From IMG/VR virus record IMGVR_UViG_3300025872_002029, positions 1 through 37,623 of that record: a stretch of DNA of 37,623 bases. One strand, 5' to 3'. Origin of the DNA: a virus. Under the pieces are notes generated by a model. That model saw nothing but the letters and a program-made list of their open reading frames with translations, ran no database searches and was not told where the DNA came from. Numbering within the stretch: position 1 is the stretch's first letter; each line of letters starts with the position of its first letter. Shown here piece by piece: positions 1-37,623 of the stretch. A program made the translations under genes and the position numbers.

Positions 1-834
1 TCCCTCCCGCTCGAGCGGAAGATCTTCGAACACTATTTGACTATTAGAATTTGTCAAATCAACAATAAGTTCTGCTAGGTCTAGCACGGTACATTCCTGC
101 GGGTTGCCGACATTGACGGGACCCGTTGCCATATTTCCGTCAAGAACAGCTGCAAGTCCAAGCACCTCGTCAGAGACATGACAAAAACTTCGTGTCTGCT
201 TCCCGTCACCAAAGACGGTTATCGGTTCATTTCTGAGAGCTTGAGATATAAACGTGTTGACGACGCGCCCGTCGTCTGGTCGCATTCTTTCGCCATATGT
301 ATTGAAAATTCTAACAATACGAATATCCAATTCATTTACACGATGATACGCCATTGTCAATGCTTCGCTAAACCGCTTTGCCTCATCATAGCAACTTCGC
401 GGGCCAATTGAACTTACGTTTCCAAAATATGATTCAGATTGTGGATGCACTAGCGGATCACCGTACACTTCACTTGTTGACGCTAGAAAAAATCTTGCGT
501 TCTGCTTGGCAGCTAGATCTAAAAGATTTCTTGTTCCGATAGATCCAACGGCAAGAATTTCAAGTGGCAACGTTAAAAAATCTAGTGGAGACGCCGGACT
601 AGCAAGGTCGAGCACCGTATCATACCAGTCATCAGCAATTTCTGGCGGCAACGGATCAACAATATCGTGCTGAACAAATCTAAATCTTGGATCTTTCTTA
701 GCATGAGAAATATTGCTGTATCTGCCAGTGACCAAATTATCTACAACTGTAACGCTGTCCCCTCGAGACAGAAACAGATCAACCAAATGTGATCCTATAA
801 ATCCGCTTCCACCAGCTACAAGATGATGAGTCAT
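1..834 (-). CDS. UDP-glucuronate decarboxylase (UDP-xylose synthase), C-terminus cut by window edge
   Basis: Member of the extended short-chain dehydrogenase/reductase family that converts UDP-glucuronate to UDP-xylose with bound NAD. About 278 residues are visible of a usual ~310, so only the C-terminal end is missing. The start ATG at 834 is followed by a Rossmann motif GGSGFIG (residues 8-14). Further along are the family-typical STSEVYGDP, a catalytic YDEAKR (YxxxK), RIFNTYGERM and a DDGRVV segment, the pattern of UXS-type decarboxylases rather than of 4-epimerases or dTDP-glucose dehydratases. The start codon overlaps the stop of the upstream UDP-glucose dehydrogenase (ATGA), so the two are probably translationally coupled and act in series. 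The product would be a pentose donor for the glycosyltransferases in the same transcript. It could instead feed a surface polysaccharide. The family call is firm; the biological use of the sugar is inferred. Confidence 0.88.
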   Translation of the reverse strand, partial: MTHHLVAGGSGFIGSHLVDLFLSRGDSVTVVDNLVTGRYSNISHAKKDPRFRFVQHDIVDPLPPEIADDWYDTVLDLASPASPLDFLTLPLEILAVGSIGTRNLLDLAAKQNARFFLASTSEVYGDPLVHPQSESYFGNVSSIGPRSCYDEAKRFSEALTMAYHRVNELDIRIVRIFNTYGERMRPDDGRVVNTFISQALRNEPITVFGDGKQTRSFCHVSDEVLGLAAVLDGNMATGPVNVGNPQECTVLDLAELIVDLTNSNSQIVFEDLPLEREG

Positions 835-2117
835 TGATGTCCAATCGCAGAATACATAACTCCTGAACCTACCCAAAGATTTTTATCAAGAATATTTCGC
901 GCATCAAAAACAACGGGGACTGACATTTCACTAGCTACGATCGACGGATCAATGTCACTAAATTCTTGCCATTCTGTCAACACCGCTAGAACATGAGCGT
1001 TCTTTATTGCTGAAACTGCTGTATCTGCAATTTGCAGATTTTCTAGATTTGCTTGATGATTTTTGCGTACCGTCGGATCATACGCTACTATTTTGACTCC
1101 ACGTTGAACTAGATTCTCAATAATTGACAACGCTGGAGAATCTCTAAGGTCGTCAGTTCCAGCTTTAAACGTCAATCCCCACACTGCAACAATCTTTTCA
1201 GTGACTCGAGAATCAATCATTGACAAAATTTTTTGCGCGATTCTCTCAAACTGGTGGTTGTTTGTCTCTATCGCACTATGCAAAAGATCAAACGAACAAT
1301 CAAGTTTTTTAGACATATGCAAAAGCGCTCGAGTATCTTTTGGAAAGCACGAACCGCCCCAGCCTGGACCTGCCTTCAGAAACTGCGAGCCTATGCGCCC
1401 GTCCAAACCCATACCAAATGAAACATCATCTATGTTGCATCCAGCATTTTCGCACATTTCAGCTACTGAATTTATAAAACTGAGTTTTACAGCTAAAAAT
1501 GCATTTGATGCGTATTTGATCAATTCAGCTGATTGAGGATCAGTGACTAGAATCTTTTTTGGAGATATTTTTGAATAGAGATCCGCAACAGTGTCTGCGG
1601 CAATAAAGTCATCACAGCCAACAACCACTCGATCAGGGTTAAAAAAGTCTGATACTGCTGAACCTTCACGTAAAAATTCTGGATTACTAACAACAGCAAC
1701 GTCCGGTCTGTTCAATGCATTTGACACGAGAACGGTTGAACCAACTGGAACTGTTGACTTGTTTACAACAATTGAATTTGGCGGAAGATACTTTGAAATC
1801 TGCTTTGCCGCATCTAAAACATAGTTTAAGTTTGCTGATCCATCGTCATTCTGCGGAGTAGGCACGCATAGAAAAGCAACATCGCAAAACTTAACAGCAT
1901 TTTCAGAACCGAGAATAAACTTTAGATTCCCATTTGAAATTCCAGATGCAACAAGATCGGCAAGTCCGTCTTCTACTATTGGAATTTTTCCACTATTGAG
2001 TTTATCTATCTTTTCTTGATCAATGTCTGCGCAGATCACATCATGACCTAGACTAGCAAAACACGCGCCTGTAGTGAGTCCGACGTATCCTGTGCCAATG
2101 ATTGCGATATTAGCCAT
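831..2117 (-). CDS. ugd: UDP-glucose 6-dehydrogenase
   Basis: Oxidises UDP-glucose to UDP-glucuronate with two NAD+. The 428 residues match the usual length of bacterial enzymes. Visible features are the N-terminal NAD site GTGYVG (8-13), NPEFLREG (145-152), the central helix with KYASNAFLAVKLSFIN, and the catalytic-cysteine motif GGSCFPKD with Cys257. The C-terminal UDP-binding domain contains WGLTFKAGTDDLRDSP. All key residues look intact, so the enzyme is probably active. It sits 3 bp after the methyltransferase gene and overlaps the decarboxylase by 4 bp. Together the two downstream genes turn host UDP-glucose into UDP-xylose. Such enzymes in phages are seen either in surface-glycan or in DNA-glycosylation contexts; the neighbouring nucleotide-modification genes favour the second. 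Confidence 0.93.
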   Translation of the reverse strand: MANIAIIGTGYVGLTTGACFASLGHDVICADIDQEKIDKLNSGKIPIVEDGLADLVASGISNGNLKFILGSENAVKFCDVAFLCVPTPQNDDGSANLNYVLDAAKQISKYLPPNSIVVNKSTVPVGSTVLVSNALNRPDVAVVSNPEFLREGSAVSDFFNPDRVVVGCDDFIAADTVADLYSKISPKKILVTDPQSAELIKYASNAFLAVKLSFINSVAEMCENAGCNIDDVSFGMGLDGRIGSQFLKAGPGWGGSCFPKDTRALLHMSKKLDCSFDLLHSAIETNNHQFERIAQKILSMIDSRVTEKIVAVWGLTFKAGTDDLRDSPALSIIENLVQRGVKIVAYDPTVRKNHQANLENLQIADTAVSAIKNAHVLAVLTEWQEFSDIDPSIVASEMSVPVVFDARNILDKNLWVGSGVMYSAIGHQ

Positions 2118-2120
2118 TGA

Positions 2121-3368
2121 TTAGTTTTTCTTGTAGTATGTTTTTTGGACGAATTGACGACTGAATCCCTTATCTGTGTCAAGAAGGTACTCTCGGTCGC
2201 CAATTTTTTGGCCAGAATCACCCAAAGGCTGGCCGTCCAACGCTGACACGACGGCTTTACCGATCCATGACGCTGCTTGAAGGGCGACGGCTTTGCCCCA
2301 TGTACTTGCTAGAGGTGAATATGTTTTTACTTCTTCAAACTTCCAATTGTCAGGAAGACCTTGTATTCTTGCAGCTTCGCGATGAGTTATTCTTCGTGGA
2401 AGTGTCGGGTGAATGACGTGGTCAAGTGCTCCGCCGGTCATTACGTTGCAGTGCGAATCTCTGTTCCAACGATACCCTGTTGAAAATCCTAGATAGTAGT
2501 CTCTTGAACGAACCTTTTGTTCTTGTGACAGCCATGATTGCGGAAATTTATTTCCGTTCTTTTCAACAGCAGCCTTTAACGCATCGCCGAGTCCCACATT
2601 TGGCTTCCATCCGTCATTTCCAAGAATGTCAAAAATATCTTGAACACGACGCATTTCCATGTTTTCTTTTACCATGTGTCCGTCAATAAGTCCGTCTGAA
2701 TTTCTAAGACTTTGCACCCACTTCGACGGAGCAATCTGTCCGTATCTTTGGCTGCCCCAAGTAACACTCAAGTCCTCGAGATCTCCAATAATGTCTGTGA
2801 TCTTTGGAAGATCATCAACTGGGTCAACGTGTACTCCAAATGGTAGACCACTCTCAATTGCGACCCAAAAATACCGCGGACGGAACGAAAATCCACCGAC
2901 TTGAAGATTATTATGCTTTACGTGGTATAGATCATATTTTTTATCAGAAAGTTCTTCAAGCATTGATCTATATTGAAGCATTACCTCGCGACCCTGCGTA
3001 TACGCCTGCTGGACGCACTCAAAGACAACAACTCTAGGACGAACTTTAGCGGCGTATCTCATGAACGCCCTCGTGTGCTCGTGTGCCGCTGATTCTGGTC
3101 CGCGGTTTGCCGGTCCAGACCATACAGACCATCCCGAACACGGAGGACACCCGACAACCGCGTCCGTGCGCGGCGTTGGCCAGTCACTTGGTTCATTGCT
3201 AAAATCAGCAGACCAATTGTCGCCAAGAAGATGTCTGTTTACTTCAGCAACAGCATTTCCAAAATTTAAAGTTCCAGTTCGCAGCTTCATCTGCATTCCG
3301 GACTGAACGAATCCGAGGCTCATAAATCCAGCCAAGCCGTTACAGTCTATAAAACTATGATCAGTCAT
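2121..3368 (-). CDS. C5-cytosine DNA methyltransferase
   Basis: 415 residues with the ordered motifs of C5-cytosine methyltransferases, which use S-adenosylmethionine to methylate cytosine in DNA. Motif I is a variant (FIDCNGLAGFMSLGF, near the N-terminus). Motif IV is GCPPCSGWS with nucleophile Cys77. Motif VI reads FECV (residues 116-119) where ENV is usual, so Asn is replaced by Cys. Motif VIII is represented by RPRYFW, motif IX by RRITHREAARIQGLPDNW and motif X by GKAVALQAASWIG. No restriction enzyme gene is next to it, so it is either an orphan protective methylase or part of base modification. It precedes the UDP-sugar genes with only 3 bp spacing. No Shine-Dalgarno is visible upstream of the start, which may indicate leaderless or coupled translation. 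The target sequence cannot be read from the protein. Confidence 0.85.
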   Translation of the reverse strand: MTDHSFIDCNGLAGFMSLGFVQSGMQMKLRTGTLNFGNAVAEVNRHLLGDNWSADFSNEPSDWPTPRTDAVVGCPPCSGWSVWSGPANRGPESAAHEHTRAFMRYAAKVRPRVVVFECVQQAYTQGREVMLQYRSMLEELSDKKYDLYHVKHNNLQVGGFSFRPRYFWVAIESGLPFGVHVDPVDDLPKITDIIGDLEDLSVTWGSQRYGQIAPSKWVQSLRNSDGLIDGHMVKENMEMRRVQDIFDILGNDGWKPNVGLGDALKAAVEKNGNKFPQSWLSQEQKVRSRDYYLGFSTGYRWNRDSHCNVMTGGALDHVIHPTLPRRITHREAARIQGLPDNWKFEEVKTYSPLASTWGKAVALQAASWIGKAVVSALDGQPLGDSGQKIGDREYLLDTDKGFSRQFVQKTYYKKN

Positions 3369-3375
3369 AGTACAA

Positions 3376-3385
3376 ATTGTAGCAT
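3376..3385 (-). promoter_or_regulatory. Possible extended -10 promoter close to the methyltransferase start
   Basis: On the minus strand the sequence reads ATGCTACAAT, a TGn extended -10 with TACAAT (5 of 6 to consensus). Transcription would begin about one base before the methyltransferase ATG, giving a leaderless mRNA, which is common in Actinobacteria. No good -35 box is visible and the site lies in a 20-bp gap, so chance is a real alternative. Confidence 0.25.
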
Positions 3386-3388
3386 GGA

Positions 3389-3703
3389 TTATCTATTTTC
3401 CGTTGCCGAATTGTTTGTATTTTCGAGCAGTCCAACTTCATATCCGCACGCTGCATAACCGGCAATATCAGTCCACGTATCAGGTTGAAATCCAGCTCCA
3501 GACGCAAACCTGGCTAACTTAACCGCAATCATTGCCATGGCAACATCTTCTCTAGAAAACTTACGTGAAAAAATTACTGACCAAAGCGTAGCGATTCTGT
3601 CAAAATTATCTTCCGGACCGCCGTATTGAGTGTCGCGTTGACCAGAAATAATCGTTGCAGCGTCAACTAGCATCTGTTCTCTTGGTGATCGTTTTTGCTT
3701 CAT
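3389..3703 (-). CDS. DUF6378-like phage protein
   Basis: 104 residues. The central YGGPEDNFDRIATLW and the later VAMAMIAVKLARFASG and DIAGYAACGYE are the signature of a small alpha-helical family common in phages and annotated as DUF6378. Its biochemical role is not known to me; the helical D/E pattern is loosely like MazG-type proteins, but that is only a resemblance. The start at 3703 overlaps the stop of the upstream gene by 4 bp, so it belongs to the run of small coupled genes between the pyrophosphatase and the methyltransferase. A basic N-terminus (KQKRSPR) precedes the domain. Confidence 0.75.
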   Translation of the reverse strand: MKQKRSPREQMLVDAATIISGQRDTQYGGPEDNFDRIATLWSVIFSRKFSREDVAMAMIAVKLARFASGAGFQPDTWTDIAGYAACGYEVGLLENTNNSATENR

Positions 3704-3936
3704 TTAATTACATCATCAACATCAAATTGGGCACGAGAAACATATGTGACGTGATACTTTTTCTGCTTTTTATCATTTTCTAGTTCTTCACTTGCCTCTT
3801 TAACAACAGTAATCTCAGCGTCTCTTGGAAACTCAGCAAGTTTATCATCTAAAAATACGCGCCACTCGTTTATCAAAAGATTCATTGCTTCTTTAAATGT
3901 TGCGCCAGACGCTTCAAATTTGACAGTTGCTCTCAT
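3700..3936 (-). CDS. Hypothetical small protein
   Basis: 78 residues, no family recognised. The protein is charged, with an N-terminal segment that could form a strand-helix unit and a Lys-rich stretch (DDK- and KKQKK-like) in the middle. No signal peptide or membrane segment is visible. It is accepted as real because it is tightly packed: 2 bp after the upstream gene and a 4-bp overlap with the downstream one, all in one direction. Confidence 0.6.
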   Translation of the reverse strand: MRATVKFEASGATFKEAMNLLINEWRVFLDDKLAEFPRDAEITVVKEASEELENDKKQKKYHVTYVSRAQFDVDDVIK

Positions 3937-3938
3937 GT

Positions 3939-4316
3939 CTATTTACGCCATTTCTCTTGATTTACCTCGATGATGATGTAGCTGGAATCAGCAACATCTG
4001 AATTTAAAGTTTTCATGTGTCCGTTTTTACTCATCAAAACCCCGTGAAGTCCAGAAATCTCACATGTTCTAGCAGAAATTTCCTCGTATTTGTAAACTAT
4101 TTCGTGCATTTCAATAAACCGCGGTGACTTTGTCTCAAAGTAAAACCTAAGAGTTCCAAATTTTTCTTTAATCTGTGTAATTTGGTATTCTGGGTCGATA
4201 AGAGCAAGTTCGGCATCAAGATCTTTGATTATTCCGTACCATCCGCTGCTGCAGGAAATTTCTGCAGGCCATCCACGAGCAAACCGATCTAATATTTTCT
4301 GCATCTCTGTGCTCAT
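3939..4316 (-). CDS. Conserved phage hypothetical protein (GWY...QIKEKFGTLRFYF type)
   Basis: 125 residues. The segments GWYGIIKDLDAELALIDP and QIKEKFGTLRFYFE form a motif I recognise from many phage hypothetical proteins of about this size. Relatives often carry a cysteine pair in the second half; here only a single CEISG remains in the equivalent place (near residue 84). Function is unknown. The start overlaps the upstream stop by 4 bp (ATGA), so translation is probably coupled. Confidence 0.65.
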   Translation of the reverse strand: MSTEMQKILDRFARGWPAEISCSSGWYGIIKDLDAELALIDPEYQITQIKEKFGTLRFYFETKSPRFIEMHEIVYKYEEISARTCEISGLHGVLMSKNGHMKTLNSDVADSSYIIIEVNQEKWRK

Positions 4317-4570
4317 ATTTCGGCAATTTTCTTCTCTAACCGATACGCCGCGTGACGCGCCGCCGCGATATACGGCAATTTCATGTCAATACTTGAAACT
4401 ATGACATCTCCGTTGACAATATCAACGACACGCACAAGTCGACCATTGTGTATTCTACCTGCGGATGTTTTATACGCGTCGTGCCTCACGCGGAGAACAT
4501 CGCCCTCTACTACTAAAAGATCAGAAGCGTTGCACCATAGCGCACTGCTCATAAGTTCCTCGAAGGACAT
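4313..4570 (-). CDS. Hypothetical small protein
   Basis: 85 residues, not recognised. The middle part (VVEGDVLRVRHDAY, RLVRVVDIVNGDVIVSS) looks like a small beta-barrel or SH3/KOW-like fold by its alternating hydrophobic strands and glycine turns. This is a reading of pattern only. It overlaps the upstream pyrophosphatase gene by 22 bp and the downstream gene by 4 bp. Confidence 0.55.
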   Translation of the reverse strand: MSFEELMSSALWCNASDLLVVEGDVLRVRHDAYKTSAGRIHNGRLVRVVDIVNGDVIVSSIDMKLPYIAAARHAAYRLEKKIAEI

Positions 4571-5016
4571 TCTTGCTCACGACAAACCGACACGTCGTAG
4601 TCGTCAAGAGCTCTACTGCATAGTTTGCACTTTGTATTTGATGATAAAACTTTGTAGCCTATGCGTTGTCTCTTAGCATTTAGCTCCATCTTTGATACGT
4701 ATTCGCGATCAAGTTCAGCGTCTGTTGCACCTGCTGCGCACAGTATGTTGGCAACAAAATGGAGAACATCAACGCATTCCTTTATGATTTCGTGGCGATC
4801 AGCATACGGTTTGTCATGCTGCCAAGGCTTCCAAGAAATCGCCTTACGCACTTCAGCCAGTTCATCGTCAATCGCTAACATGTTCCATCTAAGATACTCA
4901 ATAAGAGATCGAATATCATCGGGGGAGTCGCTGTGAAATACGGAGTAGTCAACTCCGTACACATTTTGTTGTAATTCTTTAGTCTTGTTTAGCCATTCTT
5001 TAAACAGGATGCTCAT
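4549..5016 (-). CDS. MazG/all-alpha dUTPase-like nucleotide pyrophosphatase with C-terminal cysteine cluster
   Basis: 155 residues. The helical core has the metal-binding pattern of all-alpha NTP pyrophosphatases: DELAEVRKAISWKPW (Glu52, Glu55) followed by KECVDVLHFVANIL (Glu80, Asp83), then YVSKMELNAKRQRIGY. This family includes dUTP/dCTP pyrophosphatases and MazG and hydrolyses dNTPs to dNMP and PPi. A C-terminal CxxC and two further cysteines (130, 133, 145, 150) could form a zinc knuckle, which is not part of the minimal fold. In T4 an enzyme of this superfamily (gp56, dCTPase-dUTPase) removes dCTP so that only modified cytosine is incorporated. A similar job is plausible here given the hydroxymethylase homologue, but substrate specificity cannot be read from sequence. 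ATGA overlap with the glycosyltransferase upstream. Confidence 0.72.
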   Translation of the reverse strand: MSILFKEWLNKTKELQQNVYGVDYSVFHSDSPDDIRSLIEYLRWNMLAIDDELAEVRKAISWKPWQHDKPYADRHEIIKECVDVLHFVANILCAAGATDAELDREYVSKMELNAKRQRIGYKVLSSNTKCKLCSRALDDYDVSVCREQECPSRNL

Positions 5017-6035
5017 TTTACTTCCATAATCGTGTTTAGATGTTCCGTTATTTGATCTATACTATGCAAAACGTCAATATAAGATCGTTTTTGAGCAATT
5101 GAAAGTTCAAAAAGATCAATTGGCGACATTTCTTCTACTGCCCCAGCCAGATAGTTCCACGATTCCCCAAGAGATTTGGTAAATCTCCAATCAGTAACTA
5201 CAACAGTTCCGGAGTTTAATGCTTGCGAATACCTTGGAGACCACCATGTCACGCCGTCATTGTGCGGTCCAATAATAATTCCAATACGTCTTGTAAGTTG
5301 ATCCATGATTTTTCTACATGAATTTGTTTTCATGTCTTTTGTTTCAATGAATCTTGCACTTAAAGTATTGACAGTATTTTTTGTCCACTTAGATGACAAA
5401 TTCTCAATGATCCACGAGTGATCATGCTTACCTGTCGGAAGATTTACATGATCGTCAATGTACACTGAATCAATCTGTATTGGAATAAATGAAGATCTAA
5501 TACCATCAGGAACTCCAAAAAGTTGATTTGTCGACCACGGAAGTGTTGGATATACCATCCTAGTAGAACTTAAACTTGACACAAGTTCTATCCCACGAAA
5601 GATGTTATTTCTAACTTTTATGTCATCTTTGGCAGTTGAATAGCCAAACCGTTTAGAGTAAAAAGTCTTAAATAAAACATTTTCATCCTTCTCGATCGCT
5701 CTCAGAGCGCCGTAAATTTTCCATGGCTCAGGGGTATCTAGAAACAGTGTAACCCCGCGTCTACCGTTGCACACGCCAGCTAAGTTCAACGAATGATATG
5801 CACCGTTCGCCGAGACGCTCGTTGGAGCGCCTATCCCGATAAAAATATGACTAAACTGACTTAAATCTTTTTCCGTCAAATCAAATGTAGGTGCAGCAAT
5901 AACAACCTCGTACTTCAGTCTAGTCAAAATCTGAATTAAACCATCCGTAAATGAAGCTGTACGTTTGATAGTTTTTTCAGAATACTGATTTGCAAAAGTT
6001 CCAGTAACAAGAACTTTACGAGTCATAGAGTTCAT
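5013..6035 (-). CDS. Putative GT-B-like glycosyltransferase, second of a tandem pair
   Basis: 340 residues. The N-terminus (RKVLVTGTF) begins a Rossmann-like strand-turn, and the C-terminal half has GPHNDGVTWWSPRYSQAL followed by a strand and TDWRFTKSLGESW. The neighbouring protein has the matching series GSGWWRNRFIHAV ... LADPLEVSELGESY, so the two are diverged paralogues sharing WW, an R about three residues later, a D after a hydrophobic strand, and LGES. This arrangement fits the donor-binding half of GT-B glycosyltransferases. No signal peptide or membrane segment is present, so it is cytoplasmic. Context (UDP-sugar synthesis, hydroxymethylase homologue) suggests it could transfer a sugar to modified DNA. 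Start 6035 overlaps the upstream stop (ATGA); an in-frame ATG three codons later is an alternative. Confidence 0.6.
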   Translation of the reverse strand: MNSMTRKVLVTGTFANQYSEKTIKRTASFTDGLIQILTRLKYEVVIAAPTFDLTEKDLSQFSHIFIGIGAPTSVSANGAYHSLNLAGVCNGRRGVTLFLDTPEPWKIYGALRAIEKDENVLFKTFYSKRFGYSTAKDDIKVRNNIFRGIELVSSLSSTRMVYPTLPWSTNQLFGVPDGIRSSFIPIQIDSVYIDDHVNLPTGKHDHSWIIENLSSKWTKNTVNTLSARFIETKDMKTNSCRKIMDQLTRRIGIIIGPHNDGVTWWSPRYSQALNSGTVVVTDWRFTKSLGESWNYLAGAVEEMSPIDLFELSIAQKRSYIDVLHSIDQITEHLNTIMEVK

Positions 6036-7072
6036 TGACGCGCTTCTGCTATCGCGCGATGGACGGCGTTCATGATAGTGTCAATGACCTGCTCTTTTGG
6101 AGTTTCTTTAGAGTAAAAAACATCCCGCTGCGCGTCGGCAAGTTCACGAAGCTGACTTGTAGTCATTGATTCAATTTCACTAGGGTTCTTCAGATACGAC
6201 TCGCCTAGTTCTGAAACTTCAAGTGGATCCGCAAGCAGAATAGAACGCGTCCGTACAGCGTGGATAAACCTGTTTCTCCACCAACCACTCCCAGCGTGTG
6301 GATATTTTGCAGCAAGAACTCCCCACGAATTTGCGTATACGTCGCACAGTTCTACTTCACTTAGAACTTTTTCAGCTTTGGTTCGCTTTGTTCCGATGTA
6401 GTGGACGTTCCAGTTGAGGCCGAGCTTGTCTAGCCATTTTGTTTGATCCGACAGAGTTCCAAGAACCCATGCCCGTTCTCTATCGCTATCGTCTGGAATA
6501 CTTGTGTTGTAGTCCTGAGCAAACGCGCTAACATCAGCCCAAATCCACTCTCTCGAATTCAGGCCCTTAACAACACTCAGTCCAGTTCCCCATGAAAACT
6601 TTGGAACAATTGTTGCCGGCCACGGACGTGTGTTGAGCGCATCAATTACAGGATAGATCCTGTCAATATTTGCTGTAGCCCAATCGTGGTTTTTTCTACA
6701 TCCGACGGCAGAATCGCGAACGACTCTCGTTGGAACTTTGTGAAAAGTCTTAAGACCTGACACTATGTTGTGTGTCTGCCAATCATCAAGAAAGAACATG
6801 AGTCCGACGTTCGACTTTTTGGCTCGGCCGATTGCATCCAGTGCGCCATACAAGTACGAAGCACCTAGTGTAGCTGGACTGACCTGACCGCAAAGCAAGA
6901 GATCGTATCCAGTCAAATCTTCATTTGGTAGTACCCGTCTGTGGTCAACTTCGCAGCCTCCGAGACGGAGTATGTCTGCATACATGTCAGTTACGGCGCC
7001 GTACTTTACGTGCGTGCGTGTTGATCCTATGTGCTGCGCGGTGTATCCTGTTAGCAAAACTTTAATAGACAT
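6032..7072 (-). CDS. Putative GT-B-like glycosyltransferase, first of a tandem pair
   Basis: 346 residues from ATG at 7072. This start is preferred over an in-frame codon at 7126 because a GGAG Shine-Dalgarno lies just upstream and the longer version would enter a stable hairpin. The protein opens with SIKVLLTGYTAQHIG, a Rossmann-type start, continues with DLLLCGQVSPATLGASY and FFLDDWQ, and ends with a domain containing HAGSGWWRNRFIHAV and LADPLEVSELGESY. The latter is shared with the next gene and resembles GT-B donor-binding domains. Two such enzymes in tandem would fit sequential addition of two sugars, or two acceptor contexts. Alternatives are glycosylation of a phage or host protein. 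The glycosyltransferase call rests on fold-level pattern, not a clear family match. Confidence 0.6.
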   Translation of the reverse strand: MSIKVLLTGYTAQHIGSTRTHVKYGAVTDMYADILRLGGCEVDHRRVLPNEDLTGYDLLLCGQVSPATLGASYLYGALDAIGRAKKSNVGLMFFLDDWQTHNIVSGLKTFHKVPTRVVRDSAVGCRKNHDWATANIDRIYPVIDALNTRPWPATIVPKFSWGTGLSVVKGLNSREWIWADVSAFAQDYNTSIPDDSDRERAWVLGTLSDQTKWLDKLGLNWNVHYIGTKRTKAEKVLSEVELCDVYANSWGVLAAKYPHAGSGWWRNRFIHAVRTRSILLADPLEVSELGESYLKNPSEIESMTTSQLRELADAQRDVFYSKETPKEQVIDTIMNAVHRAIAEARQ

Positions 7073-7101
7073 CAGTGCTCCATGCGTGTAGTTGTTGATG
7101 C

Positions 7102-7726
<625 letters not shown>

Positions 7727-7747
7727 TTGTTGTGTCTTTCTGTGTTG

Positions 7748-8518
7748 TTACTTTGACTTGTTTGCTGACTCGGACACCGCTGTACGGGGTCCAAAAACGA
7801 TGTCGAGCATGTTTTCGACACCGAGATCCTGTTGTTCTACAATCTTACCGAGACGGCCCTGAACGCGCTCACCGGCTTCGTACTGCGGAGTGCGCTCAAC
7901 ATACATGCGTCGAGCCTTGTACGGTAGCTGTGTCGGGTCCTGGCTAGCAAATTCTTCTACGGATAGCGCTCCAAGAATGTCATAGAAATACGGCGCTTGA
8001 ATCGCGAGCTGACCCTGAAGATACGGACGATAGCGGCCGTCTTGCCCCTGTCGTGCCATTGCAGTTAGGACAACAGCCTCGAGAGGATTCACCGGATGCA
8101 TCGTGAGATCACGGAGATCACGGAGAAGAGCACCCATGTGACGAAGAAGTTCGCCCCACTGCTGCATTTGCATCTGATTCTTGCCGGCGATATTGTCAAC
8201 ACACTTTACTTGTAGTTCGGATACCGAATCAATGATCAGTGACTTGAATTGATGACGTCCAAGCTGAAGCCATTGATAGGCTTTTAGAACAGTGTCGTAC
8301 TGCGCGACATTTACAACGCAAGTGTCCCATGTGCCGTCGGCAGCCGGCGGCTCCTCCCGAAGAGGGTCCCAATACTTGACGTTGATCGGAAGAAACCGAT
8401 GACCGCCCTCAACGTCTAGCATCAATCGCGGGTACGGCGCGGTAACAGCAAACGTTGATTTGCCGACCTTCGATTCACCGTACACCATGATCGTCAATGA
8501 TCTTTGTACATCTCCCAT
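7748..8518 (-). CDS. Sak4-like RecA-fold ATPase / phage recombinase
   Basis: 256 residues. A Walker A motif GESKVGKST (residues 14-22) opens the protein, followed by LMLDVEGG, and a Walker B-like strand FKSLIIDSVSEL (Asp97). The size, the early P-loop and the partner gene match the Sak4/AAA_24 family of phage proteins, single-domain RecA/Rad51-like ATPases thought to help strand annealing in recombination. Immediately downstream lies the DUF669-like ssDNA-binding protein, the expected partner. The start codon overlaps the stop of the upstream nuclease gene (TAATG), so the nuclease, the ATPase and probably the ssDNA-binding protein form one recombination unit. Confidence 0.8.
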   Translation of the reverse strand: MGDVQRSLTIMVYGESKVGKSTFAVTAPYPRLMLDVEGGHRFLPINVKYWDPLREEPPAADGTWDTCVVNVAQYDTVLKAYQWLQLGRHQFKSLIIDSVSELQVKCVDNIAGKNQMQMQQWGELLRHMGALLRDLRDLTMHPVNPLEAVVLTAMARQGQDGRYRPYLQGQLAIQAPYFYDILGALSVEEFASQDPTQLPYKARRMYVERTPQYEAGERVQGRLGKIVEQQDLGVENMLDIVFGPRTAVSESANKSK

Positions 8519-9477
8519 TACTCATTTCCTTTCATCTCTTGAGACTTATAGTAATCATAAGGATCTCCGCTTGTAAACAACTCGCTTATAGCGTGTTCAG
8601 CGGCACTTCCGTCGTCAAACAGCGGGCATATCGCGAAGAACTGGCACTTCCATTTGCAATCTCTGCTCGGTCTGGGATAGGCAACATAATTGTAGTCCTG
8701 TCCTTCATCAAGAGCATGACGGACAGCCATCATATCTCTAACTGAGCCGTGAAGTCTATTCCAAAATCCACGAAGTGCAAACGTGTTGTGGCGCACCTCA
8801 ATTTGGTCATAGAACGGCGGGCGCGCATTTGCTGTACGCTTAACCTTCTTTAGCATTGTGAAGATGCCGCCGTCGCAACGCTCTCCCTCGGGATTGTTCG
8901 CCGCTTCAAGTATCATGTACGTAAGTATTTGCTCGTTCATGTGGGCAATACTTCCGAATTCAGTAAAGGAGCCGCCTACTGTTTTAAAATCTCTAAAAAG
9001 ACGAACACCGTCAGCCTTGCGTCTGACGCGCATATCAAGCTTTCCTTGAAGCTCGACGGCGCCGTCAAACATCGGCATACTTATGATTTCTTCTGTTGAA
9101 ATCATTTCAAGTTCAGCGTCAATTCCGTTTTCTTCAACCCATTCAAGATATCCCTCGAGCATGATTCGTCCGAGTTCAGCTTCAGTATCTAGTTCAACTG
9201 TTTCTCTAAACGCCAGCAAAAGTTCACGCTTATCTTGATTGACGTAGTTAGCGTACGCCTCGAGAAGAGGAGTTCCTTTTGAATAGTATTCGTCGAGGGC
9301 CGCGTGTATCCGCGTCCCCAGCGCAAGAGCACCGGTGTAATTTTGCTGAAGAGGTTGAAGTCTTCTATAGTAATTTAACCACCATTTTCTTCGGCAGTCT
9401 TTAAACGTCTGTATCTCGCTGTTGGAGATTTTTATTGGCTTAGAAGATATTTGAACAGGTGTCTCAAATACAGTCAC
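8518..9477 (-). CDS. Cas4/RecB-like PD-(D/E)XK nuclease with Fe-S cysteines
   Basis: 319 residues. Motifs of RecB-family nucleases are visible: GTRIHAALDEYY with His58, GKLDMRV with Asp148, and RDFKTV with Asp163 and Lys165. Cysteines at 28, 274, 278 and 284 (one N-terminal, three C-terminal) reproduce the 4Fe-4S spacing of Cas4 and AddB. Such phage enzymes resect or trim DNA ends in recombination and replication. No cas1/cas2 or CRISPR array is near, so a CRISPR role is unlikely. The start overlaps the stop of the SNF2 gene by 4 bp (ATGA), and its own stop overlaps the Sak4-like gene by 1 bp. Confidence 0.85.
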   Translation of the reverse strand: MTVFETPVQISSKPIKISNSEIQTFKDCRRKWWLNYYRRLQPLQQNYTGALALGTRIHAALDEYYSKGTPLLEAYANYVNQDKRELLLAFRETVELDTEAELGRIMLEGYLEWVEENGIDAELEMISTEEIISMPMFDGAVELQGKLDMRVRRKADGVRLFRDFKTVGGSFTEFGSIAHMNEQILTYMILEAANNPEGERCDGGIFTMLKKVKRTANARPPFYDQIEVRHNTFALRGFWNRLHGSVRDMMAVRHALDEGQDYNYVAYPRPSRDCKWKCQFFAICPLFDDGSAAEHAISELFTSGDPYDYYKSQEMKGNE

Positions 9478-11270
9478 TTCTTTGACCTCTCGTCCTTAAG
9501 TAATTCTAGGAGTTTTGCCTTGTCTTTTACGATTTGCTCAAAGTTGTCAGCCTTTGTGTCGAGAACTTGAATAACGCGCTCTTCAATGGTGTTCTCGGTG
9601 ACGTAGTCGATGATCAAAATTGAATCGTGTATTTCGCTGCCGATGCGATGAACTCTGTCTAGAGCCTGCTTATAGTCGACGAGAGACCATGGACGCTGCA
9701 GCATGACCATTCTTCTAGCAGCGGTCAACGTTACACCAACTCCGCCGGCCTGTGCAGTAAATAAAATCCACTTAATACGTCCACTTTGGAAGTCATCAAT
9801 AGCTCGTTGACGCTCGTCCTCTGTTTGCGCGCCGGTAATGAGTCCATGGGGAATCTTTGCTTTGGTCATTTCAGACGACAAAAGTTCGATGAGCTGTCGT
9901 GACACGGCGCAGACAGCGACAGAGTCATCGCCAAAGTCGCCGCTGACGATGTCGTCCATCAGCGCATCAACCTTGCATGACGGAGCTGCAAGTCTTACGT
10001 CTACTTCTCCAGTAAATTCATCAACGTTAATTTCTGCAAATGAACTTGCAAATTGCAGAAGTCTCAATGTTTGTGTCAGTGTACTTGGAGCAGTCAAAGC
10101 ATCGCCGTTCTCGAGCTCGGCAATCATGAGATCGCGCATTTGCTCGTAGGCTTTTTTCTGCTTTGTAGACATTTCAATGTCACGTCGTTCTTTGATAACT
10201 GGTGGAAGCCATGGAAGAACTCTGGCTTTCAGCATTCTTCGCATTCTTGGATTTATTGACGAATAAAATTCCTGCTCCATGTGCGGCTTGACGCCGATGA
10301 CCATGAGTCCACCAAAGGCGTTCATCATGGTGTCAACCATTCTGTCAATCCATCTTGTCTTGCTCGGCCAGTCTTCTGGAGAAATCCAATGAAGAATCGA
10401 CCAAAGATCAAGAACGTCATTTGCAATTGGAGTACCAGTTAGCGCAAACCTAATATCCGCGTCTCCAGTAGCTGCCCACAAAGCTCTCGTTTGCTTGCTT
10501 TTTGGTTCCTTTGAACGATGTATTTCATCAGCAACGACAGCCTTGAAATCAATGTTGTTGAGCTCCCTCTTGTGTACCTCGCAGCGGTTTTCACTGACTT
10601 TGTCGTCGTGACCTCCGCAGGAGGTGCAACGCGCAAGAGCAACAGAACCGTATGAAGCAAGCTTTGAGTGAGAACGAAGAGCTTCCCAGTTAACAACAAA
10701 AACGTCTGCTGCTTCTTCAAACTGCTTTTTTCGAGCTACTGATGATCCAGTGATTACTTGAACGTTTACTCCAGGCCACCAGGTTTCAAACTCTCGTTTC
10801 CAGTTTTTCTTTAGAGTATTTGGACAGACAATAAGTGTTGGAAAAACACTTTCACCGCCGTCATTGATCTCTTTTAGTGCGCGGATTGTCTGCGCAGTTT
10901 TACCGAGACCAGGTTCATCAGCTAACAGGGCTCGCCTGGCTGTTGACAAAAACTTGACACCAGCACGCTGATGCGGAAATAGTTTTTCGTCTCCCTCCGC
11001 GTCTTCAAGATCTCGGAGTTCATTGCACGGATTGATTCTTCTAGAAAGCTCATTTCTTGCCCATTCAGATAGCTTTGGTCCGATGCTTAGATCACTTTTA
11101 AACACTGAACGCAGAGCTAGACAGGTTGACCATGAGAGAGGTGCTTTCCATGATTTTTCTGAAGCCGACCATGTAGCACCAGGAATGCTTTTACATAATT
11201 CCTTGTAGCGCCACTCGGTATCAATTCTAATTTGGGTGCCTTCGTCATTAAGTTCTACGTCAACTGACAT
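9474..11270 (-). CDS. SNF2-family DNA-dependent ATPase/helicase
   Basis: 598 residues. Ordered superfamily 2 motifs are clear: Walker A LLADEPGLGKTAQTI (about 115-129), DEIH box in VVADEIHRSKEP, motif III LTGTPIAND, and in the C-terminal lobe FTAQAGGVGVTLTAA and QALDRVHRIG (motifs V-VI). Between the P-loop and DEIH box there is an inserted CTSCGG ... RCEVH segment that may bind zinc. The first ~80 residues resemble the short domain seen in front of SMARCAL1-like and phage SNF2 proteins. Such enzymes translocate on double-stranded DNA and can remodel forks. The gene has an AGAGG ribosome site and an upstream extended -10 element, and its stop overlaps the nuclease start, so it may lead the recombination operon. 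Confidence 0.9.
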   Translation of the reverse strand: MSVDVELNDEGTQIRIDTEWRYKELCKSIPGATWSASEKSWKAPLSWSTCLALRSVFKSDLSIGPKLSEWARNELSRRINPCNELRDLEDAEGDEKLFPHQRAGVKFLSTARRALLADEPGLGKTAQTIRALKEINDGGESVFPTLIVCPNTLKKNWKREFETWWPGVNVQVITGSSVARKKQFEEAADVFVVNWEALRSHSKLASYGSVALARCTSCGGHDDKVSENRCEVHKRELNNIDFKAVVADEIHRSKEPKSKQTRALWAATGDADIRFALTGTPIANDVLDLWSILHWISPEDWPSKTRWIDRMVDTMMNAFGGLMVIGVKPHMEQEFYSSINPRMRRMLKARVLPWLPPVIKERRDIEMSTKQKKAYEQMRDLMIAELENGDALTAPSTLTQTLRLLQFASSFAEINVDEFTGEVDVRLAAPSCKVDALMDDIVSGDFGDDSVAVCAVSRQLIELLSSEMTKAKIPHGLITGAQTEDERQRAIDDFQSGRIKWILFTAQAGGVGVTLTAARRMVMLQRPWSLVDYKQALDRVHRIGSEIHDSILIIDYVTENTIEERVIQVLDTKADNFEQIVKDKAKLLELLKDERSKK

Positions 11271-11295
11271 CTACTACCTCTTTAAGTTCAAGATG

Positions 11296-11305
11296 ACTAT
11301 ACCAT
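11296..11305 (-). promoter_or_regulatory. Extended -10 promoter candidate upstream of the SNF2 gene
   Basis: In the 80-bp gap between the RuvC-like and SNF2 genes the minus strand reads ATGGTATAGT, i.e. TGG plus TATAGT. No convincing -35 hexamer is present at 17-19 bp. Transcription would start about 19 bases before the ATG, leaving room for the AGAGG ribosome site. The same TGGTATA core occurs in two other gaps of the window. Confidence 0.45.
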
Positions 11306-11350
11306 ATACTAAGACAAAATGTGACAGACGCACATAAAAATTCTCAGTAT

Positions 11351-11815
11351 TTACTGCAGAAGACGCGTTGGAGTCCATCCAGTTTTTGCCAACCTAAGAA
11401 GACCATGACGAATCGCATCAAGTGCGTGACCCTCCCCGCCGGAATGCCAATATCCGAGTTTCTTTAACGCGTCATTTGGAAACATTCGTTTTGCGTCTGC
11501 AGGCGTCTGCATTATGATTGACTCTGGGTCAATCCCGTTTGACAGCAGTAGATATCTATAGATACCGATCTGTTCGAGACTGTACGGTGACTGAGAATTT
11601 TTAATCGTCTGCGCATTGATTGTAAATCTCTCGCAGACAGCCTCAAAAATGGCATCGGTTTTCTGCGCCATAACTATCGCGGAGATTATTGAAGAGTGAT
11701 ATTCACGCATTAAATACTCTCCAGAATGCATGAGTTCTGGTTCATCTCCGCAAAATCTGAATATCGCTATTCCACTTTTCTTTCCAGGGTCTACGGAAAG
11801 TATGATTCTGTTCAT
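11351..11815 (-). CDS. RuvC-like Holliday-junction resolvase / RNase H-fold nuclease
   Basis: 154 residues from ATG at 11815. This start overlaps the upstream deaminase stop (ATGA) and places the conserved strand at the N-terminus, so it is preferred to the longer frame from 11863. MNRIILSVDPGKKSG carries the first catalytic Asp (residue 9). A central VCERFTI supplies Glu, and GHALDAIRHGL near the C-terminus supplies the last Asp. This is the arrangement of RuvC-type resolvases found in many phages, which cut four-way junctions made during recombination and before packaging. It lies in the recombination block. Confidence 0.78.
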   Translation of the reverse strand: MNRIILSVDPGKKSGIAIFRFCGDEPELMHSGEYLMREYHSSIISAIVMAQKTDAIFEAVCERFTINAQTIKNSQSPYSLEQIGIYRYLLLSNGIDPESIIMQTPADAKRMFPNDALKKLGYWHSGGEGHALDAIRHGLLRLAKTGWTPTRLLQ

Positions 11816-12138
11816 GTCCACACGACCTTTGCAACTCCAGAACGTGCGAGCATACTTTCGCACTTTTTACATGGCTTAGACGACACAGGGGTTCCGTCAG
11901 CGCTGATTCTCGCGACATACACGTGCGACCCAGATGCTTGTGTTCCAGCGGCGATAATTGCTCCAAACTCCGCATGAATATGCGAGGTTCTCCATGCAAT
12001 GCTTGGATCTCCAATTTTTTTGTTTGTTGCCATGGAAATGATGCGCCCATTTTTTACGACAACGCATCCGTGACGATGCCTGCACTTACTTTTTGCGGCA
12101 AGTTCAATAGCTTTTCCAATGTACTTATTTCTACGCAT
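11812..12138 (-). CDS. Small cytidine/deoxycytidylate deaminase-family protein
   Basis: 108 residues. Zinc and catalytic residues of the deaminase fold are present: HAE at 55-57 and PCKKC at 89-93 (Cys90, Cys93), with a core strand CVVVKNGRIIS. It is shorter than the other deaminase in the window and lacks that protein's extra cysteines. It could act on a cytosine nucleotide, on a modified base or on nucleic acid. The start codon overlaps the polymerase stop (TAATG) and its own stop overlaps the RuvC-like start, so it is translationally coupled to both. Confidence 0.75.
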   Translation of the reverse strand: MRRNKYIGKAIELAAKSKCRHRHGCVVVKNGRIISMATNKKIGDPSIAWRTSHIHAEFGAIIAAGTQASGSHVYVARISADGTPVSSKPCKKCESMLARSGVAKVVWT

Positions 12139-13961
12139 TAATACTTGTCACCCCATGTCTCTAGCGGACCGTCAATTCCCGCAGTAAGCGGGACAGCCCA
12201 TCCGTCACTTGTTGTCATGCAATCTTTTACGATACGCATAATTTCTTCTGCGTCTTTTCTTGGAGCTTGAAGAACAATTTCGTCGTGAACTGGTACGATC
12301 AAAAGCTCTGTCAAATCTGCTTGATCAAGTTTGACAAGGTTCGCTTTAAAAACCTCGGCAGCGCCACCTTGAATTAGGTAATTGACAAGAGTATACGTTC
12401 TGTTTTCGTCGCACGGAAGACGTCTTCCAGTCCAAGTAAACACGTATCCTTGACCTTCATTCCTGAGTCTTCTAGTTCCGATGTCTTCAATTTGTCGCTG
12501 AAAATGGGCCATACCAGGAAAACGACTGTCAAACGCGTCAGAAACTTGTTTCATTTGCGACTCGTGAACTCCAGCTGTTAGCGCTTGTTTAGCCACTCCA
12601 GCACCGTACAGTCTCCCATAAACCATACTTTTGATCAGTCCTCTACGTTTATCTGACTTTGCCATCGATGGATCGCGGTAGACTTCACGGCCTATTTCCG
12701 TGAAAGGATCGGATCCCGTAGCGTCAGCCAAATTAAACAGCGAGATCAAGTTGGCGTCCTGTGAAAGACTAGCAAACATTCTAAACTCGACTTGATCAAG
12801 GTCAGACGTAATAATCACATGATCTTCATCCTTTGGAATGAACGCACGGCGAACAGTTGAATCACCCTTTGGCAGTGTCTGCAGCGCAGGGTTAGTAATT
12901 GACATACGACTAGTTCTGGCGCCAAGAGTCTTTACAGACGGATGAACGACTCCATCAATTGATTCAGTAAGAAAGTTGCTAAAGTATGTATTTGCAAGCT
13001 TGTCAGCCTTGCGCTGTTTTAGCACAACATCGGCAAGTGTTCTAACGTCACTATTACCGTCGCGCAAAAGAATTTTCAATTGATCTTTGGTGCATGACTT
13101 CTGTCCAGTAGGAGTAAACTCTGTAATCTCAGCACCAAGTTGTTCAAAGAGTTTTACAAGCTGAATGTTACTTGTTATCGAAACGTTTCCGTATTTTTGA
13201 CGTATCCATGATCGGACAGAATCAGTGTACTGCGTCAGTTCATCGTATTTCTTTTTTGAATACTCGAGATCTACACGAGCGCCGTTTAGTTCCATTCTTG
13301 TGACAATACGACGAGTAGCCATTTCAAGTTCATATGCTTTACTATACGGACCGTTCGGACCGCACTTATCATAAAACATTTCCCACAATTTAGTGGTAAG
13401 AACGCAGTCGAGAGCACCGTACGCCCAGTACGGTTCAAAATTTGTAGGGACAGTTCCCCATGTCCATCCATTTTTTGCAAGTTCAACATCAAGAGTTTCT
13501 TGCAAAGCAACAGCCCTACTGTCGACATGAAGCGCTGCCAAACGTTTTAGAGCGCCAGATCCAAGAGGATCCACAACGTGCGCCATAATCATGGTGTCAT
13601 GCGCGCGGTGCCACGGAATTTTCCATCTTGACTGAATATCAAACCATCTTGCCTCAAATGCAATGTTATGGCAAATGATTTTTCCGTCAAACTTGTCCAT
13701 TGCTTCGTAGAAAACTCCAGACCATTCTTGCCATGGAATTGACCAACCTTGCTCGCCGTCTCCGATCTGCACGAGACGTAGCCTGCCATGCCACGGAGAA
13801 AGCGCATGTTCACGTGGATTGCCTGGAAGTTCTCCTGTTTCCGTGTCAACCGCGATCGCGTTATGTGGACGTCGCTGACTCAACCAATCAATAAATTCAG
13901 CTGCTTTGCTGACGTTATCTACGAGGTGAAGTTTAGTGTTCGAAAGATCCGTTGCTGTCAT
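12138..13961 (-). CDS. polA-like: Family A DNA polymerase with 3'-5' exonuclease domain
   Basis: 607 residues, the replicative polymerase of this phage. The exonuclease domain shows AVDTETG (Asp39, Glu41), HNIAFEARWF and YGALDCVLT (YxxxD). The polymerase domain shows motif A TSDLDQVEFRMFA, motif B RRGLIKSMVYGRLYGAG and motif C VPVHDEIVL. There is no 5'-3' exonuclease domain, as in T7-type enzymes. At the position equivalent to Phe762 of E. coli Pol I the residue is Tyr (as in T7), a state linked in viral ecology to fast lytic replication. An AAGG ribosome site lies before ATG at 13961, inside the end of the dCMP deaminase gene. If the phage uses modified dCTP, this is the enzyme that incorporates it. 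Confidence 0.93.
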   Translation of the reverse strand: MTATDLSNTKLHLVDNVSKAAEFIDWLSQRRPHNAIAVDTETGELPGNPREHALSPWHGRLRLVQIGDGEQGWSIPWQEWSGVFYEAMDKFDGKIICHNIAFEARWFDIQSRWKIPWHRAHDTMIMAHVVDPLGSGALKRLAALHVDSRAVALQETLDVELAKNGWTWGTVPTNFEPYWAYGALDCVLTTKLWEMFYDKCGPNGPYSKAYELEMATRRIVTRMELNGARVDLEYSKKKYDELTQYTDSVRSWIRQKYGNVSITSNIQLVKLFEQLGAEITEFTPTGQKSCTKDQLKILLRDGNSDVRTLADVVLKQRKADKLANTYFSNFLTESIDGVVHPSVKTLGARTSRMSITNPALQTLPKGDSTVRRAFIPKDEDHVIITSDLDQVEFRMFASLSQDANLISLFNLADATGSDPFTEIGREVYRDPSMAKSDKRRGLIKSMVYGRLYGAGVAKQALTAGVHESQMKQVSDAFDSRFPGMAHFQRQIEDIGTRRLRNEGQGYVFTWTGRRLPCDENRTYTLVNYLIQGGAAEVFKANLVKLDQADLTELLIVPVHDEIVLQAPRKDAEEIMRIVKDCMTTSDGWAVPLTAGIDGPLETWGDKY

Positions 13962-14436
13962 CGTCGTTGCCTTCTATAATTGTCAGTTCAATATTGCATG
14001 TTTGCAAATATTTAAAAACGAGCTCTGGCCGTCTATGCACATCATCAGGTCTAACCTTACAGACAACACGCGCCAATCCAGAATTTGAAATAAGTTTTGC
14101 ACACTGCATACAAGGCGCACTTGTGACATAGATCGTGCCGCCTAAAACACTTGAACGATCAGTATACAACAGAGCATTCGCCTCAGCGTGAATCGCTGGA
14201 CACTGATCGTACAAATTGTCTAGCGGTGCCGTCCCCTGCGCACGTTCGCACCAGTCAACGCACCATCCTTGAAAAGGCCAATCTGCCGCTGGACCATTGT
14301 ATCCAGTTGCACAGATATGCTGCCCAGACGAGACAACTACAGCGCCTAACTGGGCTCTAGTACACCTCGAGCGTTTAGCAATTGTCTCAGCAACGGCGAG
14401 CCAAGTTTTGTCCCACGAAGGCCTGTCATTAGTCAT
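13933..14436 (-). CDS. dCMP deaminase
   Basis: 167 residues from ATG at 14436. Two in-frame ATGs directly before it (14439, 14442) are alternatives, and a start at 14487 is unlikely because it lies deep in the upstream gene. The zinc site is HAEANALL (His83, Glu85) and APCMQC (Cys109, Cys112). TGYNGPA and an extra cysteine group (59, 63, 79) match deoxycytidylate deaminases, which often bind a second zinc. The reaction is dCMP to dUMP. Next to a hydroxymethylase homologue it would set the split of dCMP between the thymidine and modified-cytosine pools. It overlaps the polymerase start by 29 bp. Confidence 0.88.
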   Translation of the reverse strand: MTNDRPSWDKTWLAVAETIAKRSRCTRAQLGAVVVSSGQHICATGYNGPAADWPFQGWCVDWCERAQGTAPLDNLYDQCPAIHAEANALLYTDRSSVLGGTIYVTSAPCMQCAKLISNSGLARVVCKVRPDDVHRRPELVFKYLQTCNIELTIIEGNDDDSNGSFEH

Positions 14437-14635
14437 CATCATCCATGTCCGAGTCAATATCATATTCTTCGTCGTCTGACGCGTCACTTAGTCCCATTAT
14501 CAGCATTTTTGCTACAAGTTCAAGAGCGTCTCGCCTTGTAAAGCCAGCACGACGAAGCGTTACATACATCTCATGCATACTTATCGCCGCTTCTTCCATG
14601 GGCGACTTAAAATCAAAAGTTTCATCGTCGCCCAC
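14429..14635 (-). CDS. Small acidic protein, GTG start
   Basis: 68 residues from GTG at 14635. GAAAGG (minus strand, within 14641-14648) sits at ribosome-site distance and overlaps the stop of the hydroxymethylase homologue. The longer frame from 14695 would overlap that gene by 49 bp, so the short start is preferred. A helical middle (SPMEEAAISMHEMYVTLRR, GFTRRDALELVAKMLI) is followed by a tail made almost only of Asp, Glu and Ser. The helical part with MHEMY resembles small phage proteins found near nucleotide genes, but I assign no function. The acidic tail could mimic DNA or bind a basic partner. Confidence 0.65.
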   Translation of the reverse strand: MGDDETFDFKSPMEEAAISMHEMYVTLRRAGFTRRDALELVAKMLIMGLSDASDDEEYDIDSDMDDDD

Positions 14636-14646
14636 GGCTTGACCTT

Positions 14647-15498
14647 TCAGTGCTTGTTTTTGTAGATAGCTTGAATCATCGCGTCCGCATACCATTTTTC
14701 GTTTTCTTCAAGAAAATCGTATGATCGCGGAGATTCAACGGCACTTAATACGCGAGCTGCCGATGACGCAATACTATCCCATGAATTTCCGACAATAGTC
14801 GGCATTGCTCGCTGTATCGTCGCGTATTTCAAGTTTTCAGCTGCTGAAAAATTTGTCTCATAGATATGAAGAGAACCGACATGGTGCGCGTACATTCCTG
14901 GTTCAATTCCAAGAACGCTAGCCATTGCGATCTGGACACGAGTAAACTGAAAAAAATCGTATGCCGAGCCAAGCCAGACATCATTTGAGCGCATGTATAC
15001 GCTCATGTTTAGCTTGTTGTTACGAATCTTGAATTGATGCATCACAGTGCATGGATAATCGCGCTTATGCGGCTTGTTGTCTTTTGATGGATCCCATATC
15101 GTGACAACAGCTTGTCTGGAATCTCTATCGTTTTTCAACTTTTCAATAGCCGCGCCGTACTGACCTGCCGTGCGTGTTCCATACGAACCGTAGAAGTTTC
15201 CGTCGTCTTCAGCATATTTTTCAAACTGCGGTCCGACAGCGACAACTAGATTCGGAGTACTTAGCCCTGCAAGAAGCTGACATGATTCAACAGCAGCAAT
15301 CCCGGTGACTACGTCGCGGCCGACACCTATCGGAAGTGTAGCAAAAACATTATCAATGTAGATCACTGCGTCTTCAATCTCAAGCGTAGGCAGACCTCTA
15401 GGAGCTACGGGAGTTCCGTTTAGTAGTACGTGTCTAACTAGGTCAACATATCCGTTGACTGCATCTTTAATTTCAATAGATCTTACGGAAGTATCCAA
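14647..15498 (-). CDS. Thymidylate-synthase-family dCMP hydroxymethylase (predicted)
   Basis: 283 residues. The active-site block aligns without gaps to E. coli ThyA from the catalytic PPC/APC motif onward: YPCTVMHQF (Cys150), YMRSNDVWLG (Arg170, Asp173) and GSLHIY (His and Tyr that hold the sugar). The dUMP-binding Asn177 of ThyA, in PFNIAS, is here Asp181 (AYDFFQ). In T4 dCMP hydroxymethylase (gp42) the equivalent residue is Asp179, and changing this Asn to Asp in thymidylate synthase shifts specificity to dCMP. The enzyme is therefore predicted to act on dCMP with methylene-tetrahydrofolate, giving 5-hydroxymethyl-dCMP; 5-methyl-dCMP is the alternative. It overlaps the dNMP kinase gene by 16 bp, the next step of such a pathway. 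Confidence 0.78.
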   Translation of the reverse strand: MDTSVRSIEIKDAVNGYVDLVRHVLLNGTPVAPRGLPTLEIEDAVIYIDNVFATLPIGVGRDVVTGIAAVESCQLLAGLSTPNLVVAVGPQFEKYAEDDGNFYGSYGTRTAGQYGAAIEKLKNDRDSRQAVVTIWDPSKDNKPHKRDYPCTVMHQFKIRNNKLNMSVYMRSNDVWLGSAYDFFQFTRVQIAMASVLGIEPGMYAHHVGSLHIYETNFSAAENLKYATIQRAMPTIVGNSWDSIASSAARVLSAVESPRSYDFLEENEKWYADAMIQAIYKNKH

Positions 15499-16484
15499 TG
15501 ACTGTATCTTTCTATTTCTGCCGTTATTCTATTAGAAAATGCAGCTATCGCCAGCCCATACTGTCCCTTATCGTGGTGGTGAAATCTGCGAACATACTGA
15601 GGATGCGGAAGTACAGCATATTCTGGAAAATGAATTCCGTTTAAGTAAATTTGCCGTTCTGCCTCTCTACCGAGCGCAACGACGGGTGGTTTTCCAAGCG
15701 TATCCCACAAGGAAAACAGTCGTTCTCCGTAGATGTCACCAGCGTTGATGATTCCCACGGTTCTCCATATTTTTTCTGGAAGAGCGGACATCAGATACTC
15801 GCCTGAATTGCCGTCAATTGGCATGAACGGTAGGATTGTTTTTCCAGGGTTGTTTCTTCGATCGCCGACAAGAAGTACGTCTGGCTCAGGACTTCCGATG
15901 TATTCTGGAAACTGAAACAGTTTTTCAACGTCTTGCATTTTTCTCTTTGCCCTAAGAACTATGTTCTTGGCGGCTTGTTTGATCCCCTCGGCTCCGTCTG
16001 CTGGACGTATCACCGTTACTGGATCACACGTGTTTTTTTGAGCTATACTATAAAGTTTTATGATTTGGTCAAGTTCATCAATATTGACAAAATCGTCCCC
16101 TCGGGAAATCAATCGACTTTTAATGACATCTGTTGGCTGGTCAATAAAAAATTGCGAGACGCCTCTCGAGGAGAGAAACAGTTCTACCCAGCGCCAACCA
16201 GATCTACCAAGAAGTCCAAATCCATCTTTATTAGTTGTCGGACGTTTTATCGGCGCGTAGGTAACTTCGCCCCAGTGCCATCTATCAGCGACAACATCGA
16301 CTTTCTTTAAGTCAAAAAGTTCAACAGATGTCGCGTATTCGTCTAGTACCCAGCGTCTGGTGTTGCTCTCTGGTTTGCCTTTGTGAAACCGTACCGGATC
16401 GCTATCAATTTCCTTACAGACAGCGTCGGCAAGCGAAGATTTCCCAGAACCGTCTGGCCCCTCAATCACGATAAACATTATCAC
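15483..16484 (-). CDS. Deoxynucleotide kinase fused to a uracil-DNA-glycosylase-like domain
   Basis: 333 residues in two parts. Residues 1 to ~185 are a P-loop kinase of the thymidylate-kinase type, with Walker A EGPDGSGKSS (8-17), DRWHWGEVTYAP (67-78) and a Lid-like SRGDD. Residues ~195-333 look like a family 4/5-type UDG fold: VLLVGDRR (203-210), a GNSG turn, VALGREA (269-275) and LPHPQYVRR (292-300). The acidic catalytic residues usual after the first motif are not evident, so this half may bind or sense a base rather than excise it. The kinase could phosphorylate hydroxymethyl-dCMP, the T4 gp1 role. A GGAG ribosome site and a candidate promoter precede the ATG at 16484. Confidence 0.7.
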   Translation of the reverse strand: MIMFIVIEGPDGSGKSSLADAVCKEIDSDPVRFHKGKPESNTRRWVLDEYATSVELFDLKKVDVVADRWHWGEVTYAPIKRPTTNKDGFGLLGRSGWRWVELFLSSRGVSQFFIDQPTDVIKSRLISRGDDFVNIDELDQIIKLYSIAQKNTCDPVTVIRPADGAEGIKQAAKNIVLRAKRKMQDVEKLFQFPEYIGSPEPDVLLVGDRRNNPGKTILPFMPIDGNSGEYLMSALPEKIWRTVGIINAGDIYGERLFSLWDTLGKPPVVALGREAERQIYLNGIHFPEYAVLPHPQYVRRFHHHDKGQYGLAIAAFSNRITAEIERYSHWILP

Positions 16485-16501
16485 TCCGTCGTTTCATCAT
16501 C

Positions 16502-16511
16502 AGTATACCAT
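16502..16511 (-). promoter_or_regulatory. Extended -10 promoter candidate upstream of the kinase gene
   Basis: Minus strand ATGGTATACT in the 48-bp gap before the kinase start: TGG followed by TATACT. Initiation would fall about 10 bases before ATG, with GGAG close to the 5' end. No -35 box is obvious. The motif shares its ATGGTATA core with the site upstream of the SNF2 gene. Confidence 0.45.
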
Positions 16512-16532
16512 TCTTAGATACGAAGGCAGAAC

Positions 16533-17009
16533 TTAGGGAATTACTTCAACTTTATACGCAGATTCTATGGCTTTATCGCTCTCGGCCGCGTCCGCGAGCA
16601 GCCGCTGAGCAACGTGAGTTAGATATCTTGCGCCACTATCATCATACTTATATAGCGCCTCGAGCACGGCATTTGGGTCATCACTTACCTGCGCCCAGTT
16701 TCTATCTTTTTCCGGAAATATTACTCCAGCAGAAAATGATGGGGCGCAGATGTCGCAAGGCACCATTTCTTTAGGCCGAGAAAGCTGCGTTACAGGTATT
16801 TCACTTAAATTATATCTTTTTACAAGATGGCACGTTGATCCGTGATACACAACGGAAACTCCGACCCTGGACAGAACATATGAACCACTTTCAGTTTTGT
16901 AGAGTTCAAATTCAATCCAACGAAGAGAATCTTGACGCCAAGACGAAGATTTTCCAAGAAGTTTTCCGTTAAACTGTAGTGTTCTGTCACCGTCTTTGAC
17001 CTGTATCAT
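16533..17009 (-). CDS. Hypothetical protein with CxxC pair
   Basis: 158 residues, family not recognised. The first half alternates short strands (DRTLQFNGKLLG, WIEFELYKTESGSYVL, VGVSVVYHG), followed by CHLV and PCDIC. The His-containing TCHLVKRYN and CDIC could form a metal site. The C-terminal third is helical (AVLEALYKYDD, LTHVAQRLLADAAE). It is the first gene after the tail module and has its own promoter-like region, so it may be the first gene of the early/middle transcript. I assign no function. Confidence 0.7.
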   Translation of the reverse strand: MIQVKDGDRTLQFNGKLLGKSSSWRQDSLRWIEFELYKTESGSYVLSRVGVSVVYHGSTCHLVKRYNLSEIPVTQLSRPKEMVPCDICAPSFSAGVIFPEKDRNWAQVSDDPNAVLEALYKYDDSGARYLTHVAQRLLADAAESDKAIESAYKVEVIP

Positions 17010-17029
17010 ACGAAATCATCTTTCTATAA

Positions 17030-17072
17030 ATTCTATTACAATACTAATATGTCTTAACTTGACATGTGTTAA
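17030..17072 (-). promoter_or_regulatory. Sigma-70-like promoter with overlapping inverted repeats
   Basis: On the minus strand TTAACA (17072-17067) and TATTAG (17049-17044) are separated by exactly 17 bp, matching -35 and -10 boxes at 5/6 and 4/6. An inverted repeat ATGTC-n7-GACAT (17049-17065) covers the spacer and another, TTAAC-n9-GTTAA (17054-17072), reaches the -35 box. A repressor or activator could bind here. A TAATAGAAT element (17030-17038) lies just downstream. It faces the hypothetical gene at 17009, at the junction between the tail module and the replication module, a natural place for a separately timed promoter. Confidence 0.5.
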
Positions 17073-17102
17073 ACCGTACAAAATTATTTTATTGATTTTC
17101 CA

Positions 17103-17122
17103 GCGACTCGCTTAGCTGTCGC
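17103..17122 (-). terminator. Short stem-loop after the fibre gene
   Basis: GCGAC-n10-GTCGC lies six bases past the fibre stop codon. On the minus strand it is followed by GGAAAATCAATAAAAT, which is A-rich rather than U-rich, so it is not a classical intrinsic terminator. It marks the end of the tail module and may stabilise the late mRNA end. Confidence 0.3.
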
Positions 17123-17127
17123 AGGGT

Positions 17128-19788
17128 TTACCGAGACTCTAGCGCTTGAACACGGGCGTAGAGATCTTGAATCAGTTTTAACATGGGTGGCACTATAAAA
17201 TTCGCATTCCAACTTTCAATTGCGCCGTCTTCACCTTTTTCAGCTGCAATCGGATACGCGTCATTTACGTCTTCTGCTATAAATCCTGGAAGTGTTAATC
17301 CAACTCTTGAATCACTTTCAAGTAGTACTCCATCACGGAATTTAAACTGCACTACAGGAATATTTAAAAGGTTAAGTGGATCAAGATCTTCATCAGAAAT
17401 CTCTATGATGTTCTCTTTATATCGCCTAGATGAACTTAGCTTACCTAACAGTCCCCCGTTGGTGGCATTAGTCCATACCGCAGTAATTCCAGTAGCTGTC
17501 TGAAGAACAGTTGTAGATGTTCTCCGGGTAAAATCATTTCCATATACACCATTTTCTACAACCACCGGCAGATTAGACCAGTATCCCAACCCGTGCGTAA
17601 GGTTAGCGCCGATTGAAATAACATCAGCGGTGTCTATTCTTCCCAAGAAACCTTCTGCGGCATTTAACCTAAAGTTGAATGCCTCATCGTATGATGAATA
17701 GCTACTGGTACCGTAGATAGTGTTTGGCCCGATAGCTACACCTGTCGTGAGGTTAAGAACATTGTTCAAATTGAGATGCGCCGCCGATCCAGCAACTCTA
17801 TCGGATGAAACAACAATAGACGCTCTAACTGCGCCGGTGCTTGCCGTTAAGTTAAACGGTGGTATGCGTCTAGCCTGTCCAGTGCCAGCAACATAGTAAA
17901 GAGCGCCGCCGTCTGCGATAGCTGAAGTAAGAGTCGCTGCGCCTGTTGTCGCGTTTGCTATATCAAATGTAGTTGATGACGCTACGTTCGCGATCGTAAA
18001 CGTGCCGCTGTACCCGGCAGGAGTTATTCCAGAAATCGTGACAGACTGTCCCGTGATAAAACCGTGACTCACATCCGTCGTGTATCTGACAGTACCAAAC
18101 GCGGGTGTTGACGGAGCAACTGTGGTAATCGTCTGTAAAAACGATCTGCCGATCGCTGTCCCGGTCGGTGTGGTAACAGCTGTTGTTGTAGCATTGGTAA
18201 CAACAAACGTGTTTGCTGAATTAATTTGAGTAATTCTAAATGTTCCGTTGTACCCGGCTGGTGCAAGACCAGCGATCGTCACAGCCTGTCCGATGCGATA
18301 GCGGTGCGGTGTCAGTGCCGACACTGTATACTGAACGCTACCGACAGCTGGAGTTGACGGAGAAACAGCAGTGATGTCTCTATACGCGGGGTTTTGTATC
18401 GTATATGTTGTCGTTGTTGGTGTACTTAGAACGGTATAATCGGAAACTGTAAACGCGTTCGGCGGGACAGTTGTAACTCCTGTCAAAGTTACTCGATCGC
18501 CTATCTGATATTCATGAGGAGTCGCGCCCGTCGAAATCGTGATCGTACTTGTTGAAAGTCCGGTGATCGTGCTAAATCCGACAGCGCTCGCAGCAAATGG
18601 TGTTGCGTTTTTTGGAGTGCCAACATAAACATCACCTAAAGACGAAATATGTAGCGACGTAGAGTCATCGCCTCCAACATCGATGGATCCGTCATTTGTC
18701 AACTTGAATGGCGCAGTCGCAAACCCATTACTCTGCGCTCCAGCCCATATATTTCCCTCTGGACTAATATGAAATGACGTTACGTCATCTCCACCGATGT
18801 CTACCTGACCTGTCGGTGAAACAATAAATTGTCCAGTTCCTTCAGCGGTTCCGATCGTGATGCCGCCGCTGTTATTTATAAATAGTGCGGTAGTTGTTAC
18901 AGAACCAGTCGCTGTAGTCACCGCCGCCGTCGAGATATTTGTGACTCTAAACGTGTTTGTTGTCACTGCAGTGACGGTGTACGTTCCGTTATAGTCCGCA
19001 GGTGAAATACCAGTAATCGTCACAGCATCACCCACCTCGAGCGAGTGCGTTGTTGACGTTGTGTATGTTGCGCTGAACGTTGGAGTATTCGGAGAAACAG
19101 CTGTTATTGAATATGTTAACCGAGGACCGATTCGCACGGAACCATCAGTATCAACACGAAATTCTGCGTCAGTAAATGTCGCTCCGCCTGTCCAAACTTT
19201 TCCAGTGCTGTCAACTCGAAGCCAGTTTGGTGAAGTGCCTACATATAACTGTCCGTCTGCGGACACACGAAAAGGCGCGGTCGCGTAGTTGGACGATCCG
19301 AAATACATGCCTGTTGAATTGACGGTTAGTGTGCTTGACCCTGTTCCAGCTACAAGTGAACCAGTCAGTGTCACAAGTACTGATATTGTTCCCGCCGTCA
19401 ACTTTCCGACATCTAAATTTGATATTGCAGCGTTGCCGAGACCGAAAGAGACCCACTGACCTACGCCAGCAACAAGTTCCCAGCGCCAAAGTTTATTGTC
19501 ATTTGCTGTATCAAACCAGAGATCGCCAACAACGTATGTTCCGCCGACAGGTGCCGTTCCTTGGCGATAAATTGAATTTTTTCCGTCTGCTGTGGCCTGT
19601 ATAAACGAGTTTACAGCAACACTGAGCTCTGGGAAATCAACCGCGCTCGGCGAAATATTTTCGCCAACAATAACTCTTGAACCGATCCTTCGCGGTGCTG
19701 GCCGACGACGAACTTGGTTTACTCTATTTTCCGTTGTGAGAAATCTTTGAGAAAACGTTCGCTGACTTCTTCGCAGATTGCTAGCCAA
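17128..19788 (-). CDS. Tail fibre with C-terminal peptidase S74 chaperone domain
   Basis: 886 residues. The last 101 residues form an intramolecular chaperone of the endosialidase type: SSRRYKENI (from residue 786) contains the Ser and Lys used for self-cleavage after trimerisation, followed by GFIAEDV and a final coiled-coil LIQDLYARVQALE. The N-terminus is basic (NLRRSQRTF, RRRPAPRR). The middle has a virion-type DLWFDTANDNKLWRWE segment, repeated units of the GGDD(V/S)TS(F/L)HIS and VDTDGSVRIG type typical of trimeric fibres, and about four copies of a beta-domain that also occurs in other tail proteins here. It is the last gene of the tail module and overlaps the hub gene by 8 bp. The likely role is host recognition at the tail tip. 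Confidence 0.88.
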   Translation of the reverse strand: MASNLRRSQRTFSQRFLTTENRVNQVRRRPAPRRIGSRVIVGENISPSAVDFPELSVAVNSFIQATADGKNSIYRQGTAPVGGTYVVGDLWFDTANDNKLWRWELVAGVGQWVSFGLGNAAISNLDVGKLTAGTISVLVTLTGSLVAGTGSSTLTVNSTGMYFGSSNYATAPFRVSADGQLYVGTSPNWLRVDSTGKVWTGGATFTDAEFRVDTDGSVRIGPRLTYSITAVSPNTPTFSATYTTSTTHSLEVGDAVTITGISPADYNGTYTVTAVTTNTFRVTNISTAAVTTATGSVTTTALFINNSGGITIGTAEGTGQFIVSPTGQVDIGGDDVTSFHISPEGNIWAGAQSNGFATAPFKLTNDGSIDVGGDDSTSLHISSLGDVYVGTPKNATPFAASAVGFSTITGLSTSTITISTGATPHEYQIGDRVTLTGVTTVPPNAFTVSDYTVLSTPTTTTYTIQNPAYRDITAVSPSTPAVGSVQYTVSALTPHRYRIGQAVTIAGLAPAGYNGTFRITQINSANTFVVTNATTTAVTTPTGTAIGRSFLQTITTVAPSTPAFGTVRYTTDVSHGFITGQSVTISGITPAGYSGTFTIANVASSTTFDIANATTGAATLTSAIADGGALYYVAGTGQARRIPPFNLTASTGAVRASIVVSSDRVAGSAAHLNLNNVLNLTTGVAIGPNTIYGTSSYSSYDEAFNFRLNAAEGFLGRIDTADVISIGANLTHGLGYWSNLPVVVENGVYGNDFTRRTSTTVLQTATGITAVWTNATNGGLLGKLSSSRRYKENIIEISDEDLDPLNLLNIPVVQFKFRDGVLLESDSRVGLTLPGFIAEDVNDAYPIAAEKGEDGAIESWNANFIVPPMLKLIQDLYARVQALESR
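17925..19110 (-). repeat. Beta-domain copies (subtype B) in the fibre
   Basis: Boundaries are approximate. Around four copies of a ~70-residue unit with the pattern ITAVSPxTP, YTTxxxH, GxxVTIxG, P(A)GYNGTF, then TFxVxNATT. Between the second and third copies from the N-terminus the unit is directly repeated; the others are separated by fibre-type sequence. The same unit occurs in the hub protein. Confidence 0.75.
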
Positions 19789-21991
19789 TTGCGTCTACCT
19801 TCCACTCTGGAATGAGTAATACTTCAACAACTTCCGGGAAAGATACGCCGTCTGGGACAGTCACCTTGATGTTTTCTATCTTTCTGACGATCATAGTGTC
19901 TCGCGGTTCAAGGTCACTTGCGAGACGCATCCGCACGAATTCATCGTCAACGATGACAGCGCACCAATCTCCGGGTTTATAGGTTCCAACGATCGGAGCC
20001 ATTGATCCATTGATTGAAATCTTTATGTCTGATACTGGAGGTCTAAATTCGTCAAGGTACCTGAGCGCTTGGTCGTACAGTACTTGCTCGTCTGCCTCGT
20101 CCTGCTTTGTTTCATCACGATCAAGGATCGGCCATCCAGACTGCAGAAGATCTGTGGCTGTTGCCGCAGCGTAGGGTTGACTCGCGTCATCGCCCAAGTC
20201 ACTGATGTTTCCGACAACAAAAAATCGTGTTGCAGCATTTTCAGCAGATTCTTCAATTGTCACTTCATTGACGTTGCCGGGATATTCAAACACGAATTTG
20301 TCAGCGCCATATCTGCTTAACGGCGAGACTTCTCCCGGCCCTGGAGGATTTGGAAAGTTGATAGGTAACATCGCAAATGTTCTTGTAAACGCTCCGAGCG
20401 TAGAATCAAATGCGCAGTCAACCCTGTATTCAAATCCGTCGATCACGTCTGAATATTCATCAAGTTCTTCCCCGATTGAGCGAAGCTCGTATCCTCTGTA
20501 CGTCTTGTTTGACACCTTGACTTGGCTATAGTCATTTGTTGAATATTCAAATCCGATGTCTGCGTAACCTGGATATGAACCAAATGTCCCGCTGATTGCG
20601 AGAGGATACCTTGTCACTGTTCCAGACACAGTTGTTAGATCAATATCTGGCGAAACAACAGCTGGACTATACGTGAATTTTCTTGTCGCTACAGCCGATC
20701 CGTCAGCGTCAGTCACCGTTGTTGTTGTCGCGTTTACGACTGTAAAAGTGTAGGGTGACGTTGTTGTGACGGCTGTAATGGTAAATGTTCCGTTGTACCC
20801 GACCGGAGCTAACCCGCTAATTGTAACGGTGTCTCCAACTATCAACGTGTGAGCGGTTGTCGTCGTGTACGTGACACTCCCTGCTGGCGTGTTTGGTGCA
20901 ACGGCAGATATAGAAAATGTCGGAATGCCCGTGATCTCATGCGAACCGTTAAAAATCACATAAGTCGCTGATACATCGTCAACATTCGTGATTTCAACTC
21001 GTTGACCTGCTGAAAAACCGTGATCAACCGATGTTGTAAGTGTTGCAACATTTTCAACAAGTTGCTTTTTGCTGACCGTGCGTGATACGCCGGTAATCGC
21101 CGTGCTCGATACGTTTGCCGCGGTCAACGCGTACGAGATCGAGTTATCTGTCACTGATTGAATAACATATGTGCCGTCAAACGTTGTATCGACATTGTTT
21201 ACGGTGACGGTTTGTCCGGGAATAAGTTCGTGAGAAAGAAGTGTTCCGAGAGTTGCAACATTGTTTGTCAATTGCTTATTGTTGATTGAGTAGTAGTAAC
21301 CGGCGCTTGGCTCGATTTCATCATTTGGAAATGATGTACCGGAAAAGTCGATGCTCATTTCATCGAGCAGCGCTCTAAAGTATTCGTAAGTATCGACTCT
21401 GACTTTTACGGTTGTGTTTGTGTACGTGCCGTCTGGAAGTCCAGGAATACTGACGGTGAATGTTGTTGTTGTCAGACTTGGCGAAAGAATGTCATAGTAG
21501 TTGTTATACTGAAAATTCCCGACTTCGTAGAATTCTATTCTTACCGGACCGCCTGCGGAAAATGGAAAAGATGCAAAGTCAAGTGTAACTAGTGTAAGAC
21601 CTGCACCGCCTGATGTCACCGCAGTGGCACTGAAGTCATGACTGTATGTTTTCCATATATTTCTGTGATGAAGATAGCTGGTGAACTCTGAACCATTGAC
21701 ATTCAGGACTTTTGATGACGCGGAATAGGATCTACTCCAGATGAGCCCTCCCCACACACAGACGTTGTTTCTTACAACATACAGAGCCGTTCGTCCAGGC
21801 ATCGTCGTATCGTACAAGTTAAGCGCTGAAGTCTTGTCGATAACTGGAATACTTCCGCTGAAGGATCCAGCGCTCTTTAGCGCTCTTTCATATGAAACTC
21901 CGGTAAACGGTACCTCAGCGAGAACGGTATTTGACATCAAGTCAACTGTAAAATACCTGTATTCTGGAACTACCGGATCAAATGATGACAT
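19781..21991 (-). CDS. Tail hub / Tal-like minor tail protein
   Basis: 736 residues. The N-terminus (YRYFTVDLMSNTVLAEVPF, SYERALKSAGSFSGSIPV, VCVWGGLIWSRSY) is typical of siphovirus baseplate-hub or tail-associated proteins of the ReqiPepy6 Gp37-like type, common in phages of Actinobacteria. The C-terminal part (YGADKFVFEYPGNVNEVTIEES, YKPGDWCAVIVDDEFV) is also hub-like. Between them three beta-domain repeats are inserted (roughly residues 240-430). Position directly after the distal-tail protein supports the role. A GGAG ribosome site precedes ATG at 21991. No lysin motif was recognised, so cell-wall digestion activity is not claimed. Confidence 0.72.
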   Translation of the reverse strand: MSSFDPVVPEYRYFTVDLMSNTVLAEVPFTGVSYERALKSAGSFSGSIPVIDKTSALNLYDTTMPGRTALYVVRNNVCVWGGLIWSRSYSASSKVLNVNGSEFTSYLHHRNIWKTYSHDFSATAVTSGGAGLTLVTLDFASFPFSAGGPVRIEFYEVGNFQYNNYYDILSPSLTTTTFTVSIPGLPDGTYTNTTVKVRVDTYEYFRALLDEMSIDFSGTSFPNDEIEPSAGYYYSINNKQLTNNVATLGTLLSHELIPGQTVTVNNVDTTFDGTYVIQSVTDNSISYALTAANVSSTAITGVSRTVSKKQLVENVATLTTSVDHGFSAGQRVEITNVDDVSATYVIFNGSHEITGIPTFSISAVAPNTPAGSVTYTTTTAHTLIVGDTVTISGLAPVGYNGTFTITAVTTTSPYTFTVVNATTTTVTDADGSAVATRKFTYSPAVVSPDIDLTTVSGTVTRYPLAISGTFGSYPGYADIGFEYSTNDYSQVKVSNKTYRGYELRSIGEELDEYSDVIDGFEYRVDCAFDSTLGAFTRTFAMLPINFPNPPGPGEVSPLSRYGADKFVFEYPGNVNEVTIEESAENAATRFFVVGNISDLGDDASQPYAAATATDLLQSGWPILDRDETKQDEADEQVLYDQALRYLDEFRPPVSDIKISINGSMAPIVGTYKPGDWCAVIVDDEFVRMRLASDLEPRDTMIVRKIENIKVTVPDGVSFPEVVEVLLIPEWKVDAIG
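20685..21280 (-). repeat. Beta-domain copies (subtypes A and B) in the hub protein
   Basis: Approximate limits. Two copies of subtype A (NVATLxT, GQxVxVxNVD, DGTYVI, YALTAANVSSTA; the second copy is shortened) are followed by one copy of subtype B (ISAVAPNTP, YTTTTAH, GDTVTISGLAPVGYNGTF, FTVVNATTT). Both subtypes therefore meet in one protein. Confidence 0.75.
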
Positions 21992-22012
21992 ATCTGTCTC
22001 TCCACCACGTCG

Positions 22013-25000
22013 TTACCCAATCCATCCTGACTTATAATATATGTCAACTTTTGGAACATTGTTTGCAATTGTTGCATTTCCATAGTGCACTGCTGACGTG
22101 CTTTGCGAACCAAAAACAGTAACTGCCGCAAGACCAGCGGAATCTATCAACGAGGTTGTCTTGTCAAATTGTCCCTCAAACGAGATGTCGAGCACCTTAG
22201 AACCTCCGATCCCATTTCTCACGATTGTTCTATAGAATTTTCCAGCAGCGTTCCACGCGGTACCAGAAACAACAGAACCAATCTCAAACAGTCCTGTTCC
22301 TGGAAGAAACGTGTTTGGAGTTGTCGCTGCCGGCGACACAGTAGCGGCTGTTGTCCAAGTCACCGGTTCAATATTTGACGCATCAGTCGCGCTGTAGAAC
22401 GTGGCTATTCTTGTTAGAGCGTTATATGTTATCTTTATCCAGTACGCTTGCTTATCAACAAACGACGTTGTCAAAGACGTCGTAGAAACTCCGGAAGACG
22501 AGTTTGTTCCGTTATTTGACAACAGAAGAGTTGTTGTTGTTCCACTAAGTTGAATGGCGTACGACCTTTGCGGAGTTGACGTTGCCCATTTTCCTATAAG
22601 TGCGCTAGCTGATATGGGCGTCCAGTCGTTCATCGCTGCTCGAACAACAAGTTCAAAGCTTCTGTCACGCTCAATTCTTCCGGCCGCGCCGTTGATCGTC
22701 ACGGTAGATGCGATTGATGTGGCGTCAGTAAATGTTGTTGAAAACTGAACTTGACGACTGAAGTCAGCGTCAAAGATAACTGGGGCAGCAGTGCCGATAC
22801 CGTTGCGGATGATCACTCTGTACATTCGACCAAGAGCAAGATCATTGGCTCCAAGGTTTCGACTTCCGACTTCAATTACCGCTGTGCCAGAAAATATGCC
22901 TTCCGCGGGTGTTGCCCCCGTGACCGCGGTGCCCCACGTTGTCGGTTCTGTTTCCTGATCAGCAGCAACATATAGACTTACGGTTCCAGACGCTGCAGCT
23001 CTAGTTACCCTGATCCAGTATGTCGTGTTATCCACAAACGCCGATGATGGTGTGATTGTTGCTGCGTTGTTTGTCGTGTTGGCGACATTTCTTGTAGTAA
23101 AAACTACTTGCCCTGTCGCGTTTATCGCAAGACTGTATTCCTGCGCAACGGCGTCAGTTCGTTTTGCGACGAGAGTCTGCGTCAGGCTTGTGGTCGTGTA
23201 GTCGTGCAGCATCACGCGGCAGACAACTTCAATGTCTCCAGTTATACTCATTAACGCGTTGTGAGGAGCGCTAGCGTAACTACTTGAAGTGCTTGGCATC
23301 GTGAAAAACGTTGTTGCGTCAGTTATCTTTGCGGTGGCGCCCGTCAGCGTAATCAACTGTCCAGTAGTTGACGTAAACGATGATGTTCCAGGAGACTGGG
23401 TCGTAAAATCAGCGTCAAGTATGTTTGATCCGCCGATGCTATTTCTAACAATAGCTCTAAAAACTTTTCCTCTAAGGTTCGCGGCTCCGCCGGTCCTCGA
23501 GCCGATGTCAAGAGTCTGTGTGCTCGTGATCGTAGTCGTTGTCCCAGACGTTGTTACTGTAGTGCCAAGAATCGTCCACGATGAAGGAACAGTTGTCGAA
23601 TCGGCTGCTGTATAGAACTCGACATCGTGTCCGTTTGCTCCGTTGTCCGACTTAAACAAGACACGAAACCATCCAGCGACTCCGTTCGAGAACGGAATCA
23701 CTGATGTACTGGTTCTTGCGTTGTCGTTTGTTCCGTCTGTTGACCACGAGAACGCGAGGTTGCCAGCCACTGTGACATAGAACCTGTATCCTCTGTTTGG
23801 CGCTGATCCATACTTTGAAATTAATGTTTGCTCGGCAGCAGACACGTACGAGTCAACCGCTGCGCGACAGATAAGTTCAAACGTCTTGATTCTGTCAATT
23901 TTCGCGCTTGCCGTGTTGATTGTTGTTGTTGCGGCGTTTGTAGATGATTCTGTAAACGTTGAAGAACCGACGATCTGGCGCGAAAAGTCAGCGTCAAAAA
24001 CAGTTGTCGTGTTATTTTTAACAATGACTCTATATATTTTTCCTGACATCGGCAACGACGATACCGGTCCTGTTTGTACGCCGGCGCCGATGCCAAGAGG
24101 GTTTGCGCTATCAACAATCGCGCCTATCGTAGAACTCGCTGTGGTGATTGTCGTAAACGTTGCAGGCTCCATAACTGAATCTGCAGCGTATGAAAACGTC
24201 ACAACACCTGTCGACTGGACACGCACGGCGCGTATCCACATGATTGTTCCAGCTGTTGCTGGTTTACCGGTTGTCCACGCTACTGAAGGTGTCTCAGATC
24301 CACCGGCGAGTGTCACTCCAAGTTTTAGTCCAGTGTTTGTTAAGGCGAGATAGTATTGGTTGCCAACACCTCCCTTTCCGACAATGATCTGATCTGATGC
24401 CGGAGTCCATGAGTTCATCGCAACACGGACGGTTATTGTCAAGTCTCCACTGACGTCAAGAACACCGGATACGCCTGTATCTGGTGCATACGCGAAACTG
24501 TTTGCGTCTCCTGGCAAAAGAAGAAACGTTGAATGATCAACAATTCTTGTTGCAGAGCCGGTAACTGTCACTGTATGGCCGGTCGATGTTGTAAATGACG
24601 TAGCGCCGACGGTCTGCGCGCTGAAATCAACATCGCAGATCGTTACACCGCCGATTCCCTTGCGAAGAATAAACCTGTAAAATTCGCCAGTAAAAGGTGA
24701 GGTTGCTCCAGCGTTATACACGCCAAATGTTAAAGATGCAGTATTTGCAAATATGCTGGCGATACTTCCTCCGGCAGACACCGATGTCCCAAGTTGAGTC
24801 CACAGTGAAGGTTCTGTATCTGAGTCAGCGGCGGTGAAAAATGATGTGACAGCGTTTCCAGCTCCGTGATCGCGTTTAAATGTTACCTTTATCCAGCGGG
24901 TTGTTCCATCAGTAAATCCTGTTGCAACTGTAGAAGTTGTTGTCGCGAACGCTGTCCCGTTCGTTGAATAAGAAAAAGCGAGTGTTCCAGCTGTGTTAAC

Positions 25001-27094
25001 TGCAAGCGCCCATCCTCGTTGGTTTCCGCTGTCTGTCCATTTTGCAGCGATTGTTGAAGTCGCCGCGGGAGTCCAGTCGTCACAGGCGATTCGTGCAACT
25101 ATTTCTATATCATCAATGATGTCTAACTCTGAAGAATCAGGTATTGACGCGTAGTTTGATGTTCTACCTGGAAGATACAAAAACTTTGTTGACTCGGCGC
25201 CTGTCGGTTCAAGATTAGACGCAGAGGGGGCAGACGCCCACGCGGCTTGTCCGGCTAGTGACAAAAACTTTGTTCCCTCAGTACCGAGAATATCAAGTGC
25301 TGATGAATCGGGTACTGAAGCGTACGCCCCGACGGCACCTGGAAGATTCAATGAACCGTTGACAACGCCGATGCCGTTTTCGCTGGCAAGCGAACTTCCG
25401 CTAAGTTGTTCTGCTGAAAATCTGTTCGTGATGCAACCGTTAACAGTTTCAATACCAGAATAAAATCTACCAGAAAATGAAGCGGTGCCGGGAGAGTTTG
25501 TACCAAGATATATTATCGATGCGCCGCTCACGATGGCTGTAGTGTTTGCGCCGGTACCTGTCTGCGAAACTCCAACAGACGTCCATGTCACGTTTTCAGC
25601 GACGTTCGTATCACTCGTCGAGTACCAATACTCGCACAACGCGCTGGACACTGTCAGTTTTGCGCGAAGCCAAATTGTTGAACCAGCCGATAGTCCAGGC
25701 ACAGCGACAGATGACGGAGCGTTTCCTATCAATGCAGCGGCGGTATTCGCTAGTGATATGTTTAACTTATTGTCACTACCTATGTAAAACAACGCGTTTG
25801 AACCGCCCCACGCAGTCAAATACGTTAGAGTATTTATTCGGTCAAGGGTGACTCTTACCGCAAACTCTAGATCACTGACGTATCCGATGGCTGTCTGACG
25901 GTTGATCTGTACAAAACTTCCAGTCTCTCCAGGCATCGTGACATATGTCCCAGAACCGGCATCAGCTGTGAACTGAATCACGTTTGCACCGGGATTTAGA
26001 GTTATCCAGTCAGTCAAAGTGTCAACAAATACGCGAGCACCGAGAGTATCACCGTTGTAGGCGACCTCCTTGCTATACGTATTGATCTCTAGCTTATCCG
26101 CATTTCTAACAATTGACCCGCTGCACGCTGTTGACGCCACGTCTGTCGACTCAACACTGTAGCTGACGGTATTTGATGCCACAGTCGACACTACAAATGT
26201 ACCGTCAAACACTTCGTCAACACCCGACACGGTGATCACGTCGCCAGAAATAATCGTGTGCGTTGAAGCCGTTGTCAATGTCGCAACATTGCTTGTCAAT
26301 ATCTTATTTGTGACAATCTCTGAGTCTGATGAACGTAGCGAGTCAACAATCGTCAACAGTTCATCGTTGGTCGAGTTATATATTGTTGCTGGAGCGTCGA
26401 GCGGTCCATTGATCTCGATGAACGTTGTGACAGGAGTGTTTCCTACGTTTTGTATTGTCGTTGACCCGGTGATTGACGCTGAACTCGCCGTACACGGAAT
26501 GGTCGCGACATTGTAGCCGTCCGGATCACTATCATTCCACGAATACTTTATCGGATCTGCTGCACGCAAACCGACAGAAAATTCTGTTCTACCTCGAGCG
26601 TTAACGGTCTGAATCTGTGGTTTTCCACTGAGACGCACAAACGCCGATCTTGTTGGAGACTCTAAAGTCTTTAACCATACGCCGCGGCGGACAAGATCAA
26701 GTTGCTCGACAAGTGTTTCTCTAGCAGCTGACAGATACTCTGGACTTGGAGGAAGTATCACTCCAGAGAGAGTGATCTGTCGCGCGGCCCAGCGACCGGA
26801 GGCGTCGTATGATCCATCGCCCCACCCGCGAGGTATGTCTGGAATGACTGGATCAGGGTGTTCCCACCAACCGTCAATTTCCGTACACACCCAAATGACG
26901 TTGTTCGAGTCGATGTTGTTTAAGACAAGGTCGCCGATGATAACGTCTTCCTTCAACTTCATTCCGGAGAACACCGGAGGTGGAAGAGGAACTAGTGACT
27001 TATTTACGACAGTTGTTTCACGACCCTGTTGCAACGGGTCAGTGAAATCTCCTTCACCGTATGTACCTTGCCCGTATGCCCGAACGGTTGCCAT
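22013..27094 (-). CDS. Giant distal-tail-like protein with multiple LamG-type domains
   Basis: 1693 residues. The first ~230 residues look like a distal tail (Dit) protein: VIGDLVLNNIDSNNVIWV, LVEQLDLVRRGVWLKTLE and TEFSVGLRAADPIKYSW. The middle has one beta-domain repeat (subtype A). The remainder is about six concanavalin/LamG-like units, each with a motif such as IEIVARIACDDWTP, an A-K-W or S-K-Y strand, LAFSYSTNGT, TRWIKVTFKR, FFTAADS, then FYRFILRKGIGG and DVDFSAQ. LamG domains usually bind glycans, so this protein probably forms an enlarged adsorption device. Ordinary Dit proteins are 200-300 residues, so the extension is large. It lies between a small tail protein and the hub gene, the normal Dit position. 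Confidence 0.8.
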   Translation of the reverse strand: MATVRAYGQGTYGEGDFTDPLQQGRETTVVNKSLVPLPPPVFSGMKLKEDVIIGDLVLNNIDSNNVIWVCTEIDGWWEHPDPVIPDIPRGWGDGSYDASGRWAARQITLSGVILPPSPEYLSAARETLVEQLDLVRRGVWLKTLESPTRSAFVRLSGKPQIQTVNARGRTEFSVGLRAADPIKYSWNDSDPDGYNVATIPCTASSASITGSTTIQNVGNTPVTTFIEINGPLDAPATIYNSTNDELLTIVDSLRSSDSEIVTNKILTSNVATLTTASTHTIISGDVITVSGVDEVFDGTFVVSTVASNTVSYSVESTDVASTACSGSIVRNADKLEINTYSKEVAYNGDTLGARVFVDTLTDWITLNPGANVIQFTADAGSGTYVTMPGETGSFVQINRQTAIGYVSDLEFAVRVTLDRINTLTYLTAWGGSNALFYIGSDNKLNISLANTAAALIGNAPSSVAVPGLSAGSTIWLRAKLTVSSALCEYWYSTSDTNVAENVTWTSVGVSQTGTGANTTAIVSGASIIYLGTNSPGTASFSGRFYSGIETVNGCITNRFSAEQLSGSSLASENGIGVVNGSLNLPGAVGAYASVPDSSALDILGTEGTKFLSLAGQAAWASAPSASNLEPTGAESTKFLYLPGRTSNYASIPDSSELDIIDDIEIVARIACDDWTPAATSTIAAKWTDSGNQRGWALAVNTAGTLAFSYSTNGTAFATTTSTVATGFTDGTTRWIKVTFKRDHGAGNAVTSFFTAADSDTEPSLWTQLGTSVSAGGSIASIFANTASLTFGVYNAGATSPFTGEFYRFILRKGIGGVTICDVDFSAQTVGATSFTTSTGHTVTVTGSATRIVDHSTFLLLPGDANSFAYAPDTGVSGVLDVSGDLTITVRVAMNSWTPASDQIIVGKGGVGNQYYLALTNTGLKLGVTLAGGSETPSVAWTTGKPATAGTIMWIRAVRVQSTGVVTFSYAADSVMEPATFTTITTASSTIGAIVDSANPLGIGAGVQTGPVSSLPMSGKIYRVIVKNNTTTVFDADFSRQIVGSSTFTESSTNAATTTINTASAKIDRIKTFELICRAAVDSYVSAAEQTLISKYGSAPNRGYRFYVTVAGNLAFSWSTDGTNDNARTSTSVIPFSNGVAGWFRVLFKSDNGANGHDVEFYTAADSTTVPSSWTILGTTVTTSGTTTTITSTQTLDIGSRTGGAANLRGKVFRAIVRNSIGGSNILDADFTTQSPGTSSFTSTTGQLITLTGATAKITDATTFFTMPSTSSSYASAPHNALMSITGDIEVVCRVMLHDYTTTSLTQTLVAKRTDAVAQEYSLAINATGQVVFTTRNVANTTNNAATITPSSAFVDNTTYWIRVTRAAASGTVSLYVAADQETEPTTWGTAVTGATPAEGIFSGTAVIEVGSRNLGANDLALGRMYRVIIRNGIGTAAPVIFDADFSRQVQFSTTFTDATSIASTVTINGAAGRIERDRSFELVVRAAMNDWTPISASALIGKWATSTPQRSYAIQLSGTTTTLLLSNNGTNSSSGVSTTSLTTSFVDKQAYWIKITYNALTRIATFYSATDASNIEPVTWTTAATVSPAATTPNTFLPGTGLFEIGSVVSGTAWNAAGKFYRTIVRNGIGGSKVLDISFEGQFDKTTSLIDSAGLAAVTVFGSQSTSAVHYGNATIANNVPKVDIYYKSGWIG
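22060..25940 (-). repeat. LamG-like domain repeat region
   Basis: Approximate limits. About six ~150-200-residue units recur, each beginning with a FLxLPGxxxxYAxxPD-type strand or a SFELxxRAA strand and ending with a RNGIGG and DADFS type strand. The spacing is irregular and the units have diverged at DNA level, so this is an old series of duplications rather than a recent tandem array. Confidence 0.75.
26109..26316 (-). repeat. Beta-domain copy (subtype A) in the distal-tail-like protein
   Basis: Approximate limits. The segment has SNVATLTTASTH, GDVITVSGVDEVFDGTF, VASNTVSYSV and a final STACSG, matching the copies in the hub and connector proteins. Confidence 0.75.
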
Positions 27095-27112
27095 GACGTT
27101 CTCGCGTTTCTA

Positions 27113-27739
27113 CTACGCCACGTCGCCGTGTGTAATGTTTGCTGTTCCAGCTGTAGATAGTCCAAGATCCGTGAATCTAAACCAACTTCCAGCTTTTGGC
27201 GTAAGTGTTCCAGACGCCACAGAAACCTGTAGAGGAAATCTAGCTGTAGCTGTCCCCTTTAGAACCATCCCGGTGATATAGATCGCTTGAATCGCGGCGG
27301 TGTTTCCTCCGGTGATCGCCTTGTTTGCCGTCGAGTTAAACTCGTTCACACCGGTGTAGATGGTGGATGATCCAACAGCTGTCTCAAGAGTGACAAGAGC
27401 GCTTGCCTGAAACTGTGTTGCTGCCGTACCGGCCCATCCGAGTGTTATCGCACCGGTTGAGGAGTTTGTAATTCGTAGAAAGTAGTCAAATAGATAGACT
27501 CTATTTAACGTTAAGTTTGGCGCAACACCGTACGGGTTTGTTGCTGTTGTTGTGATGCTGGTTCCGTCAGCACCGCGATAGAAGAACATTGTTCCAGAGA
27601 GTTGATAACTCGTTGCTGCCGATGAATAGATAAATCGCTGGTCAATGTTTTGAATCGCGGTGTTTAGAGTCGTACCCCACGTGTTTGTTTCACCGTTATC
27701 AGGTATCGGTGTTGTTCCGTTTATTAGATATGTGGGCAT
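27113..27739 (-). CDS. Small tail protein, function unknown
   Basis: 208 residues. The N-terminus PTYLINGTTPIPDNGETNTWGTTLNTAIQNID is typical of phage tail or fibre-tip proteins that start with a short ligand-like strand. The rest is rich in Thr, Ser, Ala and Gly with beta-strand alternation and few charges. A strong AGGAGG ribosome site stands before ATG at 27739. Location between tape measure and distal-tail gene suggests a tail component. I do not recognise a family; a decoration or tail-tip role is possible. Confidence 0.65.
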   Translation of the reverse strand: MPTYLINGTTPIPDNGETNTWGTTLNTAIQNIDQRFIYSSAATSYQLSGTMFFYRGADGTSITTTATNPYGVAPNLTLNRVYLFDYFLRITNSSTGAITLGWAGTAATQFQASALVTLETAVGSSTIYTGVNEFNSTANKAITGGNTAAIQAIYITGMVLKGTATARFPLQVSVASGTLTPKAGSWFRFTDLGLSTAGTANITHGDVA

Positions 27740-27774
27740 GTCGTGCCTCCTGTCTCGTTTGTTTTTATTCTAAC

Positions 27775-30700
27775 CTACGCGGCGCCTCGTCGGAGTTCAA
27801 ACGCAAGTTGACGCGAAACAATCGCCGCGAGCTCAACCTCGTCCATACCCTTTGAAGCGTTGATGGTCATATTTACAATGATCGGCTGCGTCTGCTGTTG
27901 CTGCTGCTGTTGCGCTGATTGAAGTGCCGCTATCGGACGCTTAAATGCGTTGATACTTGTGACGCTGGCAAGATTCTGCGTCGCCATGACTAGATCAGCA
28001 AGACCGGATTGCTGCATTAGTTCCATAGCTCTTGCAGGTCTTGTTAGCGGAATCACAGCCTCTTTGCCCGCTTCTCCGATCATAGCGAGCGTCGGTTTGT
28101 CGACGATAGCACCTTTTGCTAATAGAGGAATATCTGGGACATCAAATCTCGATCCACCGATAAACGGAACCCATGAAGGAACCGTAAATGATAGTCTTCC
28201 GACGGTGTTATTCCATAGACTTGCTACACCGTTGAACGCGCCTTTAGCCGCGTTCTTTATTCCGTCAAACAGTCCACTGGCAAATCTTCCAATTCTTGTT
28301 GGAATATTCTGGACAAACTCGACAATATTGTTGATTTTTTCTGCAACCCAGTCTTTTGCCTGAGTTATCTTGTCCTTTAGCCACTTAAAACCTTCACCAA
28401 AAACATACGAAATTCTTCCAGGAAGATTTGTAAAGAATCCGACTATGCCGTCGATCACATTTGAAACAAATGTCTTAACGTTCGTGAATACTCCGCTAAC
28501 CCACGAATAAACATTGCTTATCGCGGTCCTTATTCCTCCCCAGACGGTATCAAAGACTGTTTTAATTCCATTCCAAGCTGTTTCAAACGCAGTCTTAATT
28601 CCGGTCCATGCTGGTTTGATAACGTTGTTCCACACAAAGTTAATTGCTGTAGAAATCGCGTCCCATACCGTTGCGAATATAGTACGGATACCTTCCCATG
28701 CTGTACTAAACACGGTTGACATTCCGTCCCATACAGGCTTGATAACATTTTCCCAAACAAAGCTTATTGCTGTGGAAATAATGTTCCAGACGGTTTCAAA
28801 ATATGTCTTGATACCTTCCCAAGCAACACCGAACACCGTTGACATGGCGTCCCAGATCGGCTTGATGATGTTATCCCAAACAAAGCTTATTGCTCCTGAG
28901 ATGATGTCCCAGACGGTTTCAAAATATGTCTTGATACCTTCCCAAGCAACACCGAACACCGTTGACATGGCGTCCCAGATCGGCTTGATGATACTGTTCC
29001 AGACAAATGAAACTGATGTGGAAATAATGTTCCAGACGGTTTCAAAATAGAGTTTGATACCTTCCCAAGCAACACCGAACACCGTTGACATGGCGTCCCA
29101 GATCGGCTTGATAATGTTATCCCAAACAAAGCTTATTGCTCCTGAGATGATGTCCCAGACGGTTTCAAAATATGTCTTGATACCTTCCCAAGCAACACCG
29201 AACACCGTTGACATGGCGTCCCAGATCGGCTTGATGATGTTATCCCAAACAAAGCTTATTGCTGTGGAAATAATGTTCCAGACGGTTTCAAAATAGAGTT
29301 TGATACCTTCCCAAGCAACACCGAACACCGTTGACATGGCGTCCCAGATCGGCTTGATGACGTTGTTCCAGTAGAAACTTATTGCGCCGGTGATGATGTT
29401 CCACACCGTTGTGAAGTACGTCTTGATACCTTCCCAAGCAAGGCCAAAAACTGTCGACATCGCGTCCCAGATCGGCTTGATGACGTTGTTCCAGACAAAT
29501 GAAACTGATGTTGAAATAATGTTCCATACGGTTTCAAAATATGTCTTGATACCTGACCAAGCAAGGCCAAAGACTGTCGACATCGCGTCCCAGATCGGCT
29601 TGATGACGTTGTTCCAGTAGAAACTTATTGCGCCGGTGATGATGTTCCACACCGTTGTGAAGTACGCTTTAATGCCAGACCAAGCAAAACTAAACACTGT
29701 AGACATCGCTGACCAGATAGGTTTGATGACATTATTCCAAACAAACGAAATTGCTGTTGAAATAGTTGTCCAAGCGACGTTAAATACAGTCTTTATTACG
29801 CTCCAGGCAGCTGAAAATCCTACTGATATTCCTTCCCAGATAGGTTTAATAGCTTTCCAGAACTTGTCAAGACCAGTTTTTACGATCTTAATAGCTCCAG
29901 TTGCAGCGCTACCGAAACCATCCCAAGCGTTGTTAAAGAAGTACGCGATTCCGTCAAAGACGGACTTAACAGCTTCTCCAAATGCAATTATTGCATTGTA
30001 TATCGGATCCCACACAGAGTGGAATGTAGAACTTATTGTGTTCCACGTTGACTCAAACGTACTGGATAACGCGTCCCAAACGGGTTTAATGACATTGTTC
30101 CAGGCAAAATCAATCGCTGTTGAGATCGCGCCCCAAACGGTGTCAAACGCAGTCTTGATTCCAGTCCAAGCTACGCCGAACGCTGTGGACATGGCGTCCC
30201 ATATAGGCTTGATGACGTTGTTCCAGACAAATGAAACTGATGTTGAAATAATGTTCCATACCGTCGTGAAGTACGCCTTGATACCTTCCCAAGCAACACC
30301 GAACACCGTTGACATGGCGTCCCAGATCGGTTGAATAACGTTGTTCCAGTAGAAACTTATCGCGCCGGTGATGATGTCCCATATAGTCGTGAAGTACGCT
30401 TTAATGCCAGACCAAGCCAAACTAAATATTTCCGACATCGCATTCCAGATTGGCTTGATGACATTATTCCAAACAAATGAAATTGACGACGAGATGCCAT
30501 CCCAGATTGCGGTAAACACTGATGCGATATCTTCCCACGATGCCGTAAACACCGCGTAGATCGCATTCCAGATTGGCTTGATGACGTTGTCCCAAACAAA
30601 CGAAATCGATGATGAAATCATTGTCCAGACTAAATTAAAAGCTCTTCTTATTCCTTCCCAAACAAAACCAAAAATTGCCAACATCGCATTGAACGCTGGC

Positions 30701-33700
30701 TTAATGACGTATTCCCATGCAAACCGAATTTGGAACGTGATCAGGTCCCATATCGGACCGAACACGGCGCTGATGGCCGTCCATACAGTCTTAAAAACAG
30801 TCAATATTGATTCAAATACAGGTCTAATGACACTGTTCCAAGCAAAACTAATTGCTGATGAGATCGCGTTCCAAACGGTATCAAATATGTTTTTGATGCC
30901 ATTCCAGAAATTTGATAGTAACTCTCGACCTTTTTCAATAAGCGACGAATCAAGAATCCCAAGCCATCCGAGAATTTTTGATGGAATGCTTAAGAAGAAA
31001 CTTGCGATGTCTCCCATAACCGAGACAAGCCCGTTTAGGAAACCGAGAATAATGTTTTTACCAAAGTCAAGAAATACAGTTGACGGTGAAGAGATGCCAA
31101 AGATCGACTTAACGGCGTTGATGATCCATTCACCGATACCAGTGAAAAAATCGTAGATCCATTTCGCGCCAGCAACAAGACCTTTCCATAGTCCTTGGAT
31201 AATTGACATGCCAAAACTTCCGAGCATGTCTTTTATTCCGTTAAACACAAACTTAAGCGCGTCTTTCAACGACGAGAACGCTTTACCAAAATGCTTTACG
31301 GCACCGCTGACGTCTCCACGCAGAAGCGCAAAGATTCCTTGAACAACTTTCCACACTGACTGGAATACCTTCGCAATGGCGCCGACGGTGTTGATGAGAA
31401 CCTTTATTGCCCTCGACACGATGTCGATCGCGCCGACAAAAGCTACCTTAAAGATCGGAACAATGTATTTTGCTATAAAGTCACCGATTGATTTAAAAAC
31501 ATTTTTTACGTTTTTTACGACAGTCTCTGTCCCGCCGAAAGATTTAAGAACTTCATTTATTGTTTGCTTTATAGATTCAAACGCTTTTTTAAGATTTCCC
31601 CAGACGACATCAATTAGATCTTTTATTGCTTTTCTAAAATTTTCACTGTTTTTGTACGCCAGGACGATTACAGCAATAAACGCAGCAACACCAGCAACAA
31701 TTCCGGCGAGCGCTCCTCCGCCGATGCCAAAGTTTGCAAAAACTAGTCGAGCTGCCGCGATTTTGTCTCTTAAAGTTGTGACAATGTCGATAGCTTTAAA
31801 AAAGTAACCAGAGAATGCGTTAAAGACAAATGTTGTAGCGTTGTTCATCAACCGAAGCGCCTTGACAACTCCCATGATACCAGCGCTAAAGAGAAGTACT
31901 CTTTGAACAACTTCATTACCAAATACAGCGTTGATAATCTTTAAACCAGCGGTGAGAGTGCCAAAAAAGTACTGCAGTGACGCTGTCTCGGTAAAGTTTT
32001 TTATGAATTTAAGAAACTCATCGGCAAATTTTGTTAAATACGGCGAACCAGACGTGAGAGTGTCAATTATTGTTCCAAGGGTCGGCATCATGGCAGACAG
32101 CCCCTGAGCTGTCTTTCCAATCCCTGGATTGTCTCCAAGTTTCAAGAACTCTTTAACAAGCGAGACAACAAGTTTACTTATTTCATGAGTGTTCTTTGCA
32201 GTATCGATAAAAAACTGCTGAAGTCGTCCGCTATCTCCAAGTTTTTTTGTAAATTCTTCAAACTTTTGAGTTGAAGCCTCGAATGCATCAAGCAAAAGTT
32301 GACCGCCACTTCCAGGTCCGGAAGCTGCTTTACCGATATTTTTGATTGCTTCATACAAGTTTCTAAAAATTGAACCTAGTTGCGCAGCAACATCACCGGC
32401 TTGGTTGAACATGCTGGTAAGTTCACCGGTTGAATTCTTAAATTCAAATGTTTCTCTCCACCCATCTGTTAGGGTGACGACCCAATCTGAGAAGCGTCTA
32501 ATTAGTGGATCAGCTGCTGTGAGAAGCGATAAAAATACGTCATAAAGATTACCAGCAGCATCCCCCATTCGGCGGATAACATATGTGTTTGTATCGCCGA
32601 TCTTCCCAAGTTCATCAAGATTTGATGACTCGGTGACAACGTTTGAAATGTTGACTGCTGCTTCACCTAAAGCTTTTCCAGTTTCACGCAGAATTGGAAT
32701 AAGACGTGGAAATAGGTTATCAACCAGATTTTTAATTGCGACAGTTAAAAGAGGGAATAGATCCTTGCCAGCAGCTGCCTTGAGTTCTTTAATTTTGTCT
32801 TGTATTGAAACTATGTATCGAACAAACGCCTTAGCTTCTTCAGATAGTCCAGCAAGTGGGTCAACTCCACCACCGCCAGCACCAGCGGCTTTCTTTTTCG
32901 CGTCCTCGAGCCGTTTTAACGCGTCTTCTTCAGCGCGCAGCGCATCACGCTCTGCCCGCGCCTTAGCGTCAGTGGCTTCCTGCACAGCTTCTGTTGCGTT
33001 GACAACCTCTCTTGATCCCTCAACGCCAGCTTTATTTGCTTTTTCAGTTTCTTTCGCAAGATCTGAATTTCGATCTTTTGCTCGACGCAGATTAAGATCT
33101 GCCTCAGCGTACGCAAGTTCTGCTTCACGTCGCGCGCGTGAGTTTGGTGGAAGATCTTGAACTCGAGCAAGACGCTCTCGTGCTTTTTCAAGTTCAATTG
33201 ATGCTTTCTTTTCAGAAATAGCCGCGTCTTCGGCATCAAAGTTTAACTGTTGAAGACTTTCAGCTGCTGTTTTACGGGCCTCAGTCAGCCGATCCTCGGC
33301 GTCAGCAAGGTTTTTACTCGCTCTTGCGAGAGCCTCTCTGTTTGACTCAAGAACTCTTGCAAGATTCTTTTCTGCATCTTCGATTTGACGAGCTTGGTCA
33401 GCTCCACCACCGCCGCCGCCGCCGGTTTTTTGCTTCATTAAGCCTTTTATTGCGGCCCCAACGCCGCTAAACGCTAATTTTGCGGTGAGGGCTGCTTGTC
33501 CTATCGCGGCAAAAATTCCTGGAAGAACAATCAACGCCGGCACAGCTGCGCCGACCTGCATCACCAACGCTGAAAGACCGGAAACTAACGCAGAAATTCC
33601 ACTTATAGCGACGCTAATGGCTGGACCAACAAAATAGCCAGTAGTTACTAGCTTAGCAAAGGCTTCGTTCGCGGCGAGAGCTTCTTGTCTAAACTTTTGT

Positions 33701-33861
33701 AGAGCGTCGCCTTTTGAAAGTCCCCGTGAAAAAGACGAACCAGACTGCTGTCCTGCGCGTTGGAAATTCTGTACAGTAGACGAAAGTTCATTATCAACGT
33801 CTTTTTTAAAACGATCAACAATCGCGTGAACTGCAATATACGCGTTTCCAATAACAGCCAT
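27775..33861 (-). CDS. Tape measure protein with Trp-rich 41-residue repeats
   Basis: 2028 residues, the largest gene. The N-terminal part is typical of tape measures of phages of Actinobacteria: a start AVIGNAYIAVHAIVDRF, then hydrophobic Gly/Ala segments around residues 80-140. A long charged coiled coil (about 165-330) follows, then helical segments. Residues ~1004-1780 carry seventeen clear copies of a 41-residue unit such as ISFVWNNVIKPIWDAMSTVF plus its second half, with two degenerate units inside the array. The C-terminus has AIVDKPTLAMIGEAGKEAVIPL, a conserved tape-measure end. GAGGAGG lies before ATG at 33861. At 1.5 Å per residue the tail would be about 300 nm. It also guides tail assembly and may help DNA entry. 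Confidence 0.95.
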   Translation of the reverse strand: MAVIGNAYIAVHAIVDRFKKDVDNELSSTVQNFQRAGQQSGSSFSRGLSKGDALQKFRQEALAANEAFAKLVTTGYFVGPAISVAISGISALVSGLSALVMQVGAAVPALIVLPGIFAAIGQAALTAKLAFSGVGAAIKGLMKQKTGGGGGGGADQARQIEDAEKNLARVLESNREALARASKNLADAEDRLTEARKTAAESLQQLNFDAEDAAISEKKASIELEKARERLARVQDLPPNSRARREAELAYAEADLNLRRAKDRNSDLAKETEKANKAGVEGSREVVNATEAVQEATDAKARAERDALRAEEDALKRLEDAKKKAAGAGGGGVDPLAGLSEEAKAFVRYIVSIQDKIKELKAAAGKDLFPLLTVAIKNLVDNLFPRLIPILRETGKALGEAAVNISNVVTESSNLDELGKIGDTNTYVIRRMGDAAGNLYDVFLSLLTAADPLIRRFSDWVVTLTDGWRETFEFKNSTGELTSMFNQAGDVAAQLGSIFRNLYEAIKNIGKAASGPGSGGQLLLDAFEASTQKFEEFTKKLGDSGRLQQFFIDTAKNTHEISKLVVSLVKEFLKLGDNPGIGKTAQGLSAMMPTLGTIIDTLTSGSPYLTKFADEFLKFIKNFTETASLQYFFGTLTAGLKIINAVFGNEVVQRVLLFSAGIMGVVKALRLMNNATTFVFNAFSGYFFKAIDIVTTLRDKIAAARLVFANFGIGGGALAGIVAGVAAFIAVIVLAYKNSENFRKAIKDLIDVVWGNLKKAFESIKQTINEVLKSFGGTETVVKNVKNVFKSIGDFIAKYIVPIFKVAFVGAIDIVSRAIKVLINTVGAIAKVFQSVWKVVQGIFALLRGDVSGAVKHFGKAFSSLKDALKFVFNGIKDMLGSFGMSIIQGLWKGLVAGAKWIYDFFTGIGEWIINAVKSIFGISSPSTVFLDFGKNIILGFLNGLVSVMGDIASFFLSIPSKILGWLGILDSSLIEKGRELLSNFWNGIKNIFDTVWNAISSAISFAWNSVIRPVFESILTVFKTVWTAISAVFGPIWDLITFQIRFAWEYVIKPAFNAMLAIFGFVWEGIRRAFNLVWTMISSSISFVWDNVIKPIWNAIYAVFTASWEDIASVFTAIWDGISSSISFVWNNVIKPIWNAMSEIFSLAWSGIKAYFTTIWDIITGAISFYWNNVIQPIWDAMSTVFGVAWEGIKAYFTTVWNIISTSVSFVWNNVIKPIWDAMSTAFGVAWTGIKTAFDTVWGAISTAIDFAWNNVIKPVWDALSSTFESTWNTISSTFHSVWDPIYNAIIAFGEAVKSVFDGIAYFFNNAWDGFGSAATGAIKIVKTGLDKFWKAIKPIWEGISVGFSAAWSVIKTVFNVAWTTISTAISFVWNNVIKPIWSAMSTVFSFAWSGIKAYFTTVWNIITGAISFYWNNVIKPIWDAMSTVFGLAWSGIKTYFETVWNIISTSVSFVWNNVIKPIWDAMSTVFGLAWEGIKTYFTTVWNIITGAISFYWNNVIKPIWDAMSTVFGVAWEGIKLYFETVWNIISTAISFVWDNIIKPIWDAMSTVFGVAWEGIKTYFETVWDIISGAISFVWDNIIKPIWDAMSTVFGVAWEGIKLYFETVWNIISTSVSFVWNSIIKPIWDAMSTVFGVAWEGIKTYFETVWDIISGAISFVWDNIIKPIWDAMSTVFGVAWEGIKTYFETVWNIISTAISFVWENVIKPVWDGMSTVFSTAWEGIRTIFATVWDAISTAINFVWNNVIKPAWTGIKTAFETAWNGIKTVFDTVWGGIRTAISNVYSWVSGVFTNVKTFVSNVIDGIVGFFTNLPGRISYVFGEGFKWLKDKITQAKDWVAEKINNIVEFVQNIPTRIGRFASGLFDGIKNAAKGAFNGVASLWNNTVGRLSFTVPSWVPFIGGSRFDVPDIPLLAKGAIVDKPTLAMIGEAGKEAVIPLTRPARAMELMQQSGLADLVMATQNLASVTSINAFKRPIAALQSAQQQQQQQTQPIIVNMTINASKGMDEVELAAIVSRQLAFELRRGAA
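28522..30852 (-). repeat. 123-bp tandem repeats inside the tape measure gene
   Basis: Seventeen units of 41 codons, interrupted by an 80-codon degenerate stretch after the seventh (from the N-terminus). The words gacatggcgt/cccagatcgg recur at 28841, 28964, 29087, 29210 and 29333, exactly 123 bp apart, so central units are nearly identical in DNA. Alternation of unit ends (ISTS/ISTA against ITGA/ISGA) suggests a 246-bp higher-order pair. The outer units are more diverged, so the array probably grew from the middle by unequal exchange. Confidence 0.95.
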
Positions 33862-33897
33862 CGTATGTCACACCTCCTCACGCAGATCGTCGTAGTT

Positions 33898-33909
33898 ATT
33901 CTATACCAA
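33898..33909 (-). promoter_or_regulatory. Extended -10 promoter candidate upstream of the tape measure gene
   Basis: Minus strand TTGGTATAGAAT in the 54-bp gap before the tape measure gene: TGG plus TATAGA, overlapping TAGAAT. Initiation would be about 30 bases before ATG, upstream of the GAGGAGG ribosome site. No clear -35 box. Confidence 0.4.
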
Positions 33910-33915
33910 CAAAAG

Positions 33916-34386
33916 TTACCCTAGTGGAGCGTCAATTAGCATTCCAAAAGGCTTTGCGGAGTTCGCGTTGACCGGTGTCGGAGGCACATACGGTTTTGGT
34001 GGAACAGCAAAAGCCCTAGACTCTTCTTCTACATCAATCGGCCGCGGCGGCGCATCTTCGTCAAAATCAAGTTCATCATCGAGAATGGACGCATTAAGCG
34101 ACGACGAAGTAGACGAAGCATACTGATACTCCCTGTTATAGAATTCTCTATACAGAGTCCTGCGGACGTGATCACGCACTTCAAGATGCTCTTTTGAACT
34201 CGCCGCGAGCATGTCTTCTTCAAAATAAAAGTGAAAGACATCTAGCATGTCAGACACTTCTAATGAATCAAGATGAACACCGTGAGTCAACGCCTTACCG
34301 TTGACGTACGGCCAGAGATCTATTGCCCATCTGGCGAGACTTCTGGCCGCTGCGTAGGGCGGTTGCTGTAAGTCTCCATCAGCCAA
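33916..34386 (-). CDS. Tail assembly chaperone, downstream (T) part, probably made by -1 frameshift
   Basis: Frame of 156 codons with no ATG near its beginning and no ribosome site before the first possible TTG. It overlaps the end of the upstream chaperone gene and is in the -1 frame to it. The protein has SLARWAIDLWPYVNG and a conserved-looking DMLDVFHFYFEEDM, then a variable acidic Pro-rich tail. In siphoviruses the gene before the tape measure is commonly a G/GT pair joined by programmed frameshift. The T frame is open only after a stop near 34430, so the shift must take place between there and the G stop at 34320. I see no canonical X-XXY-YYZ heptamer in that interval. Confidence 0.65.
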   Translation of the reverse strand: MADGDLQQPPYAAARSLARWAIDLWPYVNGKALTHGVHLDSLEVSDMLDVFHFYFEEDMLAASSKEHLEVRDHVRRTLYREFYNREYQYASSTSSSLNASILDDELDFDEDAPPRPIDVEEESRAFAVPPKPYVPPTPVNANSAKPFGMLIDAPLG

Positions 34387-34673
34387 CTGATGATGTCCAT
34401 GAGCTGCTCGATTGTCACAATGCGATCTGGGTCTTCACAGAGGGTGTTAAAACGAGTGTAGCTTTCCTGAACAAGAACATACTTAAAGAAGTCAGTTATA
34501 ACGGTGGCACTCGCCGCTGTGTCGTCATCATTTCCAGATCTTCCAGCAAGATCGAGCATCACCTTTCCTGGAATCTGCGGACGACAATAGAAATCTTCGC
34601 CATACAGACGAAACATGATTTCTTCCGCATTTTCTGTTGTTACAGGCGCACCGAAGTCTTTAAACTTTGTCAT
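34320..34673 (-). CDS. Tail assembly chaperone, upstream (G) part
   Basis: 117 residues from ATG at 34673, where GGAG stands eight bases upstream; the longer frame from 34757 has no such site. The protein opens TKFKDFGAPVTTEN, has FRLYGEDFYCRPQIPG and ends with MDIISWLMETYSNRPTQRPE, features consistent with gpG-type chaperones (helical C-terminal segment, RP-rich end). It precedes the T frame and the tape measure gene, the normal place. Chaperones of this kind coat the tape measure until the tube polymerises. Confidence 0.68.
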   Translation of the reverse strand: MTKFKDFGAPVTTENAEEIMFRLYGEDFYCRPQIPGKVMLDLAGRSGNDDDTAASATVITDFFKYVLVQESYTRFNTLCEDPDRIVTIEQLMDIISWLMETYSNRPTQRPEVSPDGQ

Positions 34674-34765
34674 CTTATTTTCTCCGTAATCATGGTTGTC
34701 GTCTTGACATCCTTCTTTAATTTTATACAAGATTTCTGCATAAAAGATGTTTTTCACGTAGAAAT

Positions 34766-35158
34766 CTACAGAACAGCGAGCCTGAGATTATCCGTAAGAA
34801 ATCTGTTCGGCTTTGTCCCCTTATGCACTACTGTGTGCGCGTATACCGCGACTCCAGCACGGTTTCTAAACCTAAGAACTTGTGAAGGTTTCGCTACGAT
34901 AACATGTGGTTTAGTTCCTTCATGGTGCATAAGAGCGTATGATAGCGATGAACCAATTAAAATTTTCGGTCCCATCGCGCTTCGTTCGAAATTTTGATTT
35001 ATTGAAACTTTAAGAGCACCGGTGTTGGTGCCTACTTGAATTTTTGCTGCAGCAAGAACTTTTGCAGATCTTTTTTCAAGATCACGGCCGACAGGGCCAG
35101 ATCTTGACTTTAAAAGACGATCAAGTTCCGGATAGTTCCAAACGATCGCCTGTGTCAT
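34766..35158 (-). CDS. HK97 gp10-like neck / head-tail joining protein
   Basis: 130 residues from ATG at 35158. This start overlaps the upstream stop (ATGA) and removes an Arg-rich leader that would come from the overlapping gene. The pattern of VGRDLEKRSAKVLAAAKIQVGTNTGALKVSI, then SYALMHHEGTKPHVI and a final FLTDNL is that of HK97 gp10-type tail-completion proteins. They sit at the head-tail interface. A 92-bp gap follows before the chaperone gene. Confidence 0.7.
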   Translation of the reverse strand: MTQAIVWNYPELDRLLKSRSGPVGRDLEKRSAKVLAAAKIQVGTNTGALKVSINQNFERSAMGPKILIGSSLSYALMHHEGTKPHVIVAKPSQVLRFRNRAGVAVYAHTVVHKGTKPNRFLTDNLRLAVL

Positions 35159-35661
35159 GGTACTGCCATCGTCAACTGGAGAGTTACTAGCTGAAATCCT
35201 CCGTCTGGAGGAGGTATCTCGACGGAACCTATGACACCGACGCCAAAACCAGACGAAACGTCCCACTGGTCAAGTAAATTTATTGATTCAAGAAGAACCC
35301 ATGCGTCAATCGCTCCGATTCTCGAACCGTCCTCGATCGTTGCGGCAAGCGGCGCCCGTCCGCTCTGCGAAACAACTGGTATCTGCCGAGCGACGGTGAT
35401 CAACATCGTCACCGTTCGCGGCATGTTGCATCGCTGCGGTTGACTTTGCTGTGAACCTGGCGGTCCCAGATAACCTTGAATCAGCGTAATTGTCAATTGT
35501 TCACAGTCGATTGACGACATTCCGAGAGTCCAGTATCGCCGTGCCGGGAGCGGAACATTGTAGGAAACATACGTGTTTACAACTGCGTCAAGTACGTTGT
35601 CGAGCAGCGTGACAATGTTTAAAGCATCAGTTGACACAGTTGAAATATCTGTCAAAGGCAT
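35155..35661 (-). CDS. Neck or tail-terminator-like protein
   Basis: 168 residues. The sequence has a helical start (DALNIVTLLDNVLDAVVNTYV), then CEQLTITLIQGYLGPP, TMLITVARQIPVV and a C-terminal strand GGFQLVTLQLTMAVP. This alternation, the size and the position between connector and gp10-like protein fit a tail terminator or neck protein of siphoviruses, but no family was recognised with certainty. Start at 35661, 6 bp after the connector gene; its stop overlaps the next start. Confidence 0.55.
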   Translation of the reverse strand: MPLTDISTVSTDALNIVTLLDNVLDAVVNTYVSYNVPLPARRYWTLGMSSIDCEQLTITLIQGYLGPPGSQQSQPQRCNMPRTVTMLITVARQIPVVSQSGRAPLAATIEDGSRIGAIDAWVLLESINLLDQWDVSSGFGVGVIGSVEIPPPDGGFQLVTLQLTMAVP

Positions 35662-35667
35662 GTCGTG

Positions 35668-37035
35668 TTACACCGCCGTGTACGCGCTGACAGCTGATGT
35701 TGCGAGCGCTATTCTTAGATTTCCCGAACATACATAGGCTGTTTCTTCTTCTCCAAGACCGTTTATTCTCGTTCCATAGAGGTCCCACGAGCCTGGATCA
35801 ATCATTCCTAAAGTCTGAAGAGCGTCCGAATACCCAACACTTATTTCAATTCGATCATCTTCAACCGACGAAGTTATCGTGCCGCCCGACACGGTAGACG
35901 CAACATTTGCTGCAGTCAATTGATACTGCACGATTGTCGATGAGGGGACTTGATGAATAGTGTATGTCCCATTGAATGTCGCGTCAACACCTGCGACAGT
36001 TATTTCGCCGCCAGGATAGAGTCCATGAGCTGACGATGTCGTAAGTGTCGCCATATTTGACTGTAGACTCTTGCTAACGACGGTCGAAGATGCCGTTGTC
36101 GGATCTGTTATACTTGCCGCATCTGCGAGTATCTTTGTGACCGTTTGCGGATAGTTATATATTCTAATTTCTGGCGACCATCCGCTTCCGTTGGTCAAAA
36201 ATTCTGCGCCGATCGCGGACACTAATAGATCAACGCTACCTGTCCCGCCTGCGGGCACAACAATGTCAAATGAACTTGTGGGAAGTTTATTTTGCTTTGG
36301 TGTGTTTCGTCTTGCTCGAGGGACATCTGGCGAAAACACCCTCGCCTTTGCTCGAGCCTTGTCTGGGTTGACAGACTTTAGGAACATGTCAACTGCATAA
36401 AGTCCAGTTCGCAGTTCTTCAACAAAGTCCTGTGAATCAAGAAGAGTATATGATACACCCTGTCTAGATATTGAAGTCACACGTTGAGGTAGGTCGCAAA
36501 CATCGCCAGACCATAGTTTTGCAAACTCAATCGCGAGCGTCCTTGCAGCCATCTTTCCGAGTGTAGGTGGCTCGACACCATATGAATACGTGATTTCAAT
36601 ATTGCACGGAGTCCACGGAACGCCCAAAGACGCTTGAATTGTCGAATGATCAACAAGATAATACTTACTTGGACTGATTATGTTGCCTGAACGATCGCGT
36701 ATCGTATGAATTTTTGTTACGGGACGTCCACGAAGACGGATGCGCGACGATGATGTGATTCCGTCGGCGGTCATCCCCTCATAGAAGCTAAGATTATCAC
36801 CAAAGAAGTTGTTTACGTCTCCATCAACAAGCACTGCCTGCGTGTTATAGATTGACGGTCCGTATTTGTACACTCTTCCAGCACAGATGTATCGTTCAGT
36901 CACAGTTGTCAGCCCGCTATATTTGCGACCGGACAGTGCCCATAAAAGATTTGACGCGGATTTAGCAGCCTCGTACGAGAACTCTGTTTCCGCGTAAACT
37001 CCAAGTTCTTCTGGCGCAATCCATAAATTGGACAT
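35668..37035 (-). CDS. Head-tail connector protein with C-terminal beta-domain
   Basis: 455 residues. The N-terminal ~240 residues resemble phage head-tail connectors: SYEAAKSASNLLWALSGRKYSG, RLRGRPVTKIHTIRDRSG, YYLVDHSTI, WTPCNIEITYSYGVEPP and MAARTLAIEFAKLW. A hinge rich in basic residues and Pro (KARAKARVFSPDVPRARRN) leads to an extra C-terminal part with a beta-domain repeat shared with tail proteins. Ordinary connectors of this group end near residue 250, so the remainder is an accretion that probably faces the solvent. It is the first gene after the terminator of the upstream virion gene. Confidence 0.68.
   Translation of the reverse strand: MSNLWIAPEELGVYAETEFSYEAAKSASNLLWALSGRKYSGLTTVTERYICAGRVYKYGPSIYNTQAVLVDGDVNNFFGDNLSFYEGMTADGITSSSRIRLRGRPVTKIHTIRDRSGNIISPSKYYLVDHSTIQASLGVPWTPCNIEITYSYGVEPPTLGKMAARTLAIEFAKLWSGDVCDLPQRVTSISRQGVSYTLLDSQDFVEELRTGLYAVDMFLKSVNPDKARAKARVFSPDVPRARRNTPKQNKLPTSSFDIVVPAGGTGSVDLLVSAIGAEFLTNGSGWSPEIRIYNYPQTVTKILADAASITDPTTASSTVVSKSLQSNMATLTTSSAHGLYPGGEITVAGVDATFNGTYTIHQVPSSTIVQYQLTAANVASTVSGGTITSSVEDDRIEISVGYSDALQTLGMIDPGSWDLYGTRINGLGEEETAYVCSGNLRIALATSAVSAYTAV
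35877..36084 (-). repeat. Beta-domain copy (subtype A) in the connector
   Basis: Approximate limits. SNMATLTTSSAHGLYPGGEI, then AGVDATFNGTYTI and YQLTAANVASTVSGG. The LTAANV(A/S)ST ending is almost the same as in the hub protein copy, a strong sign of common origin. Confidence 0.8.
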
Positions 37036-37063
37036 CTTTCCTCGTCTTTTCTGTAAAAACTGA

Positions 37064-37104
37064 AACGGCGCGTCCCATGTATTCTATACACAGGACGCGC
37101 CGTT
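37064..37104 (-). terminator. Strong intrinsic terminator after the capsid/virion gene
   Basis: AACGGCGCGTCC (37064-37075) pairs perfectly with GGACGCGCCGTT (37093-37104). Inside the loop TGTAT and ATACA pair again around TCT, leaving only a CA/CA internal loop. On the minus strand the stem is followed by TCAGTTTTTACAG, so a U-tract is present. It lies just past the stop codon at 37120 and before the connector start at 37035. A terminator here is common behind the most highly expressed capsid gene. Confidence 0.85.
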
Positions 37105-37119
37105 GACAGTCTAAAGTTG

Positions 37120-37623
37120 TTAGCTTGTCGGGTCCTTGACCGATGCGATGATGAAGTCGATCGGCAGATCCGCGTTGTAGTTGAGGTTACCAGGCGTGTT
37201 ATACGCTGTCGTTGAACCCTGCGATGAGAAGTCGTTGACGTCACGACTACCAGCCACGCAAGTAACCGTACCAACGGCAGCACCAGATGTGATCGTACCT
37301 GATGTTGAAGTAGTGTACGTGATAGTTGTTGATGTTGTTCCAGTTATCACAGCGTACGTAGTGTTCATCGGTGCAAACGTTGATGTTAGACCAGCCACAG
37401 AGATGATGTCACCGGTAACAAAACTGTGAGAGGCAAACGTAAGTGTGGCTGTCGTGCCTGCTCTTGCCGCGTTTGTTGTCGCAGCTGTGAGATCGCCGTG
37501 CCAGGTGTAGAAACCCTTGCGACCAGTGGGAGCCCATGAAGTACGAGCGTACGCGTACGGGCGCTCTGTCGCGGTCGGGAACTCCCAACGATCATCAAGT
37601 CCGTCACCAAACAACGTGTTACC
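37120..37623 (-). CDS. Virion protein C-terminus, probably major capsid protein (5' part outside window)
   Basis: The frame is open through the right edge, so only the last ~167 residues are seen. They include RWEFPTATERPYAYAR, GRKGFYTWHGDL, a beta-domain-like insert (ATLTFASHSFVTGDIISVAG) and the end LPIDFIIASVKDPTS. The place upstream of the connector, with a strong terminator behind it, suggests the major capsid protein. A tail tube protein cannot be excluded, especially as no other tube gene was found in the window. No family-specific motif was recognised in this fragment. Confidence 0.5.
   Translation of the reverse strand, partial: GNTLFGDGLDDRWEFPTATERPYAYARTSWAPTGRKGFYTWHGDLTAATTNAARAGTTATLTFASHSFVTGDIISVAGLTSTFAPMNTTYAVITGTTSTTITYTTSTSGTITSGAAVGTVTCVAGSRDVNDFSSQGSTTAYNTPGNLNYNADLPIDFIIASVKDPTS
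37265..37470 (-). repeat. Divergent beta-domain copy in the partial virion protein
   Basis: Approximate limits. ATLTFASHSFVTGDIISVAG, then NTTYAVITGTTSTTITYTT. It keeps the ATL-xT/F-H-GD-I-VAG and TYxVI core but has diverged from the other copies. Confidence 0.55.

Follow-up and report, generated by a model that had tools for sequence, protein, structure and literature searches.

Homologues of thymidylate synthase have been used to recognize phages with modified cytosine. In the MetaGPA study, positions 147 and 177 best separated modified from unmodified phage contigs, and Asp177 flagged the homologues belonging to cytosine-modified phage DNA; thymidylate synthases with an Asn-to-Asp change, cited there, yield 5-methyl-dCMP (PMC8670742). 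In the ternary complex of T4 gp42, Asp171 (D169 in E. coli ThyA, Asp173 in the enzyme described here) is part of the pterin hydrogen-bond network (PMC6400193), while MilA prefers CMP through Lys133 and Ala176 (PMC5175136). Pentoses on phage cytosine are already known from RB69 (PMC6024577) and Thanatos (PMC12838424). Of 37 restriction enzymes, only TasI and Tru1I, which recognize sites without G or C, cut the DNA of Stenotrophomonas phage AXL3, a phage with an Asp-type homologue (gp28); the authors of that study took gp28 for an ordinary thymidylate synthase (PMC7504290). Here we describe an Asp-type enzyme in a 37.6-kb viral contig (the window). Quite probably, it is an actinobacteriophage dCMP 5-hydroxymethylase that uses folate and supplies hydroxymethylcytosine (hmC), which would then be glycosylated, probably with a pentose.

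The gene is an intact open reading frame on the minus strand, read from 15498 to 14647 from a TTG start and encoding 283 amino acids, and its N-terminus lines up in alignment with homologues sharing the same start point. It is no chance reading frame, since dozens of contigs retain it at full length with 60–72% identity. With a PF00303 match of 85.8 bits (cut-off 24.3), together with C150 and E71, the protein belongs to the thymidylate synthase superfamily. Its PHROGs matches are families named thymidylate synthase and close relatives do carry that label, just as the first-pass annotation had expected of a plain annotation. Structure prediction, a check which that annotation had proposed, gave an AlphaFold model (pLDDT 88.7) whose best PDB match in Foldseek is the cytidylate enzyme MilA (TM 0.81/0.73), followed by AfhB, a flavin dCMP hydroxylase from phage HY126 (PDB 9iqu/9iqc; TM 0.65/0.77), and then by thymidylate synthases. 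In the phylogenetic tree, T4 gp42 stands on a very long branch outside the clade of our protein, and the tree gives no decision on a single origin of the Asp at the base-reading site.

The protein was aligned with E. coli ThyA (NC_000913), T4 gp42 (NC_000866) and SPO1 gp29 (NC_011421). Against ThyA there are no gaps from C150 (C146 in E. coli) to H211/Y213 (H207/Y209), and D181 falls on N177, the Asn with which thymidylate synthase (EC 2.1.1.45) reads uracil; the gap-free placement from Cys150 claimed in the first-pass annotation is thus borne out as far as Y213. In the alignment with gp42, no gap follows the Cys until past D181, which lies on D179, and the T4 enzyme does, as that annotation had said, have the Asp that recognizes cytosine N3/N4 at the same site. 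Asp occupies this position in 94 of the 96 compared sequences and is invariant in 21 close relatives; Asn was found only in E. coli ThyA and in SPO1 gp29, a dUMP hydroxymethylase. All catalytic and nucleotide-binding residues are kept (R34, E71, Y106, R128, C150, R170, S171, D173, G177, H211 and Y213). The second discriminating position (147 in E. coli ThyA) is occupied by Thr151, a residue shared with T4 gp42 and MilA, whereas ThyA has His147 there. At Trp80 of ThyA the enzyme has F92, in a column that is a poorly alignable loop; Trp80 was rejected as a marker of hydroxymethyl or methyl chemistry, T4 gp42 retaining the Trp. In place of the Lys133 and Ala176 that suit MilA to ribonucleotides, the enzyme has R128 and S171, like deoxyribonucleotide enzymes.

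Cytosine is therefore favored over uracil, because of D181, T151, the structural match to MilA, the presence in the operon of a dCMP deaminase, an NTP pyrophosphatase and glycosyltransferases resembling T4 beta-glucosyltransferase (BGT), and the restriction resistance of AXL3. On these grounds dCMP, proposed as substrate from the start, is a strongly supported prediction. Of all the observations, the AXL3 restriction pattern comes closest to testing the Asp branch by experiment; it fits a modified cytosine, but a guanine modification would look similar. The paper on Pseudoxanthomonas phage PW916 contains no restriction data.

Table 1. Features of the window connected with the predicted cytosine modification.
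Feature	Position	Strand	Basis
Predicted dCMP 5-hydroxymethylase, thymidylate-synthase fold	14647..15498	(-)	PF00303, PHROGs, Foldseek, active-site residues
Asp181 codon, for the residue that discriminates cytosine from uracil (Ec N177, T4 D179, MilA D186)	14956..14958	(-)	Alignments; coordinates computed from ORF start
Codon of catalytic Cys150 (Ec C146, T4 C148)	15049..15051	(-)	Alignments
P-loop deoxynucleoside monophosphate kinase-like protein with conserved extra C-terminal domain, overlapping the enzyme gene; candidate hm-dCMP kinase	15483..16484	(-)	phrog thymidylate kinase 1.5e-15; YorR kinase 3.5e-9; adjoins enzyme in relatives
dCMP deaminase	13933..14487	(-)	PF00383 4.1e-18; phrog_174 8e-45
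DNA polymerase I (PolA), expected to incorporate the modified nucleotide	12138..13961	(-)	PF00476 1.8e-55
Second small cytidine/dCMP deaminase-like protein	11812..12138	(-)	PF00383 4.4e-13; in some relatives only
GT1: GT-B protein, T4 beta-glucosyltransferase fold, candidate hmC-DNA glycosyltransferase	6032..7072	(-)	AlphaFold pLDDT 88.2; Foldseek
GT2: GT1 paralogue, second candidate glycosyltransferase	5013..6035	(-)	25% identity to GT1, E 1.6e-13; conserved position
dUTPase_2-family pyrophosphatase, candidate dCTP/dUTP pyrophosphatase	4549..5016	(-)	PF08761 2.5e-11
C5-cytosine DNA methyltransferase homologue	2121..3368	(-)	PF00145 4.6e-20; M.HaeIII 6.4e-10; kept in relatives
UDP-glucose 6-dehydrogenase (UGD)	831..2117	(-)	PF03721 1.2e-61, PF00984, PF03720; phrog_9148 1.2e-104
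UDP-glucuronate decarboxylase / UDP-xylose synthase (UXS), cut by window edge	1..834	(-)	Human UXS1 2b69/4gll ~2e-83, next family 5e-27

The first-pass annotation gave neither strand nor genomic setting. The gene sits in a conserved actinophage replication/modification operon (Table 1), whose order recurs in dozens of contigs: kinase with extra domain, enzyme, dCMP deaminase, PolA, in some cases the second deaminase, RuvC, helicase, Cas4-like nuclease, RecA-like protein, ssDNA-binding protein, a variable glycosyltransferase locus, dUTPase_2, a DUF6378 protein and the C5-methyltransferase. The same virus is found in two other assemblies (L002, L003), and one reads beyond the left end of the window (L016). 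Actinomycetia phage DSL-LC01 (129 kb) has gene order in common with the window and an enzyme of 64% identity, and the Gordonia phages GodonK, Sixama and GMA2 possess the kinase-enzyme-deaminase-PolA core, with GT1 homologues elsewhere in the genome.

Some features of the neighboring genes may be recorded here. The C-terminal ~140 residues of the kinase, with the motifs GDRRN...LPFMP...HPQYVRRF, look by eye like a uracil-DNA-glycosylase fold and also occur in the AXL3 kinase; a profile search with this part returned no matches. The C5-methyltransferase homologue has the motif PPC and 'ECV' replacing ENV, and is also present in L005, L139-L143 and L145-L148; its presence is odd if every cytosine is already hydroxymethylated. 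The ssDNA-binding protein (7157-7370, minus strand) carries a long terminal Ala-Pro repeat encoded by repetitive DNA, which varies between assemblies, the L003 copy being 20 residues shorter. The tape-measure gene (27775-33861, minus strand) contains many near-identical repeats (WDAMSTVFGVAWEGIK...).

At the variable locus, GT1 had no matches in Pfam, and in PHROGs it matched an unnamed family and, marginally, one other. Its sequence profile found nothing in the PDB, and the signal came from the fold search alone, in which T4 beta-glucosyltransferase (1qkj) ranked top of 350,542 PDB chains (E 1e-7, TM 0.62), placing the GT1 model in the BGT GT-B fold; T4 alpha-glucosyltransferase and a glycosyltransferase of phage HY126 are on the same list. 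Direct comparison of GT1 with T4 BGT by sequence (BLAST, hhalign) gave no convincing homology (profile probability 3%). GT1-family genes are present in 30 of 33 contigs carrying the Asp enzyme, the other three presumably stopping short of the locus. A GT1 homologue in Morganella phage Rgz1 (23% identity, E 2e-16) is flanked by an arabinose-5-phosphate isomerase gene and a sugar-nucleotide gene; the block resembles the RB69 pentose module and also holds an AfhB-like dCMP hydroxylase. That GT1 and GT2 could put sugar on the hmC of phage DNA is moderately supported.

The sugar-donor genes of the window, UGD and UXS, overlap, and the complete UXS is found in L016 (8991-9944). UXS gave one weak match among 46 relatives and UGD none among 33, the same UGD query recovering the other assembly of this virus; no UDP-xylose 4-epimerase was recognised. 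Relatives have other genes at the glycosyltransferase locus. Seven loci, DSL-LC01 included, carry a UDP-galactopyranose mutase, seen between GT1 and GT2 in L005 (28963-30060), L023-L027 and L082. The authors of the DSL-LC01 genome read this gene as a cell-wall gene (PMC10611076); its position between GT1 and GT2 suggests DNA glycosylation with galactofuranose. Another type occurs at three loci in the BLAST census and, on inspection, in L139/L141: here an APH-type kinase, a HAD phosphatase and a nucleotidyltransferase accompany an unrelated glycosyltransferase-like protein. Between the ssDNA-binding protein and GT2, L139-L144 have this alternative glycosyltransferase-like protein, most of them with the three accompanying genes, like the nucleotide-sugar salvage module of RB69 and Thanatos. 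The L142 nucleotidyltransferase was tried as a relative of that of RB69 and gave no match, and for the L142 kinase a weak match in the kinase motif was all that emerged (E 3e-4). At the remaining loci GT2 is joined by GT1 or GT1b, and no donor gene was recognised. Overlapping assemblies were counted separately, so that all these locus numbers are not independent.

The fold of the enzyme, its active-site residues, the operon, the BGT fold of GT1 and the identities of UGD and UXS are established at the level of sequence or predicted model, and with them a pathway can be proposed, in which substrate, product, sugar and the role of each helper gene are predictions. The pyrophosphatase would break dCTP down to dCMP and, together with the dCMP deaminase, drain the dCTP and dUTP pools. 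Cys150 would attack C6 of dCMP, with Asp181 binding and protonating cytosine N3; methylene-THF would give the one-carbon unit and water, not hydride, would finish the reaction to 5-hydroxymethyl-dCMP. The neighboring kinase may phosphorylate this product, which with host kinases would become 5hm-dCTP, to be incorporated by PolA as hmC in the phage DNA. Finally, GT1 and GT2 would add one or two sugars, likely a pentose donated by UDP-xylose, itself the product of the phage UGD and UXS; it is gene content that points to xylose.

Asp181 reports the base, cytosine over uracil, and not the chemistry (hydroxymethyl, methyl or hydroxy), because the methylating Asn-to-Asp mutants and the AfhB-like gp33 of Rgz1 have Asp too. 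The residue rule used in the first-pass annotation is already in print (PMC8670742). We consider a dCMP 5-methyltransferase of the phage Xp12 kind very unlikely; such an enzyme also depends on folate but ends with hydride transfer, giving 5-methyl-dCMP and 5mC DNA. Besides those mutants, a 5mC phage is known, yet a methyl group offers no hydroxyl to the BGT-fold glycosyltransferases at the linked locus, and MilA, the best structural match, is a hydroxymethylase. A flavin-dependent dCMP 5-hydroxylase of the AfhB type, making 5-hydroxycytosine for later glycosylation, is likewise improbable. AfhB shares the fold and ranks second among the structural matches, and gp33 of Rgz1, closely homologous to PDB 9iqu, bears the same Asp at the base-reading site and shares a gene block with a GT1 homologue. 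However, gp33 has N, V and F where D169, G173 and Y209 would stand, whereas our enzyme retains all three (D173, G177 and Y213), like folate users, and MilA is clearly nearer to it than AfhB in both sequence and structure. Since these residues are kept, folate use appears the more likely chemistry. That the protein is an ordinary thymidylate synthase or a dUMP hydroxymethylase, making T or hmU with the Asp merely tolerated, seems to us extremely unlikely. The labels of the relatives agree with it and the adjoining dCMP deaminase could feed dUMP, but T4 likewise pairs a deaminase with gp42, the uracil enzymes compared have Asn while Asp is invariant across divergent phages, and the AXL3 restriction pattern implicates G/C, not T. 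Furthermore, AXL3 and GMA2 also carry ThyX, so the Asp enzyme is not needed for dTMP in these two; that the Gordonia and AXL3 relatives simply make dTMP was rejected on the Asp, and for GMA2 and AXL3 on ThyX as well. A 5-hydroxymethyl product is thus moderately supported.

The pentose step has a competitor of its own, compatible with a dCMP hydroxymethylase: UGD and UXS might serve a surface or fibre glycan, leaving the DNA with another sugar or with bare hmC. UGD and UXS were missing from the relatives searched and no UDP-xylose 4-epimerase was recognised, so a surface glycan may be where their product goes; relatives without UGD/UXS do keep GT1/GT2, and L016 has a separate glycosyltransferase close to the fibre genes. 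Nonetheless, UGD and UXS lie on the same strand and in the same block as the conserved glycosyltransferase, pyrophosphatase and methyltransferase genes, and relatives hold other nucleotide-sugar genes exactly between or beside the glycosyltransferases; we find the surface-glycan explanation rather unlikely, though far from negligible. The proposed glycosylation of hmC in DNA allows a wider, tentative suggestion, which we regard as possible but would not yet press. A fixed core (hydroxymethylase, kinase, deaminase, PolA and GT2) with interchangeable donor modules might give this freshwater actinobacteriophage clade an exchangeable sugar on its hmC DNA, from UDP-xylose here (UGD plus UXS), galactofuranose in others (UDP-galactopyranose mutase) and another sugar where the kinase/HAD/nucleotidyltransferase module is found; xylosyl- or galactofuranosyl-hmC has not yet been seen in DNA.

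In the open literature searched, we found no phage that combines an Asp-type enzyme with UGD and UXS as a donor route, and no donor-module exchange at one glycosyltransferase locus among related actinophages; provisionally, the UGD-UXS arrangement and the donor exchange look new, the Asp enzyme type itself being already known. The assignment corrects wrong thymidylate synthase annotations across actinobacteriophages, including GodonK, Sixama, GMA2 and others, and in the cultured Gordonia phages with the Asp enzyme and GT1 homologues cytosine hypermodification is now directly testable. Sugar on DNA would hide viral DNA from bacterial defences. If the swap is real, related phages change their DNA sugar by exchanging donor genes, which would bear on evasion of type IV restriction and CRISPR, and new DNA glycosyltransferases could become available as reagents.

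Compared with known systems, AXL3 and PW916 both have the Asp enzyme, dCMP deaminase and pyrophosphohydrolase, and AXL3 also a kinase with a similar C-terminal part and a methyltransferase near the Asp enzyme, but identity is ~30% and no GT1/GT2 was seen in the region read. The CMP hydroxymethylases MilA and BcmA share the base-site Asp, and MilA is the nearest solved structure, differing in its ribonucleotide pair (Lys133/Ala176 for Arg128/Ser171). The Asp177 homologues of MetaGPA (PMC8670742) have the same residue signature and, as partner domains, dCMP deaminase and pyrophosphohydrolase; they are paired with carbamoyltransferase, whereas here BGT-like glycosyltransferases and nucleotide-sugar genes are found. 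RB69 (ara-hmC) and Thanatos (pentose-C) resemble the proposed system in a pentose on modified cytosine and phage-encoded donor genes, and HY126 (AfhB), known here from PDB titles alone, is listed among such phages. Their routes use isomerase, kinase and nucleotidyltransferase rather than UGD and UXS, and RB69 ORF003c, tried and rejected as a relative of GT1 (E 0.34), is not detectably related to it. With T4 gp42 the enzyme shares the fold, the Cys nucleophile, the base-site Asp and the Thr after the Cys, at ~27% identity; in the tree gp42, on its very long branch, does not group with it. Both systems have deaminase and pyrophosphatase partners and a BGT-fold glycosyltransferase (T4 has alpha- and beta-glucosyltransferases), but T4 draws on host-made UDP-glucose, while this phage has its own UGD and UXS, a PolA-type polymerase and an actinobacterial host.
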